Part shown: positions 1 through 64,000 of the stretch, piece by piece
Layout of the letters: every line of letters begins with the position of its first letter
Numbering within the stretch: position 1 is the first letter of the stretch
From: Enterococcus mundtii
Lineage (GTDB): Bacteria; Bacillota; Bacilli; Lactobacillales; Enterococcaceae
Assembly (NCBI RefSeq): GCF_013394305.1
Contig: NZ_AP019810.1
Location: 992,001-1,056,000 of the forward strand
Direction of reading: 5' to 3'
DNA: 64,000 bases
Notes under the pieces: model-generated
What the model was told of the DNA's origin: nothing
Database searches by the model: none
The model's input: only the letters and a program-made list of their open reading frames with translations
Translations under genes and position numbers: made by a program

Positions 1-480
1 AGCATCATCTGGCTAAATAATGGGTTTCTAGAATACAAAATTCCAAATCCTTTGAAAACTGGTGAAAAAATCGAGTTATTGGAAATCAGCATGGAAATCG
101 CTTCTGAGTTCCCAATCTCTAATAACTATTGGCCAAGTGATCTTTCATTTTACTTAAACAACCACTGCATTGGTAAATACACCATTCCAGGGAACTTTTC
201 AGATGTTAGAGGTTCCTTGACTCCAAAGTGGTGGATCGATGAATTTAGTCAATATGGATTACTTAAGCATTTACGCATCAATCGCTATGACACTTCCCTC
301 GATGGAGAGAAATTAACAGATCACAACCTTAATGAAATCGACTTAGACCATAGTGACTTTTTCACCTTTAAAATCGCTGCGCCTGCTACTGCTGAAAATG
401 CTGGTGGTTTGACTATCTTCGGCGATCGCTGGGGGAACTATCCTCAAGATTTATTATTTAATTTTTACGTATCTGAATGA
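1..480 (+). CDS. ArsR-type predicted transcriptional regulator, C-terminal part (5' truncated)
   Basis: The reading frame is open from the first base of the window to the stop at 478-480, so the N-terminal HTH lies outside; the internal TTG at 52 is not a believable start. The visible part (about 159 residues) matches my memory of the C-terminal domain of predicted ArsR/SmtB-like regulators of the COG4189 type. It has a run containing LEYKIPNPLKTGEKI, then WPSDLSFYLN, LTPKWW, QYGLLK and a terminal GDRWGNYPQDLLF. In that family the domain is a beta-rich, possibly ligand-binding module following a winged helix. No partner gene is visible upstream. Family assignment is from motif order only; the ligand is unknown. 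Confidence 0.7.
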   Translation, partial: SIIWLNNGFLEYKIPNPLKTGEKIELLEISMEIASEFPISNNYWPSDLSFYLNNHCIGKYTIPGNFSDVRGSLTPKWWIDEFSQYGLLKHLRINRYDTSLDGEKLTDHNLNEIDLDHSDFFTFKIAAPATAENAGGLTIFGDRWGNYPQDLLFNFYVSE

Positions 481-589
481 CCTATTTTTTCTTTATCCAA
501 CAAAAAAAAGGACTCAGCAAAGTGATCAGAACTGACCTAATAAGCCGAGACAAAATTAAAAAGTACCTACTTATTAAATGCATATTAAC

Positions 590-646
590 GAAGAAACGTG
601 TCTGGGAAATTAATTCTCTTGCACCACCTAAACCGAATAAACGGTT
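590..646 (+). repeat. partial copy of a dispersed intergenic repeat
   Basis: About 50 bases here align closely with 19513-19566: both contain GTGTCTG, CTCTTG, ACCACCTAAA and CCGAATAAACGG in the same order and spacing, with a few substitutions. Only the left part of the element is recognisable; after the AAACGG the two sequences diverge. It lies in the non-coding 481-1040 stretch between the truncated regulator and malY. Confidence 0.6.
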
Positions 647-763
647 AATTAAAAGAATGGACTTCTTTCAGAAGAATGTAGATGATCTCTCCTAGCCAAT
701 TCTATTGCTTGAAACGACCAATGCTTGGCAAGCCCTTCATTTATGTTCTTTTAAGAATAGAAA

Positions 764-804
764 CAGGACTTCTCGTTTGGGTTCAAGAAGTCCTGAATTT
801 TTTT
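764..804 (+). terminator. rho-independent terminator
   Basis: A perfect 10-bp stem (CAGGACTTCT / AGAAGTCCTG) with a 12-base loop is followed by AATTTTTTTA. The oriented T-run makes it a plus-strand terminator, for transcripts coming from the truncated regulator at the window start. Confidence 0.75.
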
Positions 805-860
805 ATAAATCTAGTTTAACGACTTCCTTGTTCTAGTTTCTTTATTTCATCATGGATGGC

Positions 861-897
861 AAAAAGTGCGCTCCTTTTTTCAGGAAACGCACTTTCT
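861..897 (-). terminator. terminator of the malY operon
   Basis: AAAGTGCG / CGCACTTT arms enclose a smaller TCCT/AGGA stem. On the minus strand the stem is followed by TTTTT, so it can end the rpiR-malX-malY transcript that stops at 1041. About 140 bases of AT-rich sequence with nothing else recognisable separate it from malY. Confidence 0.6.
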
Positions 898-1040
898 CCA
901 TATTTTTTCAACTTCTTGAACCTATACATATAAGCTATTCGCGTGAACTTCTAAACATAAGCCAGATACCCGCTTACCTTTAACTTTTTATCTCGTTTAT
1001 TATACTAAGTTCCATTTATTTGTATTTGTTACTATCCTAT

Positions 1041-2201
1041 CTACCCCAAACTCTCCGTCAATCGCCTCAATCCTTCTTCCAATTTCTTACGTGGGCATCC
1101 CACGTTCAATCGCAAAAAATTGTGACTAGCTTTCCCATATACTTCGCCTGACATGATCGCAACCTTGCCTCGTTCGATCATTCGTTGCTGAAGTTCTTCC
1201 ATAGTGAATGGGAGTCGGGCACAATCGAGCCACATCAAGTAGGTGGCTTCGCTTTTGGTCACGATGATTTTCGGATGATGTTTTTTAAGGTACGCAGTGA
1301 CAAAAGCAATATTATCATCAATGTACTGATTGAGTTCACTGACCCAGTTGTTTTCTTTTTCATACGCCGAAATCGTAGCAACTAATCCAAAAACACTCGT
1401 GGAACCGAGGCCATCAGCTTCTTTCATCTGTTGTAAAAACCGCTGGCGCAAGGACGAATCTGGAATCAATCCGTAAGAAAAAATCAATCCAGGAAAATTA
1501 AATGTTTTACTTCCTGATGTGACGACTGCGACATTTTTTTGAATCAATTCTGTCAGTGGTTGATGGTGTTGTCCCTTTCTGAGAATATCCATGTGGATCT
1601 CATCCGAAATAATGAACACCTCGTTTTTTTGAGCAAGCTCGATGATGTTCACTAATTCTTTTTTGGTCCACACTCTACCTGTTGGATTGTGGGGACTACA
1701 CAATAACAAAATTTTATTCTCCGGTTGCTCAAATTGGCGCCTCAAGTCCTCAAAATCCAATTTATAGGCACCTTCTTGATAAATCAATTCATTGCTTACC
1801 AGTTTGCGGCCATTCCCAGCAATCAGTTTATAAAAGGCATCATAAGCAGGCGTTTGGATAATCACACCTTCTCCCGATTCGCTTAATAAACAAATCAGTT
1901 GCTTGATGCTATAGATGACGGAAGGACTGTAAACCAACCAGTCCTCGTCGATCTGGTGTCCAAAACGTTCTTTGTACCAGTGAGTGACTGCTGATTTGAA
2001 ATCTGTGTGATTCCAACGAGTATAGCCAAAAATTGGATGTCTTAACCTTTCTTGGAGCGCAGCTTCGACGCCTGTTGGTACTTTAAAATCTGTATCAGAA
2101 ATCGTAAATGGCAAGAGATCATTTTTACCGAAGCGGTCTTCAATATAATCCCATTGCGTACAATACGTCCCTTTACGATCGATTTGTTCATTGAAAGACA
2201 T
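1041..2201 (-). CDS. malY: MalY/PatB family PLP-dependent aminotransferase / C-S lyase
   Basis: Fold-type I aminotransferase of the MalY/PatB subgroup, whose members are cystathionine beta-lyases and in E. coli also modulate maltose regulation. The 386 residues are full length. Visible landmarks are the C-terminal end of the PLP site SGSKTFNFPG (Lys about 232), the SDEIH segment (Asp about 200) and the NPTGRVW substrate loop. The start has a GGGAGAG ribosome binding site 8 bases upstream. It is the last gene of rpiR-malX-malY, only about 20 bases after malX, the same pairing as malX-malY in E. coli. Whether it works on cystathionine/cysteine or has a regulatory role here cannot be told from sequence. 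Confidence 0.85.
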   Translation of the reverse strand: MSFNEQIDRKGTYCTQWDYIEDRFGKNDLLPFTISDTDFKVPTGVEAALQERLRHPIFGYTRWNHTDFKSAVTHWYKERFGHQIDEDWLVYSPSVIYSIKQLICLLSESGEGVIIQTPAYDAFYKLIAGNGRKLVSNELIYQEGAYKLDFEDLRRQFEQPENKILLLCSPHNPTGRVWTKKELVNIIELAQKNEVFIISDEIHMDILRKGQHHQPLTELIQKNVAVVTSGSKTFNFPGLIFSYGLIPDSSLRQRFLQQMKEADGLGSTSVFGLVATISAYEKENNWVSELNQYIDDNIAFVTAYLKKHHPKIIVTKSEATYLMWLDCARLPFTMEELQQRMIERGKVAIMSGEVYGKASHNFLRLNVGCPRKKLEEGLRRLTESLG

Positions 2202-2220
2202 CTTCTACACTCTCCCGATT

Positions 2221-3789
2221 TCAGAACGACAAGATGTCGTCCAGTTGATTTCTAACAGTCGTCACTTTTGTTCCTATAATGACTTGTACATTCGTATCAT
2301 CCAAATGAACCACGCCTAATGCACCTAATTTTTTCAGTCGGTCATCATCAACGATCGATCCGTCATTCACCACTAACCTTAGACGTGTGATGCAATTATC
2401 TAAAGAAGTGATATTTTCAGCACCACCTAAAGCAGCCAAGATTCCTCGTGCATCAACTGTGCCTTTTCCTTTATATGTTACTTCTTCGTCTGTATATTCT
2501 GTCTCAGCAGTCATTTCTTCACGTCCAGGAGTCTTTAAGTTTTTGCGTAAAATCACTGTTTTAAATGTAAAGTAATAGATACCAAACCAACAAGCCCCCA
2601 CAACTAAAACCAACCACCATTTAGTATAAGTGCCTTGCATGACCCCAAAAATAATAAAATCTAGGATTCCGCCATCGGTATTCCCGATCGTTACGCCCAA
2701 CAAACTCATGACCATAAATCCGGCACCAGTCATCAACACATGGAATCCCCATAAGAGAGGACTGACAAATAAGAAGAGAAATTCGATTGGTTCAGTAATT
2801 CCTGTTACAAAAGTAGCAATCACACCTGAAATCAATAATCCCTTGATTTTTGCACGATTCTCTAGCTTTGCGGTTTGATACATCGCTAAAGCCGCTGCGG
2901 GAAGGCCAAACATGAATGTCGGCATTTTCCCTTGTGAAAGAAAAGCAGTGGCGCTCGGTGAAATCGCCAATCCTTGTTGCAATTCATTATAAAAAATATT
3001 TAGTGCGCCAAAGACTTCTTGCCCATTGATGACCTGACTTCCTCCAGCTTCTGTAAACCGGATCATCGATACTAAAATATGATGTAAGCCAAATGGCAAT
3101 AAGAGTCGTTCTCCAGAACCGAATAAGAACGGGCCAAATGCACCAGAGCGTTGGATCAAATTTCCGATCCCAGTGATCAACATGGCAAAAAGTGGCCAAA
3201 CCATCGGAATCAACACGCCAACAATTGCTAAAGTTACTGAAGTAATGATGGGTACAAAACGTGTCCCTGAAAAGAAGGCAAAACTATCTGGTAATTGGAA
3301 TTGATAAAATCGCGTATGGAGCTGATAAACGATTAGCCCGACAATGATCCCTCCCAGAACACCCATAGATAATGTTTGGATACCAAAAACCATTTCTTGA
3401 CCAGCTTCACGTAATTGTTCACTTGCTGCCAATTGATTCGTTTCTTGCAAATAAAAATTGATCGATAATTGAATCACTACATATCCAACAAACCCAGAAA
3501 AAGCAGCCACGCCTTTTTCTTTACGTGCTAAGCCTAAAGGAATCGCCATGGCAAACATCACAGGTAAATAGCTAAAAGCAAAGCCACCAATCGTCGACAT
3601 AAAGCGAAACATCACCTGTAACCAAGCAGCACCTAAAAATGGAAAAGCAGTAATTGCTGATTCAGCGGAGAACGCACTCCCAATCCCTAAGAACAATCCC
3701 ATGAAAGCTAACAGTGCGACTGGTAACATGAACGTTTTGCCTAACCCTTGAAAAATCTCCATCCAACTTGCTTTCTTCCCTTTTTGCAT
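2221..3789 (-). CDS. PTS maltose/glucose-type transporter subunit IIBC (MalX-like)
   Basis: Sugar-specific membrane permease of the phosphotransferase system, glucose superfamily. The N-terminal about 420 residues form a polytopic IIC domain (conserved GSGERLLLPFGLHH and GITEPIEFLFLFVSP). The C-terminal about 70 residues are a IIB domain with the phosphocysteine in NCITRLRL (Cys about 466). No IIA domain is fused, so a separate IIA must phosphorylate it. The gene sits between an RpiR-type regulator and malY, which fits a maltose, glucose or alpha-glucoside role. A near-consensus cre site lies at 3825-3839, so CcpA repression is likely. Substrate is inferred from context only. Confidence 0.82.
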   Translation of the reverse strand: MQKGKKASWMEIFQGLGKTFMLPVALLAFMGLFLGIGSAFSAESAITAFPFLGAAWLQVMFRFMSTIGGFAFSYLPVMFAMAIPLGLARKEKGVAAFSGFVGYVVIQLSINFYLQETNQLAASEQLREAGQEMVFGIQTLSMGVLGGIIVGLIVYQLHTRFYQFQLPDSFAFFSGTRFVPIITSVTLAIVGVLIPMVWPLFAMLITGIGNLIQRSGAFGPFLFGSGERLLLPFGLHHILVSMIRFTEAGGSQVINGQEVFGALNIFYNELQQGLAISPSATAFLSQGKMPTFMFGLPAAALAMYQTAKLENRAKIKGLLISGVIATFVTGITEPIEFLFLFVSPLLWGFHVLMTGAGFMVMSLLGVTIGNTDGGILDFIIFGVMQGTYTKWWLVLVVGACWFGIYYFTFKTVILRKNLKTPGREEMTAETEYTDEEVTYKGKGTVDARGILAALGGAENITSLDNCITRLRLVVNDGSIVDDDRLKKLGALGVVHLDDTNVQVIIGTKVTTVRNQLDDILSF

Positions 3790-3824
3790 CCCTTTTCCCC
3801 CTTACTCTATTTCTTACCTTTAAA

Positions 3825-3839
3825 ATGTAAGCGATGACA
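3825..3839. promoter_or_regulatory. cre site (CcpA operator) upstream of malX-like gene
   Basis: ATGTAAGCGATGACA matches the consensus WTGNAARCGNWWWCA at all but one position. It lies 36 bases before the IIBC start, in the 90-base gap after the RpiR-type gene, implying a separately repressed promoter for the transporter. Confidence 0.65.
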
Positions 3840-3879
3840 AAGGCGGTTGCAATACTTCCTGTCCATGTAGAATGGGCAT

Positions 3880-4671
3880 TCATAAATTAGAATCTCCATT
3901 CTGAGAAATGACTTGTTTCGCATAATGGATCATCAAAATATCTAACAAGATATCCATTGAAACTCTTGGACTCAAATCAATATTCTGATGATAGATCGTC
4001 AACATTTCTGCAATAAATGCGACCGTCGACAATTCTTCTAAAGAACTTGTCGGTTGACCAATAAAAGACAGCAGAGGAACATTTCGCTCCTTTAGTCGTT
4101 TAGCATAATCGAGCATTCCTAATGTTTCCCCACTATGACTAATAAAAATAGCAAGATCTCCTTCTCCTAGTTGTTTACTCACTGCTAGCAATTCGTCCCA
4201 ATCGGTTGAATGCCCCACATTTTTACCAAGAAAATGCAATTTTCGATTCAGGGAAACAGCGACCGGAATACTTTGCCCTACAGCAAACAGTTCAATACGT
4301 TGTGCTTCTTTAATCATATTGACTGCGCGATCGATTTGTTTCGGCTCGATTTTTTCTAACGTCTCTGTAAACTGACGAAGGATTTCATTGATCAATGGTT
4401 TGAATTCATCCGACACATCAGTAGAACCACTCGTTTCTTCTAATGACCGGTAACTTTTAAGGGCAAACTTAAATTCTTGAAATCCTTTAAAGCCAAGCTT
4501 TTTTGCCATTCGAGTAATAGTCGATTGGCTGGTAAATGTTTCACTCGCTAATTCTTCGGCTGTCATGGAGGAAACTTTTCTTGATTGATGCAAACAATAA
4601 TCTAAGATATTTTTTTCCACTTGATTTAATTCAGAAAATTTATATTGGATTCTCTTATAAAACTGATTCAT
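3880..4671 (-). CDS. RpiR family transcriptional regulator
   Basis: 263 residues with the two RpiR-family modules. An N-terminal HTH of about 75 residues contains LASETFTSQSTITRMAKKLGFKGFQEFK. A C-terminal SIS domain from about residue 120 (AVGQSIPVAVSLNRKLHFLG, then FISHSGET) senses a phosphosugar. First gene of the minus-strand set with the PTS transporter and malY, and therefore the probable local regulator. The stop codon is followed by a 90-base gap that carries a cre site. Family is clear; effector (for example maltose-6-phosphate or glucose-6-phosphate) is inference. Confidence 0.88.
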   Translation of the reverse strand: MNQFYKRIQYKFSELNQVEKNILDYCLHQSRKVSSMTAEELASETFTSQSTITRMAKKLGFKGFQEFKFALKSYRSLEETSGSTDVSDEFKPLINEILRQFTETLEKIEPKQIDRAVNMIKEAQRIELFAVGQSIPVAVSLNRKLHFLGKNVGHSTDWDELLAVSKQLGEGDLAIFISHSGETLGMLDYAKRLKERNVPLLSFIGQPTSSLEELSTVAFIAEMLTIYHQNIDLSPRVSMDILLDILMIHYAKQVISQNGDSNL

Positions 4672-4782
4672 CTCTTTCTCCTATTCTGGCAGTTTTTCGC
4701 CAATGAACGATATAGTCTGTTTTCTTATCTATTCTACCGGAGAATACGATGGAAAACGAGTCTACAGTTAAATTCAGACATG

Positions 4783-4824
4783 CAAAAAAATCCACAAAAA
4801 TCGGTAATATGATTTTCGTGGATT
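4783..4824 (-). terminator. terminator of the NagB-family gene
   Basis: 14-base arms AATCCACAAAAATC / GATTTTCGTGGATT (one mismatch) around an 8-base loop, followed on the minus strand by a run of seven T. It ends the transcript of the gene at 4863-5573 before the RpiR-type gene begins. Confidence 0.75.
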
Positions 4825-4862
4825 CTGTGTTGTTCTTTGAAACAATCCATTGATATGACTAT

Positions 4863-5573
4863 TTATTTTAATAATTTTGCAGCTGCTTCATCTAAAATCA
4901 CTGTGATATCGGGATGAGTCATCAAGATCGATGCAGGAATCTGCTCTGTTACTGGTCCTTCGATCACTTGTTTGATGATCTCTGCTTTATGCTCCCCGTT
5001 AACGATCAATACTAACTGTTTCGCTGCCATGACCGTCTTTGGCCCAAATGTCACAAAGTAATCACCAGGTTCTTCTCCCAGATGTTCTTTTAACGATTCA
5101 TACATCTGATCTCCTGGAATGACTGGAATGCTATAAGTCTCCTTACTAAAATCCGTATATCCAGGCATGTTTCCACAAAAATGACCATCTTCACCAAGCC
5201 CCATCAAGACTAGATCCAATCCACCCGCTTGCGCCATTCGTTTATCCACATCTTGATAATTATCAATAGTCAGTTCATGGATATTTTCAGTAGCGACCCC
5301 TATAGGATCATAAAGGGCTTCTTTCAGTCCTGACATAGTCAGACCATACTGCTTGTCCTTTAATGCCACTTCATCAAAATTATAATAATGGATCATCGAT
5401 GTATCCATCTGTAATTTACTAAGCGTCTCCACTAAAATCTCGTACGCCATCTTAGGCGAATTTCCTGTCGTCAAAGACAAATTCACTCGTTTTTTCTTCA
5501 ACATTTTTTCCAAGACGATCCCCGCTGTCACTTCACTAAGCGTTTCATAATCTTTTGCAATCACTAAATCCAT
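4863..5573 (-). CDS. NagB / 6-phosphogluconolactonase family enzyme
   Basis: Member of the glucosamine-6-phosphate deaminase superfamily, 236 residues. The family landmarks are present: TTGNSPKMAYE near residue 35 and GLGEDGH near 125. In canonical NagB the second motif continues as IAFNEPG with a catalytic Glu. Here it reads FCGNMPG, so the Glu position is Met (about 136) while the Asp and His of DGH are kept. I therefore do not call it nagB: it may act on another sugar phosphate. Start chosen at the second Met because a GGAAG ribosome binding site sits 9 bases before it; the ATG 24 bases upstream has none. A cre site at 5630 suggests catabolite repression. Confidence 0.7.
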   Translation of the reverse strand: MDLVIAKDYETLSEVTAGIVLEKMLKKKRVNLSLTTGNSPKMAYEILVETLSKLQMDTSMIHYYNFDEVALKDKQYGLTMSGLKEALYDPIGVATENIHELTIDNYQDVDKRMAQAGGLDLVLMGLGEDGHFCGNMPGYTDFSKETYSIPVIPGDQMYESLKEHLGEEPGDYFVTFGPKTVMAAKQLVLIVNGEHKAEIIKQVIEGPVTEQIPASILMTHPDITVILDEAAAKLLK

Positions 5574-5629
5574 TGCTGTCCACTTCCTTTCACTCATTTA
5601 GTTAGAGTGTAACAGTGTCAGGATGTTTT

Positions 5630-5644
5630 TGATAGCGTTTTCTT
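5630..5644 (-). promoter_or_regulatory. cre site (CcpA operator) upstream of NagB-family gene
   Basis: Minus-strand AAGAAAACGCTATCA matches WTGNAARCGNWWWCA at 14 of 15 positions, centred about 64 bases before the chosen start codon. Placement at or just downstream of a promoter would give repression by CcpA during growth on preferred sugars. Confidence 0.65.
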
Positions 5645-6066
5645 AAAAATGAATCAAAATATATAACATTAATATAAAAAATAAACGTTTTTTTAAGGTA
5701 ATTTTTTCTTATTTTAGATACACATAAAAAAACAAATATTTTTTTACATATTTAAAAATATTTGATATTATTATAATGGTTTTTTATCACATTAGCTTCA
5801 TGAAACAGTGGGAATTTCTATCACTCAAACATATTTTTAAAAATCATGATTTTAATAATCTTACATTTAAACTTTCGACGTCGATGCTGAGATATTACGA
5901 GACCCAAATGACATATCTTCCAAGGGAAATCATGAAATATATCAGCAATATGAAAAATGTGTTGAGTAAAATATTGTAACATTACGGAACTTTTAAATAT
6001 TATATATGTATAGAAAGAAAACAACTAATATACGAAAAAGTCCGTGCTGCAACACGGACTAATTAC
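5645..6066. other. AT-rich gap with one hairpin, no supported gene
   Basis: Extremely AT-rich stretch between the NagB-family gene and the plus-strand gene at 6118. Short open frames on both strands (about 67 codons each) overlap one another and lack ribosome binding sites, so I do not call them. The only clear structure is a perfect 8-bp hairpin at 6039-6060 (AGTCCGTG / CACGGACT, 6-base loop) with four A on its left, which on the minus strand makes it terminator-like. Confidence 0.5.
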
Positions 6067-6094
6067 TTGTCTCTGAAATAACAAAGTATATTAT
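6067..6094 (+). promoter_or_regulatory. putative sigma-A promoter for the DUF4352-like gene
   Basis: TTGTCT (6067-6072), 16-base spacer, TATTAT (6089-6094), 24 bases before the start codon at 6118. Fits a vegetative promoter; the short leader leaves just room for the GAGGA ribosome binding site. Confidence 0.45.
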
Positions 6095-6117
6095 AACAAG
6101 AAATGAGGAATTGTAAA

Positions 6118-6696
6118 ATGGCAAAAAAAGTAATGGGACAAGATGGAAAGATGTATAAAGTAACTAAACCTTTCTATAAAAAAGTTTGGTTCTGGGTACT
6201 AGCAGTAATTATTATCGCAATTATTGGCGGTTCATTAGGTGAAAGTAATAATAAAAATGGTGGAGAAAAGATATCCTCACAAAATCAAACTGAAACAACT
6301 AAAACTACTCAATCATCGAGTAACGCTATTGAATTCTATAAAATTGGGGATACTGTTAAAGTCGGGGATGCTTCATACACTCTCAATAGTGTTGAACTAA
6401 CTGACGAAAGAAATCAATTTGAAGATGAACAACCAGCAAACGTAGTCAAAATCAATTATACTGTAAAAAATGAAAGTGACTCAGACATTCCTGTAGGTGC
6501 CGATGTGGAAGTGTATGGATCGGACGATAAAAAATCTGAAAGCTATGCGAATGAAAATACCTTGGGGTCTGTTGCACCAGGAAAACAGATGGACGTTATA
6601 GCCCATTTTGGTTTAAATCAAACAGGTGATATTGAAATTCATTTTTCTCCTTTAGTATCATTTGAAAAAGCAGCAATATTCAAAGCAACAGTATAA
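6118..6696 (+). CDS. membrane-anchored extracellular protein with immunoglobulin-like (DUF4352/DUF5067-type) domain
   Basis: 192 residues. A short basic cytoplasmic tail (MAKKVMGQDGKMYKVTKPFYKK) is followed by one membrane segment (about residues 23-38) and a Ser/Thr/Asn-rich linker. The C-terminal domain of about 120 residues has the pattern of surface domains such as DUF4352/DUF5067 (IGDTVKVGDASYTLNSVEL, then VVKINYTVKNESDSDIPV). Start at 6118 rather than 6103 because GAGGA lies 8 bases before it and the upstream ATG has no ribosome binding site. It stands alone and just outside the probable riboflavin insertion. Function unknown; extracellular location is inferred from topology. Confidence 0.7.
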   Translation: MAKKVMGQDGKMYKVTKPFYKKVWFWVLAVIIIAIIGGSLGESNNKNGGEKISSQNQTETTKTTQSSSNAIEFYKIGDTVKVGDASYTLNSVELTDERNQFEDEQPANVVKINYTVKNESDSDIPVGADVEVYGSDDKKSESYANENTLGSVAPGKQMDVIAHFGLNQTGDIEIHFSPLVSFEKAAIFKATV

Positions 6697-6706
6697 AACA
6701 CAAAAT

Positions 6707-6747
6707 ACACCGTCAATATATAGGTATAAACCTTTATATGACGGTGT
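6707..6747. terminator. bidirectional terminator hairpin
   Basis: ACACCGTCA / TGACGGTGT arms with further AT pairing inside. It separates convergent transcripts of the plus-strand gene (stop at 6696) and the riboflavin operon (stop at 6944). Its position directly beside the tRNA remnant copies the arrangement at 10831-10881, where a hairpin also abuts the real tRNA 3' end. Confidence 0.55.
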
Positions 6748-6756
6748 TTATCTAGT

Positions 6757-6797
6757 GTGCCAACTATAGGAATCAAACCTACACGTTACTTGTAAAG
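6757..6797 (-). repeat. decayed copy of tRNA-Thr 3' end (possible att site)
   Basis: The first 27 bases (6757-6783) match 10879-10905 at 23 of 27 positions. That covers the 3' acceptor strand and the T arm of the tRNA-Thr gene: TGCCAACTATAGG here against TGCCAGCTATAGG there. A CGTTAC block from the anticodon arm follows after a deletion. No full tRNA can fold. A second copy of a tRNA 3' end in the same orientation, about 4.1 kb away and flanking a discrete gene set, is what site-specific insertion into a tRNA leaves behind. Confidence 0.6.
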
Positions 6798-6943
6798 GGA
6801 ATTGACACTACAATTGCTAAGAATAGTGAAATGAATCATCAACAAAAATAGATGACTAATGATTATTTCCCCCTCATAACTGATTTGAATCTAAGGTTAG
6901 TATATCCGCAGTAAAATCATCATATTTAAAAAAATAATAATTC

Positions 6944-7405
6944 TTAAATTTGTTGTGAAAGAGAAATCATCTCCATTAACCCTTGAGCAGCTTCACTACC
7001 TTTATTTCCTGCTTTCGTACCTGCTCTTTCAATTGCTTGCTCAATGGATTCTGTGGTTAATACACCGAACATCACGGGAATATTGGATTCTAGGTTAATA
7101 TGTGCGACACCTTTTGCTACCTCATTGGAAACTAATTCATAATGAGTAGTTGCGCCTCTGATCACTGTCCCCAACGTAATCAACCCATCATAACTATCCT
7201 TTTTGCTGAGTTTTTTGGTAATAAAAGGAATTTCAAAAGCTCCCGGTACCCAATATATATCAATTTGTTCTTCTTTAACGCCATGTCTTTTTAAATTATC
7301 CAACGCTCCTTGTAACAATTTTTGATTGATAAATTCATTAAATCGCGCGACTACTATCCCTATTCGAAGATCCTTTGTAGAATAATTTCCCTCATAAATC
7401 GTCAT
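6944..7405 (-). CDS. ribH: 6,7-dimethyl-8-ribityllumazine synthase
   Basis: Condenses 5-amino-6-ribitylamino-uracil with dihydroxybutanone phosphate to give lumazine, the penultimate riboflavin step. 153 residues, the usual length. Diagnostic segments are [12 protein letters not shown] near the N-terminus, [23 protein letters not shown] with the catalytic His in the region after it, and [16 protein letters not shown] with the C-terminal NKGSEAA. Last gene of the minus-strand ribD-ribE-ribBA-ribH operon, 18 bases after ribBA, so under the same FMN riboswitch. A product cage of 60 subunits is typical of the family. Confidence 0.95.
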
Positions 7406-7423
7406 GTCTTCACTCCTTTATTT

Positions 7424-8599
7424 TTATACTGATAAATAATGATTGAACTTATCTTTTTTTGTTTTTAAATAGGCTTGGTTTTCCTTTTGTGGAAAGGTTT
7501 CAATGGGTACTCTTTCTACAATCGTAATTCCATCTTTTTGTAACTCTGTTACTTTATCAGGATTGTTTGTAAGTAACCGAATAGAAGTTGCACCAATTGA
7601 TTTTAAAATGTCTGCTGCAAAGTGATAATCCCGTTCATCCGGAGCAAAGCCCAATTCAATATTTGCTTCATAAGTATCAAACCCTTGTTCTTGCAATTGA
7701 TAAGCTTTTAACTTATTTCTCAATCCAATTCCACGACCTTCTTGGCGAAGATAAAGAATAGCTCCAGTCCCCTCTTCTGCAATCATTCTCATTGCTTCAT
7801 GTAACTGTTCACCACAATCGCAACGATGAGAACCAAAGACATCACCAGTTAAACATTCTGAATGAACACGGACTAATGTAGGAGACTGACTATTTTGAAT
7901 ATCTCCTTTTGTTAGCAATAAATGCTCCAGCTTTTCTCCATCTTCATAAATAGTCAATTTGAAATCACCATAATCTGTCGGTAAATTTACTGTTATATGA
8001 CTACTTTCTTCTAAAAAATTTACCAACTCTTCAATAGTGATCAAGGGTAATTGCCATTCTTTAGATAAACGTGTCAGATCTTTCATCCTTGCCATCGTCC
8101 CGTCCTCTTTCAGGATCTCACAAATATAAGCGGCCTCCATACTATTAGCTAATTTGGCCAAATCAATTGCAGCTTCGGTGTGTCCTCGACGTATAAGCGT
8201 TCCACCATCTACACTAATCAAAGGAAAAATATGTCCTGGTCTAAGAAAATCACTTGATTTCGAATGAGGATCAGCCAATGCTTTAATGGAAGTAGCTCGA
8301 TCAAATGCTGAAATACCAGTTTTCGTATGTTTATGATCCACACTAATCGTAAAAGCTGTACCAAACGCATCAGTATTATGAGTTGTCATTTCTTCTAAAG
8401 ATAAGTGTTGCGCAATCTTCTTAGATATTGGCGCACATATTAATCCTCGACCAAATTTAATCATGAAATTAACCGCCTCAGGTGTCACATATTCGGCTAA
8501 ACCAACTAAATCTCCTTCTGATTCTCTATCTTCATCATCAGCTACAATGATTAGACCGCCCTTTTTCAAAGTCTTTATTGCTTCAGTAATATTACTCAT
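7424..8599 (-). CDS. ribBA: bifunctional 3,4-dihydroxybutanone-4-phosphate synthase / GTP cyclohydrolase II
   Basis: Catalyses both entry reactions of riboflavin synthesis. The N-terminal about 200 residues are the DHBP synthase: DDEDRESEGDLV holds the metal/substrate acidic cluster and RRGHTEAAIDL the conserved His. The C-terminal about 190 residues are GTP cyclohydrolase II, with zinc cysteines in SECLTGDVFGSHRCDCGEQ and the catalytic loop RQEGRGIGL. Both sets of residues are intact, so both activities are expected. The start overlaps the ribE stop by 4 bases, indicating translational coupling. 391 residues is normal for RibBA. Confidence 0.95.
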   Translation of the reverse strand: MSNITEAIKTLKKGGLIIVADDEDRESEGDLVGLAEYVTPEAVNFMIKFGRGLICAPISKKIAQHLSLEEMTTHNTDAFGTAFTISVDHKHTKTGISAFDRATSIKALADPHSKSSDFLRPGHIFPLISVDGGTLIRRGHTEAAIDLAKLANSMEAAYICEILKEDGTMARMKDLTRLSKEWQLPLITIEELVNFLEESSHITVNLPTDYGDFKLTIYEDGEKLEHLLLTKGDIQNSQSPTLVRVHSECLTGDVFGSHRCDCGEQLHEAMRMIAEEGTGAILYLRQEGRGIGLRNKLKAYQLQEQGFDTYEANIELGFAPDERDYHFAADILKSIGATSIRLLTNNPDKVTELQKDGITIVERVPIETFPQKENQAYLKTKKDKFNHYLSV

Positions 8600-9216
8600 A
8601 GTAAGTCCTTCTCCTTGTACCTCTCAAATTTTTTTCTCTGTGCCTTTACATATTTTCCAACGATATCCGTTTCTATATTCACAAGATGTCCTACACCTAA
8701 ATTCCCTAGATTTGTCAAAGATTTGGAATGTGGAATCAGACTAACTGAAAAGCTTGCTGCTGTTGTATCCGTAACTGTTAAACTTACTCCATTAATTGCA
8801 ATTGATCCTTGTGGAATGATTTCACCTTCATATTTGGTTGGGTAAGCAAATGTCAAAACTAATGCGTTTTGATTCTCTATTTTTTTGATCAATCTTGTAA
8901 CAGTATCAATATGTCCCGAAACAAAATGGCCTTCAAAGCGTTGTGTCATGGAAACTGCTCGTTCTAAATTTACCCTATCTCCAACTTTTAAGGTGGAGAA
9001 AGTGGTCCTTTTAAAGGTTTCAGGCATTATTTCAGCTCTAAAAAAAGTACTTGAAACCTCAATAGCAGTTAAACATACCCCATTGACTGCCATACTATCT
9101 CCAATTTTGTAATCACGTAGGACACTATTGGAAGTTTGAAAAGTGAGTTGGATCATTTGTTGCTTTCGTCGAATTTCTTTGACTGTTCCTTGTTCAATGA
9201 TTAATCCTGTGAACAT
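8596..9216 (-). CDS. ribE: riboflavin synthase alpha subunit
   Basis: Dismutates two lumazine molecules to riboflavin. 206 residues made of two tandem lumazine-binding barrels. The first begins MFTGLIIEQGTV and has NGVCLT; the second has GHIDTV, GSIAINGVSLTV and a tail VNIETDIVGKY. The start lies 16 bases inside the 3' end of ribD, and the stop overlaps ribBA, so the four genes form one transcript. Residues look intact. Symbol follows the Gram-positive usage (E. coli ribC/ribE naming differs). Confidence 0.93.
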   Translation of the reverse strand: MFTGLIIEQGTVKEIRRKQQMIQLTFQTSNSVLRDYKIGDSMAVNGVCLTAIEVSSTFFRAEIMPETFKRTTFSTLKVGDRVNLERAVSMTQRFEGHFVSGHIDTVTRLIKKIENQNALVLTFAYPTKYEGEIIPQGSIAINGVSLTVTDTTAASFSVSLIPHSKSLTNLGNLGVGHLVNIETDIVGKYVKAQRKKFERYKEKDLL

Positions 9217-10273
9217 TGCTTTCGTTTCCCCCTAACTCGAATGTCTTCTCCAAGCTGTTCAACTTCCAAAAATTCTAATTGTTGATCTTTAGAAACTAAA
9301 CGTTCACTATGAAAAGACATCGGACTTTTTCCACCAAAAAGTTTGGGTGCAATATAACTGATGACTTCATCCCAGAGACTTTCTGCTAAAAAAACATCAT
9401 GGATTTTCGCTCCACCTTCTATATACAACGACTGAATACCTTTCTTTCTCATGGTCTCAATAAAGAATGGAAAAGAAAACTTAGGTGTATAAAAAATGGT
9501 TACATGGGAAAATAGTTCCTCTAGCTTAGGATTTTCCGTAAATATCCAGACCGGACTTGTTGTCGTTTGAAAAAGATCGAGTTTAGGGCTTTTAAGTATC
9601 CGTCCTCTACGATCCAAAACAATGCGTACTGGCGGGAAGATAGTTTCAACATCAGGTAACAAACGAGGGTCATCAATTAGAACGGTTTCGCTCCCTACCA
9701 CGATTCCTTGATATTCTCCTCGCTCTTTGCGAACTCTTGAGATTGCCTCTGAGCCTGTTATTGAGTACCTAGAATCTTTCTGCATAGAAATTTTCCCATC
9801 TAGTGTAACAGCTTGTTTTAACGTGATGTAGGGACGATCCATTTCAAAAAAATGGTTATAAAAAGGATTCAATGCTCTACATTTCTCTTCTTCTACGCCT
9901 ACAATTACTTTGATTCCATGCTTTTGTAAAAATTTTCTGCCTTTTCCTGCTACTAAAGGATTTGGATCAAGTTGGCCTATGACTACCGTTGTGATACCAG
10001 ACTGGACAATGGCTTGCGTACAAGGTGGCTGTTTTCCTTGGTGGTTACAAGGTTCTAAAGTAACATATAAAGTTGAATCAAACAGTTCTTCGGGGAACCA
10101 CAATTTTGAATAGCATTTACTTCAGCGTGAGCCTCACCATAATGTAAATGCGCACCTAGTGAGAGTAGCTTTCCTTCTTTAACAATCGCAGCTCCAACTA
10201 ATGGATTGGTAAAGGTCTTTCCCTTTCCTTTTCTTGCCTCTTCAATCGCAGCTAACATGAAAGACTGGTGCAT
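9201..10273 (-). pseudogene. ribD: riboflavin biosynthesis deaminase/reductase, frameshifted
   Basis: First gene of the riboflavin operon, normally about 360 residues. The N-terminal zinc deaminase begins MHQSFMLAAIEEA at 10273 with a GGGGG ribosome binding site and reaches HAEVNAIQN. The frame then goes wrong. The rest continues in another frame as PEELFDSTLYVTLEPCNH with the zinc ligands PCNHQGKQPPC, followed by the reductase domain. On the coding strand the break is at a CCCC tract (10092-10095): one extra C restores ...NCGSPEELFD... and a single full-length ORF. So this is a one-base deletion, real or a sequencing error. All other motifs are intact. If real, de novo riboflavin synthesis should be blocked unless slippage rescues it. 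Confidence 0.88.
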
Positions 10274-10291
10274 ATCAATTCCCCCTTTCAA

Positions 10292-10325
10292 CAAAAAATG
10301 CCCTGCGAATTTAATCACAGGGCAT
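10292..10325 (-). terminator. riboswitch-controlled terminator before ribD
   Basis: Perfect 8-bp stem ATGCCCTG / CAGGGCAT with a 12-base loop, followed on the minus strand by TTTTTTG, ending 19 bases before the ribD start. Lying between the FMN aptamer and the ribosome binding site, it is the expected expression platform for transcription attenuation. An AT-rich segment at 10335-10385 containing repeated AATCGAT/ATCGATT words could form the competing antiterminator, but I could not settle the pairing by eye. Confidence 0.75.
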
Positions 10326-10388
10326 AACTAAATAAACTTAAAGATAATCGATTTTAATACAAATAAAACCGATCTTCAGTCGATTTTT

Positions 10389-10507
10389 CTTCTCCCATCC
10401 AGACTTTAACTGTCGGTGCCAGATTTTCACTAGCTCAACCACAAAAATGTGGTTCACGGACTTCGAGTAAACTCGTCACCGTCGGTCGGGAATTACACCC
10501 TGCCCCG
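10389..10507 (-). promoter_or_regulatory. FMN riboswitch (RFN element)
   Basis: The minus strand shows the conserved RFN blocks in order: GGGGCAGGGTGTAATTCC, GACCGACGGTGACGAG, AGTCCGTGA, GGTTGAGCTAGTGAAA, CTGGCACCGACAGTTAAAG and TCTGGATGGGAGAAG. These cover all six helices of the aptamer. It sits between a strong promoter (10530-10558) and an intrinsic terminator ahead of ribD. FMN binding is known to favour termination in this class, so the rib operon is expected to be off when flavin is plentiful. Confidence 0.96.
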
Positions 10508-10529
10508 AAGAAATATTCAATTCGTTTAG

Positions 10530-10558
10530 AGTATATTCTTAAAGCTCACATGTGTCAA
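10530..10558 (-). promoter_or_regulatory. sigma-A promoter of the riboflavin operon
   Basis: Minus-strand TTGACA (10553-10558), 17-base spacer and TATACT (10530-10535), close to consensus. Transcription would start about 10-20 bases before the FMN aptamer. A clean fit for the rib operon promoter. Confidence 0.8.
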
Positions 10559-10830
10559 CCTTAAAAAAAACACATAAAAATAAAATGTAGGTTAAACATA
10601 ACCACTTAATTAGTGTTAATTGCATGAATAGAATACGATTATATGCCTATGAAATGGCAACTAATAGAATATTAAAAAACTTTTTGACCTATGATTAAAA
10701 TTCGTTTAAAATAATTCGAAAATGCAAGTAAAATTTTTTATTTTCGTGTCTCATCAATCAAAATGAACAATTGGAATAAAATTATTGTAAGTAGGCATTT
10801 TTAGTCATTCACTTTTCAAAAAAACAAAAA

Positions 10831-10869
10831 GCAGTCATATCGAAGGCGTAAAAACCTTGATATGTCTGC
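10831..10869. terminator. bidirectional terminator beside tRNA-Thr
   Basis: Arms of about 15 bases (GCAGTCATATCGAAGG / CCTTGATATGTCTGC, small mismatches). A minus-strand T-run follows (TTTTTGTTTTTTTG), suited to ending the tRNA transcript, and a shorter TTTTA on the plus strand. About 250 bases of AT-rich DNA between this and the riboflavin promoter hold nothing I recognise. Confidence 0.65.
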
Positions 10870-10880
10870 TTTTATCGTAT

Positions 10881-10952
10881 GCCAGCTATAGGGATCGAAC
10901 CTACGACCTACGCGTTACGAGTGCGTTGCTCTACCAACTGAGCTAAGCTGGC
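10881..10952 (-). tRNA. tRNA-Thr (anticodon CGU)
   Basis: 72 bases that fold as a cloverleaf on the minus strand. The acceptor arms are GCCAGCT / AGCTGGC, the D arm GCTC...GAGC with AGTTGGTA loop, the anticodon loop CTCGTAA and the T loop TTCGATC. Anticodon CGT reads ACG, so threonine. The anticodon stem has one imperfect pair next to the loop. CCA is not encoded. Its 3' end is repeated in decayed form at 6757, making it the likely target of the insertion that carries the riboflavin operon. Confidence 0.9.
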
Positions 10953-11043
10953 GTTTCCAAGAGAAATTATAGTCGTTATGTTAAGAAATGTAAAGGGGTA
11001 ATGTGGAAGATTTTTCTACTTTCATGATTTTTTTCAAAAAATG

Positions 11044-11052
11044 TGCTATAAT
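11044..11052 (+). promoter_or_regulatory. extended -10 promoter of the DUF2187-like gene
   Basis: TGCTATAAT, a consensus extended -10 element (TGNTATAAT), 22 bases before the ATG at 11074. No good -35 hexamer is visible, as expected for extended -10 promoters. Confidence 0.5.
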
Positions 11053-11073
11053 TATAGATGAAAGGCAGGTTTT

Positions 11074-11316
11074 ATGAAAATGGCAACTTTTGGAAAATTT
11101 GAAACAAAGGTCGAACCGTCAGAATTTGGAGAAAAATTTACCACTGATACACATGTTACCTTTATGATTCACGGAAAAACGCAAACCGGAACGATTTCCA
11201 AGCAATTGAAAAACTCTGCTGTTGTTGCAATTGATGAAACTAATGAGAATACCGATTTGATGGCCCAAAGTAAAGGCGTCGTCATTATCAATTACAAAGA
11301 TATGAGTAAGATTTAG
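11074..11316 (+). CDS. small DUF2187-like protein
   Basis: 80 residues, no membrane segment or signal peptide. The layout is a small beta-rich fold: THVTFMIHGKTQTGTISKQLKNSAVVAID, then a short acidic stretch, then KGVVIINYKDMSKI. This resembles the DUF2187/YkvS-type KOW-like domain (hydrophobic-GKxxxGxIxxxxxxSxxVxID...VVxxxxxxxI). Start supported by AAAGG 8 bases upstream and an extended -10 promoter. Monocistronic, closed by a hairpin at 11325. Function unknown; the domain suggestion is from pattern only. Confidence 0.65.
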   Translation: MKMATFGKFETKVEPSEFGEKFTTDTHVTFMIHGKTQTGTISKQLKNSAVVAIDETNENTDLMAQSKGVVIINYKDMSKI

Positions 11317-11324
11317 TTTTTTCA

Positions 11325-11353
11325 ACCATCCATCAAGTGGATGGTTTTTATTT
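11325..11353 (+). terminator. terminator of the DUF2187-like gene
   Basis: Perfect stem ACCATCCA / TGGATGGT with a 5-base loop, then TTTTATTTT. Starts 9 bases after the stop codon. Confidence 0.8.
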
Positions 11354-11370
11354 TGACTGAATGAAATAAA

Positions 11371-11399
11371 AAAAAATCTGGGAAAATCCCAGATTTTTT
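11371..11399. terminator. upp terminator (bidirectional)
   Basis: AAAAATCTGGG / CCCAGATTTTTT stem with a tight loop, symmetric A and T runs. It lies 17 bases after the upp stop on the minus strand and also backs up the plus-strand terminator at 11325. Confidence 0.8.
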
Positions 11400-11415
11400 G
11401 TATAGCTGATTTTTC

Positions 11416-12045
11416 CTATTTAGTACCAAATAAACGGTCGCCAGCATCGCCTAGACCAGGAACGATATAGCCTTTGTCGTTTAATTTTTCATCTAATGAA
11501 GCAGTATAGATATCAATATCTGGATGTGCTTCTTGTAAGGCTTTAACACCTTCTGGAGCTGCAACAAGGCAAACAAATTTAATGTTTGAAGCGCCACGTG
11601 CTTTCAGAGCATCGATCGCCATGATCGCTGAGCCACCTGTCGCTAACATTGGATCAACTACGAATAATTGACGTGCGTCGATATCTTCCGGTAATTTAAC
11701 GAAATACTCGTGCGGTGCCAATGTTTCTTCATCTCTGTATAATCCGATGTGGCCGACTTTAGCTGCTGGGATCAATTCTAAGATTCCGTCAACCATTCCA
11801 ATACCTGCGCGCAAGATTGGGATAATGGCTACTTTTTTACCAGACAATGTTTTTTGTGTTGTTTCTGTGATTGGTGTTTCGATGACAATGTCTTCAAGTG
11901 GCATATCACGTGATACTTCATATGCCATCAGCATAGCGATTTCATCAACAACCTCACGGAAAACTTTTGTACCACAATTTTTGTCGCGAATAATCGTTAA
12001 TTTGTGTTGGATCAATGGATGGTCGATTACTTGAAATTTGCCCAT
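11416..12045 (-). CDS. upp: uracil phosphoribosyltransferase
   Basis: Salvages uracil with PRPP to UMP in the cytoplasm. 209 residues, standard length. N-terminal [20 protein letters not shown], the RAGIGMVDG segment, YRDEETL, and the PRPP-binding loop [12 protein letters not shown] followed by the uracil-binding C-terminus ([14 protein letters not shown]) are all present. Preceded by an AAGGAG-type site. In related enterococci upp follows glyA; here an esterase gene lies between them, so the two are probably separate transcripts. Confidence 0.96.
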
Positions 12046-12187
12046 TTTTTTGTCTCCTTTTTCTCTCGTTTCTTTTTAATTGTAAAACAAAATCACTGAC
12101 TTGACTAGTCTAACCCGTCATTTTCCTAAAGAAAATCAAAGAAATAAAAAAACAAAGCGGTGTTCTTTTTAAAATCAGCAAAAAATA

Positions 12188-12216
12188 ACAAAAACGCCTG
12201 AAAATCAGACGTTTTT
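12188..12216 (-). terminator. terminator of the alpha/beta hydrolase gene
   Basis: AACGTCTGA / TCAGGCGTT arms on the minus strand (one U-G pair) followed by TTTGTTATTTTTT. On the plus strand the same position would be a C-A mismatch, so it is oriented for the gene at 12262. Confidence 0.7.
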
Positions 12217-12261
12217 TGTTATTTTTCTAATTTATTAATGGATAAAGATGACAAAAAACAA

Positions 12262-13203
12262 CTAGTTTTTTAGCCATTCTGTGGAAAGAGTCATTGCTGC
12301 TCGTGTCGCATTGGTTTGGTCCATCGCATTTACCATGACAAAATCATGGATGATCCCTTGGAAACGTACTTGCGTAACTTCCACACCAGCTTCACGAAGT
12401 TTTCTAGCGTATGCTTCTCCTTCATCTCTTAACACGTCCGCTTCACCAGTCAAGATCATTGCAGGTGGTAAACCTGTCAATTCTTCTTTACTTGCACGTA
12501 GAGGTGAGGCAGTGATTTCTGCTCGTTTCTTTTCATCTGTCGTATACTGATCCCAGAACCATTGCATCCCTTCTTTTGTTAAGAAGTAATTCTCTGCGAA
12601 TTGGTTATAAGAACCTGTATCGAAATTTGCATCAGTTACAGGATAATATAGTAATTGTTTTTTGATTGGTAATCCTTGACGTTGCTTTGTAAGGATCGTC
12701 ATCACCGTTGCCATATTCCCACCTACGGAATCCCCAGCGACTGTCAAGTTCTCAAGATCCAAGCCTTTCGACTCAGAAAGCTCCGCAAGTTTTTGCAAAA
12801 TCGCGTAGTTTTGCTCGATGGCAGTAGGATATTTTGCTTCTGGCGAACGACTATACTCAGGAAAAATAACGATCGAATTTGTACGAACAGCCAATTCTCG
12901 AATCAATTTGTCATGTGTCTTGGCACTTCCAAATACCCAACCAGCACCATGTATATAAAATATGACAGGTAATTTTTCTACATTTCCTTCAGGACGGATA
13001 AAACGCACATTGATTTGTCCCCAATCATTGGTATCCATTTTCAAATCCTCGATATCCACAGGTAATTTTTCCACAGAAGAACTTTGAACTTCTTCTAGAA
13101 GATCACGCCCTTCTTCCGGAGGTAATTCATAGATACGCGGGTGCGGTGCATTAGCATCACTAAACTCAATTGCTTCTTTTTCTAATGAAATTCGATCAGT
13201 CAT
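12262..13203 (-). CDS. alpha/beta hydrolase of the hormone-sensitive-lipase family
   Basis: Predicted cytoplasmic carboxylesterase, 313 residues. The HSL signature is clear: oxyanion-hole HGAGW near residue 86, nucleophile elbow GDSVGGN with Ser near 160, the acid in GEADVLRDEGE and the His in GIIHDF near the C-terminus. No signal peptide. It lies between glyA and upp but has its own terminator and a repeat-filled upstream region, so it is likely a lone acquisition in this otherwise conserved block. Natural substrate (short acyl esters is typical) unknown. Confidence 0.85.
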   Translation of the reverse strand: MTDRISLEKEAIEFSDANAPHPRIYELPPEEGRDLLEEVQSSSVEKLPVDIEDLKMDTNDWGQINVRFIRPEGNVEKLPVIFYIHGAGWVFGSAKTHDKLIRELAVRTNSIVIFPEYSRSPEAKYPTAIEQNYAILQKLAELSESKGLDLENLTVAGDSVGGNMATVMTILTKQRQGLPIKKQLLYYPVTDANFDTGSYNQFAENYFLTKEGMQWFWDQYTTDEKKRAEITASPLRASKEELTGLPPAMILTGEADVLRDEGEAYARKLREAGVEVTQVRFQGIIHDFVMVNAMDQTNATRAAMTLSTEWLKN

Positions 13204-13290
13204 ACGGATTCCTCCCTAAATTGAATGCAACAAATAAAATTACACCTCATATACTAGAGAGCAACCAGACAAAAGTCAAAAAATCAGATT

Positions 13291-13412
13291 GAAAGAGGTT
13301 GTGAAAGAAGCGCTCAGCACTAAGGCATAAGACAGAAAAATAAAAAATGGCTATTTCATTTTTTATTTTTTTGGCTTATGACCGAAGTGTTGCTTCTTGA
13401 ACACCGTTTATC
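13291..13412 (-). repeat. dispersed palindromic intergenic repeat, copy A
   Basis: About 120-base imperfect inverted repeat between the hydrolase and glyA genes. Read on the minus strand it starts ATAAACGG, then AAGAAGCAA and CTTCGG with ATAAG, an AT-rich hairpin core (AAATAAAAAATG and its complement), CTTAT, GCTGAGCGCTTCT and ends in ACCTCTTTC. Copy B at 19558-19682 has the same outer blocks in the same order around a different core. No ORF. A shorter direct repeat of one end (GTTGTGAAAGAAGCGCT, 13298-13314) occurs again at 13416-13432. Confidence 0.65.
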
Positions 13413-13415
13413 CAA

Positions 13416-13432
13416 GTTGTGAAAGAAGCGCT
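13416..13432 (-). repeat. 17-base direct repeat of one element end
   Basis: GTTGTGAAAGAAGCGCT is identical to 13298-13314 in copy A, in the same orientation, 118 bases apart. The following bases (GAGCAGTAAGATGAAAAATCAG) loosely resemble those after the first copy (CAGCACTAAGGCATAAGACAG), so this may be the end of a second, truncated element. Confidence 0.6.
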
Positions 13433-13462
13433 TTGACCTGAGCAGTAAGATGAAAAATCAGA

Positions 13463-13512
13463 AAAAAGGTGAGACAACCAAACAGCTACATGCCTGGTTG
13501 TCTCACCTTTTT
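13463..13512 (-). terminator. glyA terminator (bidirectional)
   Basis: 18-base perfect arms (AAAAAGGTGAGACAACCA and its complement) around a 14-base loop, with A and T runs at the ends. Lies 45 bases after the glyA stop on the minus strand. Confidence 0.85.
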
Positions 13513-13556
13513 CTATTCTCTTACCTTCTTATTGATGACTCTTAGTTATAAACTAT

Positions 13557-14801
13557 TTATTTTTTATATAATGGAAATTGCTCTGTTAATTCACGGACGC
13601 CTGCACGCACTTCTTCTAATTGTGCTTCATCATCTTTTGCCTGTAAGGCTTTGACGATCAATTCAGCTACTTTTGCCGCATCTTCTTCGCGGAAGCCACG
13701 GGTCGTAATTGCTGGTGTCCCAATACGGATACCGCTTGTTTTGAATGGGCTTAGTGTTTCAAAAGGAATCGAATTTTTATTGACGGTGATATGAACACTG
13801 TCCAAAATCGCTTCTGCTTCTTTTCCGTTCAATTCTAAGTCACGTACATCGATCAAAATCAAATGGTTATCTGTGGCACCTGAAATCACTCGGGTACCAA
13901 TCGATTGATTGAATACTTTTGCCATAGCTTTTGCATTGGCAATGACTTGTTCGCTATATTCCTTAAATTCAGGAGTCAATGCTTCTTTAAATGCAGCAGC
14001 TTTTCCGGCAATCACATGCTCCAAGGGGCCACCTTGGATGCCTGGGAAGACTGCGCTATTGATTTTTTTCGCCAGCTCTTCATTGTTCGTTAAGATCATC
14101 CCACCACGAGGTCCTCGTAATGTTTTGTGAGTAGTAGTTGTTGTGATATCGGCATAAGGGATTGGGCTTGGATGGACACCCGCTGCAACTAAACCAGCAA
14201 TGTGTGCCATATCGACCATCAATTTTGCCCCAACTTCGTCCGCGATTTCTCTGAATTTTGCAAAATCGATCGTCCGACCATAGGCACTTGCTCCTGCTAC
14301 GATCAATTTTGGTTGATGTTTTCTCGCTAAGATGCGTACGACATTATAATCAATGACTTCTGTTGACGGATCTACACCATAAGCAACGAAGTGGTACGTT
14401 TTTCCACTAAAATTGACTGGAGAGCCATGTGTCAAATGTCCGCCAGCAGAAAGATCCATTCCTAAGATCGTATCCCCCGGTTCAACTAACGCAAGATATG
14501 CAGCTGTATTGGCTTGTGATCCAGAGTGTGGTTGAACATTGACAAAATCGGCACCAAATAATTCTTTGGCACGGTCGATCGCCAGATTTTCAACGATATC
14601 CACAAATTCACACCCACCATAATAGCGACGTCCTGGATACCCTTCTGCGTACTTATTCGTTAAAATACTTCCTTGTGCCGCCATCACAGCTTCAGAGACA
14701 AAGTTTTCAGAAGCGATCAGCTCCAGATTGTTTTCTTGTCTTTCCTCTTCTTTTGCGATTGCTGCCCATAAATCAGGGTCAAACGTTTTGTAGTCTACCA
14801 C
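13557..14801 (-). CDS. glyA: serine hydroxymethyltransferase
   Basis: PLP enzyme interconverting serine and glycine with transfer of a one-carbon unit to tetrahydrofolate. 414 residues with start GTG at 14801, chosen because AGGAG ends exactly 9 bases before it; the TTG codons upstream overlap or crowd that site. Key motifs: [30 protein letters not shown], and the PLP lysine in [14 protein letters not shown]. Carried singly with its own terminator. The upstream region has a perfect PurBox at 14906-14917, so PurR control is likely, as known for glyA in other Firmicutes. Confidence 0.96.
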
Positions 14802-14852
14802 AAACAACAACTCCTTATTTATTTATGTGTCAACTTCTCTAAATTTCAAATG

Positions 14853-14917
14853 ATTGTTCAGTTTATTTGTCTTTTTTTGATGTTGACCAAACATTACTAG
14901 CTAAGAATACGAACATT
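14853..14917 (-). promoter_or_regulatory. PurR-type operator (PurBox pair) upstream of glyA
   Basis: AATACGAACATT at 14906-14917 fits the PurBox AWWWCGAACWWT at every position. A second, inverted and weaker box (AAACTGAACAAT on the minus strand, 14853-14864) matches 10 of 12. The separation of 41 bases is wider than in the B. subtilis pairs, so only the first is a confident site. Confidence 0.5.
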
Positions 14918-14990
14918 ATTTCTTAAATAGCTATTTTAGTTTGTTTCCTAGATTGTATCACAGAATGATTTTGCAGCAATCACTTCTGGT

Positions 14991-16016
14991 TCATTTTTTA
15001 TAATAATTTTGTCCTGCGGCTTTTTTCAACCGATTCATATAAGCAATACCTAGCCCTTCTTCAGGTGCAACTTGTACTAGAATCAGATCAAGAGCTAATC
15101 GATCATCATCTAAGCCACGTAACCCCGCAAACAACCCTTTCGTTGCTGCCTCTACTGAATCATCGTAATACATATACACAGCTGCGACATCCTTGCGTAC
15201 CTGATCAGCAATTGTTGGTCCAGCTAAAACACCGGTACGTAGTTTTTGCTCTTTTGTCCAGATGATCGCCTCTGGCCAATCCTTTTTTTCAACCATTAGT
15301 ACTCGAGTATCAGGTGAGTAATGTTTGTATTTCATCCCCGGTGATTTCGGTGTTTCAGATTCTTTGACCAAATGGCGGTCTGTCGCCACTGGACTTTCAA
15401 TGACAGCTTCTAGTTGCTCTTTCGTGATTGCTCCTGGTCGTAAGATCATCGGCGGTGCAGATGGGTCACTCAGATCAAGTACCGTTGATTCCACACCGAT
15501 CCTCGTCGCCCCATCGTCAATGATTCCTGTGATTTTTCCATTTAGATCATGAAAGACATGGTCTGCTGTTGTTGGACTCGGTTTACCTGAAGTGTTGGCA
15601 CTTGGCCCGACAAGTGGTACACCTGCTAATTGGATTAATTCTAACGTTTTCTTGTTATCTGGCATGCGAAAAGCAGCTGTGGATAAACCACCAGTGACAA
15701 TCCCTGGTAAACTACCTTTTTTGATGTGAAAAATCAAAGTCAGTGGTCCTGGCCAGAAGTTTTTCACAATTTGTTCTGTTAATGGGTGAAAGTTGTCCAC
15801 ATACTCTTTTACTTGTTCGAAGGAGGCGACATGGACGATCAATGGGTTGTCTTGTGGTCGACCTTTCACTGTAAAGACTTGTTTGACAGCCTCCGGTAAA
15901 AGGGCATTAGCTCCTAATCCATAGACAGTTTCCGTTGGAAAAGCCACTAGATTTCCTACTGCTAATTCCTTCGCAGCTTCATTCAATTGTGTTTCATCAT
16001 ATTTAATTGTTTCCAC
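14991..16016 (-). CDS. ywlC: L-threonylcarbamoyladenylate synthase (Sua5/YwlC)
   Basis: Makes threonylcarbamoyl-AMP from Thr, bicarbonate and ATP, the first step of t6A tRNA modification. 341 residues, the long Sua5 form. The N-terminal YrdC domain has FPTETVYGLGANAL, KGRPQDNPLIVH, WPGPLT and GPSANTSGKPSPT. The C-terminal Sua5 domain of about 120 residues follows SPGMKYKHYSP. GTG start at 16016. Downstream of tdk-prfA-prmC on the same strand, separated from prmC by a 192-base gap rich in DnaA-box-like sites. The neighbouring order is conserved in many Firmicutes. Confidence 0.92.
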   Translation of the reverse strand: METIKYDETQLNEAAKELAVGNLVAFPTETVYGLGANALLPEAVKQVFTVKGRPQDNPLIVHVASFEQVKEYVDNFHPLTEQIVKNFWPGPLTLIFHIKKGSLPGIVTGGLSTAAFRMPDNKKTLELIQLAGVPLVGPSANTSGKPSPTTADHVFHDLNGKITGIIDDGATRIGVESTVLDLSDPSAPPMILRPGAITKEQLEAVIESPVATDRHLVKESETPKSPGMKYKHYSPDTRVLMVEKKDWPEAIIWTKEQKLRTGVLAGPTIADQVRKDVAAVYMYYDDSVEAATKGLFAGLRGLDDDRLALDLILVQVAPEEGLGIAYMNRLKKAAGQNYYKK

Positions 16017-16019
16017 AGT

Positions 16020-16206
16020 CTATCCACATCCTCTTTTTTCAAAATCCTTGTTTTATTCCGTTTTTTCAGGTAGTTATACACAAATTGTTGATAACTAGTT
16101 TGTCAATAGTGGATAAGCATGTTGATAACTAAAATATTCGTTTTCATCCTTATCAAATCAGTGTTTTTTTATTATAAAAAAACAGAAAAAAATTTTTTCA
16201 TCCACA
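16020..16206. promoter_or_regulatory. cluster of DnaA-box-like sites
   Basis: Six 9-mers match TTATNCACA / TTATCCACA with no more than one mismatch in 187 bases: CTATCCACA (16020), TTATACACA (16074, perfect to TTATNCACA), then on the other strand TTATCAACA (16086-16094), TTATCCACT (16108-16116), TTATCAACA (16120-16128), and TCATCCACA (16198). Four lie within 55 bases. This fills almost the whole gap between ywlC and prmC. No dnaA, dnaN or rpmH nearby, so it is not the replication origin; DnaA titration or DnaA-dependent regulation is the natural reading. Confidence 0.55.
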
Positions 16207-16208
16207 AA

Positions 16209-17045
16209 CTAATTGGTAACAAAAATCATTCGATCATTTCCTGCCATATCTTTTTTGATCCGTACTTTTTTTGTCGGAAAGGCTTGCTCCATGATTGCTT
16301 TGACAGCTGCTCCTTGTTGGAAACCAATCTCTAAAAAAAGTTGTCCATCGCTAGCTAATATTTGTGCAGCTTCCTTTGCGATTTTCTGGTAGATCGCTAA
16401 ACCATCTTCTTCAGCAAACAATGCCATCTTCGGTTCATAGGTTCGTACACTCTGATCCATCACCGACCATTCTGCTCGACTGATATAAGGGGGATTAGAA
16501 ATAATGACATCAAAGGTTTGATCCATGACAGGTTCCAACGTATCACCATGATAAAAATTGATCGTTGTTTGTTCATGTTCTGCATTTTCCTTAGCGACAG
16601 CTAGTGCTTCTAAAGATAAATCAATTGCTGAGACTTGCCAATTTTTTCTAGCAGCTTTCAAGCTGATGGCGATTGCTCCAGTTCCTGTACCGATATCCAC
16701 GACATTTAAGGTTTCTTCGCTTGTTTTTGCCAAACACAGTGCGACTAATTCTTCGGTTTCTGGACGAGGAATCAAAGTTGCTTCCGTGACTTTCAAGCGG
16801 TGATCAAAAAATTCAGCATAACCTAATAAATAGTGGGGCGGATAATGTTGCACTAGTCGTTGCATATCTGCATCGATCATGGCTTGATCCTCGGCTGTGA
16901 TCGGTTCATTCATTCGCATGAGCCAATCCAGTTTCGTCCACTGCTTTCGTTCAAGAAAGACAAACTGGATATTATACCCTTCTACTCCTTGTTCTTCTAA
17001 AAAAGAAGAAGCCCGTGTGAGGACTTCTCGATAGGTTTTATCCAT
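16209..17045 (-). CDS. prmC: peptide chain release factor N5-glutamine methyltransferase
   Basis: Methylates the GGQ glutamine of release factors RF1/RF2. 278 residues. The AdoMet site is [15 protein letters not shown] and the diagnostic substrate motif NPPYI appears as [12 protein letters not shown]. The N-terminal helical domain includes [14 protein letters not shown] and PRPETEELV. Start overlaps the 3' end of prfA by 8 bases, so enzyme and substrate are co-translated from one operon (tdk-prfA-prmC), a widely conserved arrangement. Confidence 0.95.
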
Positions 17046-18111
17046 TTTGCATCTCTTCCAACTTAGATGTTTGGTCGTACACGATCAATGCGTCGACGAT
17101 CTCATCTAGTTTTCCTGCTAGAATCTGATCCAATTTTTGGATCGTCAAGCCAATACGGTGGTCGGTCACGCGATTTTGAGGGAAGTTATACGTACGGATA
17201 CGCTCTGAACGATCCCCAGTCCCTACCGCAGATTTACGGTTCGCATCATATTCGCTTTGTGCTTCTTGTTGGATCTTGTCGTAGACGCGCGCACGTAAGA
17301 CTTTCATCGCTTTCTCACGGTTTTTCAATTGTGAACGTTCATCTTGCATCGCCACCACGATTCCAGTTGGTAAGTGAGTCAAACGTACCGCAGATGCTGT
17401 CTTATTAACATGCTGTCCACCGGCTCCAGAAGCGTGGTAAATATCGACGCGGATATCCTTGTCAGCCAGATCGATCTCTACTTCTTCTGCTTCAGGCATG
17501 ACAACGACAGTTGCCGTTGATGTATGGATACGTCCTTGAGATTCTGTTGAAGGGACACGTTGGACCCGATGTGCGCCACTTTCATATTTTAATTTCGAAT
17601 AGACATTTTCACCTGAGATCATCATGATGACTTCTTTATAGCCACCGATCCCTGTCACACTTGCTTCCAAGACTTCTGTTTTCCAGCCTTGGCTCTCTGC
17701 GTATCGTTGATACATTGAGAAAAGATCCCCTGCAAATAGTGCGGCTTCGTCGCCACCAGCGGCTCCGCGAATCTCCATGATAATGTTTTTGTCATCGTTT
17801 GGATCTTTTGGAAGTAACAAAATCTTGATTTTTTCTTCTAGTTCTTCTTTTTCTTTTTTCAAATCAGCTAATTCTTCTTTAGCCATCTCTGCCATTTCGT
17901 CGTCTAACTTTTCGCCGAGTAATTCTTCTGTATCTTTGATCCCTTGAACAACTTCCTTGTAGCGACGATAAACTTCAACCGTTTCACGTGTATTTGCTTC
18001 TTCTTTTGAAAGCTGCATGAAACGTTTCGTATCTGAAATCACTTCTGGGTCACTCAGTAGTTCCCCAAGCTCTTCGTAACGGTCTTCGATTGATTGTAAT
18101 TGATCGTACAT
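17038..18111 (-). CDS. prfA: peptide chain release factor 1
   Basis: Recognises UAA/UAG and triggers peptide release in the ribosomal A site. 357 residues with the start at 18111 ([24 protein letters not shown]), preceded by AGAAGGAG 7 bases upstream; the longer frame into tdk is not used. The GGQ motif lies in [18 protein letters not shown] and the anticodon-mimic region precedes it. [10 protein letters not shown] is the conserved C-terminal segment. The gene starts 3 bases after the tdk stop and overlaps prmC. Confidence 0.97.
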
Positions 18112-18113
18112 GC

Positions 18114-18698
18114 TTAATCTCCTTCTGTGATCATCAATGGATGAAAATAGTGTTTTCGACATACGGGATAATAGGCTTCATTGCCACCAATTTGGACTTG
18201 ATCTCCTTCGTACACCGGTGTTCCGTCTATATAATGTAAATTCATCATTGCTTTTTTATGGCAGAACCAACAGATCGTTTTCATTTCTTCGATTTTGTCT
18301 GCATAAAGCAATAAATATTTCGATCCTTCAAATAATTCATTTCTAAAATCATTTTTTAATCCGAACGCCATCACCGGAATATTGAGTTCATCAACGATTC
18401 TCGTGAATGCTAAGACATGTTCTTTTGTTAAGAACTGCGCTTCATCGATCAATACACAGAATGGTGGATGTTCCATCTGCTGGATGACTTCAAATACATC
18501 GGTCGTTTCAAAAATGGGAATTGCTTCACGTTTCAGCCCGATTCTGCTTGAAACTACGCCAACGCCATCTCTTGTATCGATTCCGCTGGTCATCAAAACA
18601 ACCGGTTTGTTTTGTTCTTCATAATTATGTGCGACTTTTAAGATCTCGATTGTCTTGCCGCTGTTCATTGCGCCGTACTTAAAAAATAGTTGTGCCAT
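18114..18698 (-). CDS. tdk: thymidine kinase
   Basis: Type II thymidine kinase for salvage of thymidine to dTMP. 194 residues from [16 protein letters not shown], where the P-loop GAMNSGKT sits right at the N-terminus as usual. DEAQFL is the catalytic/Walker B region and CWFCHKKA with a later Cys-His forms the structural zinc site. I chose the internal Met at 18698 because the N-terminal extension would place extra residues before a motif that is normally close to the start, and GGAAGG lies before it. First gene of the tdk-prfA-prmC operon. Confidence 0.93.
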
Positions 18699-18876
18699 GT
18701 CCTCATTCACCTTCCAGTTTGTTCCTATGGTATTATACTTGATTTTCAATCATTTTTACAGTGAGAATTTTCGAAGCGAGATTTCCCTAGTGTAAATGTT
18801 GGTATTTTCGTTATAAATCAATAAACTACCCGCCCTTCTTTTGGTATAATCGAATGAAAAATAAAGGAGGGCACTT

Positions 18877-19475
18877 ATGTCCGAAATATTCCACCAAATG
18901 GCGAACCATTATGATACCCCCGAACGAATACAATTAGCTGCTACGATTCGTTCAGCTGTTGAAAAAGAATTTTCTGCACAGACTCATGACCAGAAATTGA
19001 TCGATTACGGTGGGGGAACTGGTCTTGTCACGTTACCCTTTGCCTCACGTTTTAAAGAAGTGATCATTATAGATTCAGCCGCAGGAATGCTAGCGATGGC
19101 TGATAAAAAAATCAAAGAGGCAAAACAAGCAAATGTACGAACACTTGAATTGGATGCTACAAAGGATTTGCCGGCAGAGAAAGCCGACATCATCTTACTA
19201 TCTTTAGTCTTGTTACATATTCCAGAAACGAAAGTCATTTTAAAACAACTTTCGCAATGCTTCATCCAAGCGGAAAACTTTATATCGTTGACTTCGATAA
19301 GAACGAAAAGATCCAGCATCCAAAAGTCCATAATGGTTTTGACCACGAGGAGCTAAGAGAACAATTGAAGCTTGCTGGATTTAAACCACTCTCAATTGAA
19401 ACATTCCATCACGGAAAAAACTTGTTCATGAAACAAGATGCTTCTTTGTTTTTGGCTATAGCAATCAAAGAATAA
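18877..19475 (+). pseudogene. class I SAM-dependent methyltransferase, frameshifted
   Basis: A strong AAGGAGG ribosome binding site precedes ATG at 18877. The first about 130 codons give a Rossmann methyltransferase: IDYGGGTGLVTLPFA (AdoMet site), VIIIDSAAGML, LELDATKDLP and IILLSLVLLHIPE. Near 19255 the frame breaks. The natural continuation (MLHPSGKLYIVDFDKNEK... to SLFLAIAIKE) is in another frame. Adding one base between TCG and CAATG at about 19252-19255 would join them into a protein of about 199 residues. So a one-base deletion, real or technical. Substrate unknown; the fold is like small-molecule methyltransferases. Confidence 0.82.
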
Positions 19476-19512
19476 GCATTTTCTATTTCTATAAAAAAAC
19501 CTTTCATAAATA

Positions 19513-19682
19513 CGCAAAGTGTCTGTGACATTAGTCCTCTTGTACCACCTAAAACCGAATAAACGGCGGGAACAGAAGTAATCTCTTCGGAAATAAGGCG
19601 CCATCCACAAAAATTTGAAGAACAATTTTCGTGGATGGCGCCTTATTTCTCGAGGCTGAACACTTCTGTCCCGACCTCTTTT
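19513..19682 (+). repeat. dispersed palindromic intergenic repeat, copy B
   Basis: The core is a 25-base inverted repeat with one mismatch (19591-19615 against 19624-19648) containing AAATAAGGCGCCATCCAC. Outer arms GGAACAGAAGT / ACTTCTGTCC extend the palindrome to about 110 bases. The left flank 19513-19566 (ACCACCTAAAACCGAATAAACGG region) is shared with 590-646, and the outer blocks with copy A near 13.3 kb. No protein is encoded. It lies between convergent genes and may also terminate both transcripts. Confidence 0.75.
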
Positions 19683-19729
19683 GATTATTTTAATTGAGTT
19701 CGTATTTGTTTAGTTCTTCCACTAATCAA

Positions 19730-20695
19730 TTAGTTTGAACTATCTGTCGAAGTACTTGTCGAAGCTTCAGTTGAAGCATCGGTTGAACTTTCGCTTGTGG
19801 ATGGTTCCGTCATCAAGCCACTTAGTACGTTTTTGAAATCTTCATCTTTGATTTTTACATTTGCTTTTTTCAATTCATTACGCACAGCTTCTTGTTGGAA
19901 TGTTGGATCTGCTATTTTTGTCTCTGTTGCTATTTTTTCTAATTCATCTTTATATTTCGACATATCATTGCCTTTTTCTTGTTGTTTGACCATTTTCACA
20001 AGATAATATTCCGTGGCGTTCGTAGAGGAATTAGTCGCTGTGATAACATCAGATACTTCCTCATTTTTAAGTTTGAACGCTGCTTGTTTGACTTCTGTTG
20101 GCACACTTTTAGATTGCGAGTCAAAGGTGATTTCTCCACCCTTTTCTTTTGTCGCTTCATCGGTCGATTTTTCTTTGGCGATTTTAGCAAAGTCGCCCCC
20201 TTCATCGAGTGACTTTTTGATTTCCTTGGCTTCATCTTCGCTACTTACTTTAATCAATTGTGCCTCTACTTCTGGATGGAAGTTTTCCCACGCTGTTTTA
20301 AGATCTTCATCCGTCAATTCGACATTCGCTCGTAAACCTGCTTTGTAAGCTAACCCTCTTTTTATTTCTTCTTTATAAGATTCAGTTGTATAGCCCGCTA
20401 ATTTCAATTGCGAATCGAAAGAATCACCGAGTGCTTCTTTGCTAGCGTTGTATTCTTTATCTACATCTTCAGCCGTAATTTTGTCGCCATAATTTTCTTC
20501 AAAAATCTGGAAGATGATCAAATCTTGGACAGCGGTCTCCGCACCCTTGATTTTTTTCAAGTGGTCCACTAGTTCCTGCTCTGAGATGGTACCGCCTTTA
20601 TACGTCACTGCAGCTTGATCTGAAGGATTTGTTGAACATGCAGAAAACAAAACCAGTCCTGATGATACAGCTAATATTGAGATGAATTTTTTCAT
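19730..20695 (-). CDS. prsA: PrsA-type peptidyl-prolyl isomerase lipoprotein
   Basis: Extracytoplasmic foldase that helps secreted proteins fold after Sec export. 321 residues: a signal peptide with lipobox LFSAC (Cys about 20), an N-terminal chaperone region, a parvulin domain in the middle (EVEAQLIKVSSEDEAKEIKKSL, then GGEITFDSQSKSVPTEVKQAAF) and a C-terminal helical part ending in a Ser/Thr/Ala-rich tail. Lipid anchoring at the outer face of the membrane is predicted. Monocistronic. Length and domain order fit enterococcal PrsA. Confidence 0.92.
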   Translation of the reverse strand: MKKFISILAVSSGLVLFSACSTNPSDQAAVTYKGGTISEQELVDHLKKIKGAETAVQDLIIFQIFEENYGDKITAEDVDKEYNASKEALGDSFDSQLKLAGYTTESYKEEIKRGLAYKAGLRANVELTDEDLKTAWENFHPEVEAQLIKVSSEDEAKEIKKSLDEGGDFAKIAKEKSTDEATKEKGGEITFDSQSKSVPTEVKQAAFKLKNEEVSDVITATNSSTNATEYYLVKMVKQQEKGNDMSKYKDELEKIATETKIADPTFQQEAVRNELKKANVKIKDEDFKNVLSGLMTEPSTSESSTDASTEASTSTSTDSSN

Positions 20696-20835
20696 GCTGT
20701 CACTCCTATATATTTTAATAGTTATTTATATCTATGTGTCTTTCACTTTAGCCTTACTTTATGAACAAACTTTGAAAATAACGTGATTTTATAAAAAAAT
20801 TATACTTGATCACTTGTTGTTGTAGTTTATATAAC

Positions 20836-20875
20836 AAAAAAACCTCAACATTCCAAACGAATGTTGAGGTTTTTT
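20836..20875 (-). terminator. terminator of signal peptidase gene (bidirectional)
   Basis: AAAAAACCTCAACATTC / GAATGTTGAGGTTTTTT, perfect 17-base arms with a 5-base loop, 55 bases after the lepB stop on the minus strand. Confidence 0.85.
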
Positions 20876-20930
20876 CAGGGTATATCTTTACTGTTTAGAG
20901 TTATATCGCTATCGCATTACGTATCATCGA

Positions 20931-21500
20931 TTAAATGATATTGATCTTATTCAACGGCCAATAGCGGAAAACGACTTTACCTTGGATCAAGTCTTCATCG
21001 ACTAAACCAAACATGCGGCTGTCTTTTGAGATCAAACGATTGTCGCCCAGTACCAAGTATTGTCCTTCCGGAACAGTGAATTCAAAATCACTGGTGAACG
21101 TTTCAGCATTTTCAGCTTGCGATTGGAAGGCTGAATTATAAGAATATTCCTCTTGTAGTTTGTCTTCTGAAAATTCTTTTTTATACTCATCTAAGTAGGG
21201 TTCATCTTGCTTTTCCCCATTGATGTATAGTTGATCATCTTCCATTTTCACAGTATCGCCTGGCATCCCAATGATTCGTTTGACGATCATCCGTTCTTCA
21301 TCCCCAGGTTCTTTTGTTGTAATGATATCCCAGCGGTCAAAATCTGAGATTTTAGATGAGATCAAACGTTGCCCATCATGTAACGAAGGGTCCATGGAAT
21401 GACCACTCACTGTGACTGGTGTGAATACATAGACTCTTGCCAAAATGATGGCGGCTAAAACAACGATCAAGATTCCCCAATTTTTCAAAAAGTTTTTCAC
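20931..21500 (-). CDS. lepB: type I signal peptidase
   Basis: Cleaves signal peptides of Sec-exported proteins at the membrane surface. 189 residues with one N-terminal membrane helix (NWGILIVVLAAIILARVYVF). The catalytic Ser is in SGHSMDPSLHDGQ and the Lys in ERMIVKRIIGMPGD; YLVLGDNRLISKDSRMFG is the conserved box E. Start is GTG at 21500 because AGGAGG lies 6 bases before it; the longer frame would contain that site inside the coding region. Monocistronic, strong terminator. Gram-positive SipS-like in size. Confidence 0.94.
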   Translation of the reverse strand: MKNFLKNWGILIVVLAAIILARVYVFTPVTVSGHSMDPSLHDGQRLISSKISDFDRWDIITTKEPGDEERMIVKRIIGMPGDTVKMEDDQLYINGEKQDEPYLDEYKKEFSEDKLQEEYSYNSAFQSQAENAETFTSDFEFTVPEGQYLVLGDNRLISKDSRMFGLVDEDLIQGKVVFRYWPLNKINII

Positions 21501-21706
21501 TTTATACCTCCTATTAACCAAACATTTTTATGTTATTTTTTATTTATTTGTTAGCTATTCTTTATTTTACATTTTTTATCAATTAAAAGAAAGAATAAGT
21601 GTCGGATCGTGTTGGGAATAATCCGTTTTTTTTTAGAAATGTTTTTTTGAACTTCATGTATCTTTCATATTAGAGCGAAATAAATACTCGATGGAGAAGA
21701 TTTATC

Positions 21707-22486
21707 CTATACTTTTGATTTTTTTCTTCGTTGGCTTCGACTGTATGTCACTTCACCTTCTTGTTCTTTTGGTTGATTTTTCTTGATGATCAACTTCAAA
21801 CGATAGGGTTCATGGTATCTAAGACCATCTTTGACAAAATCACCGCCTGCAAGGAATAAGCCTACGGGTTCAATATGATCTTCTGGCGAGTCGACCTTGA
21901 TCGTTCCTACTTTTTCCATGCTGGAATAATTACGGCCGATACTTAATTGATAAGTTTTGTCGGAGACTTTTTTCACATAATAGTAGGGATAAAGTGTATT
22001 TCGATCAATCAAGAAACCGTCCATTCGACCAAGTTCATTGACCTTGATTTCCCCTTTTTCAATCAAATAACGCATATTCTCTGCTAGTTTCAATTGGTAG
22101 TCTTCATCGAATAGAACATTGGCTTTTTCTGTATTGACTTTGTCGATATTTCCGTTGTTCCCGCGAACCGTTTCTCCTTCAATATTGAATGCTTCATCAG
22201 GTAGATATTTTACGATCACTTGGGTCACATCGGCTTTTGAATTTTTATCAAAAAAGTAATAAAACACATTTAGAACAGTGAAATATAAAAGAACTAAAAA
22301 GCCTAATCCATATAAAAAGAACTGCAAATAGTTTTGATTTTGCCATAATCCATAAACAATCCGTAAAAGGTAAACGGTCGGAATCACACTTAATATAGTA
22401 TAGCCTCGGTTCAAATATTTAGGACTGATATCTAAATATCCTAAAAACTTGTGTATCCCATTGATGATATCTAATATAAATGTCAT
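21707..22486 (-). CDS. conserved membrane protein of unknown function (possibly DUF6681)
   Basis: 259 residues. Two membrane segments near residues 28-50 and 57-80 (YTILSVIPTVYLLRIVYGLW and FFLYGLGFLVLLYFTVLNVFYYFF) are followed by about 170 soluble residues with a very basic tail (SRSQRRKKSKV). I associate it with a conserved Lactobacillales family (DUF6681 from memory, not verified). Its ATG overlaps the stop of the upstream secreted Thr/Ser-rich protein by 4 bases, so the two are translationally coupled and probably act together. Enzymatic motifs are not evident. Confidence 0.6.
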   Translation of the reverse strand: MTFILDIINGIHKFLGYLDISPKYLNRGYTILSVIPTVYLLRIVYGLWQNQNYLQFFLYGLGFLVLLYFTVLNVFYYFFDKNSKADVTQVIVKYLPDEAFNIEGETVRGNNGNIDKVNTEKANVLFDEDYQLKLAENMRYLIEKGEIKVNELGRMDGFLIDRNTLYPYYYVKKVSDKTYQLSIGRNYSSMEKVGTIKVDSPEDHIEPVGLFLAGGDFVKDGLRYHEPYRLKLIIKKNQPKEQEGEVTYSRSQRRKKSKV

Positions 22487-22956
22487 TCTTCATCACCTGC
22501 CTGTTGATTATACATCTGTGTTTCAGCGGATTGCTCTGTAGGTGCATTATTTTCATTTAGATTGCCTTCACTTGGCGTAGAAGTACTTGGCGTTGTATTA
22601 GGCGTCGTACTGCTTGGTGTAGTGGCACTTGGCGTCGTACTTGAACCGCTGTCGTCCCCTTGATTTTGACTAGTCGAATCGGTCGTATATCCTGTATTTC
22701 CTTCATCCACGGAACTTTCTGGTATTGAGTTTTGGTTGTATGTAGAATTGGTTGTGTCTTGTTCTACAGTCGTCGGTGTTGTTTCTACCGTGTCATTCGT
22801 TTGCCCTGTTCCTTCATTGGTAGAAGTCGTCGTAGTCTCTGTGGAACGACTTGGTGCACGATAGCTAGAACTATTAACAATGCCTGTTGTGGTAGCAACA
22901 ATCGTCGAAATCGTCAATACAGCGATTGGCTTTAATATAGGTGCTACTTTTCGCAT
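22483..22956 (-). CDS. secreted or membrane-tethered Thr/Ser-rich low-complexity protein
   Basis: 157 residues: a hydrophobic N-terminus (VAPILKPIAVLTISTIVATTTGIV) that can be a signal peptide or anchor, then about 125 residues that are almost all Thr, Ser, Gln, Asn, Pro and Gly with repeats of TPSTTPS type. No folded domain is visible. Such stretches act as flexible stalks or mucin-like spacers outside the membrane. Coupled by a 4-base overlap to the membrane protein that follows. The divergent gene upstream is ktrB. Confidence 0.6.
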   Translation of the reverse strand: MRKVAPILKPIAVLTISTIVATTTGIVNSSSYRAPSRSTETTTTSTNEGTGQTNDTVETTPTTVEQDTTNSTYNQNSIPESSVDEGNTGYTTDSTSQNQGDDSGSSTTPSATTPSSTTPNTTPSTSTPSEGNLNENNAPTEQSAETQMYNQQAGDEE

Positions 22957-23254
22957 ATTCTCTCATCCTTTTCCTTGTTGCCGCTTGAAGTCTTGATCCG
23001 TTTGGCAAAAATTGATTTTTCTCACACGTATTCTTTAGTTTTACCATAAATTTCTTATTTTTTTCTTATTTTTTCATGAAACTTTTGTGTAGATTACTCA
23101 AATGTTGTTTTAGTCGTAATCAGACAGTCTATGACTAGTTGATACACTTCATTTTATCATGGATCTCCCTCCAAGTTGTTTCGCAAAGTCATCTTTATTA
23201 TAAGACACTTTTCCAATAACTAAAATCCTAGTAAATTTTAGTTTTATTATTTCT
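22957..23254. other. divergent intergenic region
   Basis: About 300 AT-rich bases between the Thr/Ser-rich protein gene (minus) and the ktrB promoter (plus). Apart from promoter-like AT-rich hexamers I see no gene, RNA or repeat. In particular I find no c-di-AMP riboswitch of the kind that sometimes precedes potassium transporter genes. Confidence 0.4.
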
Positions 23255-23283
23255 TTGTGTATTTATTTTATTGTCGGTATACT
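23255..23283 (+). promoter_or_regulatory. putative ktrB promoter
   Basis: TTGTGT (23255-23260), 17-base spacer, TATACT (23278-23283), 32 bases before the GTG start at 23316. Confidence 0.55.
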
Positions 23284-23315
23284 GGAAGAAACATCTAACA
23301 AGGAGGATCGAATTT

Positions 23316-24716
23316 GTGCAATTGAATCTTTTTTTCCGGAAATGGCGAAGGCGTAGTGCAAGATATGTTTCTAGTCACTTTTCTTCTATTCAAATTATTG
23401 TATTTTATTATATTTTAATGACTATGATTTCTTTGGGCTTGTTTTACATCCCATTTTTCCGAAATCCGGGTAGTCATGCTTCATTTATTGACATGCTTTT
23501 TATGGCTATCAGTACGATCAGTGTCACTGGTCTTTCGACATTTGACATCCACGCGATTTTTAATAACAATGGCATTATTTTACTCGAAGTGTTGTTTCAA
23601 GTGGGTGGTTTAGGGATCATGATGATCTCAACGGCATTTATTATCTTTTCTAAGCGACGGATCACCTTACGTCAAAGACAATTGATCATGACAGATATGA
23701 ACCAACCACGTTTATCTGGTATCGTTCGTTTGATTCGGATCACTTTTGTCATATTGCTCTGGTTCCAATTGCTATTTGGTGCCTTGTTCTCCGTTTATTT
23801 TTATATTCGTGGCTATTTCGATCATTGGCACGAAGCCATTTTCCATGGATTTTATCAAGCTATTTCCGCGGTCACAAATTCGGGATTCGATATTACTGGT
23901 GAGTCGATCAAGCCATTTGAACATGACTATCCATTTTTATTTATGATCATGTTCCTGATTTTCATTGGTGGAATCGGTTTTCCAGTATTGATGGAGTTTC
24001 GAGAATGGCGCTTGTATCGAAAAACAAAAGCCAAGATTCCTTTTCGGTTCTCTTTGTTTACAAAACTCGCCGTCCTCGCTTTTGTCATTTTATTTGTAAG
24101 CGGGACTGTCTTGATTTTTTTACTTGAAAAAAATCACTTGTTCAAAGATCTCCATCCTAGTGTCCAGTGGATCAATTCAATGTTTTATTCCATGACAACT
24201 CGTAATGCGGGTTTACAGATCCATGATCTAGGAGATTTTCAAATCACCACCTTGATCGTCTTTTCCTTATTGATGTTCATTGGTTGTAGTCCCAGTTCTG
24301 TCGGCGGGGGTATCCGAACCACGACTGTGGCGATCATTGGCCTTTATCTTTATTCATTTTTGAAAAGTGAAGATAACATTAATATTTTTGGTCGTCGAAT
24401 TGATGAAGATGATGTCCGAAAATCAGTAGTCGTTTTTATGCTCTCCTTAGGGATGTGCTTCTTCTGTATTCTTTTTTTATCTGCCACGGAGAAACAACCG
24501 CTGATCTCAATCATCGTGGAAGTGACTTCTGCTTTTGGGACAACGGGGTTATCGCTAGGAATTACCGGTGATCTATCAACAGTCGGTAAAATCACGATCG
24601 GTGCGTTGATGTTTATTGGACGTATCGGTATGTTGTATACATTAATGTTATTTGTGCCAAAAGAAACACGAGATTTAGGTTATGAATATCCTACTGAGAA
24701 AATCATTATCGGGTAA
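23316..24716 (+). CDS. ktrB: TrkH/KtrB family potassium transporter
   Basis: Integral membrane subunit of a Ktr-type potassium uptake system, 466 residues. The four M1-P-M2 repeats with filter-like segments are visible: ISTISVTGLSTFD, QAISAVTNSGFDI, YSMTTRNAGLQI and VTSAFGTTGLSLG, plus SPSSVGGGIRTTT. The start is GTG at 23316, because AAGGAGG ends 9 bases upstream; the frame extends further but would then contain that site. The cytoplasmic gating partner KtrA is not next to it, so it must be encoded elsewhere. Ktr systems are commonly controlled by c-di-AMP through KtrA. Confidence 0.9.
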   Translation: MQLNLFFRKWRRRSARYVSSHFSSIQIIVFYYILMTMISLGLFYIPFFRNPGSHASFIDMLFMAISTISVTGLSTFDIHAIFNNNGIILLEVLFQVGGLGIMMISTAFIIFSKRRITLRQRQLIMTDMNQPRLSGIVRLIRITFVILLWFQLLFGALFSVYFYIRGYFDHWHEAIFHGFYQAISAVTNSGFDITGESIKPFEHDYPFLFMIMFLIFIGGIGFPVLMEFREWRLYRKTKAKIPFRFSLFTKLAVLAFVILFVSGTVLIFLLEKNHLFKDLHPSVQWINSMFYSMTTRNAGLQIHDLGDFQITTLIVFSLLMFIGCSPSSVGGGIRTTTVAIIGLYLYSFLKSEDNINIFGRRIDEDDVRKSVVVFMLSLGMCFFCILFLSATEKQPLISIIVEVTSAFGTTGLSLGITGDLSTVGKITIGALMFIGRIGMLYTLMLFVPKETRDLGYEYPTEKIIIG

Positions 24717-24734
24717 GCTAGTCTATCGTTACCA

Positions 24735-24800
24735 TAAAAAAACGATATGTAAGAAGCAAGGAAGCGATCGTTTTTCGTTTTCTTGCTTCTTTCGTTTTTG
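24735..24800 (+). terminator. ktrB terminator
   Basis: AGAAGCAAG / CTTGCTTCT arms with an inner partial stem, then TTCGTTTTTGTTTT. An outer AAAAACGA/TCGTTTTT pairing may extend it. Begins about 20 bases after the ktrB stop. Confidence 0.65.
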
Positions 24801-24843
24801 TTTTGCGAACAGTATAAACTTTTGTAAAATAAGACAAAGCAAT

Positions 24844-24872
24844 TTAACCTTTTTTTCAACATATGGTATGAT
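24844..24872 (+). promoter_or_regulatory. putative murT-gatD promoter
   Basis: TTAACC (24844-24849), 17-base spacer, TATGAT (24867-24872), about 43 bases before the murT start. Confidence 0.45.
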
Positions 24873-24915
24873 TAGTTGAATTTATTTGTAATTATGACGT
24901 TTTGGAGGTTACATA

Positions 24916-26268
24916 ATGGGAATACGCAGTCAATTTGCGATTGCAGTTGGTAAAACCGCACAATGGGGACTAAAAACTTTTTTTAAAGGAGGATCAAGTT
25001 TACCTGGTAAACTTGCTTTATCGATCGATCCTCATATTTTAGATACATTAGCAAAAGACTATCAAGTCGTCGTCGTAACTGGAACAAATGGAAAAACATT
25101 GACGACCGCTTTGACCGTCAATATCTTACGACAACAATTTGATGAAGTCTTGACGAACCCTACTGGCGCCAACATGGTCCAAGGAATCGTTTCGACTTTT
25201 TTACAAGCAAAAGCCGGAAAAGGCCAAAAGAAATTTGCGGTGTTAGAAATCGATGAAGCCAGTCTAAGTAGAGTGACTGAATACATCAAACCTGAACTAT
25301 TTTTGTTTACAAACATTTTCCGTGACCAAATGGACCGTTACGGTGAAATCTACACCACGTATAAAATGATCGTTGACGGTGCCGCAAAATCGCCAGATGC
25401 TACGATCATCAGTAATGGCGATTCACCGATCTTCAATTCAGTTGAGACCGTCAACCCTAGAAGATATTATGGATTTGATCACGAAGAAGACCATGAACAG
25501 ATGGCCCACTACAATACAGATGGCGTGTTGTGTCCGAAATGTCATCACATCTTGCACTACAAAATGATCACTTATGCAAACTTAGGTAAATACTATTGTC
25601 CAAATTGTGACTTTAAACGTCCAGAACTGGATTATCGTTTGACAGAAATGAAACGAATGGACAACAAATCAGCTGATTTCGTCATTGATGGCAATGAATA
25701 TGGCATCGAAGTTGGTGGCATGTACAATGTCTATAATGCTTTAGCAGCTACTGCGGTGGCTGAATATTATGGTGTTGTTCCTGAAAAAATCAGACAAGGC
25801 TTAGGGTATGACGAAAAAGTATTTGGTCGTCAAGAAGACATCGAAATCGATGGCAAGTCCTGTACCTTAGTCCTAGTCAAAAATCCTGTAGGGATCAACC
25901 AAGTCATCGACATGATGGGACATGCGCCGTATCCATTTTCACTAGTAGCCCTCTTGAATGCGAACTACGCAGATGGAATCGATGTGAGTTGGATCTGGGA
26001 CGGAGAATTTGAACGCTTTGCAGATATGGAAATCCCTGCTGTGATTGCTGGTGGCGATCGCCACACAGATATGGCACTACGTTTGAAAGTAGCGGGTATC
26101 GCTGAAGATAAATTGACACAATCAAAAGAATTGACTGATGTCATTGAGAAAATCAAGCAACTACCGACGGATCATGTCTATATTTTAGCGACCTATACAG
26201 CTGTCTTACAATTACGAAAAGAATTAGCGAGTCAAGGCTTTATCAAAGGAGGCATGAATCGTGGCTAA
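24916..26268 (+). CDS. murT: lipid II isoglutaminyl synthase, Mur-ligase subunit
   Basis: With GatD amidates the alpha-carboxyl of D-Glu in lipid II to D-isoglutamine, needed for efficient cross-linking in Gram-positives. 450 residues. The Mur ligase P-loop GTNGKT lies near residue 56. An insertion with four cysteines, CPKCHH...CPNC at about 208-234, forms the MurT zinc ribbon. The C-terminal DUF1727 domain follows. GatD starts 8 bases before the murT stop, and the two proteins form a complex. Start supported by GGAGG 9-10 bases upstream. Confidence 0.94.
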
Positions 26269-26962
26269 CTACGAATTACGCATTGCCCATCTCTATGGGA
26301 ATCTGATGAATACTTATGGTGACAATGGCAATCTCTTGATGCTCCAATATATCGCCAAAAAAATGGGGGTCACTTCTCATACTGAGATCGTCAGCATCCA
26401 TGAACCCTTTGAGGCAGATAAATATGACTTAGTTTTCTTTGGAGGTGGTCAAGATTTTGAACAAATGATCATTTCAAAAGACATTCAAGAAAAGAAAGAA
26501 TCATTGACTAATTACATTGAAAATGATGGTGTCGTACTTGCGATTTGTGGCGGTTACCAACTACTTGGTCATTATTATATGGGCGCAAACGGTGAAAAAA
26601 TCCAAGGAATCGGTGCGTTGGATCATTACACCTTAAGCCAAGAGAATAATCGCTTCATTGGTGACATCGTGATCCACAACGAAGAGTTCAACGAAACCTA
26701 TTATGGATTTGAAAATCATAATGGTCGAACATTTCTTGGCGAAGGCGAACGCCCGCTGGGAAAAATCGTCAAAGGTCAAGGGAATAATGGGGAAGATCAA
26801 TCAGAAGGTGTCATTTACCGCAACGTTTACGGCTCCTATTTCCATGGTCCGATCTTAGCACGTAATGAACATCTAGCGGAGCGTCTCGTTCGCTTAGCAT
26901 TAGAGAAACGTTATGGAAAAGAGCTTGATCTACCAACAGTTGCCGCAGCTCCAATCAAGTAA
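26261..26962 (+). CDS. gatD: lipid II isoglutaminyl synthase, glutamine amidotransferase subunit
   Basis: Type 1 glutamine amidotransferase that supplies ammonia to MurT. 233 residues; the nucleophile is in [11 protein letters not shown] (Cys about 94) and the catalytic His in [12 protein letters not shown] (about 189), with [11 protein letters not shown] forming the substrate pocket. Coupled to murT by an 8-base overlap and a GGAGG inside the end of murT. Closed by a strong terminator at 26969. Expected to be essential or nearly so. Confidence 0.93.
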
Positions 26963-26968
26963 ACAGCG

Positions 26969-27010
26969 AAAAACCTCTAAAAATATCTAAGATATTTTTA
27001 GAGGTTTTTT
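26969..27010. terminator. shared terminator of murT-gatD and mtlD
   Basis: AAAAACCTCTAAAAATATCT and its complement form a 20-base stem with almost no loop; A and T runs on both sides let it serve the plus-strand murT-gatD and the convergent minus-strand mtl transcript (mtlD stop at 27050). Confidence 0.85.
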
Positions 27011-27049
27011 TTACAATCCACTTGTTTATTCCATTGATCGTATCAAGAA

Positions 27050-28201
27050 TCAAGCTACTTGTTTCGCATAACGCATCACATTTTGCTTGATGTTACTGAT
27101 TGTTGTCGGATCATGGATACCTGTGACTTCTTGGATCAACTGATCCATATTTTCTCGCACTTTCATCTCTTGCAGTTCACGACTTTGCTCATCTTCAGGA
27201 TCATAGTAGTTGAAAATGATCCCCATCGTAGCTGTCAAATGTGGACAAGTCAAATTGTATTCTTGCAATTCACGAACCGGACGAGTAAAGCGTTCTTGAT
27301 AGCCTAACTTCCGTAAAGGCGTTCGAGCTACCCGAGTGATGGCATCTGAGATATATTTATTTTGGAAACGTTGGATGATTTTCTCAATATAGGCTTCATG
27401 TTGTTTATTATCAAAGCCCCATTTTGCTTCCAGTAAACTTCCTGTTTCTTGTAGTACTGATTTTAGTTGGGCAACGACTAACGAATCTTGCATTGCCTCA
27501 TCGATCGTTGCATATCCCAATAATGCACCGGTGTAAGCTACAGTCGCATGCCCTGTGTTCACACTAAATAGTTTTCGTTCAATATATGGTTCCAAATCTT
27601 TGACGTATAGTACGCCATTTAACGAAATCTCTTTATTTTTTCGTTGCGTATCATCAATGACCCATTCTTTAAAAGGTTCCACTTGCACAAACAAAGGATC
27701 TTCATGTTGTTGCATCGGCACGATGCGATCCACTGCTGCATTCGGAAATCCGATGGACTGATCTGCAAAGTGGGTATCTGACAGATATTTATAGACTTCC
27801 ATTTTTAGATGCTCAGAGCCACCAATCATATTTTCACAAGCGATGATGTCTAGCGGTTGCTGATTGCCCTCTTGTTCTCTTTGCTCGATCCCTTTTGCAA
27901 TCAGTTCAGCAATGAATGGTAAAATATTGGGACCGATCGCTGTGGTCACAAGATCTGCTTGTGCTATTTCTTTGATCACTTGTTCAGGCTGTTTTTGGTT
28001 GTTCAATCCGCGAACGCGTTCAACGACAAGTTGTTTTTTCGATTCGTCAGCTAGTTCGATCGTATACCGGCTTTTTTCATTTAATGAATCGATGATCTGT
28101 TCGTTGACATCAACAAAAGTGATGTCAAACCCATTCTCAGCTAAAACTTCTCCAATAAATCCTCTGCCGATATTTCCGGCACCAAAGTGTACTGCTCTCA
28201 T
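27050..28201 (-). CDS. mtlD: mannitol-1-phosphate 5-dehydrogenase
   Basis: Oxidises mannitol-1-phosphate to fructose-6-phosphate with NAD. 383 residues from [15 protein letters not shown], where [12 protein letters not shown] is the N-terminal nucleotide-binding loop; [18 protein letters not shown] carries the conserved catalytic region in the C-terminal domain. Start at 28201 because AAGGAG lies 9 bases before it; the upstream TTG would contain that site. Last gene of mtlA-mtlF-mtlD, 13 bases after mtlF. It is the only mtlD in the window, so it must serve both mannitol transporters found here. Confidence 0.94.
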
Positions 28202-28214
28202 TCGTCTTCTCTCC

Positions 28215-28652
28215 TTAGGCAATTGCTAGATTGTGTGTGACTTCTTCTTTACTCAGTGCATCTGCTAATTGGACAACATTGTCCATGTCGCTACAATAAA
28301 GAGCGATTTGTTGCACTAATTGCAGATGTTCTTCTCCTACGCCAGCGATACCAAACAAGACTGTCGCAATCTTTTCTTCTTGTTCAGTCCCGAAATTGAC
28401 ACCATCTGGCACTTGGATCACACAGATCCCTGATTTTTTTACGAATGCTTTGGCTTCATCTGTTCCATGAGGGATCGCGATAAAATTCCCCATATAAACG
28501 GATAACATCGCATCACGTTCCACCATTGCGTCAATGTAGGGTTCTTCGACACAACCGGCTTCCACTAATTTTCTTCCACAGTATCGGATGGCCTCTTCCT
28601 TTGTTGCAAAAGCCTTATTCAACTCGATCATATCAAATGCTAATTCAGACAT
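28215..28652 (-). CDS. mtlF: mannitol-specific PTS IIA component
   Basis: Carries phosphate from HPr to the mannitol IIB domain. 145 residues of the fructose/mannitol IIA family. The phosphorylated His is in [13 protein letters not shown] (about residue 65), followed by the characteristic VPDGVNFG and [18 protein letters not shown] segments. Start has AAGGAGG. Lies between mtlA and mtlD. A second, clearly different IIA (mtlF2) is encoded at 42981. Confidence 0.92.
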
Positions 28653-28664
28653 TTTATTTCCTCC

Positions 28665-30437
28665 TTATGCTACTTTTTTCAAATAGTGAGCAATCGTTTC
28701 ATATTTTTGTGGACTGACCATCGTCGCCACTGAAAAATGAAGTGAATGCGGTGCCACTGAACGTGCCTCCTCAGACAAGGATTCTCTTGAAACGATCAGT
28801 GTATTCGGTTGCTCCGTCAACTCATCAATATTGATTTTTTTCAGAGGGATCTCCAATTGGTTTTTCTTCAATATATCTTTCAATAAGGACAATCCCATTG
28901 TCGCTGATCCTGCACGATCGTCATGAACAAGTAAAATCTCTTTGATATCTTTTAATTCAGATAAATCCAAATCATCTGTTGGAGTAGTAGAGAGTGGTTG
29001 GCTTGGCTGTGTTTCTTCCTTACTTCCTAATGCTTGGATGATTTCATCATACTTTGGTGAATTTAAGAAGTTTTCTACTGCAACAAAATGAGCATGTGGC
29101 GCTTTTTGTTTTGCTCGTTCCTGCAACTCAACTTGAGTCACGATCAATACGTCTGCTTCATCAGATAATTGACTAACGGCTTGATTCGTCACGAGTTGAG
29201 GTAAGTGATGCTCTTGGACTTTTTTTCTTAACAAGGAAGCACCCATCGCACTTGACCCCATTCCAGCATCACAGGCAAAAATGATTTTTTTGATCGCTGA
29301 TAAAGCTGGTTGTCCCTGACTAGTAGTTCCAGTTCCTTTCGCTTGTTGTTTCGCTTGACGAGTCGCTTCCACTGATTTTTCAAAATCTTCACTTGTTTCT
29401 TTCGCATCAGCTTTTAGAATGACTGCAGAGATCCCAAAAGAAACGGCTGTTGCAGCGACGATCCCTAAAATAACTGGTAAGTAAGCACTCAATGGTGCCA
29501 TTGCTAAAATGGCAATGATCGAACCCGGTGAAGCTGGCGCACGTAAGCCTGCATCCATTAATTGGAAAACGAAACTACCTGTCATCCCACCAAAAATCAC
29601 TGATAAGAATAATAACGGTTTCATCATTACGTATGGGAAATAGATTTCATGGATTCCACCTAAGAAATGGATGATCATTGCACCCGGTGCAGATGATTTT
29701 GCCGCGCCTTTGCCAAATAGTGTGAAAGCTAACAATACACCTAGACCTGGTCCAGGATTAGCTTCCAACAAGAACAGGATCGATTGACCGGCTGTAGCCA
29801 CTTGTTCTGTTCCTAAAGGAGTCAAAATGCCATGGTTGATCGCATTATTCAAAAACAAGATTTTCGCTGGTTCGATAAAAATACTCGTCAATGGAATCAA
29901 ATTTGCATTTAAAATTGCTTCAACACCTGTTGCCATCGCTTGCGTCAGTGTATCCACCACTGGACCAATTGCAGAAAAGCCGATCAATGCTAACGCAAAA
30001 CCGATTAATCCTGCAGAAAAATTGTTGACCAACATCTCAAACCCTGATTTGATATGTTTTTGAAACACTTGATCGAATTTCTTGATGGCAAAGCCACCTA
30101 ATGGACCCATGATCATGGCACCTAACATCATCGGAATATCTGTCCCAACGATCACACCCATCGTCGCAATTGCTCCGACGACTGAACCACGATCACCACC
30201 GATGACTTTCCCTCCGGTGTAGCCGATCAATAAAGGAATTAAATACGTCAACATTGGGCCGACCATCGTAGCAAACGCTTCGTTTGGTAAATAGCCATCT
30301 GGAATAAATAATGCTGTCAAAACACCCCAAGCAATCAACGCACCGATATTCGGCATCACCATACTAGATAAGGTACTTCCTAACTTTTGTACTTTTGCTT
30401 TGAATGAAATTTTATTTTTTGGTATCGTCTCTTCCAC
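28665..30437 (-). CDS. mtlA: mannitol-specific PTS IICB component (copy 1)
   Basis: Mannitol permease, 590 residues. The IIC membrane domain (to about residue 345) has the signature GGIHEIYFPYVMMKP and NHGILTPLG. A IIB domain follows with the phosphocysteine in IIFACDAGMGSSAMG. After about residue 495 a second IIB-like unit (EILLVHDDRAGSATMG) keeps the fold pattern but has no Cys at the active-site position. Start GTG at 30437 because AAAGGAG lies 8 bases before it. A cre-like site and an inverted repeat resembling MtlR sites precede it. The other mannitol IICB, at 45472, shows the same degenerate second unit. Confidence 0.9.
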   Translation of the reverse strand: MEETIPKNKISFKAKVQKLGSTLSSMVMPNIGALIAWGVLTALFIPDGYLPNEAFATMVGPMLTYLIPLLIGYTGGKVIGGDRGSVVGAIATMGVIVGTDIPMMLGAMIMGPLGGFAIKKFDQVFQKHIKSGFEMLVNNFSAGLIGFALALIGFSAIGPVVDTLTQAMATGVEAILNANLIPLTSIFIEPAKILFLNNAINHGILTPLGTEQVATAGQSILFLLEANPGPGLGVLLAFTLFGKGAAKSSAPGAMIIHFLGGIHEIYFPYVMMKPLLFLSVIFGGMTGSFVFQLMDAGLRAPASPGSIIAILAMAPLSAYLPVILGIVAATAVSFGISAVILKADAKETSEDFEKSVEATRQAKQQAKGTGTTSQGQPALSAIKKIIFACDAGMGSSAMGASLLRKKVQEHHLPQLVTNQAVSQLSDEADVLIVTQVELQERAKQKAPHAHFVAVENFLNSPKYDEIIQALGSKEETQPSQPLSTTPTDDLDLSELKDIKEILLVHDDRAGSATMGLSLLKDILKKNQLEIPLKKINIDELTEQPNTLIVSRESLSEEARSVAPHSLHFSVATMVSPQKYETIAHYLKKVA

Positions 30438-30472
30438 TTCAATCGCTCCTTTATCTCTTTCTTTAACCAAAT

Positions 30473-30486
30473 TGTATCCGCTTACC
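30473..30486 (-). promoter_or_regulatory. cre-like site upstream of mtlA copy 1
   Basis: Minus-strand GGTAAGCGGATACA matches TGWAANCGNTNWCA at 12 of 14 positions and sits 36 bases before the mtlA start, a typical place for CcpA repression of mannitol genes. Confidence 0.5.
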
Positions 30487-30505
30487 ATTTAGATAAATAG
30501 TCGGA

Positions 30506-30531
30506 TTTTGTCACAATCATTTGTGCCAAAA
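30506..30531. promoter_or_regulatory. inverted repeat resembling an MtlR operator
   Basis: Arms TTTTGTCACAA and TTGTGCCAAAA, 4 bases apart, nearly perfect dyad. It resembles the MtlR sites described in bacilli (TTGNCACA...TGTGNCAA), although the inner spacing is 6 rather than the 4 I recall. Located 70 bases before mtlA copy 1; the only mtlR in the window lies 13 kb away with the other mannitol gene set. Confidence 0.5.
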
Positions 30532-30693
30532 CATGGAGTGATCCAAATGAGTGATTTGATGAAAGACTTCTGGTACTAATTAGAGACGCTGATACAATTA
30601 TTTTCTTCATTTAAGGGAGCATTTTATCTGTAGATACCTACGAAAAGGCACATCCTCGTGATCTTTTGGACTCTTTTTTACAAAGTAAGGTTT

Positions 30694-31710
30694 TTATTCC
30701 ATTGACTCTCCTAATCGAGCCAACCGTTCTTCCCAAAGCATTAGATTTTCAGACATATCGGCTGACGCCTCATAGAACGTAATGAAATCTAAAATAATCG
30801 TTCCTTGCTCTATGTATGCCGCCATCACCGCTTTTAATTCTTCCGTTTGGATTTGTTCAAATGCTTCTTTCGCTTTGTTCATTTCTTTTTCTTTCAACCA
30901 ATCAAGACTTTTTTCAAAATAAAACTGATCCAGTGCTAACGTGATCTCCTGATGTTTCAAGTGGCGATTCAACACAACGGCTTCTTGTACTTGTTCCAGC
31001 TCCAAATAAGCAATCGCTAACTTGGTTTGGCGCTTTTCCGTCAATTGTTCCACGTGGGTCGCAATCACTTTTTTCCAATCGTTTTGATAAAAAGCCAGAT
31101 CAAAGGTGGCATTTCCTGTTGGCTTTTGCTCATTCAACTTCTCTACCCAAGAAAATTCCTGTTCTTCCACTAAGTGATCGATCAATTGCTGATACTGAGT
31201 GGGATATTCTTCCGCAGCTTCTTCATATGCGCCTGCTTCTACTAATGACTGCCATGAACTTTTCTGATTTTCTTCGGTTGTCGCTTGCTCATTATTCGTT
31301 CTTTGTTCAACAAACAAACCGACACCTTGAATCACAACAAAAACGATTACTCCACTAAGAAGTAATCGCTTGATGATTTTTTTCCAATTGATTTGTAACA
31401 ACTGATTTTTTTTCAGTGTGTTGCTTGAATGAGAGAACTGACTCTTCTCTTTTGTATTGGCTATTTCTTGCTCCCAGTGTTGACTTAAGATCTCTTCAAT
31501 CTCCTCTGTCAAAGGAAATTGAAGCACTTTTTCTATCATCATTTCTCCCTTACGATCATAAATACGTATGCGACATTGTCCTTGTGTGTTTGCCAGCAAG
31601 ACTCGTCGATTTTCAGTTTCTAAATCTTCCAAAGCCTGAAACAAATCCAACTGAGTCTCTTCTACTTGTAAGTGATGGATCTGATCGATGATTACAGTTT
31701 CTTTCGCCAT
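30694..31710 (-). CDS. bitopic membrane protein of T4SS cassette, unknown function
   Basis: 338 residues. A cytoplasmic N-terminal part of about 110 residues (beta-rich start, DLFQALEDLETENRRVLLANTQGQCRIRIYDRKG) is followed by one membrane helix at about 112-133 (IKRLLLSGVIVFVVIQGVGLFV) and about 200 extracellular residues of short amphipathic helices, TPR-like in appearance. The topology recalls EssB/YukC of type VII systems, but I cannot claim homology. Last gene of the secretion cassette, 60 bases after the VirB8-like gene, same strand. Probably a structural or assembly component. Confidence 0.55.
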   Translation of the reverse strand: MAKETVIIDQIHHLQVEETQLDLFQALEDLETENRRVLLANTQGQCRIRIYDRKGEMMIEKVLQFPLTEEIEEILSQHWEQEIANTKEKSQFSHSSNTLKKNQLLQINWKKIIKRLLLSGVIVFVVIQGVGLFVEQRTNNEQATTEENQKSSWQSLVEAGAYEEAAEEYPTQYQQLIDHLVEEQEFSWVEKLNEQKPTGNATFDLAFYQNDWKKVIATHVEQLTEKRQTKLAIAYLELEQVQEAVVLNRHLKHQEITLALDQFYFEKSLDWLKEKEMNKAKEAFEQIQTEELKAVMAAYIEQGTIILDFITFYEASADMSENLMLWEERLARLGESME

Positions 31711-31770
31711 ACGTTGTCACTCCCCTCATTCATTTTTGTTGCGTCCATTTGTAAGGTCTTCCTTACTCAA

Positions 31771-32298
31771 TCATTGTATTTCCATAAAAGAAGACAGCTG
31801 TTCGAGATCATCCAAGACATAGCGATGATTTTTAGTGTCATAGAGATAAGTCAGTTTGACACCCTCACGATGGCGAATATCTTTTTTTACAACTCCGCCT
31901 TCTTCATTCAATAAAGACGTCGTAAAATCAACCAAACAGAGGACTTCAACCATTTCCTCGTTCGTTTGTTTAAAATAATGCTCGCTTTTGAGCCAGCGAC
32001 TGAAGCCAAAACGCTGTGGACTATGCGTTTTTTTACCTTGTTCTGTTTTTACTTTATCTTTCATCTTGTTAGAAAGAGCATCAACATATGCAGAGTAATT
32101 GTCGCCGACTGTTTCAAACGTATAATAAGCTTGTAAAAATTCTCTGACTTGTGCTTCCGAAAGTTGTCTGGATTTTTTTTCAGAGGCTTGTCTTTTTTCT
32201 TGTGAACGAAAGACAAGTGACCTACCAACACTAAAAGTCATGCTACCAAACAGAAAGAAAGCTAGAATGAGACAAAGGAAGCGGGATTTTGCATTCAT
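31771..32298 (-). CDS. VirB8/TcpC-like single-span protein (tentative)
   Basis: 175 residues: a short cytoplasmic start, one membrane helix or uncleaved signal (FLCLILAFFLFGSMTFSVGRSLVF), then an extracellular domain starting LSEAQVREFLQAYYTFETVGDNYSAYVDALS, which has the look of the NTF2-like domain of VirB8/TcpC/PrgL proteins, and a beta-rich end. Its ATG overlaps the stop of the murein hydrolase gene by 4 bases. Position after VirB4- and VirB1-type genes is also where Tn916 carries its TcpC gene (orf13, after orf14). Homology is inferred from length, topology and context, not from a motif. Confidence 0.5.
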   Translation of the reverse strand: MNAKSRFLCLILAFFLFGSMTFSVGRSLVFRSQEKRQASEKKSRQLSEAQVREFLQAYYTFETVGDNYSAYVDALSNKMKDKVKTEQGKKTHSPQRFGFSRWLKSEHYFKQTNEEMVEVLCLVDFTTSLLNEEGGVVKKDIRHREGVKLTYLYDTKNHRYVLDDLEQLSSFMEIQ

Positions 32299-34220
32299 TT
32301 TTTTTCTCCCAACAATCGATAGAAATAAACAGGCGCCAGCTGGAAATCACCTGCATAGCCTTCAAATGGAGTGATGACGATATCGCCTTCTTGACCATAC
32401 CCTCGTGCAGTAGCAGGTGTGCAATGAAGGATCGTTTTACCACCATCATCTAAAAATAGCCCTGTATGGCCGTAACTACCTAAAGAGTGTCCTTTCTTCC
32501 CCCACACAAACAAGTCACCGGCTCTGACATCTTCTCGACTGATTGGCATCAGGAAAGTCCCTTCCAAAGAATACAATGTCTCAGTGCTACCTAGTGGCAC
32601 AGGCAAGCCAACACTTCTCATCGCCCACAGAACAAAAGAAGAGCAATCATGATAAGGAAAGGTGCCTCGTTCAAAGCCTTGTGAGTACTGAACGTTTTGA
32701 CGATACAATGTTCTGGCTTGTGTCAACACCTCTTGACCCACTGTGTGATTCGATTGCCAGAGTAAGCTCATCTCTTTACTGCCACCTAGTTGTACAAATA
32801 ATTCTTTGATCGTCGGTACCCAGTATTGGTTTAATCCCAGGGGATCATTACTTGCACCTACAGGACAATACACACTTCCGAGTTGCTCGACTGTCATCAG
32901 TCTTTGGTTCACGATCAATTGGTTTAGTGTTCGAGCGGTGGCGGCAATCCCTTCTTCAAGTGTGGCGTAGGAAAGCAACTCATTTTCTCGCATCAAGCCA
33001 CCTGGATTGTTCTTTTCTCGAATTCCTTCGCTCGTCCCCCAAGCAGTTTCGTGGATCATGATGGCTGCTAGAACAATGGGGGAGATATTATTCTTTTTAG
33101 CTTCTTGGATAATCGTTTCTGCATGGTCACTAAATGCGTGACAATGCAGTAAAATCACTTCTCGAAATTTCTGTCCATTAAATGTAACGTCCGTTTCAAT
33201 GGGATCAAGCTGTGTCTCATTGTTATCGACTACATTGGGGAGATAAAAAGCTGGATTGACGATTTCACCTTTTTTCTGGTAAGACAGATGCAGTTCCTCT
33301 TGTTTTACTTTCCCGATCTCTGTCCCCACCGATACCATCTGTCCTTCAGTAGCTGTTAGATCTACATCATGATAAGTAATGGTTTGATCGTTCATTGTGA
33401 TGGTTACGTTCTCTCGGTCTCTTGTAATTTCTCCAGCGATCACAGCGACTATGCTTTCTTTCGGTTCTGTCTGGATGAGCAGTCCTTCAAGTAAGCTTTT
33501 TTCTTGATTTGTTACGTAATAACCAAAGCGTTGTTTTATGCGTAAAGAGTCTGTTTCTTTCAATGGATTGCTTAATTCAGTCAAACTTGCATAAAGACCA
33601 ATTTCTGCTAACAGCTGTCTGCGTTCTTTCCACTCCGGCGTCCAAGTGATCACTTGCGACAATGATCGTGATGTTAATTTGATTTGACCTTCGTTACTGT
33701 CTACTTGCCACATCTGTTCATGCAATCCTTGGATCGTTTCTTTGAGAACATCTGGATTTCCTAATTGGTCTTCACCATAAGCCATGTCTAAATAAATCAG
33801 CACCTCTTCAATATCAGACCTGATCACGACTTCATTTGCAGCCACTACTCGTTCATTTACTAGAATCAAACTCTTAGTTGAGTTTAATTCTAGTGTCAAT
33901 TCCACATCCAATTCGGTTAAATATTTCCATACCTTCGTCAATTCAAGCTCATTGATTTTGATCGTGGCAGACGAAACGAAGCCGATCATACTGAAAAAGA
34001 GAAAAAATATGAGAATGCTAACACCAACAAGTAGGTAAAGGCTGACTTTGCTACTGATCGAAGTTTTATTTCCAAGTAAAGAGAAATCAACTATTTTTGT
34101 CTGATATGCAAGCATGACTCTGCGAGGATCTTTCGTTTTCCTACGCAGAAAATGTCTGTTACTCCTTCGTTTATTTCGTGATTTCACGGTCTCTTCAATG
34201 CCTACATCGTTTTTTTTCAT
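32295..34220 (-). CDS. multidomain peptidoglycan hydrolase of the T4SS (VirB1/CwlT-like)
   Basis: 641 residues. A basic cytoplasmic tail and one membrane helix (about 58-83) precede three wall-related modules. At about 230-330 there is what looks like a dead M23/LytM barrel (QRFGYYV, VAVIAGEIT, YHDVDLTATEGQMVSVGTEIG, then ELHLSY where HLHF would carry ligands, and GEIVNPAFYLP). At about 365-475 a glucosaminidase-type domain follows (LAAIMIHETAWGTSEGIREKNNP). At about 510-635 there is NlpC/P60 with Cys in HDCSSFVLWAM and His in GSYGHTGLFLDD. It should open the wall for the secretion channel. Start overlaps the VirB4 stop (ATGA). Confidence 0.8.
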   Translation of the reverse strand: MKKNDVGIEETVKSRNKRRSNRHFLRRKTKDPRRVMLAYQTKIVDFSLLGNKTSISSKVSLYLLVGVSILIFFLFFSMIGFVSSATIKINELELTKVWKYLTELDVELTLELNSTKSLILVNERVVAANEVVIRSDIEEVLIYLDMAYGEDQLGNPDVLKETIQGLHEQMWQVDSNEGQIKLTSRSLSQVITWTPEWKERRQLLAEIGLYASLTELSNPLKETDSLRIKQRFGYYVTNQEKSLLEGLLIQTEPKESIVAVIAGEITRDRENVTITMNDQTITYHDVDLTATEGQMVSVGTEIGKVKQEELHLSYQKKGEIVNPAFYLPNVVDNNETQLDPIETDVTFNGQKFREVILLHCHAFSDHAETIIQEAKKNNISPIVLAAIMIHETAWGTSEGIREKNNPGGLMRENELLSYATLEEGIAATARTLNQLIVNQRLMTVEQLGSVYCPVGASNDPLGLNQYWVPTIKELFVQLGGSKEMSLLWQSNHTVGQEVLTQARTLYRQNVQYSQGFERGTFPYHDCSSFVLWAMRSVGLPVPLGSTETLYSLEGTFLMPISREDVRAGDLFVWGKKGHSLGSYGHTGLFLDDGGKTILHCTPATARGYGQEGDIVITPFEGYAGDFQLAPVYFYRLLGEKK

Positions 34221-36667
34221 GGCGATACATCCTGTCGTAATCTGTGGCGTTCGACAGGATCAGTGGTGATCAACTCATAAAGTTTTGTTGTTGGATCAAC
34301 AGTGTTGGAAAAAGGGACAATGGCATTGCCTGCCCGTATCAATCCTGCGCCTTTGATTGGATTGAGTAATTGTCTTTGTTGCTGATACGAAAGATTGAAT
34401 AAGGAAGACAGCTCATCTAAATCACTTTTCGCTTGTTTCAACATAATGATAAATTCCGTATTACTTAACATTCGGCGTGCTTTATCTGATAATAATAAGG
34501 TTTCGACATTTTGGGTAATACCAGTGGCAATCGCACCCCATTTACGGATTCGGCTCCATAGTTCAAAAAAATAATTTTCACAGTAAGGATCATTTAACAG
34601 GAGTTGCATTTCATCAATATAGATCCAAGTAGTGATGCCTCTGTCTCGATTGCGAACGACCCGATTCCACACTTGTTCCAAAACAACCATCATCCCAAAA
34701 GTTTTCAATTGATTCCCTAGTTGTTTCGTATTGTAAATCACAAAACGTTTATTTAAAGAAACATTAGTTGGTTTAGAAAACATCGAAAGTGAACCATCGA
34801 TATATAACTCTAAGTCTAACGCCAATGTCTGCGCCTCTTTTTCCGGTTGTTCTTTTAAAAGCGGAAACCAATCTTCCGCCAATGTCGGCGCTGATTTTTC
34901 TGAGATTTTTTGAAAATTGAAATACGTCAATCGCGTGACACGATCAATGATCGATCGTTGTGCCGAATTTAACCCAGTTGGCCCACCGATCAAGGCTTCA
35001 CAAGCAGTTAACAGAAAGTCAGATTTCAATTTTACTGGATCTGCCTCTCCTCTCAAGTCTTCTGAAATATCTAGTAAGTTGATGAAGGTATTGGTATTAG
35101 GGGCGATATTGATGATTTGAGCATCAAAATCATTGCCGATGATCGTATCTTCATCTTCCGGATCAATCGAAATGACTTCATCTTCGGGATTTTTAAGTAA
35201 CGTCGTGATTTCTTCATATTTTTTGGCTACACCTTTGCCTGAACCAGAGCTACCTAAAATCATGCCACTCGGCGTGTTTAGTTGCTTACGATTGATCCTT
35301 ACACTATTTTTGGTCATTTCATTTTTCCCGTAATATTTGCCATCTATATGATTAAGATCTTGCGCTGAAAATGGAATAAAAATCGCTGTACTTTCTGTCG
35401 TCAACGTCCGTTGTTGTTCGATCCAATTTTTTCCTAAAGGTAAGACCGAATTGAATCCTTCATCTTGTAGATAGTCTAATGCATTGAAATGACAACGATT
35501 TTTACGCCCAACATGTTGGACTTGTTCCGCAATATCAGCAAGTTTTTCTTTGGTCTGAGATCGGAAATAAACGAGGAAGGTAACAAAATATAATTTTTGA
35601 CCGGTTTTGACTAGATCGTCTAATAAAGCTTCGGCTTCTTTGATACTATTGGTCAATTCATACGGAATATTTGAATAAGGATCATAGCCTTTTTGTGTCG
35701 CTTTTCTTTCAGCAGTTATTTTGTCCCCTTCCATATAAGCTTTTTTAATTTGAACCAACTGATTTGCTTTTTCAGAATCCACTGGTTCAATGTGGATCGA
35801 TAAACACAACTCTTCGCCAATATCCATTAATTCTAAGATCAATCTATCTGAAAGTTTGGTGGGGTAATCTTTCAAATATAGGACTTGGGCATACTCTGAG
35901 CCAATTTCGATATAGTCTTTTGCTTTAAAGCTGAAACTTGCAGGGGTAACAACTGCTTTTGTCGACAAACGGCTATAAACTAAATCTGTATAATTGAACT
36001 GGAACCATTCATTAGGTTTGATCAATTCATGGAGCAGTTGCAACCGTTCTTTGCCAGAAAGTGTTTGACTACTTGATTCGATTTCCGAAAGACTATGACT
36101 AAGTTGTTGTTCGATACGTGTCAAGGAATGCTTGGCTTGGTCATAATCAGTAGACTGCGTGCTGAAGGTCAATAGATTTTGTTTGCTAAAATTCGTTCCT
36201 CCTTCTGTCATGGTTCGCCGCAGCATTTCATTCAATTCTCGACGGTAGATGTCCTGACTCTCCCCTGTTTCTTTATAGAACAATTGCTTTTCCAGTTCCT
36301 TTTGTTCCATTCGCTTTTTTTTCAAGGTAATCGTTAGATGCGTTCGTTCATCACAACTATCTAGTAAGGTACAATACCCTTGAAAAATAGCTTGTTGGTC
36401 TTCTACAGGTGCAATTTGGTAATTGACATCTGAAAACTGGATACTTTTTGAATAATATCCGGAAGCAAGTTCACAAATTCCACTTTCGTACATTTTTTCA
36501 TAACGAATCTTCCTTTGTGCATGTTTGGCTGGTGCTGATTTTCGTTCTTTTTTTCCTCTTTTTTTCTTTTGCTTGTGTAATAGTTTGGTTAAGGAAGACT
36601 TTTTAATTCCCTTGTTCACTTCGATATTTCTCTGTTTTACTGTTTTTCCTCGTTGAAATCCCTTCAT
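34217..36667 (-). CDS. VirB4-like conjugation/secretion ATPase
   Basis: Energises assembly and transport in Gram-positive type IV secretion. 816 residues: an N-terminal basic region, a VirB4 N-terminal domain, then the RecA-like ATPase with Walker A GSSGSGKG at about 470 and Walker B WIYIDEMQLLL at about 680; GITQNVETLLLSDKARRML is the conserved downstream helicase-like segment. Start at 36667 follows GGAGG with 6-base spacing; the gene begins 65 bases inside the PrgI-like gene. No coupling protein of TcpA/VirD4 type accompanies it, so this is the only ATPase of the cassette. Confidence 0.88.
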   Translation of the reverse strand: MKGFQRGKTVKQRNIEVNKGIKKSSLTKLLHKQKKKRGKKERKSAPAKHAQRKIRYEKMYESGICELASGYYSKSIQFSDVNYQIAPVEDQQAIFQGYCTLLDSCDERTHLTITLKKKRMEQKELEKQLFYKETGESQDIYRRELNEMLRRTMTEGGTNFSKQNLLTFSTQSTDYDQAKHSLTRIEQQLSHSLSEIESSSQTLSGKERLQLLHELIKPNEWFQFNYTDLVYSRLSTKAVVTPASFSFKAKDYIEIGSEYAQVLYLKDYPTKLSDRLILELMDIGEELCLSIHIEPVDSEKANQLVQIKKAYMEGDKITAERKATQKGYDPYSNIPYELTNSIKEAEALLDDLVKTGQKLYFVTFLVYFRSQTKEKLADIAEQVQHVGRKNRCHFNALDYLQDEGFNSVLPLGKNWIEQQRTLTTESTAIFIPFSAQDLNHIDGKYYGKNEMTKNSVRINRKQLNTPSGMILGSSGSGKGVAKKYEEITTLLKNPEDEVISIDPEDEDTIIGNDFDAQIINIAPNTNTFINLLDISEDLRGEADPVKLKSDFLLTACEALIGGPTGLNSAQRSIIDRVTRLTYFNFQKISEKSAPTLAEDWFPLLKEQPEKEAQTLALDLELYIDGSLSMFSKPTNVSLNKRFVIYNTKQLGNQLKTFGMMVVLEQVWNRVVRNRDRGITTWIYIDEMQLLLNDPYCENYFFELWSRIRKWGAIATGITQNVETLLLSDKARRMLSNTEFIIMLKQAKSDLDELSSLFNLSYQQQRQLLNPIKGAGLIRAGNAIVPFSNTVDPTTKLYELITTDPVERHRLRQDVSP

Positions 36668-36986
36668 GATCTTCCTCCAAACGAGCATTTTGATATGGAT
36701 AGTGCTTTGTTGCGATAAGATGGCGCCAACGGATAAGGAGATATTTTTCTAAAGGTAACTGATTTTTTTTGATCCAACCCACCGATAAAATCGGACTAGT
36801 AAAAAACATCAATACAATTCCTAGATCATCAATTGAATAGCCCCAAATAAAATGATTAAGTAGGCCGACCGGTAAAATCACGATTAAAGCCAATGCAATA
36901 ACGATAACCTGTCTTAAAGAGAAGCCAAAAAAGATCTTCTCTTGATACTCTTTGATTTCTTTTCTGATCACGACTTCAATCGCCAT
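36603..36986 (-). CDS. PrgI/VirB3-like membrane protein
   Basis: 127 residues of the PrgI family, the Gram-positive counterpart of VirB3. Two close membrane helices (about 24-45 and 50-67: VIVIALALIVILPVGLLNHFIW, then DLGIVLMFFTSPILSVGWI) follow the characteristic start EVVIRKEIKEYQEKIFFGFSLRQ, and the C-terminal part is basic and cytoplasmic (YLLIRWRHLIATKHYPY). Its 3' end overlaps the VirB4 gene by 65 bases in another frame. VirB3 and VirB4 work together and are sometimes fused, so tight overlap is meaningful. Confidence 0.82.
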   Translation of the reverse strand: MAIEVVIRKEIKEYQEKIFFGFSLRQVIVIALALIVILPVGLLNHFIWGYSIDDLGIVLMFFTSPILSVGWIKKNQLPLEKYLLIRWRHLIATKHYPYQNARLEEDHEGISTRKNSKTEKYRSEQGN

Positions 36987-37007
36987 TTTTCACACTCCTT
37001 TTCCCAC

Positions 37008-37841
37008 TCAGGCCGCAACGATGATCGCTTTCGACCATTTCATGGTGTAAAACAAACACATGGATAGCGCCAAGCAATTACCGACGATCGCACTGATCAC
37101 TGCAATCATCCCCTGCGTCTCATCAAATGAAAAAATAGTACTCACTAGTAGTGGATAGATATTCAACACGATAAAAAGCAATACACCTTGTAAAGATGCC
37201 GCACCAAATAGTTTTAAAAAATTCTTTCCGACATGCCCGATTTCTGTATTCACTAAAGCGACAATCGGTAAAGGTGAGATACTCAAATAAAGATACATTT
37301 CCAAAAAGCGTAAAAAGATCAGCACTTGAGCAAGGACGCTAACAATGATCGATAGAATCAAGGGAACGAGTAAGATCATCAACAACACCATTTTTTCAAA
37401 AAAACCTAGCTGATCGATCTGCTCCATCACGTTGAAGATATCCATTGTCTGATCCGTCACACCTCGAATCTCCAATTGATTGATTCCTTGACTAACAAAA
37501 ATACCTACATCCATAATGGCATTGAGGAAAACCATCAAGTGGCGTAAAAGCAGTACGGTCAATCCGATTTTGATAAACAATGGCAAAAAAAGATCCAGTC
37601 CACCAAACTCTGACTGCTTGCCATATAGTCGATGTGCGAGTTGTTGAAATTCGATCAACAATAGAAAACCTAATAGGGAATAAGCAATAGGTTTGACGAC
37701 ACTTTCCATGATCGTCACACTGTAACGATAGATTTCCGGCAGATAATGTTCGAGGTTTTGTAAAAGACTATTTTTATGATTCGTCGATAAACTTAATTGT
37801 TCTGCAATCGTTTGTAGCAAAAATTCGATCGCACCGTCCAT
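37008..37841 (-). CDS. VirB6/TrbL-like polytopic membrane protein of T4SS
   Basis: 277 residues with about six to seven membrane helices and an extracellular N-terminal amphipathic part (MDGAIEFLLQTIAEQLSLST). Segments such as VLLLRHLMVFLNAIMDVGIFVSQGI and ISPLPIVALVNTEIGHVGKNFLKLFGAASLQGVLLF resemble the VirB6/TrbL family (CD1107-type in clostridial conjugative transposons). It would form the membrane channel. Start at 37841 is set by GAGGAG 9 bases upstream. 13 bases after the VirB2-like gene. Confidence 0.72.
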   Translation of the reverse strand: MDGAIEFLLQTIAEQLSLSTNHKNSLLQNLEHYLPEIYRYSVTIMESVVKPIAYSLLGFLLLIEFQQLAHRLYGKQSEFGGLDLFLPLFIKIGLTVLLLRHLMVFLNAIMDVGIFVSQGINQLEIRGVTDQTMDIFNVMEQIDQLGFFEKMVLLMILLVPLILSIIVSVLAQVLIFLRFLEMYLYLSISPLPIVALVNTEIGHVGKNFLKLFGAASLQGVLLFIVLNIYPLLVSTIFSFDETQGMIAVISAIVGNCLALSMCLFYTMKWSKAIIVAA

Positions 37842-37854
37842 TCTTTTTCGCTCC

Positions 37855-38058
37855 TCACATTGAAATATTCGTGATCCACGCACCAGCAGCTAAAATCACT
37901 GCACCCCCAACGATTTGAAAAATGGCATGTTGCATCCCTGGCCCATTATGCTCTTTGATTGCAACGCCTAATTGGATAATGCCCCAAACGGTCAGTAAGC
38001 TTCCTGCAGTAATCACCCCGTTGGAAAATAAAGACATTGCTTGATTGAAATAATCCAT
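37855..38058 (-). CDS. VirB2/Maff2-like small membrane protein (pilin-like)
   Basis: 67 residues, mostly two hydrophobic helices (SNGVITAGSLLTVWGIIQLG and AIFQIVGGAVILAAGAWI) separated by a short polar loop HNGPGMQHA. Size, topology and the GG motif fit the Maff2/TrbC-VirB2-type subunits found immediately before VirB6-type genes in Gram-positive conjugative elements. Strong AAGGAG-type site. It may build an extracellular or intramembrane conduit; no signal peptidase site is obvious. Confidence 0.68.
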   Translation of the reverse strand: MDYFNQAMSLFSNGVITAGSLLTVWGIIQLGVAIKEHNGPGMQHAIFQIVGGAVILAAGAWITNISM

Positions 38059-38068
38059 TTATTTCTCC

Positions 38069-39709
38069 TTATTCGCTCAATTTCTCTGGCATTTCTGGAT
38101 TGTTGTCTTGAATAATGACATGAAAAGATACTGTCGTTTCTGTAAATGTATCTTTGACCGTCAAATAAACAGGATAGCTTCCAGGTGTATCCCAAGCGAT
38201 TTCTTCTATGATCTCAACATCTTCTATTCCAATACTCTCTTCACGATCCGAAACGGAGATCCCTGCTAATAAATCTGGCTTTTCTTCGCCTACAATGATT
38301 CTCTTATCCTCTATCCCAGAAAATACAGGTGGTTCATTGATTACTTGGATGCTCCCAAAGGTTTTGGTGATCTCTCCATGTGTATCTTGGACTTGAAGAG
38401 GAAAACGATAGGTATTTAATCGGGAAGTGTCGATTTTCTCCCAAAAAGGCAGAGCGATTGCCACATGTAATTGCTCAACCGGATCTTCACGATCTGCAAG
38501 AACTAGTTTTGCTAGATAGCTTTCTTTATTCAGTTCACTGAATACAGGAAGAGTCATATGCGTATTTGTAATCGTCGGCGCTTCATTTGTTAAGTGAACA
38601 CGGATCGTACGCTCTGCCGCTCTTTTGCCATACCGATCAACGACATTTCCAATTCTTACGAAGTAGTTTCCTGGTACATATGGGACAAGATCGGATGCCA
38701 AGATATTGTCTGAAGTAAGGTTGATCGCACCATCTTCTTGATCATTTGCGGAGAAATAATCAAATAAAGAGAATGATTGATCAACAGGTAAAACGAGCTG
38801 GTTCGGCCCCGCGATTATTGGTGCTTCATTGGTGATCCTCATATTACTTATCAGCTTGGTACTTGCTCCAAATTGATCAGTCACAGAATAAATCACTTCA
38901 TAACTGCCTTCTTGTTCTGTTTGGAGTGTGGTTTGTACTTGAACTTCTGAGGTCAATTCACCATCTTCTTCATCATGAGCAGAAATGCCCGCTAATAAGT
39001 CAATACTTGAACCAATCGTGATGTGGTGACTTTGTCTTACTTGCTGAATGATCGGAGAGTGATTAAACAGAAAGGTGACTGTCGCAACACTCACTTTCCC
39101 TTTTGAATCAATTGCTGTGATCTGCATCACTTGGTAGCCAGATTCATTAGGATCGACGGGCGTATAATGGATCACTGGAACGGGATCACTTCCTTGAACA
39201 ACAGTAAAATAGGTAAAGGGATCAATTGCTGTTCCTCTTGGTAAGATCTGCAATGGAGCATTTGCATGGACGTAAGGACCTTGCCAATGATTATCGCTCT
39301 CTGGAATTGCTGAAATATTGGATAGAGTACCTTTTTGTTCGTTTTCTTCGAAGCGATTTGTGAGATTGCTTCTTGATTCTGTATTTTCCCGATTTTGAGA
39401 GACTGTTGTGGCTTCAAGGTAAGCGATTCTCAGCTGATTGGTTTCATCCTTGATCATTGCTTCCGTGGGAAGATCCAGTGGTTTTCTAAATTGAGAAGCA
39501 AACTCAAACAAATGAGAAGAATTGTTTTCTTTTTTGAAATAGCTCTCCTCTGGTGTCTCCACGCTGATTGCCTGTTTCATTTTGCTTGAAGTAGGGCCAG
39601 CTGTTGATGGATCTTCTGTTTGTTGTGTTTTACAGCCGCTGACGAACAAAACAACTGAACAACTGAATATGAACAAGCCAAATCTCATGTATTTTTTCCT
39701 TTTAGTCAT
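38069..39709 (-). CDS. surface lipoprotein with repeated Ig-like (DUF5011-type) domains
   Basis: 546 residues: signal peptide with lipobox VSGC (Cys about 26), a Ser/Thr/Glu-rich spacer, then four or more repeats of about 80-90 residues, each starting near 'I..G....LLAGISAHDEEDG' and ending in 'YEVIYSVTDQFGASTK'-like strands. These are immunoglobulin-like modules of the kind found in Gram-positive surface proteins. It overlaps the adhesin gene by 8 bases. Anchored on the outer membrane face, it may scaffold the secretion channel through the wall, or bind a partner surface. Both roles are inference. Confidence 0.7.
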   Translation of the reverse strand: MTKRKKYMRFGLFIFSCSVVLFVSGCKTQQTEDPSTAGPTSSKMKQAISVETPEESYFKKENNSSHLFEFASQFRKPLDLPTEAMIKDETNQLRIAYLEATTVSQNRENTESRSNLTNRFEENEQKGTLSNISAIPESDNHWQGPYVHANAPLQILPRGTAIDPFTYFTVVQGSDPVPVIHYTPVDPNESGYQVMQITAIDSKGKVSVATVTFLFNHSPIIQQVRQSHHITIGSSIDLLAGISAHDEEDGELTSEVQVQTTLQTEQEGSYEVIYSVTDQFGASTKLISNMRITNEAPIIAGPNQLVLPVDQSFSLFDYFSANDQEDGAINLTSDNILASDLVPYVPGNYFVRIGNVVDRYGKRAAERTIRVHLTNEAPTITNTHMTLPVFSELNKESYLAKLVLADREDPVEQLHVAIALPFWEKIDTSRLNTYRFPLQVQDTHGEITKTFGSIQVINEPPVFSGIEDKRIIVGEEKPDLLAGISVSDREESIGIEDVEIIEEIAWDTPGSYPVYLTVKDTFTETTVSFHVIIQDNNPEMPEKLSE

Positions 39710-42700
39710 TCAAACCACCCTTTTTTTGTTGATAGATCAAAAGACCACTCACTCCTAGAAATAAAATACCTAGCCCTACTAGAGAAACAGAAGTACGACT
39801 ATTTGTTTTAGGTAAATCACGAGTATTTTCCTGCTTTTTCGTTTCTTCTTTTTCCCCTTCTTTTGGTGTATTGAAATGAACAGTCTGTTCTTGATTCGTC
39901 AAATCATCTTCACGTGCTACCTCATTTTCTTGCTCAGACTCGTAGTATAAAATGTGAGTGGCAGTCAACTGCTCCTTGTCTTTTAGCGTATTGGCTTTCA
40001 GCTCAAGAAAAACTTCAAATTGATCTTCTTTACTCTTTGCTGTGTAGGTTGAGATTGCTTCGTTGATGAGTTCTCCGGTGTCACCTTTTCGGTACTGGGT
40101 CACTACGGTATACACATGACCGACTTCAATGGCTGCTCCTTTGATCCAGACTACGTCTTTCAATTGATTGTCTTTGGTTGGATCAAGCTCCTTACTTCCG
40201 TCGATTGCTGTGAACAAACTCGTCAATGCTAATTTTTCGCGTTCGTTATAGGCTTCTAATACGATCAACTCACCATCTTTTTCAATAGTTACTGAAAAAT
40301 CTAAAGGTTCTTCTAAAGGTAAATACCCTTCCAATGGTTTTCCTTCAATAAATTGATAGGTCCCATAGGGCAAATCGCTTACTTCGATTTTTCCCTCATC
40401 ATCCGTGAGATATTCTTCAATAAATTGAAGGATATCCCCGCCATTTTCTGCTTTTTCTACCTGATATAAACCAAATGGTACTTGCACCAAAGGTTGTTCA
40501 TTCAAGCGATCTCGTTTGATCAATTCAATGGATTGTCTTGCTAAACGGTTAGGGACTTCTAAGCGAATCAATGCACTATGATTTTCTGCTGTTACACTGA
40601 AAATCAATGGTTCTTCTAACGGGAGATAGCCTTCTGGCGCTTTGACTTCATGAAGCTCATAGCGATCCACGCCCCAAGGTAAGCTCTCTGTTGTCACTAA
40701 TTCCCCTTTTTGATTCGTTTCAAAAATCTCAGTTTTTTCTGTATCATTCGGACGTGTCATTGCTACAAATGCCCCTTGTCCATCATTCGCCCAAGTATCA
40801 AAAATCTTGAATTGTGCGCCAGCATAGGGAATTTGTTGTCCTGTTTCTTGATCGATCTTGATGAGATGTACGCGTGATTCGATGATTTCATCTTCTAATA
40901 AAAAGAAATGTGTGTAGCCTTCCTCACTGATCGTCACTTCAAATGGTTCAATGATCAAATAGCCATCCGTTCCTTTAGTTTCAGCGATCGTATACGTGTC
41001 ATAGGGTAAATCGATAAATTTAAAGTAGCCGTTTTTTTCAGTGACTTGGACATATTCTTTTCCTGTGGTATGAGCGGTGGCTGTTAGTTCGATTCCTTCG
41101 AGTGGTGGTTTATGATTCGTTTGATTGGATGTTAATGCGTGTAAAATTTCGAAGATAGAAGTGGGGATAAGAGGTTTTGAACCAAATTTATATCCTTCGA
41201 CATGTCCCTTGATGACGCGATCAGTGACTGTTTTGCTATGAACAGCCACCGTTTCATTTTGTCCTGCGTAAGTCAAATGTATAGGATAGATGGTCGGATC
41301 TAAGTTATATCCTTTCGGTGGAATGGTCTCTTGTAAATAATAGGTTCCTAGTTTTAACCCTTTTAGCTCAGCTGATGCACTTCCATTAACCTCTTCCATC
41401 GTCAATTCCGCCACTGTTTCTCCGTCTTTGTCCGTTAATTTATAGACAGCTCCGATCAATTGGGCACCTCCTTGAGGCTGATTGCCTGTTTCTGCATCTT
41501 CTTTGATGACCTTCAAATTAGCTGTCTGTTCTTGATTAGCTAATGTGATACTCGTCAATTCATTCACTTTGACAGTGACAGTCTGGGGCGTTGGATTTAA
41601 AACGTAGCCTTCTGGCGCTTTGATTTCTTGAATCGTAACGACCGTATCAACGAGTAGATCATGCCAAATAGCAACACCATCAGAATCTGTCGTCAATTCT
41701 TTTATCTGTCCATCCGCAGTCGTGAAACAAAAAACGGCGCCTACTAATGGTTGTTTTGTTTGTTGATCGACTTTGCGGATACCTGCATGTCCATATTTTT
41801 GCACGCGTAACTGAAAGGAGGTTCTTGTCAGCTGTGGCACTCTACCGACTACCATGTTTTGTGTATAAGGATGTTGGTACACGACGATTGCTCCTTGATA
41901 ACTACTGGGGATATGATAATCAAATGCGATTTCACTTGTCGCCGGTGCTTCTTTCGATGCAGTGACTGTTACTTGATTACCTTGCTTTTCAATGGTTACT
42001 CCATTGATTTGTTGAACAGGCGATGAGCTATAATTTGAAAATGCTCCTGTTGTGTCGGTCAATATTTGGCTTTCGCCGGCTTTTATATCCAATATTTGTC
42101 CATCAAAACTCGGTTGGGTATAGAACCGTTCCACTTGTTCCATCACTGTTCGTTTGAATGTTTGGTAATCGTTCATTGTCAAAACACCAGTAATACTGGT
42201 GGGGGTGATTCCTTGTTGCTCCCAAGCAAGGAGTTGCGTCATCAATTCTTTTTCCATCGTGTAGTTTGTCGCAATCACCCCATAGTATTTAATCAAAGAA
42301 ATTTTCTTCAATAATTCTGTGTTTTGAATACTTGAAGTATACCCGCTATTTTCTCCAATATTCAGCGCTACTCCTTGTTCCAGACAAAGCGCAATCTCTC
42401 CCTTCACTCGCTTGCCGTACCAACCAATTTCTCTGCCACCATTAGATAGATGGATATCGATATGAGGGATATGGATCGCTGGATCAACAACGACACTTTC
42501 ATTTGCAAATGGATCAGCCAATCTTGGAGAATATTCATGGATCGCCGCTTCAATATAATTCGTCGAACCAATAGTAATCAATTTCCCAGTGGCCCTTTGG
42601 ACTAATTGATAGTTTTTTTTGAAATTTGTCCAGCTATTATCCTGTGGGATTGATTGTTCAGCTGTACGTAAAGTTTGATTGGGATCAGATGCAGTGATTT

Positions 42701-42824
42701 GTTGATACATGGGTAGGTCAGGCAATGTTTCTGCCGAGACTGGTCTCACTTTCATTTGAAAAAAAATAGTGATTAAAATAATGATTGGTAGAATCAAAAA
42801 TAGTGATTCAGAGGATTTCTTCAT
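39702..42824 (-). CDS. LPXTG surface adhesin with thioester and Cna-B/SpaA domains
   Basis: 1040 residues from MKKSSESLF (AAAGGAG upstream). Signal peptide, then a thioester domain: Cys in ALCLEQG (about 147) and the TQ of TQLLAWEQQG (about 197) are the crosslinking pair of the TQXA class. At least four SpaA/Cna-B repeats follow (for example KAPEGYVLNPTPQTV, IPPKGYNLDPT, KAPEGYLPLEEP, KPLEGYLPLEEP). Next comes a terminal VaFE-like domain (SLFTAIDGSKELDP through LTNQEQTVHF) that may carry a Thr-Gln ester bond. The protein ends in LPKTN, a membrane helix and a charged tail for sortase. First gene of the secretion cassette; it could covalently grip a target cell or host surface. Confidence 0.85.
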   Translation of the reverse strand: MKKSSESLFLILPIIILITIFFQMKVRPVSAETLPDLPMYQQITASDPNQTLRTAEQSIPQDNSWTNFKKNYQLVQRATGKLITIGSTNYIEAAIHEYSPRLADPFANESVVVDPAIHIPHIDIHLSNGGREIGWYGKRVKGEIALCLEQGVALNIGENSGYTSSIQNTELLKKISLIKYYGVIATNYTMEKELMTQLLAWEQQGITPTSITGVLTMNDYQTFKRTVMEQVERFYTQPSFDGQILDIKAGESQILTDTTGAFSNYSSSPVQQINGVTIEKQGNQVTVTASKEAPATSEIAFDYHIPSSYQGAIVVYQHPYTQNMVVGRVPQLTRTSFQLRVQKYGHAGIRKVDQQTKQPLVGAVFCFTTADGQIKELTTDSDGVAIWHDLLVDTVVTIQEIKAPEGYVLNPTPQTVTVKVNELTSITLANQEQTANLKVIKEDAETGNQPQGGAQLIGAVYKLTDKDGETVAELTMEEVNGSASAELKGLKLGTYYLQETIPPKGYNLDPTIYPIHLTYAGQNETVAVHSKTVTDRVIKGHVEGYKFGSKPLIPTSIFEILHALTSNQTNHKPPLEGIELTATAHTTGKEYVQVTEKNGYFKFIDLPYDTYTIAETKGTDGYLIIEPFEVTISEEGYTHFFLLEDEIIESRVHLIKIDQETGQQIPYAGAQFKIFDTWANDGQGAFVAMTRPNDTEKTEIFETNQKGELVTTESLPWGVDRYELHEVKAPEGYLPLEEPLIFSVTAENHSALIRLEVPNRLARQSIELIKRDRLNEQPLVQVPFGLYQVEKAENGGDILQFIEEYLTDDEGKIEVSDLPYGTYQFIEGKPLEGYLPLEEPLDFSVTIEKDGELIVLEAYNEREKLALTSLFTAIDGSKELDPTKDNQLKDVVWIKGAAIEVGHVYTVVTQYRKGDTGELINEAISTYTAKSKEDQFEVFLELKANTLKDKEQLTATHILYYESEQENEVAREDDLTNQEQTVHFNTPKEGEKEETKKQENTRDLPKTNSRTSVSLVGLGILFLGVSGLLIYQQKKGGLND

Positions 42825-42935
42825 TCTTTGGCTCCTTTCATTAGTGGAATAGATCAACTGGGAACATGTGCCCTTCTCGTCGTACCTCCTTCACTATATA
42901 ATTACGATTTTGGCGAGATTCTCCCAAAAAAATAG

Positions 42936-42968
42936 AAAAAAAAACGACCAATCAATTGATTGGTCGTT
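42936..42968 (-). terminator. terminator of the mtlA2-mtlR-mtlF2 operon
   Basis: AACGACCAATCA / TGATTGGTCGTT stem with a minimal loop, followed on the minus strand by nine T. It stands 13 bases after the mtlF2 stop and isolates the mannitol genes from the secretion cassette, which must then have its own promoter in 42858-42935. That gap also holds an AAGGAGG (42885-42891 complement) that has no start codon at a usable distance. Confidence 0.8.
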
Positions 42969-42980
42969 GCGTATTTTACG

Positions 42981-43427
42981 TCAAAACTCCTCAGCTTGTT
43001 TTAAGATTTGTTGGATTTCCTCTACTGTTTGAGCATCGCTCAATGCCATCACTTGATCGACATCGGAACAAAAAAAGGCGAGTTCTTGTAAACTTGTTAG
43101 TTGTTGGTTTTCTCGCATGATCACTGCAAATAAAATCGTTGCGATTTTCTTTTCTTCGTCGATACCAAAGTCAACGCCATCAGGTACTTGGAACAAAAAA
43201 ATACCTTCTTCAACAATCTGTTCATCTTTTGCTTTTCCATGAGGAAGTGCCACAAAGTTGCCGATATAGACACTTGCTGCTTCTTGGCGAGCAACCATCG
43301 CATCGGTATATTCCTTTTGGATCACTCTTTTTTCAAGAAGTTGTTCACCAATCTGCTGAATGGCTTCTTTCCAGCTACCAAACTGTTGGTTCAACCAAAT
43401 ATGTTCAGATGGAATCTCAAGCATCAA
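42981..43427 (-). CDS. mannitol-type PTS IIA component (copy 2)
   Basis: 148 residues of the fructose/mannitol IIA family, active His in NFVALPHGKAK. VPDGVDFGIDEEKKIATILFAV matches the mtlF signature. Sequence differs considerably from mtlF copy 1 (many substitutions throughout), so this is an old paralogue, not a recent duplication. Third gene of mtlA2-mtlR-mtlF2; no mtlD follows, the operon ends in a terminator and the secretion cassette begins. Substrate may be mannitol or a related hexitol. Confidence 0.88.
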   Translation of the reverse strand: MMLEIPSEHIWLNQQFGSWKEAIQQIGEQLLEKRVIQKEYTDAMVARQEAASVYIGNFVALPHGKAKDEQIVEEGIFLFQVPDGVDFGIDEEKKIATILFAVIMRENQQLTSLQELAFFCSDVDQVMALSDAQTVEEIQQILKQAEEF

Positions 43428-43439
43428 TAGAGCCCCCCT

Positions 43440-45470
43440 TTATTTTTTTATTTCATCGATCAAAATTTTAGATAACAACTGATAGATGATTGCCTCATTT
43501 CCTGATCGAAAAATCTCAGTATTCAAATCATTCATGATCAATGCACCACTTATTTTCCCAAGTAACTTTCCAGTAGCTTCATCAATTGGAGACGGGGCTA
43601 ACATCACTAACATTCTTGATAAATCAACTTTCGTTTTGTCCATTCCTTCGATTTCCAATACTTGCTTCAATTGAAAAATACAGAAGAAGGGTTCTGTGAC
43701 CTCAGAACTAGAAGTATGGAAAAGCCCCATGTTGGTATGAGGTAAACCGATCGGTGCTTGTTGATATCTTTTCATTAAACGCTGATAGACTTTTTCTTTA
43801 TCTTGGACCAACCCTGTAGGTAAATAGTCGAAAATATCCTTCAACGTAGCTTCTACTGTTTCTGGATTGTCTAATTCTTGAATGAAGAAGTGCTGAAGTA
43901 ATCGATTGATTTTGCTCATCATCAACACCGTTTCTTCATAAGTATCTTCGATAACAGAAGGTTGATCAGCTAACCGGATATGTTCCGTTCGATGGGCTGT
44001 CAAACGAGCAAATTCTGCTTTTAATTGTTTGATTTCTTCCTCAAGAAGTAATGGTGAAACTAATAGATATTTCCCCTCATAGCCACTTAAGATCGAAGTA
44101 GAAATGACGAGATCATACTCTTCTTCTAAATTGATTTTCTTTAGATCAGCAATTCGATAAAAATGGATATGTTGAACAAATGGGAAGTACCTCTTTAGTT
44201 TTAACTCAAGCATACTTGTCGAAGCTAATCCACTAGGGGAAAAACCAGCGATTTTGATCGTGCTGTCCTTTGGTGTTTTTTCTAACGAGTTCGCAAAGTG
44301 GAGAACCATATAAGCAATTTCTTCTTCGGATAGTTTCTTTTCTTGAAAAATCTGCTCGATTCCTTGACGGATGGCTTGAGCAATCTCTTGATATTGAACC
44401 ATGATTTTTTCTAAAATTGGATTAGTCAATTGTTCTTCTTGAAGTACCGCTCGAGAGAATACTCCTGATAAATGGGTCAACAACATTTTGTAGAGTGTTT
44501 CATCTTGGTAGAATGGATTATTTGTTGCTTCACTCACTACTTGGATCAACTGTTTCACAAGATAAGCGAGTTGCGTATCAAATGTTTCTTCAAAGAAATC
44601 CTGATCGAAGGAATTCGAGAAGTCATTTAATAGACTAGCAAAAAAGACGATCTCATTGACTGGATAAAGTTGTTGCGTTTCCTTAGCGATTTTAGAAAAT
44701 AAAGCTTTGGCGATACGTAATAACTCTTTGTTCACTAGTCCAGTGTAGGTTTCATTCGTCAGCACGTGATTTTTTTTGACACGGTCGATCGTAATGCTGA
44801 GTATCAAAACTAAATGTTCCAGTTTCCGGTCACTTAATTCTTTCTTTTGCTGGATCAATTCTTCTCGTACCACTTGACGCGCCAGTAATAAACTATCTGT
44901 CATGATAAATTGAAAAAAGAAATTCGTTGTCGTATCAAATTCCAGCAAGTGAAATATTTCATACGCATTAATCTCCAACTCTAAGATATTCGCGATCAGC
45001 AATCTTCGGTATTTTTCCGGTCCAGTGATTTCATAACCACGGTTACGAGTGATAGATAATGGTAGCTGTTTCATACTGGTTTCGAGTTGCTTGATATCAG
45101 CATAAAAAGTCGTATTACTAATCAAATACTTTTCTAAAAAATAACTTAAAGACAATGGTTCTTTCGTGAGTAACAGCTCTAATAAAATTGCATGTTGCCT
45201 TTCAGTTGTCGATAATTCCATCTCTTTTTCGTTCAGTAGTTGGCGCAGTTGTGTCATTGTTTCAGGTGTCGCTTCAATCATAAATGATCCGCGGGTTATT
45301 TTTTTCAGCGAAGCATTTACTTCCTTGAGCGATCGTTCTAATTGCTCCAACTCGCGGTATACAGTCCGTTTGCTGACACGTAAAACATTGACCATTTTTT
45401 GTATAGAAACGGGTGCTGGACTATTGATGAGTTCTGTCAATAATTCTTTTTCCCTTGGTGACAAATACAT
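43440..45470 (-). CDS. mtlR: PRD-containing transcriptional activator (MtlR-like)
   Basis: 676 residues, BglG/MtlR class. The N-terminal HTH contains SIQKMVNVLRVSKRTVYRELEQLERSL, followed by a second HTH. Two PTS regulation domains with conserved His (for example LVLILSITIDRV and EEIAYMVLHFAN) span the middle. A IIB-like part (from about 410) and a IIA-like C-terminus with LPHTNMGLFHTS (His about 575) complete it. Activity is set by PTS phosphorylation at these sites. Lies 1 base after mtlA2. Probably controls both mannitol operons; an operator-like dyad is found before mtlA copy 1. Confidence 0.88.
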   Translation of the reverse strand: MYLSPREKELLTELINSPAPVSIQKMVNVLRVSKRTVYRELEQLERSLKEVNASLKKITRGSFMIEATPETMTQLRQLLNEKEMELSTTERQHAILLELLLTKEPLSLSYFLEKYLISNTTFYADIKQLETSMKQLPLSITRNRGYEITGPEKYRRLLIANILELEINAYEIFHLLEFDTTTNFFFQFIMTDSLLLARQVVREELIQQKKELSDRKLEHLVLILSITIDRVKKNHVLTNETYTGLVNKELLRIAKALFSKIAKETQQLYPVNEIVFFASLLNDFSNSFDQDFFEETFDTQLAYLVKQLIQVVSEATNNPFYQDETLYKMLLTHLSGVFSRAVLQEEQLTNPILEKIMVQYQEIAQAIRQGIEQIFQEKKLSEEEIAYMVLHFANSLEKTPKDSTIKIAGFSPSGLASTSMLELKLKRYFPFVQHIHFYRIADLKKINLEEEYDLVISTSILSGYEGKYLLVSPLLLEEEIKQLKAEFARLTAHRTEHIRLADQPSVIEDTYEETVLMMSKINRLLQHFFIQELDNPETVEATLKDIFDYLPTGLVQDKEKVYQRLMKRYQQAPIGLPHTNMGLFHTSSSEVTEPFFCIFQLKQVLEIEGMDKTKVDLSRMLVMLAPSPIDEATGKLLGKISGALIMNDLNTEIFRSGNEAIIYQLLSKILIDEIKK

Positions 45471-45471
45471 C

Positions 45472-47172
45472 TTAGTCCACTTCCTTTACTAATGATAGAT
45501 AGGCTTTGGTACTGACAAAATGATCAATGATCAACAAATGCTCCACTTGTTGTTCCAGTTGATACGTCTTTGCCATTCTTTCATTCGCAAGATATACCAC
45601 TTCTTTTTCGGGTACTAGGTCTTCAACGGCTGTTTTTTCTACAGATAGATCGACCTGATATTCCTTGGCTAGCTTCATTAAAATCGTCATCCCCATCGTT
45701 TGTGAGCCTCGTCGATTTCCTTGGTATAAAAACACAACTCTGGTTCTAGGTTGTTTAACTTCTTGTTGCTTTTTGATCTGAGGTTCACTGTTTATTTCAT
45801 GAAGTTGCTGCTTGATCAATGGTAGATACGACTCAACTTCTAAAAAATGTTCGACAGCAATGATCTGACTCTCTTTGGCTTTTTCTTGTGCTAAAGATTG
45901 AAAGGCACTTTGTACGATCACCAATTGTTTCTGATGATTCTTCAGACTATAAATAGAGGTATAGCTTATAGGTATATCTATCCCTTGCGCATGCAGTTTT
46001 TTCTTCAAAATGGCTGCGCCCATTGCACTAGAACCCATCCCGGCATCGCAAGCAAAGATGATTTGGTTGACCGCTTCATGATTCATCAGTTGGCTCCTTT
46101 CTGGGAGGATCGATTCCACAGGTTTCGTTTTTCTCAATAACAGTATGGCACAAATAAACGTAGCAAGCGCACTGAGAATAATACCTAAAATGACACCTGC
46201 TAATTGTGAAGGTGGTGTATTCCCTAAAATAATCACCAATGAACCTGGTGAAACCGGAGCATTCAACCCACTAGCAAACAGTTGGAACACAAACGTTCCT
46301 GTTGCTCCTCCAATCATAACGGCAAAAAAAAGCGCAGGTTGCATCAAGACAAAAGGAAAATAAATCTCATGGATTCCTCCGACAGCTTGGATCATCAATG
46401 CTCCACCTGCTTTGACACTTTTTTCTCGATCAGCAGCAAACAAGAATGCACTTAAAATCCCTATTCCTGGCCCAGGATTGGCTTCCATCAAAAATAAGAT
46501 CGAATGCCCCGCATGTTGTGTCATCTCCATTCCTAAAGGTGTCAAGATGCCGTGATTGATGACATTATTCAAAAATAAGACCTTTAACGGTTCCAACACT
46601 AAACTGACCACTGGTAACAAATGTTGTTCAATGAGCCAATAAACAAAGCGTCCAACATAAGACAAACTACCTTCAACAATTGGTTGGATGACCAGTATGC
46701 CTAACAGACAGACACCCCCACCGATTAGACCGATCATCAAGTTATTCAGCAACATCTCATAGCCAGGTTTGATTTTCGGCACCAACCAACGATCCACCCA
46801 GTGAAAAATACCTCCCGTGATCAAACCGATGATCATCGCTCCGAATAGTTGTGGAAGATCAGAAACTACTATCATACCGATGACAGCAATCCCACCTGCT
46901 ACAGCTGCTTTTTGATCAAAAATCTTTGCTCCAGAGTAACTGATCAAAATAGGCAATAACAGATAAATCAGCCAATCACTGACATGTGCAAGCGTTTGAT
47001 GCAAATCACCTGATACGATATTTGATACAATCGATAACAAACCCCAAGCAATAAAAATACTTAGATTTGGCATGATCATTTGTTTGAAATAATGTAGTAA
47101 TTGACGAAACCAGGTTAATTTCGCCACTGCATTAGCAGGAAGCGCATTCAAATTCTCCCCCACGTTGATCAC
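45472..47172 (-). CDS. mannitol-type PTS IICB component (copy 2)
   Basis: 566 residues; same layout as mtlA copy 1. IIC has NHGILTPLGMEMTQHAGHSILFLMEANPGPG and GGIHEIYFPFVLMQPA; the IIB Cys is in IIFACDAGMGSSAMG. It also has a second IIB-like C-terminal unit without the Cys (VVFLYQGNRRGSQTMG). Start shown at the GTG of 47172; the GTG at 47163 has a slightly better spaced AGG and is an alternative. First gene of mtlA2-mtlR-mtlF2. I see no MtlR-like dyad or clear cre before it, in contrast to copy 1. Mannitol or a related polyol is expected. Confidence 0.85.
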   Translation of the reverse strand: MINVGENLNALPANAVAKLTWFRQLLHYFKQMIMPNLSIFIAWGLLSIVSNIVSGDLHQTLAHVSDWLIYLLLPILISYSGAKIFDQKAAVAGGIAVIGMIVVSDLPQLFGAMIIGLITGGIFHWVDRWLVPKIKPGYEMLLNNLMIGLIGGGVCLLGILVIQPIVEGSLSYVGRFVYWLIEQHLLPVVSLVLEPLKVLFLNNVINHGILTPLGMEMTQHAGHSILFLMEANPGPGIGILSAFLFAADREKSVKAGGALMIQAVGGIHEIYFPFVLMQPALFFAVMIGGATGTFVFQLFASGLNAPVSPGSLVIILGNTPPSQLAGVILGIILSALATFICAILLLRKTKPVESILPERSQLMNHEAVNQIIFACDAGMGSSAMGAAILKKKLHAQGIDIPISYTSIYSLKNHQKQLVIVQSAFQSLAQEKAKESQIIAVEHFLEVESYLPLIKQQLHEINSEPQIKKQQEVKQPRTRVVFLYQGNRRGSQTMGMTILMKLAKEYQVDLSVEKTAVEDLVPEKEVVYLANERMAKTYQLEQQVEHLLIIDHFVSTKAYLSLVKEVD

Positions 47173-47254
47173 CTGCCCTTTCTACTTCAGCAGACTGCGC
47201 TTATGCTTTTTTCAGATAGCTCTATTCTAACAGTTTCCGTTATCTATTTTCCAC

Positions 47255-47297
47255 AAAAAAAATTGGGCAAGTAACCGTAGTTACTTCCCAATTTTTT
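47255..47297 (-). terminator. terminator of the rbs operon (bidirectional)
   Basis: AAAAAATTGGGCAAGTAAC / GTTACTTCCCAATTTTTT arms, 4-base loop, one mismatch, 26 bases after the rbsU stop on the minus strand. Confidence 0.82.
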
Positions 47298-47322
47298 AAA
47301 ATAACGCTTCTAACAAAATATC

Positions 47323-48210
47323 TTATATCAAAACAGTCATCGTTGCGGCAGCTAAGATAAGGACCAAGCCAATGATCGTGACAGTCATTTCTTTTTTCGT
47401 TTTCTTTTGACCTAAGAACCAGATACCAGTCAAGGTTGCTAGAACAACAGAAGTTTGCGATAGGATGAAGCCCGTTGCCAAACCATTCATATTTGGTTGT
47501 GCAGAAATCAAATAGGTCAATGCAGCAAAGGCAAAAAAGAAGCCAGAAAAAATTTGTTTATAAGAAACAACTTCCGTAAATGCTGATTTTTCATGCACTT
47601 TCATACTTAATACAGCGGTGTAGATGATCGCCACTAAGACCATCCCCATTGCTTGTGGCAAGAAAGCGTGCATTCCGTCGATGGTTGTTGCTTGAGGTGC
47701 TGCGGAATATGCCCAATACCCAATCTCTCCGACTGCTAATAATAAAACCGCTTTTTTCAGTAGACTGCTATTTTCTTTGGTTTTTTTCTCAGTCCAAACA
47801 GTCATCCATGCGCCTAAAATAATCAAGATCAATGCTAATCCACCAAGAATCTTCGCTGTCGTTCCTGGCCAATTGCCTAGCGCAAAAACACCCCATAATG
47901 AAGCCCCAAGTAATTGAAAAGCTGTGGTGATAGGCATTGCACGTGACGAGCCAATCAGTGTGAAAGATTGAAAAGTAATGATTTGAGCAGTCGCCCAGCC
48001 TACACCGGAAAGAATAGAAAAGACAAGATCCATTCCAGATGGCAGTGCTATGCCATTGATCAGGGCAAAAATAAGTGCGAATATCAAAGTTCCTATTGTT
48101 GATCCTAAAATCTGGTTCACAGGACGTCCACCGATCTTCGAAGCAATCGTTGGATAAAGTCCCCAACCTAGTAATGGTCCTAATCCGATCAATAATGCTG
48201 TTGCATTCAT
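47323..48210 (-). CDS. rbsU: ribose uptake permease of the GRP family
   Basis: 295 residues with about ten membrane helices and the glucose/ribose-porter (GRP) features: N-terminal ALLIGLGPLLGWGLYPTIASKIGGRP and later ITTAFQLLGASLWGVFALGNWP. In lactobacilli and enterococci RbsU replaces the ribose ABC transporter. Third gene of rbsK-rbsD-rbsU on the minus strand, 18 bases after rbsD, with AAAAGGAGATG upstream. Imports free D-ribose for RbsD and RbsK. Confidence 0.87.
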   Translation of the reverse strand: MNATALLIGLGPLLGWGLYPTIASKIGGRPVNQILGSTIGTLIFALIFALINGIALPSGMDLVFSILSGVGWATAQIITFQSFTLIGSSRAMPITTAFQLLGASLWGVFALGNWPGTTAKILGGLALILIILGAWMTVWTEKKTKENSSLLKKAVLLLAVGEIGYWAYSAAPQATTIDGMHAFLPQAMGMVLVAIIYTAVLSMKVHEKSAFTEVVSYKQIFSGFFFAFAALTYLISAQPNMNGLATGFILSQTSVVLATLTGIWFLGQKKTKKEMTVTIIGLVLILAAATMTVLI

Positions 48211-48227
48211 TTATTACATCTCCTTTT

Positions 48228-48623
48228 TTAGAATACGACGCCACTTTCTAACAAGATATTCGCATAAGGAGTCATCTCACCTGTGCGAATAAATGCGTGA
48301 CAATTGTTTAACTCGGTTTTCATTTCACTATGCGGAATAAACGTGATCGGTGTCTCCGGCATTTCTTTTTGGATTTCTAGAAGGATGTCAGGATTCTCTT
48401 TTTTGATTTCCTCTGCTAGATAAATACGTTGCACCTCTAATTCTGACAACACATTGCGTAAGACTTCCATAAAGCTAGGAACCCCTTGCGTGACTGCTAA
48501 ATCGATTTTTTCAGTGGTCATAGGTACAGGCATTCCTGCATCTCCAATACTCAATTTATCAAAATGTCCCATTTGTGCAATCACTCGTGAGATATCAGAA
48601 TTGATTACTTTCGTTTTTTTCAT
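48228..48623 (-). CDS. rbsD: D-ribose pyranase
   Basis: Interconverts beta-pyranose and beta-furanose forms of ribose before phosphorylation. 131 residues, standard. The active His is in the N-terminal [17 protein letters not shown], and the C-terminal [17 protein letters not shown] is diagnostic. Lies between rbsK and rbsU. Confidence 0.95.
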
Positions 48624-48645
48624 TATTTGTTCATCCTTTCCTCAA

Positions 48646-49554
48646 TCAGATTAATTCATGTTTATACGGAATAGAAGGCTGTGCACCAAAACGTTGAACA
48701 GTCACAGAAGAGGCTTTATTACCATAGCGGATTGCTTCTTCTAGGTTACTGAAGTCTTTGGCTAATACACTGCTCATCGCGCCAATAAAGGTATCCCCAG
48801 CAGCCGTTGTATCTACTGCATGGACTTTAAAAGCTGGTACGATCCCACTAGCGCCGTCAGCAATATCATAATAAGCGCCTTTACTTCCGATCGTGATGAT
48901 CACCGCTTCAATACCTAATCCATGAAAGACTTGTGCCGCCTCTTTTAGACTTTTTTCATCGGTAATAGTAATGCCTGTTAAGATCTCCGTTTCTGTTTCA
49001 TTTGGAATGATCATATCCGTTACTGCTAATAACTCGTCAGGAACATTTTCTAGCGCCGGTGCCGGATTCAAGATCGTTTTCACGCCAGCTTCTCGAGCGA
49101 TTTTGAATGCTTCGATCGTCGGTTCTATAGCGCTTTCAAACTGAGCAATAATAAAATCACTTTTTTGGATGATTGTTTTATTTTCTTGTACTTGTGCTAC
49201 GGTAAACGCATTGTTTGCACCAGCATGGATCATGATACTATTTTCACCTTGGTCATCAACAATGATATACGCTTGTCCAGTCGCTTGATTTTCTAATGTC
49301 GCTACACCAGATAAATCAATTTCTTCTTGTTCAAGTAATTCTGTCATCGTTTTTCCTGCTTCGTCTTTACCCACGCCACCAATAAAGTAAGTTTTTGCCT
49401 CCGAACGTCTAGCAGCAACCGCTTGGTTGGCTCCCTTTCCTCCACCAGCTGAAAAAGTTTCTTTCGTATGGATCGTTTCTCCAGGTTTTGGCATATAAGT
49501 CACACGGATGGTTCGATCTAAATTGATGCTTCCGATAACTGTAACAGTATTCAT
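48646..49554 (-). CDS. rbsK: ribokinase
   Basis: PfkB-family kinase making ribose-5-phosphate. 302 residues. First PfkB signature in AGGGKGANQAVAA (residues about 36-48), second signature and catalytic Asp in AVDTTAAGDTFIGA (Asp about 253). First gene of the rbs operon. A perfect palindrome at 49598 suggests control by a LacI-type RbsR; no rbsR gene lies in the window. Confidence 0.94.
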   Translation of the reverse strand: MNTVTVIGSINLDRTIRVTYMPKPGETIHTKETFSAGGGKGANQAVAARRSEAKTYFIGGVGKDEAGKTMTELLEQEEIDLSGVATLENQATGQAYIIVDDQGENSIMIHAGANNAFTVAQVQENKTIIQKSDFIIAQFESAIEPTIEAFKIAREAGVKTILNPAPALENVPDELLAVTDMIIPNETETEILTGITITDEKSLKEAAQVFHGLGIEAVIITIGSKGAYYDIADGASGIVPAFKVHAVDTTAAGDTFIGAMSSVLAKDFSNLEEAIRYGNKASSVTVQRFGAQPSIPYKHELI

Positions 49555-49597
49555 CGTTTTCCCTCTCCTTTAACAAGAAAATCATTTTAACGTTCTA

Positions 49598-49611
49598 TTA
49601 AAACGTTTTAA
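49598..49611. promoter_or_regulatory. LacI-type operator upstream of rbsK
   Basis: TTAAAACGTTTTAA, a perfect 14-base palindrome with a central CG, 44 bases before the rbsK start; a second half site (TTTAACGTT) lies just before it. The shape is typical of RbsR or CcpA-family operators. RbsR is the better guess because the arms do not fit cre well. Confidence 0.55.
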
Positions 49612-49713
49612 CTCTACGAGAAGAATATAACATATTTTGTAAGTGATTTCAACAAGCAACTTTTCATCGATAAAACTAACTGTAATTGGTACCTTCTTTG
49701 TTCTTATATCACT

Positions 49714-49740
49714 AGATCAGTGATAGCTCATCACTGATCT
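49714..49740. repeat. perfect 10-base inverted repeat
   Basis: AGATCAGTGA / TCACTGATCT with a 7-base loop, between the manA terminator and the rbsK upstream region. No T-run of terminator type on its minus-strand side. Could be an operator or part of a decayed element. Confidence 0.5.
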
Positions 49741-49790
49741 AAAAAAAAGCGCCAACCAAAAATAGCAAGTCCATTTTCGGTTGGTACGCT
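49741..49790 (-). terminator. manA terminator
   Basis: Arms AGCGCCAACCAAAAA / TTTTCGGTTGGTACGCT (small mismatches), then eight T on the minus strand, 41 bases after the manA stop. Confidence 0.8.
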
Positions 49791-49831
49791 TTATTGTTAT
49801 CGCTGAACCTAGCAACGACAGTTTTATCTTA

Positions 49832-50785
49832 TTATTTTTTTCCTGGCTCAGAAGCGATGATCGAAAGTTCTCCTTGAACTTTCCACTCCGTGATATCGCT
49901 TGGTAAGATCGCACTTGTTCCTTTTTCTAGTGAGTAGGTTTGGTTACCTATCACCAATTCTCCCGCACCATCAATAACTGTCATCAATGTATACGGTGCT
50001 TGTTTTTTAAAGGATGTGATCCCTTTGATGTCCCACTCGTAGACGTTGAAAAATTCTGTTTCTACGTAAGTGACGATCGAAGAGTTCCCTTGACGGATCT
50101 CTTTGATCTGTAATTCAGGAGCTTTTGCTGGTACTGTTGTTACGTCGACTGATTGTTGGATGTGTAATTCCCGAGTGTTTCCTTGGTCGTCTTTGCGATC
50201 ATAATCATAAACACGATAAGTTGTGTCTGAACTTTGTTGTGTTTCTAAAATCATGATCCCTTTACCAATTGCATGGATCGTTCCACTTGGTACGTAGAAA
50301 AAATCACCTTTTTTGACAGGAACTTTTTTCAATAAGTCATCCCAGCGACTATCTTGGATCATTTCGGCTAATTCTTCACGTGTTTTTGCATGATGACCAT
50401 AGATGATCTCTGCACCTGGTTCGGCATCAATGATGTACCAGCACTCTGTTTTTCCTAGCTCTCCTTCATGTGCCATACCATAAGCATCATCTGGATGGAC
50501 TTGAACAGATAGATCATCTTCTGCATCTAAGATTTTGATCAATAACGGAAAAACTGGTTCTGTTGGATGGCCGAATAATTCTTTATGTTCTTTCCATAGA
50601 TCATCTAGTTTCCAGCCTTTGAATGGGCCATTTTCAACGACACTCACGCCATGAGGATGCGCACTGATTGCCCAATCTTCCCCAATTTTATCATTTGGGA
50701 TATCAAAGCCAAAAACAGTACGTAAGCGACTGCCTCCCCAGATTTTTTCTTGAAAAACAGGTTTTAAAAATAATGGTTCTTGCAT
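49832..50785 (-). CDS. manA: mannose-6-phosphate isomerase, class I
   Basis: Interconverts mannose-6-phosphate and fructose-6-phosphate, linking mannose PTS uptake to glycolysis. 317 residues, the short Gram-positive form. The cupin metal site is visible: VQVHPDDAYG with His, KTECWYII with Glu, and the later GTIHAIGKGI with His; the start has the usual PLFLKPVFQEKIWGG. Good AGGAG site. The gene upstream on the same strand (a beta-lactamase-family protein) ends 45 bases before it; co-transcription is possible. Confidence 0.94.
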   Translation of the reverse strand: MQEPLFLKPVFQEKIWGGSRLRTVFGFDIPNDKIGEDWAISAHPHGVSVVENGPFKGWKLDDLWKEHKELFGHPTEPVFPLLIKILDAEDDLSVQVHPDDAYGMAHEGELGKTECWYIIDAEPGAEIIYGHHAKTREELAEMIQDSRWDDLLKKVPVKKGDFFYVPSGTIHAIGKGIMILETQQSSDTTYRVYDYDRKDDQGNTRELHIQQSVDVTTVPAKAPELQIKEIRQGNSSIVTYVETEFFNVYEWDIKGITSFKKQAPYTLMTVIDGAGELVIGNQTYSLEKGTSAILPSDITEWKVQGELSIIASEPGKK

Positions 50786-50830
50786 ACGTCAAACTCCTCT
50801 CAATTTTCAATTGCTATTATAGCATTATTT

Positions 50831-51850
50831 TCAGTGTAACGCTTTCTCTTGTAAATAAATTTCAATGATTTCATCCCGACATTTTAGATATTCTTCCCGA
50901 TGATCGTTTGGATGTAGGCGATTGGACAGAAAAATGAAGGCTTCTTGATCGATTGGGTCGATCAATAGAAATGTCCCTGTATAGCCTGTATGGAATAGTA
51001 ATGGATGGCCATCCTTTTTATCTTGTTTTAAATCCCATCCGAGTGAGCGACCACCTTTACCAGTTGGCGTATGATCAGCCAATAAGGAACGGATGGTTGT
51101 CTCTTCCAAAAAATGACCAGAATCTAACTTTCCGTATTGCAGATACATCCGGACAAACTTCTCACAATCCGCAAGATCAATAAATAGACCAGCATTACCT
51201 GCATGTTCTGCTAACACTCGTGCTTTTGGATCATGGGTCAAGCCATGGATCACCTCACCAGAAGGAAGTTGTTCAGTCGGAACGATCCGTTCTGAAGGAC
51301 GTGGTAAGAATAAGCTATTCATCATTCCTAACGGTGCTAGTACTTGCTCTTCAAAAAGCTCGACCGCCTCTTCCTGGAAAATCTCCTCTAGCATCAATCC
51401 TAAAAGAATCGTGCCTGCATCCGTATAGCGAACTTCGATTCCTAATTGATCGCCTGGTTGAAGTTTCAAATAAGCTTCAATCAATTCTGTTTGTGATAGA
51501 CGATCTCGATCAGGAATAAATGTCTGGATGTCTGAGGTATGTGTCAATAAGTGGCGAATCGTGATCGTTTGATTCTCAAAAGTCGGCAAGTACGTATGCA
51601 AAGGTTCATCTAATTCAACTTTCCCGTCTTCGATCAATCGCAAGACCAGACTTGTCGTTGCAATCACTTTTGTCAGGGAGGCTGCATCAAAGAGCAAATC
51701 TTCGGTCATTGGTCTGATTATAGGAATGATCTGCGCATCACCTGCGATCACTTTTTTAATCTGATCCCCTTTCATAAAAGCAGCGACGACCCCTGGATAA
51801 TATCCCTCATTCATTTTTTTTAGTATATATTCTTTCGTTTTAGCGTACAT
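50831..51850 (-). CDS. beta-lactamase-family serine hydrolase
   Basis: 339 residues of the class C beta-lactamase / esterase / DD-peptidase superfamily. The nucleophile motif SxxK is DAASLTKVIATT (Ser about 58); a Tyr motif RYTDAGTILLG replaces YxN; HTGYTG near 285 takes the place of KTG. No signal peptide, so cytoplasmic. Such proteins are usually peptidases or esterases rather than resistance enzymes, and the lack of export makes antibiotic hydrolysis in the wall unlikely. Substrate unknown. Confidence 0.8.
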   Translation of the reverse strand: MYAKTKEYILKKMNEGYYPGVVAAFMKGDQIKKVIAGDAQIIPIIRPMTEDLLFDAASLTKVIATTSLVLRLIEDGKVELDEPLHTYLPTFENQTITIRHLLTHTSDIQTFIPDRDRLSQTELIEAYLKLQPGDQLGIEVRYTDAGTILLGLMLEEIFQEEAVELFEEQVLAPLGMMNSLFLPRPSERIVPTEQLPSGEVIHGLTHDPKARVLAEHAGNAGLFIDLADCEKFVRMYLQYGKLDSGHFLEETTIRSLLADHTPTGKGGRSLGWDLKQDKKDGHPLLFHTGYTGTFLLIDPIDQEAFIFLSNRLHPNDHREEYLKCRDEIIEIYLQEKALH

Positions 51851-51961
51851 AGTTTCTCCTTATTTATCTCTGGATATGCTTGTTTGCTCCCCAAGCATAA
51901 TTCTTTCTTCCATAAGAATCAATTGTTTTTCTCATTTATCCCAGTATTCAGTGGCTGACAT

Positions 51962-52007
51962 AAAAAAGCAGGAAACTTTCAGCATCAGCTGAATTTTTCC
52001 TGCTTTT
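51962..52007 (-). terminator. terminator of the double-VOC gene
   Basis: AAAAAGCAGGAAA...TTTCAGC / GCTGAA...TTTTCCTGCTTTTT hairpin with a 3-base loop and small bulge; runs of A and T on both sides. Lies 38 bases after the stop of the gene at 52045. Confidence 0.75.
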
Positions 52008-52044
52008 TCCAACGGACGAGCAATCGACTGATCCTAGCCACTGT

Positions 52045-52899
52045 TCATTGGATAACATTAGTTGCTTTTGTTTCGTCCACGAACCACCATTCGATGCCAA
52101 TTGCATCATACAAAGTCAAAACTTTTTGTTTTTTGTCAATGTAAAAATCGATCGTTTCTGTGTTCAAATGTGCAATCAGACGTTGCATACTCTCTGGGTC
52201 AACAACAAATTTCAAAAAGTCTAATCCTAAGATTTCATCAGTCGGTAAGGCAATCACTGGACTCTCAGCTTGAGTCAGTCCTACATGAAAATCACCTTTA
52301 TTCAAGATAAATTCTTTTTCTTCCTCTTTATGCACAGTCAGACCTAAAAGCTCTGATAAAAATTCTCGTTCCTTTTCCATATCTAGTACATTTAGGTGGA
52401 CTTTTTGGAAATAAGTACCAGCAGATAATTTCTTAAAGCGTTCATTTGATTGTCTTAATAGTGCTTCTTGGTCTAATTGTTCCACCGCTTGTTCTTGTGA
52501 AGTATGAGTCTCTTCATGATAGATCTCTAACATATTGCCTTCAGGATCTTTCAATAAAATACCGATTCTGCCATCACTTTCCAGTGCTTCTTCGATCGTT
52601 TGATTCGTTTGGCGAATGCGATACAGCACATCTGCCATTTCTTCTAATGTTGGAATGATCAAAGAAAAGCGATTGAGCTTTTTGATTTCCCCAAAGTGAT
52701 CATTTGCTCGTGGACTTTCCTCTAATAATAACATCTCGCTGTCATTTTCTACTGTACCGAAAATCGCTAATTCATTTTCTTCTCTCTTTAAATCGAAACC
52801 AATCGTGTCTCTATAAAACTCGATCATTTTATCACGGTCTTTTACACGTATCGCAATACTTTTCAAATAAGTAGTAGACCCCAAATCAAAAACTTTCAT
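52045..52899 (-). CDS. VOC (glyoxalase/dioxygenase) superfamily protein, two domains
   Basis: 284 residues with two vicinal-oxygen-chelate modules of about 125 residues. The first begins TYLKSIAIRVKDRDKMIEFYRDTIGFDL and ends DPEGNMLEIYHEE; the second begins FQKVHLNVLDMEKEREFLSELLGLTV and ends YDAIGIEWWFVDE. This is the CatE-like arrangement of B. subtilis (2,3-dihydroxybiphenyl dioxygenase type), although metal ligands in the first module appear not fully conserved. Monocistronic with its own terminator. Catechol dioxygenase or glyoxalase-like activity cannot be decided by eye. Confidence 0.75.
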   Translation of the reverse strand: MKVFDLGSTTYLKSIAIRVKDRDKMIEFYRDTIGFDLKREENELAIFGTVENDSEMLLLEESPRANDHFGEIKKLNRFSLIIPTLEEMADVLYRIRQTNQTIEEALESDGRIGILLKDPEGNMLEIYHEETHTSQEQAVEQLDQEALLRQSNERFKKLSAGTYFQKVHLNVLDMEKEREFLSELLGLTVHKEEEKEFILNKGDFHVGLTQAESPVIALPTDEILGLDFLKFVVDPESMQRLIAHLNTETIDFYIDKKQKVLTLYDAIGIEWWFVDETKATNVIQ

Positions 52900-53047
52900 A
52901 ATTTCTTGCTCCCCTCTACGTTAAGCTTTATTTTAACGATGCTTCTCTTTTCTTTCAAGCAATATCTTATTTTTTGTTGAATTAATTCTCAGATTGTCTT
53001 ATTTTTTAGCTAATTATCAGAATGGGAAGGGAAAATCATTCTATATG

Positions 53048-53102
53048 TAAGAAAAGCGGCGAATCTTTGATAAAACTTTTTTATCTTTTTAAACGCCGCT
53101 TT
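53048..53102 (-). terminator. terminator of the ABC exporter operon
   Basis: AAAGCGGCG / CGCCGCTTT perfect 9-bp GC-rich stem with an AT-rich loop of about 32 bases, followed on the minus strand by TTTTC. About 42 bases after the stop of the downstream ABC gene. Confidence 0.65.
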
Positions 53103-53143
53103 CCCATAATCCTATAAAGATTATTATAACTTATTTTATCTTA

Positions 53144-55021
53144 TTATGAAGCTTCTTCTGTAAACTGACTATTATACAGATCAGCATAGAACCCATCTTT
53201 TTCCATGAGTGTATCATGGTTTCCTGTTTCAACGATCGATCCTTGGTTCATCACGATAATATTATCCGCATCACGAATCGTTGATAATCGATGCGCAACT
53301 ACAAAACTTGTACGATTTTTCAATAAACGGTTCATCGCTTTTTGAATCAAAATCTCCGTACGAGTATCGACACTTGAGGTTGCTTCATCCAAGATCAAGA
53401 CATCTGGATTTGCTAAGAATGCTCGGGCAATCGTAATCAATTGACGTTGACCTTGTGAGATATTGCTTGCATCTTCATTTAAGATCGTATCATACCCGTC
53501 AGGTAATTTGCGGACAAATTCATCGACATGGGCAGCTTTCGCAGCTTCGATCACTTGTTCATCCGTTGCATCATCATTTCCATACTTGATATTGTCATAG
53601 ATCGTTCCAGTAAATAACCATGTATCTTGTAGTACCATTGAAAATTGCGCACGTAATACATCACGAGAAACATCTCTCGTATCGACACCGTCATACCGAA
53701 TGCTTCCGCCTGAAACATCATAAAAACGTTCCAATAGATTGATCAAAGTCGTTTTACCAGCCCCCGTCGGACCAACAATAGCGACCATTTCACCTGGCTT
53801 CACATCCAAATTGAAATCTTTCATCAATAAGTGATCTGGCGTATAACCAAACTGCACATTTTCAAAACGAACTTTGTACGGTGTATTTTCTTCGACTGGT
53901 AAACCAGATTTTTCATTTGTCATCTCTTCTTCATCTAGGACTTCAAAGACACGTTCAGCCGAAGCTACTGTTGATTGGATCGTATTCATCAAGCTTGCCA
54001 ATTGTGTGATCGGTTGAGAAAATTGTGTCGTATATTGCAAGAATGCTTGTACATCCCCTAATGCCATATTCCCATTGGCTACTTTGATCCCACCAAGCAC
54101 AGCCACAAAGACGTACCCTAGATTTTTTACGAAATTCATCAATGGCATGATGATCGCAGAAATAAACAGTGCTTTCCAACCAGAGGCATATAAATTTTGG
54201 TTTTCAATCTCAAAAACTGCTTGGTCTTTTGCTGTATGGTTGAACGTTTGGACGATCGTATGTCCAGCATAGGTTTCTTCGACTTGGTTGTTCAATAATC
54301 CTAAACTCTTTTGTTGATCCGCAAAGAAAACTTGTGATTTCGGTGCAATGATCATCACGATGATCAAGCTCAATGGAATCATCAACAACGCCACTAATGT
54401 CAGTTGCCAGCTGATGGATAGCATCATAACGATGACCCCGATCAGTGTGACCGCACTTGTGACAAATTGAGTCAAGTTTTGTTGTAACGTGCTGGCGATA
54501 TTATCCATGTCGTTGATTGCTCGAGACATGATATCCCCATTCGTATGTGTATCATAATAAGAGATCGGCACACGATTCATTTTTGTCTCTAAATCATGTC
54601 TTAACTCATATACCGTACGTTGTGACACGCGAGTCATAATGAACTGTTGCAAGAAGTTGAACACGGCAGAAATCAAGTACATGACAATCACTGTCGCAAT
54701 GATTTGACCAATTTTGTCAAAATCAATTGGGAATTTCGTGACTTGTTGCCCTTCTTGCATTTGTCTTGCGCCAAGCATCACACCGTTAAAAATTTCTGTG
54801 GTTGCTTTCCCTAATACTTTTGGTGTCTGGATTTGGAAGACGACAGCTGCAATCGCTAAGACAAATACAGCAATGATCGCTACTAAACGCTTAGACATAT
54901 AGCCGAATAACCGGCGAACAGTGCCCCAAAAGTTTTTTGGTTTTTCTCCTTTAGCACCAATGTTACGTCCTGGTCCCCCACCCATTGGTCCTTGAGGAGG
55001 TCGATTGTTTCCTTTACTCAT
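53144..55021 (-). CDS. ABC exporter half-transporter, canonical subunit
   Basis: 625 residues: six-helix type I exporter membrane domain (about 40-350), then a nucleotide-binding domain with Walker A GPTGAGKTT (about 415), signature ISQGQRQ and Walker B VLILDEATSSVD with the catalytic Glu. Begins with a Gly/Pro-rich tail (SKGNNRPPQGPMGGGPGRN). Overlaps the preceding ABC gene by 4 bases. Together they form a heterodimeric multidrug-type exporter like Enterococcus EfrAB/EfrCD/EfrEF, TM287/288 or LmrCD. Which of these it is cannot be assigned. Under the TetR-type regulator upstream. Confidence 0.88.
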   Translation of the reverse strand: MSKGNNRPPQGPMGGGPGRNIGAKGEKPKNFWGTVRRLFGYMSKRLVAIIAVFVLAIAAVVFQIQTPKVLGKATTEIFNGVMLGARQMQEGQQVTKFPIDFDKIGQIIATVIVMYLISAVFNFLQQFIMTRVSQRTVYELRHDLETKMNRVPISYYDTHTNGDIMSRAINDMDNIASTLQQNLTQFVTSAVTLIGVIVMMLSISWQLTLVALLMIPLSLIIVMIIAPKSQVFFADQQKSLGLLNNQVEETYAGHTIVQTFNHTAKDQAVFEIENQNLYASGWKALFISAIIMPLMNFVKNLGYVFVAVLGGIKVANGNMALGDVQAFLQYTTQFSQPITQLASLMNTIQSTVASAERVFEVLDEEEMTNEKSGLPVEENTPYKVRFENVQFGYTPDHLLMKDFNLDVKPGEMVAIVGPTGAGKTTLINLLERFYDVSGGSIRYDGVDTRDVSRDVLRAQFSMVLQDTWLFTGTIYDNIKYGNDDATDEQVIEAAKAAHVDEFVRKLPDGYDTILNEDASNISQGQRQLITIARAFLANPDVLILDEATSSVDTRTEILIQKAMNRLLKNRTSFVVAHRLSTIRDADNIIVMNQGSIVETGNHDTLMEKDGFYADLYNSQFTEEAS

Positions 55022-56745
55022 GCTAAATCCTCCTCTCTCAATTGTGAGTTGACGATTTCTTTGTATGTTTCATTTGTTGCTAGTAATTCTTTATGCGTTC
55101 CTTTTCCAACAAGTTTTCCTTCATCTAATACTAAGATCGTATCTGCATCCATGACGGTACTTACTCGTTGCGCCACTAAAACGGTGATACTTTCTGTCAT
55201 ATTTTCTTTTAGTGCTTGACGGAGTTTCGCATCTGTTTTAAAGTCTAGTGCTGAGAATGAATCATCAAAGACATAGATGTCGGCTTCTTTTACTAAGGCA
55301 CGCGCAATGGCTAATCGCTGTCTTTGTCCACCAGAGAAATTTCCGCCGCCTTGTTCGACATGACTATCTAAACCATCTTCCATTTCAGAAACAAAGTCTT
55401 TTGCTTGGGCGATCTCTAATGCTTTCCAAATCATCTCATCTGTTGCGTCTTCTTTCCCATATTGCATATTCTCACGAATCGTTCCAGAAAAAAGGACAGC
55501 TTTTTGGGGAACAAATCCCATCAATTCACGCAAGTTATATTGCGTCATATCAGTGATGCTCGTTCCGTTAATCGCGATCTCACCCGATTCAATATCATAC
55601 AAACGTGGGATCAGATTCACTAAAGTCGTTTTTCCTGAACCTGTACCACCAATGATAGCTACGATATCGCCAGATGACGCTTCAAAGTTGATATCTTCCA
55701 ACGCTAGTTTTTCTGCGCCGTGGTAACGGTAATTCACCTGTTCGAATGACAAACTTGCGTCTTTTCCAGCTAAAGCAACCGTTTCTGGTTGTTCTGGATC
55801 AACGATACCCGCGTCTTCTTCTAGTACTTCATTGATCCGATCAGCCGAAGCTTGGGCACGAGGAACCATGATAAAGATTGCTGATAGCATCATGAAACTA
55901 ATCAAAATTTGCATCGCATAAGTCATGAAGGCAATCAGATTTCCGACCTCTAATGTCATATCCGCTATGTAGTGCCCACCAAACCATGTGATCGCTACGT
56001 TCGTCCCACTCATGATCAACGTCATCAATGGCATCATCAATGCAACAATCGTGTTGACTTTGATTGCCGTATTTGTATAATCCTTATTCGCTAAATCAAA
56101 ACGATTTTCTTCAAAACGTGTTTTGTCAAACGCCCTGATGACACGTACACCGGTTAATCCTTCACGAAAAACAAGGTTTAAGCGGTCCGTTTTCTTTTGC
56201 ATGCTCTTGAATAGAGGAACAGCAAAATACATAATACCACCGATCAAAATGATCATGACAGGAATCACGACTAAGAAAATTCTTGTCAGTTGATGGTCCT
56301 TTTGATAAGCAAGGATACTTGCCCCAACAAGAGTGATGGGTGCATTGATCATCATCCGTAAAAACATTTGCATCACCAATTGGATCTGCGTCACATCATT
56401 CGTTGTACGAGTGATCAATGAAGCTGTTCCATACTTGTCGAATTTGTCTTTCGTCAAATTTTCGGCTTTTTGATAGACTTCTGTTCGTAATTGTTTTCCT
56501 AACTTTTGAGATTCTCGTGTAGCAAAAAACGTATTGGCAATGGCGGCTAAAATACTGATCAAAGAAAATCCGATCATGACAAATCCCGTCTGCCAAATAT
56601 AGTCGACGTCACCTTTTGCTACGCCTTTGTCAATAATATTAGATGTTAACGTTGGCAAATACAGATCTGCTAACACTTGAATAATCATAAAGACCGTTGC
56701 AGCGATTGCTGAGGTCAATGAAATTCGTTTGACAATTTTTAGCAT
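55018..56745 (-). CDS. ABC exporter half-transporter, degenerate-site subunit
   Basis: 575 residues, type I exporter fold with six membrane helices and an NBD. Walker A GGTGSGKTT (about 370) and the signature FSGGQRQ are normal, but Walker B reads IYVFDDSFSALD: Asp in place of the catalytic Glu. That is the usual state of one subunit in heterodimeric exporters, giving one hydrolytic and one weak site. Its partner follows with a 4-base overlap. Located 15 bases after the TetR-family gene. Confidence 0.88.
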   Translation of the reverse strand: MLKIVKRISLTSAIAATVFMIIQVLADLYLPTLTSNIIDKGVAKGDVDYIWQTGFVMIGFSLISILAAIANTFFATRESQKLGKQLRTEVYQKAENLTKDKFDKYGTASLITRTTNDVTQIQLVMQMFLRMMINAPITLVGASILAYQKDHQLTRIFLVVIPVMIILIGGIMYFAVPLFKSMQKKTDRLNLVFREGLTGVRVIRAFDKTRFEENRFDLANKDYTNTAIKVNTIVALMMPLMTLIMSGTNVAITWFGGHYIADMTLEVGNLIAFMTYAMQILISFMMLSAIFIMVPRAQASADRINEVLEEDAGIVDPEQPETVALAGKDASLSFEQVNYRYHGAEKLALEDINFEASSGDIVAIIGGTGSGKTTLVNLIPRLYDIESGEIAINGTSITDMTQYNLRELMGFVPQKAVLFSGTIRENMQYGKEDATDEMIWKALEIAQAKDFVSEMEDGLDSHVEQGGGNFSGGQRQRLAIARALVKEADIYVFDDSFSALDFKTDAKLRQALKENMTESITVLVAQRVSTVMDADTILVLDEGKLVGKGTHKELLATNETYKEIVNSQLREEDLA

Positions 56746-56760
56746 TCGTTCCCCTTCTTT

Positions 56761-57405
56761 CTATTTATAAGCGCCATCTTTTATCCATGACAGTTTTAGA
56801 TTGAATTCTGCAATGGCTTGTTCAACAGAATACTCCTCAGAGGTTGAAAATGATTTATAGGCATGAGCAATCGTTGTAAACAGTGTACTCATGACTAACT
56901 GAAACAATAATTCCATTTCATGGTCATCTTTTACTCTAAGATTGGAACGATCAATCAAACCAATCAACTCTTTGGACGCTTTTTTATGATTTTTATGTGG
57001 TGATGGACGATGTCCTTGTGGATGCGGCACGACTTTTCGTGAGGCACGGTAATCCATGTGCATAAAAAGATGTTTATAAAACGCGGCATTTTCACCTTCT
57101 AGAATATCTCGAATCATTTTCCCAAAATAAAGTTCAAAACCGATAAATAAGTCTCCATTCGATTCTTTGATTAGTTGGATCATATTTTTTGTACTATCGC
57201 TACGAACGGTTTCAAAATAATAAAAATAAAGATCTTCTTTATCTTCAAAATATTGATAAAAACTACCTCTAGAGATCCCCGCAAGTTTCACGATTTGTGC
57301 AATCGAAGCTTCATTCAATGGTACTCTTGAAAATTCGACCCTGGCAGCTTCTAAAAGTCTTTGCTGTTTTTCTTCAGGTAGATGAAAAAAAGTCTGTGTC
57401 GGCAT
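56761..57405 (-). CDS. TetR family transcriptional regulator
   Basis: 214 residues starting MPTQTFFHLPEEKQQRLLEA at 57405, chosen because GGGAGG lies about 9 bases upstream; the frame is open further but has no ribosome binding site. The N-terminal HTH is SIAQIVKLAGISRGSFYQYFEDKEDLYFYYF. The C-terminal ligand-binding domain is unremarkable in sequence, with a His-rich PHPQGHRPSPHKNHKK loop at about 135-150. First gene of a three-gene operon with the ABC exporter and very likely its repressor, acting on the dyad at 57428. Confidence 0.88.
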   Translation of the reverse strand: MPTQTFFHLPEEKQQRLLEAARVEFSRVPLNEASIAQIVKLAGISRGSFYQYFEDKEDLYFYYFETVRSDSTKNMIQLIKESNGDLFIGFELYFGKMIRDILEGENAAFYKHLFMHMDYRASRKVVPHPQGHRPSPHKNHKKASKELIGLIDRSNLRVKDDHEMELLFQLVMSTLFTTIAHAYKSFSTSEEYSVEQAIAEFNLKLSWIKDGAYK

Positions 57406-57427
57406 CGTTGATTCCTCCCTACATAAA

Positions 57428-57484
57428 AATGACACACCGTCATATGACACCTTGTCATTATAACACCATCTGATTGTTTTGCAA
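57428..57484 (-). promoter_or_regulatory. promoter and TetR-type operator of the ABC exporter operon
   Basis: Minus-strand TTGCAA (57479-57484), 16-base spacer, TATAAT (57457-57462). Overlapping and just after the -10 is a symmetric region: outer arms AATGACA / TGTCATT (57428-57434, 57453-57459) and an inner perfect palindrome GTCATATGAC (57439-57448). Position over the transcription start fits repression by the TetR-family product. Confidence 0.6.
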
Positions 57485-57598
57485 GTCATTTACATTTTTT
57501 TTCATAATTATTAAAAAAAGAATAAATCGAGTAAAAAGATTTGTTTCTTCTATTCTATACATCTAAAATAGGATCATTATATAAAAAGGATGAACGCC

Positions 57599-57907
57599 AT
57601 GATCAAATCAATAACCGTCCACGAACTCTATTTCGTCAATCAAAAGAAGGATGTTGTAATTCTAGATGTCCGAAAAACGAATGAGTATATAAAAAAACAC
57701 CTAAGTCATTCGATATCCATCCCTATTACCAGTTTGCCAGCCCAATTAAATAATCTCGATACAAAAAAACAGTACTACATTGTCGGAGCATCTAACCATT
57801 CAGCACAAGAAATCACTAGTTACCTAATAGAAAACGGATTGCAAGCAACTTATGTGATCGACAACATGAAGTTATTTGAAAGTCGTGAATTAACTAGTCC
57901 TCTTTGA
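57599..57907 (+). CDS. rhodanese-like domain protein lacking the catalytic cysteine
   Basis: 102 residues, a single rhodanese domain: VVILDVRKTNEYIKKHLSHSISIPI is the conserved first half. The active-site loop reads YYIVGASNHSAQE, where a Cys would normally precede the loop; it is Gly here and the protein has no cysteine in this loop, so sulfurtransferase activity is unlikely. Start at 57599 because AAAAGG is 9 bases before it, while the ATG at 57590 directly abuts that site. It faces the exporter operon divergently and precedes azoR by 117 bases. Possibly a binding or sensing module. Confidence 0.75.
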   Translation: MIKSITVHELYFVNQKKDVVILDVRKTNEYIKKHLSHSISIPITSLPAQLNNLDTKKQYYIVGASNHSAQEITSYLIENGLQATYVIDNMKLFESRELTSPL

Positions 57908-57947
57908 TCGTACTGGAAAATAACTTACTTTTTATCAGTAAAAATAC

Positions 57948-57976
57948 TTGATAGCCTTTTCTGTTTCAAGTAAACT
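57948..57976 (+). promoter_or_regulatory. putative azoreductase promoter
   Basis: TTGATA (57948-57953), 17-base spacer, TAAACT (57971-57976), about 48 bases before the ATG. Confidence 0.55.
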
Positions 57977-58012
57977 GGTATTGTTAGCAGTAAAGTTAAC
58001 AATTACGACTAA

Positions 58013-58645
<633 letters not shown>

Positions 58646-58687
58646 TCACTATTAGGTAAATCTTTCTCTTAAAATGTTGAGAAAAGA

Positions 58688-58735
58688 AAAAGGATTTCAT
58701 GAACATTCACAATAAATGTTCATGAAATCCTTTTT
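58688..58735. terminator. azoR terminator (bidirectional)
   Basis: AAAAAGGATTTCATGAACATT and its near-perfect complement around a short AT loop, with A and T runs. Serves azoR and the convergent immunity gene whose stop is at 58776. Confidence 0.88.
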
Positions 58736-58775
58736 TATTTGTTGCAAAGTGGCTGATTTGCGATGCTAAAATTCA

Positions 58776-59072
58776 TTAATAACCATATCTAATACTAGAA
58801 ATAGCCATCAGTTCACGTAGCTTTTCGGATTGATGCTCGTTGAGAGAGGCGCCATCTTTTTTCAATGCATTAGATATATCTAAGTTCATACGGCTTAGAA
58901 TGAACGGCACTGATGCTCCATCATTTTGTAATTTTTCTAGATAAGCGTGTAAAACCTCTCTAAGCGATTCATTTCCAAGGTCTAACGCTAAATCAGCTAT
59001 CAATTCATTAATGATTGTTTCTGCTGTTTTGCGTCGATCGTTTCCACCAGAAAACCATCTTAGATGACTCAT
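58776..59072 (-). CDS. enterocin A-type bacteriocin immunity protein (orphan)
   Basis: 98 residues, all-helical, matching the EntA_Immun family that protects class IIa bacteriocin producers: RRKTAETIINELIADLA, then VPFILSRMNLDISNALKKDGASLNEHQSEKLRELMAISSIRYGY, whose ILSRMNL and terminal ISxIRYGY are diagnostic. Cytoplasmic four-helix bundle in known members, acting on the mannose-PTS receptor complex. AAGGAG lies 9 bases before the start. No bacteriocin precursor with a double-glycine leader, and no transporter or regulator for one, is found nearby, so it is an orphan immunity gene. Confidence 0.82.
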   Translation of the reverse strand: MSHLRWFSGGNDRRKTAETIINELIADLALDLGNESLREVLHAYLEKLQNDGASVPFILSRMNLDISNALKKDGASLNEHQSEKLRELMAISSIRYGY

Positions 59073-59158
59073 TCACTGTTGCTCCTTCTCTTAATTTCAA
59101 GGAATATTACTATAGTCTTACGCAAACTAAACCTTGGTTGAAATCAGATGTTATTAAA

Positions 59159-59202
59159 AGAAAGAGTTCAAAAAACATCTATTTGTTTTTTGAACTCTTT
59201 CT
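59159..59202. terminator. terminator overlapping the 3' end of a small membrane gene
   Basis: AGAAAGAGTTCAAAAAACA and its complement, 19-21 base arms with a 4-base loop. The stop codon of the minus-strand 56-codon gene sits in the loop, so half of the hairpin is coding. Oriented T-runs are weak, but the symmetric stem is very stable. Confidence 0.65.
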
Positions 59203-59349
59203 TGAACCAACTAAATAGGCAATGGAGAATCCGAAGAACATACCTAAAGTAATCCACCATTTGAATGGACGATTTAATAGATAGGATAAGCCCCAGTTTA
59301 AAAGTAGTGACAAAAGAAACGCACCAAAAATCATTTTCAACTCTTTCAT
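59179..59349 (-). CDS. small two-helix membrane protein
   Basis: 56 codons on the minus strand, ATG at 59347-59349 and stop at 59179-59181. GGGAG lies 6-7 bases before the start. The product begins MKELKMIFGAFLLSLLLN, has two predicted membrane helices (about 6-25 and 31-48, the latter WWITLGMFFGFSIAYLVG) linked by NRPFK, and ends in a basic tail RKSSKNK. This composition is what a genuine small membrane protein looks like. Function unknown. Between the immunity gene and the lactonase, on the same strand as both. Confidence 0.6.
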   Translation of the reverse strand: MKELKMIFGAFLLSLLLNWGLSYLLNRPFKWWITLGMFFGFSIAYLVGSRKSSKNK

Positions 59350-59447
59350 GCGTCTCCCATTTTTATCGAACTAAACAGCTTTGGCATGCTAGCGTGTTAG
59401 TTCAAGATAAGATAGAAATCATTTTACTCTCGGCTATATTTCCTTCT

Positions 59448-59609
59448 TTAATTTTCAACATTACGAACATAGTCATCAAAATACTGGATCAAATCACTTT
59501 TGATCTTTTGGTATTCTTCTTCACTATACTCTTTGTCTTCGATTTTTCCTTGAAAAAACGGAATCTCTAATTCTTCGCGTAAACGGTCTAATACTTCTTC
59601 TTTATTCAT
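59448..59609 (-). CDS. small acidic protein
   Basis: 53 codons, start ATG at 59607-59609 with AAGGAG 7 bases upstream, stop at 59448-59450. Highly charged and helical (MNKEEVLDRLREELEI, then EDKEYSEEEYQKIKSDLIQYF). It starts 12 bases after the lactonase stop on the same strand, so it is almost certainly co-transcribed. I do not recognise the family; no metal-binding or DNA-binding motif is evident. Confidence 0.6.
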   Translation of the reverse strand: MNKEEVLDRLREELEIPFFQGKIEDKEYSEEEYQKIKSDLIQYFDDYVRNVEN

Positions 59610-59620
59610 GTCACTACTCC

Positions 59621-60640
59621 TTAATCAAAGTAAACACAGACACACTCAGGTGCATAGATGTCTTTTTGGATCAATGTCAATTCTCCAGTTGTAGCATCAC
59701 GTTTGTACAAGGTAAGATTATCCGTATTCTGGTTGGCAGATACCACGTAATCATTTTCTGGATCTAAGGCGAAATCTCTTGGGAAATCTCCTTCAGTTGA
59801 GATTGTCTGTACGTGTTCTAAATGTGAACCTTCTTCATTCACAGCGAATACAGCAATCGAATTATGTCCCCGATTTGATGCGTAGACAAAACGTCCATCG
59901 TTTGAAATACGGATGGCAGCCCCACCATTTTCTTCGGTGAATCCTTCAGGCAATGTGCTGATTTTTTGCACTTCTTTGAATTCGCCTGTTGTTTCATCAT
60001 AGGAAAGAACACGAACTGTACTATCTAACTCACCAAACAAATAGACGAATTGATTATTAGGATGAAAAACTAAATGACGTGGGCCGGTTCCTGGCTCTAC
60101 TTCTAATACAGCTTTTACAGCTAATTTCCCATTTTCATCGACATCATATGTGTACACACGATCAGTTCCTAGATCACAGACAGCTAATCGTTGGTCAGGT
60201 GTTAAGTCTGTGTAATGGACATGGGCATGATCTTGGTTTTTGTGTGGACCAGTCGGTTCTTGATGAAAGACTGCATCTGTCGCCTCTAAACTACCGTCTT
60301 CAGTGATACGATAAACATTGACTTCTCCTTTATGATAATTTGCGCCATAAACCAGTTGGCGTTGCTCATCGACTGTCACGTAACACAAAGGTGCGCCGGC
60401 TTCTGTTACCGCATTCAAAAAATTATATGAATGATCGTATGCACCGACTCCACCTAACCCATCGACACTTGTTACTGTGTAAAGATTACCTGCATCGCTT
60501 TTTGCCACATACGTTGGGCTATTTTCTTTTGTCACTAACGTTAGATTCTCTAAAGTGCCTTTATCTGTATCTAATTCGATTTGATAAATTCCTTCACTTT
60601 TTCGTCTTGTATATGTTCCTAGAATGATTTTTTTTATCAT
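59621..60640 (-). CDS. lactonase family beta-propeller protein (6-phosphogluconolactonase type)
   Basis: 339 residues, seven-bladed propeller of the YbhE/Pgl family: starts MIKKIILGTYTRRKSEGIYQ and has DHAHVHYTDLTPDQRLAVCDLGTDRV, GPRHLVFHPNNQFVYLFGELDSTV and a late GDFPRDFALDPENDYVVSANQNTDNLTLY. The family hydrolyses 6-phosphogluconolactone in the oxidative pentose phosphate pathway in some bacteria. Start at 60640 because GGAGG is 6 bases upstream; the TTG at 60655 would include it. Followed by a 53-codon gene. Confidence 0.85.
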   Translation of the reverse strand: MIKKIILGTYTRRKSEGIYQIELDTDKGTLENLTLVTKENSPTYVAKSDAGNLYTVTSVDGLGGVGAYDHSYNFLNAVTEAGAPLCYVTVDEQRQLVYGANYHKGEVNVYRITEDGSLEATDAVFHQEPTGPHKNQDHAHVHYTDLTPDQRLAVCDLGTDRVYTYDVDENGKLAVKAVLEVEPGTGPRHLVFHPNNQFVYLFGELDSTVRVLSYDETTGEFKEVQKISTLPEGFTEENGGAAIRISNDGRFVYASNRGHNSIAVFAVNEEGSHLEHVQTISTEGDFPRDFALDPENDYVVSANQNTDNLTLYKRDATTGELTLIQKDIYAPECVCVYFD

Positions 60641-60776
60641 TTTGATCCTCCTCAAATTAAGAATTCTAATTTATTCTATCATACATCCATTCATGTCGTT
60701 AATCAAAGAGAATATGTTATACTGTTTTTGTAACCATAGAATCATTGATTTTTTAGGAGTAAAGGAGAGAAATGAG

Positions 60777-61139
60777 ATGACTCAAGCAACGATAACAGAA
60801 ATTGGCACGTCAGCAATCAATTCAGAGGAACCTATGCTGATTTTATTCGATCAGTCGGCAACATCCGCGTTGCGTGACTATACGATCATTCAAGAATTTA
60901 GTACAAAAGAGAATTTTTCACTTAATCAAGGTGATCAAATTTCTTTTGATCATCAAGAATATACCATCGAACATGTTGGTCCGTTGGCCAATGAAAACTT
61001 AACAACGGTTGGTCATGTGACTCTGGTTTTTGAACAACCACCAGCAGGTGACAGAATCGTCAATGGAATCTATTTGTCCCCTTATCAACTACCAGAAATC
61101 ACTGTCGGCACGACCATCGACTATAAGCAGGTGAACTAA
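60777..61139 (+). CDS. orphan PTS glucitol/sorbitol-type IIA component
   Basis: 120 residues of the GutA/SrlB IIA family: MTQATITEIGTSAINSEEPMLILF at the start, and NENLTTVGHVTLVFEQP with the His-containing strand characteristic of the family. Start at 60777 because AAAGGAGAG lies 7 bases before it; the frame reads further upstream without a ribosome binding site. No IIB or IIC partners or sorbitol dehydrogenase are nearby. The stop overlaps the start of the next gene (TAATG), so it is translationally coupled to an AI-2E-family transporter, an uncommon pairing that hints at a regulatory use. Confidence 0.8.
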   Translation: MTQATITEIGTSAINSEEPMLILFDQSATSALRDYTIIQEFSTKENFSLNQGDQISFDHQEYTIEHVGPLANENLTTVGHVTLVFEQPPAGDRIVNGIYLSPYQLPEITVGTTIDYKQVN

Positions 61140-62296
61140 TGGAAGAGGATAAAAAAAGAAAAATCAAACCTGTTTCATGGTTTTGGCGTTGGTTTTTGAA
61201 TAATCAAGTAGTCACGGCTTTATTAGTCGTTCTTTTGGTCTTACTGATCGTTTTCTTATTTACGAAAGTCTCTTATCTTTTTGAGCCCATTTGGCAGTTT
61301 CTAGCAATCGTTAGTTTACCGATCATTCTATCAGGTATCTTATATTACCTGATGAATCCTGTCGTCGATTATTTTGAAAAGAAAAATATTCCAAGGCTCT
61401 ATAGTATCATCGGTTTATTTATACTTGTTGTCGCTTTGATCGTCTGGGGAAGTGTAGTGATCATCCCGAAAATCCAAGAACAAACCGTCAGCTTTGTCAG
61501 CAATTTTCCACAATACGTCGAGACCATCGATGACAAATTAACCGAGATTTTTCGTGATCCACTATTCAGTCAATTTAGAGAGCAACTGGAAAATACAGGC
61601 GATCAGTTTATGAATTCTGCTGGCGATATTTTACAGAATCTATCAAAAAGCACCGTTCAAAGCTTAGGGAGTTTTGTTGGCGCTGTAGCTACGATCGTTG
61701 TTGCCGTATTGACGATGCCGTTTATTTTATTTTATCTGTTGAAAGATGGAAAACAATTAGCACCTTATTTGGTCAAGTTCTTACCCACTCGTATGAGAGT
61801 GCCTACGTTAAAAGTCTTAGGTGAGATGAACAGCCAAGTCTCTTCTTATATTCGTGGACAGCTGACTGTGGCTTTCGCAGTTGCGGTGATGTTCATGATC
61901 GGATTTGCAATCATCGGGTTAGATTATGCTGTCACTTTAGGAATCATTGCCGGTTTCTTGAACTTGATCCCTTACTTAGGTTCATTTTTAGCGATGATCC
62001 CTGCGGTATTTTTAGCCATCGTTGCAGGACCGATCATGTTGGTCAAAGTATTGATCGTTTTCGCCTTAGAGCAAACCATCGAAGGCCGTTTGATCTCGCC
62101 ACTTGTACTTGGCAATCAGTTGTCGATCCATCCAGTGACGATTTTACTTGTCCTATTAACATCCGGAAAATTATTTGGTGTGGTCGGTGTGATTTTAGGG
62201 ATACCTGTCTATGCCGCAGCGAAAGTATTGATTTCTCACATTTTTGAATGGTACACTACGATTTCTTCCCTTTATGAAGAAAAGCAACAAGAATAA
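61139..62296 (+). CDS. AI-2E transporter family (PerM/YdiK-like) membrane protein
   Basis: 385 residues with about eight membrane helices. An N-terminal pair is followed by a long extracellular or cytoplasmic helical insert (residues about 110-185), then a conserved second half with LKDGKQLAPYLVKFLPTRMR, IRGQLTVAFAVAVMFMIGFAIIGLDYAVTLGIIAGFLNLIPYLGSFLAMIPA and ALEQTIEGRLISPLVLGNQLSIHPV. The family was named for AI-2 export, but members also act as ion antiporters, so the substrate is open. Starts inside the stop of the orphan IIA gene (TAATG). Confidence 0.88.
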   Translation: MEEDKKRKIKPVSWFWRWFLNNQVVTALLVVLLVLLIVFLFTKVSYLFEPIWQFLAIVSLPIILSGILYYLMNPVVDYFEKKNIPRLYSIIGLFILVVALIVWGSVVIIPKIQEQTVSFVSNFPQYVETIDDKLTEIFRDPLFSQFREQLENTGDQFMNSAGDILQNLSKSTVQSLGSFVGAVATIVVAVLTMPFILFYLLKDGKQLAPYLVKFLPTRMRVPTLKVLGEMNSQVSSYIRGQLTVAFAVAVMFMIGFAIIGLDYAVTLGIIAGFLNLIPYLGSFLAMIPAVFLAIVAGPIMLVKVLIVFALEQTIEGRLISPLVLGNQLSIHPVTILLVLLTSGKLFGVVGVILGIPVYAAAKVLISHIFEWYTTISSLYEEKQQE

Positions 62297-62299
62297 ATG

Positions 62300-62353
62300 A
62301 AAAGCCGAGATGATCGAGAATAGGAACCCTATTTTCAGTCGTCTCGGCTTTTT
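62300..62353. terminator. bidirectional terminator between convergent genes
   Basis: AAAGCCGAGATGA / TCGTCTCGGCTTT stem (one wobble) with a loop that itself can pair (AATAGG...CCTATT). A and T runs at the ends. Fits in the 59 bases between the stops at 62296 and 62356. Confidence 0.85.
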
Positions 62354-62355
62354 GA

Positions 62356-62787
62356 TTATTTCATCAATAAGTTAGTCATTTTTTGGATTGCTGCGGAAAT
62401 ATCATCTGTCGCTTGGTCTTGTTTTGCTTCTGACGCATCAAATTGTTCAGCGTTGATGCCTTTTTCTGGTTGGATGCTTTGAGTCATTTCTTCACAACCA
62501 GCTACATAATTTTTGTAGGCTTTTTCAAAGTTCTTATGGATACCCATTACTTTGGCTGGTGGACGCAACGTACTGATTTTCTTTAGCATATTGCGATATT
62601 TTTCAGTACCTTGGTCAAATAGCTCAACCGTCTCAACAAGCTCGGATTGCGTTAGTTCAGCTGTTTTCTTTTGATCGATTGCTTCTCTGATTTTTTCATA
62701 TTTTGGGTGCATCGTTTCGCCGATTGCTTCTGTTTCTTTCACGATTTTATCGACTGTCTGCACGTAATAACCGAGATTCGGTAACAT
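62356..62787 (-). CDS. hypothetical helical protein
   Basis: 143 residues, strongly helical and charged, no signal peptide or membrane segment: MLPNLGYYVQTVDKIVKETEAIGETMHPKYEKIREAI, then RPPAKVMGIHKNFEKAYKNYVAGCEEMTQSI. The pattern (antiparallel long helices, a Pro kink after RPP) suggests a small helical bundle, coiled-coil capable. I do not recognise the family. AGGA precedes the start. Monocistronic. Confidence 0.6.
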   Translation of the reverse strand: MLPNLGYYVQTVDKIVKETEAIGETMHPKYEKIREAIDQKKTAELTQSELVETVELFDQGTEKYRNMLKKISTLRPPAKVMGIHKNFEKAYKNYVAGCEEMTQSIQPEKGINAEQFDASEAKQDQATDDISAAIQKMTNLLMK

Positions 62788-62882
62788 AGGTTTTCCTACT
62801 TTCTTCTTTTTCTTTCTCTATTTTACCTGTTTATTCTAGTAGAAAACAAGTCATTACATCAATAAAATGTTATTTTTATCGT

Positions 62883-64000
62883 TTATTTTTCATAAAATCC
62901 TGCATCCAAACTATATTGTTCTCCTGAAACTAGATCATATTGGATCAAGCGATACGCCTCGTATACTTCCTCTTGCGCCTGATTCAACTGAGCTTCTTTT
63001 CCCCATTGGCCATTTTGAAAATACAGTTCTCGTTCGAACGCGGGAATAGCCGACTCCATTTCAAGCAGTAATTGATAAAAACCAGTGGTCTTTTGATTCG
63101 TTTGTTCTAAAAGATTCGCTGCAAAATAAAAAGGGCTAGTGACAGCATCATTGGTTTCACCTTTCTCTAACTCACCTGCTGTATCGAACATGAGAAACTC
63201 TGTCTGATGTAAGGCTTGTTTCTCATTTTTATTTTTGATCTCGTCCGAATAGATCCCCGGTAAATGATCTCCCCAAAAAACGACTAGTGTTCTTCTTGGC
63301 GTATCTTTCAGCGCTTCAGTGAATGCTTTCAATGCTTGACTACTATAGGCAATATCTTGCAAATAATTGTTGAGTGTATCTGTTCCAGTATCATCTTCTG
63401 TTGTAGCCGAAAAATCTAATTGCGAATACTTGCCTGCATAAGGCATATGGGTCTGCATCGTGACCAAATGGACAAACTGAGGCGTTTGCTCATCTTTTAA
63501 TAAGTCTAAAATTTCTTTATAGGCAGACTCATCTGAAATATATGGATTATTATCAATGGTATCAGTGTAAGTCATATTTCCCTCGCTGATAAACGAATCA
63601 AACCCTAGCGTCTGATAGACATCTTCACGTTTATACATCGATGTATTATAAGGATGGATCGCCGTTGTTCGGTAGTTTTGTGCATTGAGCGTGGAAACAA
63701 GCGATGGTAATTGATCCAGCTTGGGAACGAGCATCGTATATGGTGTGGTCATTTGACCATTGAATAGCGCCATGGATAGACCCGTTAAGGCTTCAAACTC
63801 AATATTTGCTGTTCCACCACCATAATTTTGCGAAAGCATTCGGCCACTATAGGTTTGATTTGCCACTTCACGATAGTCAGCTAAGGGATCACCGGTCACC
63901 GTGACACCATTTAGATGACTTGGATCAGAAAAGCTTTCACTCATCACATAAATGATATTTGGCTGCTCATCACTTGCTGTTTGATTTTTTTCGTCTGCGA
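62883..64000 (-). CDS. LTA synthase family sulfatase-fold protein, C-terminal part (truncated by window end)
   Basis: Open to the last base, so only the catalytic domain of about 372 residues is present; the N-terminal membrane domain lies beyond the window. Visible: the metal-binding NIIYVMSESFSDP (Glu), GGGTANIEFEALTGLSM with the region of the catalytic Thr, and VVFWGDHLPG with Asp and His ligands. These are the landmarks of lipoteichoic-acid synthase and related phosphoglycerol transferases, which transfer glycerol phosphate from phosphatidylglycerol outside the membrane. LtaS itself or a primase-like/paralogous enzyme cannot be told apart from this part. Confidence 0.82.
   Translation of the reverse strand, partial: ADEKNQTASDEQPNIIYVMSESFSDPSHLNGVTVTGDPLADYREVANQTYSGRMLSQNYGGGTANIEFEALTGLSMALFNGQMTTPYTMLVPKLDQLPSLVSTLNAQNYRTTAIHPYNTSMYKREDVYQTLGFDSFISEGNMTYTDTIDNNPYISDESAYKEILDLLKDEQTPQFVHLVTMQTHMPYAGKYSQLDFSATTEDDTGTDTLNNYLQDIAYSSQALKAFTEALKDTPRRTLVVFWGDHLPGIYSDEIKNKNEKQALHQTEFLMFDTAGELEKGETNDAVTSPFYFAANLLEQTNQKTTGFYQLLLEMESAIPAFERELYFQNGQWGKEAQLNQAQEEVYEAYRLIQYDLVSGEQYSLDAGFYEK

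Follow-up and report, generated by a model that had tools for sequence, protein, structure and literature searches.

The locus examined here raises the question of what a type IV secretion system (T4SS) channel does in an Enterococcus chromosome when it is encoded apart from the genes that process DNA for transfer. In the section of a 2025 review drawn on here, the known functions of Gram-positive T4SSs are described as being, nearly without exception, one-way DNA transfer, and dedicated Gram-positive effector translocators are treated as a long-standing question, with the Streptococcus suis 89K island as the first reported case (PMC12857230).

Organisation of the locus

The window, i.e. the whole stretch of Enterococcus mundtii DNA that was analysed, is 64 kb in length, and the cassette and the flanking features described with it lie on its minus strand. 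Among its open reading frames, nine are co-directional between positions 30694 and 42824, with small gaps or overlaps between them, as an earlier note on this DNA had described. According to their coordinates, the order from 5′ to 3′ is adhesin, Ig-like lipoprotein, VirB2-, VirB6-, PrgI/VirB3-, VirB4-, VirB1- and VirB8-like proteins, and a bitopic protein. The neighbouring genes, which are outside the cassette, are mtlA1-mtlF1-mtlD (27050..30488) and mtlA2-mtlR-mtlF2 (42981..47172). A hairpin with an 11-pair stem and a T tail, resembling an intrinsic terminator by consensus match only, is located between mtlF2 and the cassette (42943..42968), and suggests that the cassette is transcribed apart from mtlF2. 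No Rfam family reached its gathering score in the interval 26900-47400.

Direct repeats bounding the cassette were not found. Of three repeat families represented on both flanks, two are the paralogous mtlA genes, and the third is a 22-base stretch shared by mtlD and mtlR with an 86% match. Since the sole tRNA of the window is at position 10880, the earlier description of flanks devoid of direct repeats and tRNA genes is upheld. The mannitol PTS setting in which the cassette had been described, on the other hand, did not hold up in a comparison with 16 genomes of the genus, nine of which (one per species) carry the cassette. The mtlA1-mtlF1-mtlD genes are absent between gatD and the cassette in four of the nine (G014, G005, G009 and G002), and a search next to the cassettes of G005, G009 and G002 did not find mtlA2-mtlR-mtlF2. 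The cassettes of the latter three genomes therefore have no mtl gene on either flank, and that of G014 has none on its sole visible side, the contigs of G014 and G008 ending before the mtlA2-mtlR-mtlF2 side is reached. Conversely, the mtl pair is present and the cassette absent in G004, G006 and G010. Because each occurs without the other, the mannitol genes are incidental neighbours of the cassette.

Components of the channel

The VirB4 ATPase (34217..36688; 823 aa) was identified with the NCBIfam CD1110 family model NF045971, scoring 990.6 bits where the cut-off is 325. Its P-loop, seen in a 24-sequence alignment, ends in GSGKG, with glycine replacing the usual serine or threonine after the lysine, and its Walker B motif, seen there too, reads IDEMQ. 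The idea that ATPase activity has been lost through this odd P-loop was rejected, as the motif is not specific to the cassette: it is present also in relatives from G056 and from contig C10 of G010, the latter of which carries its own VirD4 and relaxase. The adjacent 127-aa protein (36603..36986) belongs to the VirB3/PrgI family (PF12666, E 3.2e-16, above the cut-off). Assignment of the VirB6-like polytopic membrane protein (37008..37841; 277 aa from the ATG at 37841, or 291 aa from a GTG at 37883), which no family model matched, is by position and by 31-33% identity to the proteins that three plasmids encode between their VirB2- and PrgI-like genes. Similarly, the small VirB2-like membrane protein (37855..38058; 67 aa) resembles Maff2 (PF12750) with an E-value of 4.1e-5, which is below the curated cut-off, and shares 41-43% identity with its positional counterparts in two sister T4SS loci of this genome.

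Outer components are encoded on both sides of this core. The VirB8/PrgL-like protein (31771..32298; 175 aa) matched PrgL (7aed) both by profile (E 3.7e-7) and by fold, with Foldseek returning the same fold at E 9.5e-5. The VirB1/PrgK-like wall hydrolase (32295..34220; 641 aa), which matched PrgK (8s0u) at E 2.7e-9, comprises LytM-like, glucosaminidase and NlpC/P60-Amidase_5 domains, the respective matches being M23 at E 0.0016 (below the cut-off), Glucosaminidase at E 1.1e-8 and Amidase_5 at E 8.1e-18. The lipoprotein (38069..39709; 546 aa) carries bacterial Ig-like repeats (PF16403, E 1.6e-14), and a lipobox-like VSGC can be read near its N-terminus. The adhesin (39702..42824; 1040 aa) is predicted by profiles to be an LPXTG-anchored thioester-domain (TED) protein with five SpaA/Cna_B-type stretches and one TQ ester-bond domain, the anchor scoring just above the cut-off (TIGR01167). 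Its start is best placed at 42824 because AAAGGAG precedes that ATG. The protein matched the thioester domain SaTIE-TED (6fx6) with a profile E-value of 9.6e-21, and Cys147 and Gln197, which we take to be the residues of the predicted thioester pair, are invariant in all four aligned orthologues. On the strength of the TED fold and the predicted Cys-Gln pair, the adhesin would belong with the thioester-domain adhesins.

The last gene encodes a bitopic protein (30694..31710; 338 aa), predicted to consist of a small alpha/beta domain at the N-terminus, a single membrane helix and a TPR-like C-terminal domain. It had been listed as an unknown, and this is corrected here by the detection of homologues in enterococcal plasmid transfer operons. 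A bitopic build with a TPR-like outer domain is likewise described for pIP501 TraF and EssB/YukC in the cited part of PMC13037476. The TPR-like outer domain is the sole part of the TraF/EssB-YukC plan that was matched, however, in a low-confidence model (mean pLDDT 62); the N-terminal domain, at ∼90 aa, is shorter than a pseudokinase; Foldseek gave no significant match (the EssB fragment 2ynq at E 0.74 only); and there was no sequence match to EssB/YukC. In a further comparison EssB was absent from the 50 matches listed, which does not count against a relation. The likeness is thus an analogy, homology not being established.

Taken together, the VirB4 with P-loop and Walker B, VirB3/PrgI, VirB6-, VirB8- and VirB1-like proteins are those of a FATA-type (monoderm) T4SS channel. 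The component identities proposed earlier hold, that of the VirB2-like protein as a tentative assignment, and the proposal of a wall-crossing channel set lacking its own DNA-processing parts is supported.

Mobility genes and plasmid relatives

Profile searches of the nine cassette genes detected neither a relaxase nor VirD4 nor an integrase, in keeping with the earlier note, and relaxase and VirD4 are missing at this locus in all nine genomes. The hallmarks of a self-transmissible plasmid or ICE, namely relaxase, VirD4/T4CP, and integrase with end repeats, are all wanting at the cassette. Genome-wide, relaxases were sought with PF03432 and PF02486, and coupling proteins with PF12696. The single PF03432 relaxase is on plasmid C4, and PF02486 has one chromosomal match ∼0.7 Mb from the cassette and one on plasmid C3. 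VirD4 homologues, which the earlier note had suggested looking for, do exist in the genome, but all belong to other operons, at two sister chromosomal CD1110-type T4SS loci and on a plasmid. The sister loci have VirD4 but no detected relaxase, and each has its own channel set, with VirB4 44-45% identical to that of the cassette. One of the two sister loci, with its VirD4, is present in all nine cassette genomes, and this VirD4 is the sole PF12696 match in three of them; the co-occurrence may reflect shared ancestry alone.

The nearest named relatives are the transfer operons of E. faecium plasmid pEfmO_03 (NZ_MT261365) and an E. avium plasmid (NZ_CP034168), with VirB4 proteins 44% identical to that of the cassette. 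These share with it the SpaA/VaFE adhesin, VirB2- and VirB6-like proteins, PrgI, CD1110 VirB4, wall hydrolase, the protein at the VirB8 position and the bitopic TPR-type protein. The relative order of the shared genes is the same, VirD4 standing between the adhesin and VirB2 in the listed order of the plasmid operons. The plasmid operons differ in having sortase, PcfB, VirD4 (CD1115), ArdC, MobC and relaxase, whereas the cassette has an extra Ig-like lipoprotein after the adhesin. Despite these transfer genes, PLSDB types pEfmO_03 as non-mobilizable and the E. avium plasmid as mobilizable, and neither as conjugative. Additionally, two small leader genes precede the adhesin in G005, G009 and G002, and have homologues (42-52%, one of the two homologies spanning ∼52-65 residues only) upstream of the adhesin of plasmid C2 in the E. 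mundtii genome analysed. An operon of a known conjugative kind that has become immobilised is thus a better reading of the cassette than an undescribed system. No published description of the cassette itself was recognised among the papers listed.

The pCF10 transfer system has PrgI family, PrgK-like and PrgL-like proteins in common with the cassette. The latter differs in having no relaxase or VirD4, and a thioester adhesin where pCF10 has PrgB, which the cited section of PMC12857230 classes as a polymer-adhesin type. A relaxase-less FATA-type channel, proposed to be co-opted, is described for Patescibacteria in the part of PMC12102498 drawn on here; that system is from another phylum, and the Se T4SS, in the portion of PMC12857230 cited, has a VirB2-like pilin array and a VirD4-like component. 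A viral origin was rejected, as one scan of viral contigs returned no VirB4 relatives and PHROGs gave no match for the five cassette proteins scanned. A role in anti-phage defence was rejected also, the sole PADLOC match among six cassette proteins being that of VirB4 to mad8 (E 1.2e-7).

Inheritance, selection and decay

Cassette orthologues occupy the same chromosomal place, beside gatD, in all nine carriers (G000, G012, G007, G008, G015, G014, G005, G009 and G002), among which is E. mundtii Pe161. In the VirB4 tree the window type forms one clade (100/100), split into four mundtii-type sequences with G015 on one side, and G002 followed by G005 and the pair of G014 and G009 on the other. The VirB4 tree of the sister locus branches in the same way for the seven genomes that the two trees have in common, and the MurT-GatD tree agrees where it is resolved, the placement of G002 being open there. 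As judged from these trees, the cassette VirB4 tree follows the species grouping wherever the latter is resolved. Absence of VirD4 and relaxase from all nine loci indicates that their loss most simply predates the species split.

Comparison of the cassette in the window with that of G012 (NG86) gave dN/dS values of 0.12, 0.04, 0.09 and 0.10 for the VirB2-, VirB6-, VirB3- and VirB4-like genes, respectively, against 0.04-0.09 for four flanking genes, with dS of 0.073-0.175 in the cassette and 0.075-0.093 in the flanks. Higher values were obtained for the adhesin (0.21), lipoprotein (0.37), VirB1-like (0.33), VirB8-like (0.31) and bitopic (0.33) genes, the YN00 estimates for VirB1 and the bitopic gene being 0.54 and 0.75; against G008, VirB8 and VirB3 gave 0.57 and 0.21. 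The motor and channel genes are thus under purifying selection, and the outer parts are less constrained.

All nine frames are open in three of the nine genomes (G000, G012 and G015), at least one gene is broken in five, and in one genome the cassette is incomplete. The adhesin, the gene most often broken, is disrupted in G007, in G005 together with the N-terminal end of VirB4 (VirB8 there also stopping ∼13 residues early), and in G002 together with the lipoprotein and the C-terminus of VirB1, the VirB4 of this last genome having an E to K change in Walker B. VirB6 is broken in G014, and VirB8 and the bitopic gene in G009, while the G008 cassette is cut by a contig end and has a VirB6 nine residues short. 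Of the conservation, intact frames and purifying selection that the earlier note had asked about, the first and last are seen in the shared place in nine of 16 genomes and in selection on the motor and channel, but intactness is not general; decay in most strains, which the note had named as a refuting outcome, is borne out in part, as one or more genes are broken in five of nine genomes (one per species). The cassette shows the vertical inheritance and purifying selection expected of a non-conjugative T4SS kept by the cell, albeit with weaker selection on the outer parts, whereas intactness in most carriers, expected of such a system, was seen in only three of nine.

Origin and possible function

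The reading that we favour, at a probability of about 0.5, is that the cassette is a vertically inherited, plasmid-derived conjugation channel, unable to move its own DNA, that some lineages retain for a different purpose while it decays in others. The half of an enterococcal plasmid transfer operon that serves mating-pair formation would have been fixed, without VirD4, relaxase and accessory DNA-processing genes, in the chromosome of the common ancestor of part of the Enterococcus group. The adhesin would tie the cell to a neighbour or surface and the PrgK-like enzyme would open the wall, while the VirB8/PrgL-, VirB6-, VirB3- and VirB2-like proteins and the bitopic TPR protein would build a channel powered by VirB4. 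Such a cassette could not move its own DNA. Where intact, it would most likely be a contact-dependent channel serving the cell, with the sister-locus VirD4 feeding it or with no coupling protein at all; in the remaining lineages it would be decaying.

It is possible, if doubtful, that the cassette is instead a degenerating relic, trapped when an element lost its DNA-processing genes and now vanishing lineage by lineage with no present function. The broken genes in five of the nine genomes, including the Walker B change in G002, and the operon without VirD4 or relaxase would fit such a history. However, that loss most simply predates the species split, yet the motor and channel genes retain dN/dS of 0.04-0.12 against G012 and three genomes keep all nine frames open. 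A rather unlikely reading is a dedicated, chromosomally inherited, non-conjugative Gram-positive T4SS, a contact-dependent channel with a thioester adhesin that takes its VirD4 from a second, relaxase-less chromosomal T4SS; the large, fast-diverging protein encoded next to that second T4SS would then be a candidate translocated substrate.

It seems less probable still that the cassette is a helper, acting in trans for co-resident plasmids that have a relaxase but no channel. Plasmid C4 might be such a client, as tblastn with reference T4SS proteins over its whole length, covered in three stretches, found the relaxase and none of the T4SS proteins, and this relaxase is 92% identical to that of plasmid C2 of G012, which carries a T4SS whose VirB4-like gene, read in two frames, is 37-38% identical to that of the window. 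Nevertheless, C4 would still need VirD4, the benefit to the host is doubtful, and PF03432 finds nothing at E 0.001 in five cassette genomes (G005, G008, G009, G014 and G015). An intact element split between this locus and another half elsewhere in the genome is highly improbable: the two other chromosomal T4SS loci with VirD4, together with the plasmids, could in principle supply that half, but a split fits poorly with the separate channel set that each of those loci possesses; in addition, the cassette keeps one place in nine genomes with no bounding repeats, and the sole PF03432 relaxase is on C4.

Inheritance across several Enterococcus species of a channel without DNA-loading and DNA-cutting parts suggests that the favoured, plasmid-derived channel may have a role different from plasmid transfer, although some of the species are losing it. 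In these genomes, VirB4 by itself should not be taken to indicate a conjugative element, and a conjugation channel that persists in several species after the loss of its relaxase and coupling protein offers a tractable system for asking what such channels do.

Gene content and assignment

The limits that the earlier note gave for the cassette are correct: nine genes run on the minus strand from 42824 down to 30694. Assignments were made with Pfam and NCBIfam, together with sequence and profile searches of solved structures. In the order of transcription, the genes encode an LPXTG adhesin (1040 aa), an Ig-like lipoprotein (546 aa), a VirB2-like protein (67 aa), a VirB6-like protein (277 aa), the VirB3-like PrgI (127 aa), a VirB4 protein of the CD1110 family (823 aa), a PrgK-like, VirB1-type hydrolase (641 aa), a PrgL/VirB8-like protein (175 aa), the predicted fold of which matches PrgL, and a bitopic protein (338 aa). 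Spacing ranges from an 86-base overlap (PrgI/VirB4) to a 60-base gap ahead of the bitopic gene. The P-loop of VirB4 (window 34217-36688) reads GSGKG in all nine window-type proteins and in the relatives from genomes G056 and G010, whereas the position after the lysine is usually serine or threonine as opposed to glycine.

The bitopic protein, taken as unknown in the earlier note, has relatives in 57 plasmid records, mostly from Enterococcus (25) and Lacticaseibacillus (23). In pEfmO_03 and an E. avium plasmid the homologous gene is found downstream of VirB4; in EFD32pB it is upstream of VirD4. When an alignment of seven orthologues was compared by hhalign, probabilities of 99.9, 99.6, 99.2 and 98.4 were obtained for the D32, O_03, avium and G056 proteins, and of 97.4 and 96.1 for those of the window genome's plasmid C2 and genome G029; the value of 2.2 for the G010 protein leaves that relation unsupported. 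The predicted model has low confidence (mean pLDDT 62) and an apparently TPR-like outer part, and sequence comparison with solved structures revealed no relative (best E 0.87). The architecture resembles that of TraF of pIP501, although homology is unsupported here; TraF is reported to be essential for transfer and has been compared to EssB/YukC, and the same study found no homologues of it in other T4SSs (PMC13037476).

Distribution and probable plasmid origin

Window-type VirB4 (67-100% identity) is present in nine of the 16 genus genomes. Beyond the genus, the best match reaches 46% identity in the family set (106 genomes searched overall) and 44% in a set of 396 from the order. Hits to 815 plasmid records all fall under 60%, the highest of those listed being ∼44%. 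The cassette adjoins gatD in every carrier, with or without mtl genes between. Its other flank is rbsU in G005, G009 (E. ratti) and G002, and mtlF2-mtlR in the window genome, G012 (E. mundtii Pe161), G007 and G015 (Enterococcus sp. 10A9_DIV0425); in G014 (E. villorum) and G008 (E. mundtii CVM N55263) the contigs stop there. Among the cassette-free genomes, a short ABC-transporter-like gene group separates the two mtl groups in G004, G006 and G010, and in G001, G003, G011 and G013 the downstream genes come after gatD, G003 having one small intervening frame. Since the flanks differ in this way among the nine carriers and seven cassette-free genomes, the mannitol setting described in the earlier note is not part of the system. 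Moreover, a hairpin and T run between mtlF2 and the adhesin gene suggests that the mannitol operon does not simply extend into the cassette.

The nearest named relatives are operons on E. faecium and E. avium plasmids, in the order adhesin, sortase, glucosaminidase, PcfB, VirD4, VirB2-like, VirB6-like, PrgI, VirB4, hydrolase, VirB8-position gene, small genes, bitopic homologue, ArdC, MobC and relaxase. The cassette lacks their sortase, PcfB, VirD4 and DNA-processing end, but adds the lipoprotein. To call these plasmids conjugative is a reading of their genes, because PLSDB types the two as non-mobilizable and mobilizable. In G005, G009 and G002 two small genes precede the adhesin, and their homologues (42-52%, one partial) on the window genome's plasmid C2 also lie upstream of an adhesin (L097:1190-8252), itself 55% identical to that of the window. 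Operon order, shared leader genes and adhesin identity together make a plasmid origin, as judged from sequence, well supported. Four loci from order genomes (VirB4 41-43%) all place VirD4 beside the channel genes, and the stretches read showed a recognisable relaxase at one of them.

Inheritance, selection and decay

The nine window-type VirB4 proteins form one clade (100/100), resolved as {four mundtii-type, G015} and {G002, {G005, {G014, G009}}}, in a tree for which the program flagged long branches in more distant rows. The VirB4 tree of the sister locus (locus 2, below) has an identical order for the seven genomes common to both, and a MurT-GatD tree agrees where resolved, the placement of G002 being unresolved there. 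VirD4 and relaxase are absent here from all nine, so the simplest reading is that they were lost before the split, and the VirB4 motor has remained constrained ever since. Between the window genome and G012, NG86 dN/dS values were 0.117, 0.042, 0.092 and 0.098 for the VirB2-, VirB6-, VirB3- and VirB4-like genes, and 0.213, 0.370, 0.330, 0.314 and 0.329 for the adhesin, lipoprotein, VirB1-like, VirB8-like and bitopic genes; flanking murT, gatD, mtlD and mtlA1 gave 0.059, 0.039, 0.087 and 0.070, with dS similar in cassette and flanks. YN00 gave higher values for the outer parts (VirB1-like 0.54, bitopic 0.75); against G008, the VirB3- and VirB8-like genes gave 0.21 and 0.57. Ratios between more distant species are only rough, as dS is at or near saturation.

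The expectation of a cassette conserved across Enterococcus without mobility genes thus held as regards its sharing by nine of 16 genomes and its constrained motor and channel, but not as regards intact frames, which are broken in five of the nine. All frames are open as read in the window genome, G012 and G015. In G012 an element that we take to be TnpB-like is inserted between the lipoprotein and VirB2-like genes; insertions of this type at that junction were located in two mundtii-type genomes at L039:13331-15180 and L040:15073-16287. In G007 the adhesin gene is broken: just past the signal peptide, a short tandem duplication shifts its frame (L133 about 2540-2740). The VirB6-like gene is broken in G014; in G005 the adhesin is broken, VirB4 changes frame near its N-terminus and the VirB8-like protein is ∼13 residues short; G002 has a broken adhesin, lipoprotein and VirB1-like C-terminus and a Walker B change of E to K; and in G009 the VirB8-like gene and most of the bitopic gene are broken. 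In G008 the VirB6-like protein is 9 residues short. Most of the G014 adhesin, and the G008 adhesin and lipoprotein, lie past contig ends. These calls include draft genomes, where sequencing error is possible. The adhesin is the gene most often broken (in three of the seven genomes where its whole length is readable), for which phase variation could be a candidate explanation.

Possible partner loci and function

The search for a coupling protein elsewhere in the window genome, as the earlier note had proposed, located VirD4 at two more chromosomal CD1110-type loci, both with a Mga-like gene and neither with a PF03432 relaxase. Locus 2 (L035:9473-20000 and L036:1-4914; chromosome C1, about 1.529-1.545 Mb) encodes VirD4, the Mga-like regulator and a large protein that diverges fast; the third (L038:777-19779; about 3.013-3.032 Mb) encodes VirD4, a surface protein with MucBP repeats and an unknown protein of 1508 aa. 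The locus 2 VirB4 type occurs in ten of the 16 genus genomes, including all nine cassette carriers, and the third-locus type in four. In G005, G014 and G015 the sole PF12696 match is locus 2 VirD4. Outside the mundtii group this protein shares 88-94% identity with its window-genome counterpart across the 451 residues examined. The adjoining large protein varies from 810 to 1525 aa, with 18-34% identity in aligned 100-column blocks (eight genomes); it had no Pfam match over the cut-off, and the window genome's copy had no PHROGs or PADLOC match. By its position and divergence it is a candidate substrate. Separately, plasmid C4 (56.6 kb) carries a relaxase (L098:4776-6278) that shares 92% identity with the one on G012 plasmid C2, and a search of C4 with reference T4SS proteins gave no match to any of them.

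Adhesin, hydrolase, channel and motor are encoded together, with the substrate-loading parts absent. Contact could be made via the thioester adhesin, a domain type that B. subtilis conjugation is reported to use (PMC8092201); the PrgK-like enzyme would open the wall locally, and the VirB2-, VirB3-, VirB6- and VirB8-like proteins, with the TPR protein, would form a channel driven by VirB4. This channel may be fed by VirD4 in trans from locus 2, or may need no coupling protein. Among Gram-negative bacteria, T4SSs without VirD4 occur (PMC12857230), and conjugative T4SSs are reported to act against neighbouring cells in a cargo-independent manner (PMC11045733).

Breakage across carriers counts against a strictly required machine, and decay without function, which would have to be reconciled with the low ratios of motor and channel genes, is considered rather unlikely. 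That the cassette instead helps plasmids, supplying a channel from which the loading parts are missing, is unlikely. As a conjugation channel the cassette is genuine, is shared between genomes and has been immobilised, and the probability that it has a kept host function in these enterococci is put at about one half.

What the first reader, a model, noticed from the sequence alone, without database searches (positions are those of the whole stretch)
30694..42824. A compact nine-gene type IV secretion cassette with no relaxase, coupling protein or integrase, set between two mannitol PTS loci
All nine genes are on one strand with overlaps or tiny gaps: adhesin, Ig-like lipoprotein, VirB2-, VirB6-, VirB3-, VirB4-, VirB1-, VirB8-like and one unknown bitopic protein. 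That is a complete wall-crossing channel set. Missing are the parts needed to move its own DNA: relaxase, TcpA/VirD4 ATPase, oriT-like genes, integrase, replication. Neither flank shows direct repeats or a tRNA. It may be a relic, may serve other mobile elements in trans, or may be a dedicated chromosomal machine for protein export, DNA uptake or contact-dependent action. This is my main candidate for an undescribed system.
Basis: partly seen in the sequence, partly recalled or inferred. Interest (0 to 1): 0.82.

Follow-up and report, generated by a model that had tools for sequence, protein, structure and literature searches.

The report
Inherited conjugation channel without DNA-loading genes
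A group of related Enterococcus species carries, at one chromosomal place, the cell-contact and channel half of a plasmid DNA-transfer machine without the genes that load DNA into it; it looks kept for some other job, which has yet to be tested.

Summary
The nine-gene cassette is real and as described. It is the mating-pair-formation half of a Prg/Pcf-like Gram-positive conjugation operon: thioester LPXTG adhesin, Ig-like lipoprotein, VirB2, B6, B3 (PrgI), B4 (CD1110), B1 (PrgK-like), B8 (PrgL-like) and a membrane-TPR protein. Plasmids of Lacticaseibacillus and E. faecium have the same order plus PcfB-VirD4 before VirB2, MobC-relaxase downstream and some small genes. It lies in one chromosomal slot in 9 of 16 sampled species of the genus; these form one clade, and the VirB4 tree follows the species tree. 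VirB4 and VirB6 are under purifying selection (dN/dS 0.04-0.10) and VirB1 and adhesin catalytic residues are kept. Against a smooth story, 9 of 78 gene copies are broken or absent, and 5 of 9 genomes have at least one break. Best reading: a domesticated, contact-dependent envelope machine that needs no VirD4 of its own, comparable in make-up to Bartonella Trw, H. pylori ComB or Bordetella Ptl. Its substrate is unknown. All 9 carriers also hold a second chromosomal T4SS-type VirD4, so loading in trans stays open.

The parts
39702..42824 (-). LPXTG adhesin: N-terminal class II-like thioester domain (C147/Q322), SpaA repeats, T-Q ester domain
   Evidence: Pfam SpaA and TQ; profile match to solved SaTIE-TED 6fx6, E 9.6e-21; C147 and Q322 kept in 56 of 56 relatives of 990 aa or more
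38069..39709 (-). Ig-like lipoprotein (lipobox VSGC read by eye)
   Evidence: Bact_surface_Ig-like, E 1.6e-14; Lacticaseibacillus plasmid proteins, 28% over 55% of the length, E about 6e-10; the villorum orthologue 30% to the plasmid protein at this operon position
37855..38058 (-). VirB2-like small membrane protein
   Evidence: Maff2 weak, below cut-off; cassette VirB2s 44-48% over 46-48 aa to plasmid proteins at the same position
37008..37883 (-). VirB6-like polytopic membrane protein; plasmid homologues align from residue 15, so the true start may be internal
   Evidence: 32.5% to the protein at the VirB6 position of pEfmO_03, E 8e-52
36603..36986 (-). VirB3-like (PrgI family)
   Evidence: PF12666, E 3.2e-16
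34217..36688 (-). VirB4 ATPase, CD1110 family; Walker A GSSGSGKG, Walker B DE
   Evidence: NF045971, 990.6 bits; alignment A2; motif counts
32295..34220 (-). VirB1-like peptidoglycan hydrolase: LytM-like, glucosaminidase-like, amidase/CHAP
   Evidence: Pfam; PrgK 8s0u, E 1.3e-22; E391, C526 and H585 kept in 9 of 9
31771..32298 (-). VirB8-like (PrgL-like)
   Evidence: profile match to PrgL 7aed, E 2.8e-9
30694..31710 (-). bitopic protein: small alpha/beta N-terminal domain, predicted membrane stretch, TPR-like C-terminal helices
38059..38068 (.). 10-nt junction where cousin plasmids hold PcfB and VirD4
   Evidence: gap size; plasmid gene order; a TnpB gene lies between the same two genes in G007 and G012

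Best explanation
The cassette is a domesticated mating-pair-formation module. SHOWN: most of its genes have homologues in the same order in CD1110/PrgI-type plasmid transfer operons, which also carry PcfB-VirD4 and MobC-relaxase; it sits in one chromosomal slot in one clade of species; its VirB4 tree follows the species tree; core genes are under purifying selection. INFERRED: it was gained once in the ancestor of that clade and kept for a function other than moving its own DNA. LIKELY MECHANISM (inferred): the thioester adhesin bonds covalently to a neighbouring surface, the VirB1-like hydrolase opens the wall, VirB8/B6/B3/B2 form the trans-envelope conduit, VirB4 drives assembly or movement, and the lipoprotein and TPR protein brace the contact. 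With no VirD4 of its own, cargo is taken either after Sec export (as for Ptl) or the machine acts mainly as a contact or adhesion organ (as proposed for Trw). No substrate is identified.
For: Collinearity with plasmid operons that carry VirD4 and a relaxase: 7 of 9 cassette genes have a BLAST match in order in each of two plasmids. Cassette next to murT-gatD in 9 of 16 species genomes, and before W46 in the 7 of these whose other side is on the contig; absent from the place in 7 of 16. Carriers are one side of a branch, 92/91, in 88% of bootstrap trees. The cassette VirB4 tree gives the same order. dN/dS against three close genomes: VirB4 0.09-0.10, VirB6 0.04-0.06, all nine genes below 0.5. 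Catalytic residues of the VirB1-like enzyme in 9 of 9, thioester pair in 56 of 56 long relatives. Full-length clusters stand for many sequences: VirB4 P0001 160, P0004 454 and P0009 200 members; adhesin P0159, named E. hirae, 511 members at 1010 aa.
Against: 9 of 78 gene copies seen are broken or absent and 2 more doubtful, while 39 of 39 copies of five flanking genes are open. The VirB8 gene is damaged in G005 and G009, the TPR protein is missing in G009, VirB6 is split in G014 and the VirB1-like gene in G002. Shortened clusters exist too: VirB4 P0024, 490 aa, 40 members; 20 of 76 adhesin clusters examined are under 990 aa. Fast change in the bitopic protein, VirB8, VirB1 and lipoprotein (dN/dS 0.19-0.47). 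The root of the species tree is a midpoint, so a single gain is inferred. Adhesin relatives at about 63% are named E. faecium and E. lactis, contexts unseen. No expression, assembly or phenotype data.
Confidence: 0.57

Rival explanations
1. Slowly decaying relic: an integrated plasmid or ICE lost its relaxase, VirD4 and replicon, and the rest is being eroded at different speeds.
For: 5 of 9 carrier genomes have at least one broken or missing gene; 9 of 78 copies broken or absent against 0 of 39 in five flanking genes. G002 has three broken genes and a changed Walker B residue. A TnpB gene inside the operon in G007 and G012. A shortened VirB4 cluster of 40 members.
Against: dN/dS is 0-0.12 for VirB4, VirB6 and VirB2; most core frames are open across species whose VirB4s differ by about 30%; catalytic residues kept; large clusters with full-length VirB4 and adhesin.
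Confidence: 0.21
2. Channel served in trans: the cassette still moves DNA or protein, loaded by the VirD4 of the second chromosomal T4SS locus (T4a) or by co-resident mobile elements.
For: All 9 carriers have the T4a-type VirD4 and only 1 of 7 non-carriers does (Fisher p 0.0009, not corrected for relatedness). T4a VirD4 of this genome is of the CD1115 family, as is that of pEfmO_03. Guglielmini et al. 2011 (PMC3158045: passages with part of the abstract, and section 11 in full) infer extensive use of T4SS in trans.
Against: T4a has its own VirB4, VirB6 and VirB1-like genes in all 8 genomes where it was read, so it needs no second channel. T4a and cassette VirB4s fall on different sides of the tree. 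Co-occurrence may be shared ancestry only.
Confidence: 0.14
3. DNA-uptake machine, as ComB of Helicobacter pylori.
For: ComB likewise consists of VirB homologues without VirD4 (PMC12857230 section 20, read in full).
Against: No competence gene lies in the cassette; the adhesin and wall hydrolase point to cell contact; com genes elsewhere were not searched for.
Confidence: 0.04

Closest known systems
Prg/Pcf T4SS of pheromone plasmids (pCF10, named from PrgK/PrgL structures and recall) and the CD1110/CD1115-type operons of E. faecium pEfmO_03 and Lacticaseibacillus N1115 plasmid unnamed_3
   Same: PrgK- and PrgL-like subunits, PrgI, CD1110 VirB4, Ig-like protein (Lacticaseibacillus plasmid), SpaA-type adhesin (pEfmO_03), relative of the bitopic protein; same order
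   Different: the cassette has no PcfB, VirD4, MobC, relaxase, replicon or the small ORFs between; chromosomal, one slot, apparently vertical
Bartonella Trw T4SS
   Same: VirB set without VirD4, related to a plasmid system, thought to serve attachment (PMC12857230 section 20)
   Different: Gram-negative, several VirB2/VirB5 genes; here a single VirB2 and an LPXTG thioester adhesin; no experiment here
H. pylori ComB and B. pertussis Ptl
   Same: VirD4-less T4SS
   Different: Gram-negative envelopes and known substrates; none known here
Patescibacteria T4SS
   Same: MPF_FATA-related chromosomal T4SS mostly without relaxase (PMC12102498, passages)
   Different: VirD4 homologues are common in those genomes, near virB4 in a minority; different phylum
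Streptococcus elements with GKG-type VirB4
   Same: sister VirB4 clade, same Walker A GKG
   Different: in the two loci read (L106-L109) a VirD4 homologue lies in the same gene run as VirB4
pLS20 thioester adhesin TIE
   Same: class II thioester adhesin in a conjugation operon (PMC8092201, passages)
   Different: the pLS20 adhesin is reported not to be sortase-anchored; this one has an LPXTG-type signal

Membership tests
Self-transmissible MPF_FATA conjugation system | VirB4 of Gram-positive CD1110 type with VirB1/3/6/8 homologues | tested here: met
   CD1110 VirB4, PrgI, PrgK- and PrgL-like matches; VirB6 by similarity to a plasmid protein
Self-transmissible MPF_FATA conjugation system | coupling protein VirD4/TcpA in the element | tested here: not met
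   no such protein among the nine; the genome's PF02534 hits are at C1:1538476 and C1:3014579, over 0.4 Mb away; FtsK-type hits also elsewhere
Self-transmissible MPF_FATA conjugation system | relaxase in the element | tested here: not met
   no relaxase among the nine ORFs; genome hits lie on C3, C4 and at C1:301667; PF01076 search uninformative
MOBless T4SS (Guglielmini et al. 2011) | VirB4 plus T4SS genes with no nearby relaxase | tested here: met
   definition read in PMC3158045 section 11
VirD4-less T4SS (Ptl, Trw, ComB, Brucella VirB) | VirB set without a VirD4 of its own | tested here: met
VirD4-less T4SS (Ptl, Trw, ComB, Brucella VirB) | works without any VirD4 | not testable with these tools
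   every carrier has a VirD4 elsewhere
Class II thioester-domain adhesin | conserved Cys and Gln in a TED near the N terminus | tested here: met
   profile match to 6fx6; both columns kept in 56 of 56 relatives of 990 aa or more, in 74 and 75 of all 76 examined, the rest gaps
Class II thioester-domain adhesin | thioester bond forms | not testable with these tools
   needs mass spectrometry
EssB/YukC (T7SS) for the bitopic protein | same fold | tested here: inconclusive
   Foldseek lists YukC/EssB chains only at E 0.22-0.43; model pTM 0.48

The most novel reading that the evidence does not exclude
The first VirD4-independent, non-conjugative T4SS in a Gram-positive genus: a contact machine that bonds covalently to a neighbour and passes something other than its own DNA, inherited vertically through a clade of species, alongside a second inherited T4SS locus that has kept VirD4 but shows no relaxase.
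Probability: 0.33. Interest if true: 0.82.

Novelty: new variant of a known kind. Interest (0 to 1): 0.62.

Why it matters
A 2025 review (PMC12857230; section 20 read in full, other parts by passages) names only Gram-negative examples in its section on T4SSs lacking VirD4, and calls it a long-standing question whether Gram-positive T4SSs have become dedicated effector translocators. This cassette, in culturable enterococci, makes that question testable by gene deletion. It also shows which half of a conjugation operon stays when self-transfer is dropped.

Tried and rejected
Walker A as a sign of a dead or new ATPase: all 19 cassette-type VirB4 clusters (P0001-P0019) read GKG in place of GK[ST], but so do Streptococcus relatives, and the two Streptococcus loci read carry VirD4 (35 of 120 listed hits read GKG, 80 GK[ST], 5 neither). 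Rejected as a mark of domestication.

Mannitol link: rejected. Phage origin: no near match in the phage collection; PHROGs, run on 6 of the 9 proteins, matched only the wall hydrolase. Defence system: PADLOC, run on 6 of the 9, gave only a weak ATPase match of VirB4 to mad8, E 1.2e-7. EssB-like nature of the bitopic protein: not established. A strict regular expression for the thioester region missed most adhesins (both patterns in 9 of 56; the Gln pattern aimed at the wrong Gln) and was replaced by alignment columns. The context of the more distant cassette-like VirB4s (P0010-P0019) could not be seen: a family search with P0019 found the nine carriers and three 48% relatives among 106 genomes. 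Promoter scan: 18 hits against 32.4 in shuffles, so nothing can be said; a terminator-like hairpin at 42943-42968 lies before the operon. Literature: the listings (20 of 48 and 20 of 32 papers shown) showed no title on this cassette; only open PubMed Central papers are held.
Full report
WHAT IS THERE. The window lies at 992001-1056000 of contig C1 of a 3.3 Mb, four-contig genome. Its VirB4 is 98% identical to that of E. mundtii Pe161, so the host is E. mundtii or very close. The evidence for each is under parts; the VirB2 and VirB6 names rest mainly on similarity to plasmid proteins at the same operon position. Of the six core subunits that the review lists for the Gram-positive S. suis 89K system (VirB1, 3, 4, 6, 8, VirD4; PMC12857230, passage) the cassette has five; VirD4 is missing.

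WHAT IT IS. Two plasmids show the parent plan. In Lacticaseibacillus N1115 plasmid unnamed_3 (MOB-suite: conjugative, MOBP) the order is Ig-like protein, PcfB, VirD4, VirB2-like, VirB6-like, PrgI, VirB4 (CD1110), CHAP/VirB1-like, a 174-aa protein, a 76-aa protein, a 381-aa relative of the bitopic protein, and further on MobC and relaxase. Seven of nine cassette genes have a BLAST match there; the 174-aa protein stands at the VirB8 place without a match, and of an adhesin only a 170-aa surface-protein piece is annotated upstream. E. faecium pEfmO_03 has SpaA adhesin, sortase, PcfB, VirD4, VirB2, VirB6, PrgI, VirB4, a VirB1-like protein (match to the CHAP part only), a 206-aa protein at the VirB8 place (no match), small ORFs, a 355-aa relative of the bitopic protein, and MobC and relaxase; no Ig-like match, and MOB-suite calls that record non-mobilizable although a relaxase is annotated. 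Several of these matches are strongest to the cassette proteins of other carrier species rather than to the window's own. In the cassette the lipoprotein and VirB2 genes are 10 nt apart: the place of PcfB-VirD4 is closed without a visible scar. Relatives of the bitopic protein occur on 264 plasmid records when searched with its homologue from G089, another genus of the family; the window's own protein finds 190 at E 0.1, one of them over 80% of its length. The G089 locus also has relatives of the VirB8-like, VirB1-like and Ig-like proteins, a VirD4-like protein, and a 575-aa protein whose start resembles the annotated MobP2 relaxase of an E. hirae plasmid (the last is my reading). No plasmid record has a VirB4 of 60% identity or more (815 records matched).

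WHERE IT IS FOUND. Of 16 genus genomes (one per species), 9 carry it beside murT-gatD; in 7 of these the other side is on the contig and leads to W46, while G008 ends after VirB2 and G014 before the adhesin. In the other 7 the place is empty (G001, G011, G013), has one unrelated 161-aa ORF (G003), or holds an ABC-transporter-like gene pair between the two mtl loci (G004, G006, G010). A profile of the VirB1-like protein matched something in 59 of 106 family genomes, but near full length (585 or more of 637 positions) only in those 9. Among 396 order genomes VirB4 at E 1e-225 was found in 8, all of them carriers; G014 is not among the listed rows. A five-gene species tree, with G008 and G014 only about a third filled, puts the carriers on one side of a branch (92/91; 88% of bootstrap trees), and the VirB4 tree repeats its order. 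Vertical inheritance after one gain is the simplest account. Adhesin relatives at about 63% are named E. faecium and E. lactis in the protein search, so strains outside this sample may carry the cassette, or the adhesin alone.

IS IT KEPT? dN/dS against G012, G007 and G008 (NG86): VirB4 0.098, 0.093, 0.091; VirB6 0.043, 0.060, 0.038; VirB3 0.092, 0.087, 0.214; VirB2 0.117, 0, 0.051; VirB1 0.330, 0.225, 0.199; VirB8 0.314, 0.186, 0.473; bitopic 0.329, 0.373, 0.265; lipoprotein 0.370, 0.259 and adhesin 0.206, 0.174 (not on the G008 contig). Flanking murT, gatD, mtlD1 and mtlA1 lie between 0.015 and 0.087; mtlF2 and mtlA2 reach 0.167 and 0.267. So the core is constrained, and the surface parts change fast but stay well below 1. 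Against the reading: of 78 gene copies seen (81 less 3 beyond contig ends) 9 are broken or absent (G009 bitopic and VirB8; G005 VirB8 and adhesin; G002 VirB1, lipoprotein and adhesin; G014 VirB6; G007 adhesin) and 2 doubtful (G014 VirB8 and G005 VirB4, at their N termini); 5 of 9 genomes are affected, while 39 of 39 copies of murT, gatD, W46, W47 and rbsK are open. Some breaks may be errors of draft sequence; the adhesin cluster named E. hirae (511 members, 1010 aa) shows that an intact form is common there. Shortened forms also occur: VirB4 cluster P0024 (490 aa, 40 members) and 20 of 76 adhesin clusters under 990 aa. Parts of the machine are thus dispensable in some lineages: in the E. ratti genome tblastn finds no bitopic protein.

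HOW IT MAY WORK. The adhesin begins with a thioester domain like that of SaTIE. The pLS20 study reports that such a domain is essential for efficient conjugation (PMC8092201, passages). Adhesins of E. mundtii plasmids pP6-3 and pP6-4 are 66% identical over 85% of the E. faecium relative P0154, itself 63% identical to the window's; on pP6-4 the gene lies upstream of TcpE, ATPase and coupling-type genes, though MOB-suite calls both plasmids non-mobilizable. The VirB1-like enzyme keeps its catalytic residues (residue roles are recalled from the families). I therefore infer a contact-triggered envelope machine. What it carries is unknown. Without VirD4 it could take Sec-exported cargo, act as an attachment organ, or borrow a VirD4. 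The last is kept open by a second locus, T4a: a CD1115-family VirD4, with VirB6, PrgI, VirB4 and VirB1-like genes, no relaxase noticed among the ORFs of the 40 kb read in this genome and no PF03432 or PF02486 hit there, an Mga-type regulator. It lies among the same neighbours in the seven other genomes read (G012, G005, G009, G014, G015, G002, G010), though G014 and G002 are cut by contig ends and G009 lacks several genes on one side; a VirB2-like ORF was listed in five of these seven. A VirD4 of this type is in 9 of 9 carriers and 1 of 7 non-carriers.

NOVELTY. The parts are known; MOBless T4SSs have been counted across prokaryotes (PMC3158045); VirD4-less systems are described in Gram-negative bacteria. 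A VirD4-less, relaxase-less cassette of Gram-positive type, inherited by a clade of species, was not seen in my listings. I file it as a new variant of a known kind.

Noticed in passing
G000:C1 about 1529474-1543331 (L036, L037) and L110-L123: Second chromosomal T4SS locus (T4a) with VirD4 but no relaxase or integrase noticed, next to Mga-type regulators, among the same neighbours in the other genomes read; its VirD4 is 80-87% identical to that of six other species genomes while the 936-aa neighbour is only 22-31%. Candidate Gram-positive effector translocator; as interesting as the cassette itself.
   Followed up: partly
G000:C1 about 3012778-3037543 (L038, L039): Third T4SS locus (T4b) with VirD4, VirB6, PrgI, VirB4, a 1113-aa wall-hydrolase-like protein, a 1508-aa protein and MucBP surface proteins; a regulator that looks Mga-like by eye comes first; no relaxase noticed.
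   Followed up: partly
L022:16074-17288 and L024:15832-17046: An IS605-type TnpB gene sits between VirB2 and the lipoprotein gene in G007 and G012, where cousin plasmids hold PcfB-VirD4; a 98-aa ORF at the same place ends the G008 contig.
   Followed up: partly
L046, L047, L048: In G004, G006 and G010 the slot between the two mtl loci holds a gene pair resembling an ABC transporter instead (second gene in two pieces in G006).
   Followed up: no
L106-L109 and the genomes: A VirB4 lineage 69-90% identical to P0060 is in 17 of 396 order genomes (16 of one genus, one of another family) and, in the Streptococcus proteins seen, shares the unusual GKG Walker A; the two loci read have VirD4 and very large genes of over 2000 aa nearby.
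   Followed up: partly
window 10383-10516: FMN riboswitch on the minus strand, upstream of what looks like a riboflavin gene run; ordinary.
   Followed up: no
L034, VirB4 of G002: Walker B reads DK where the other rows of A2 read DE; this genome also has three broken cassette genes.
   Followed up: no
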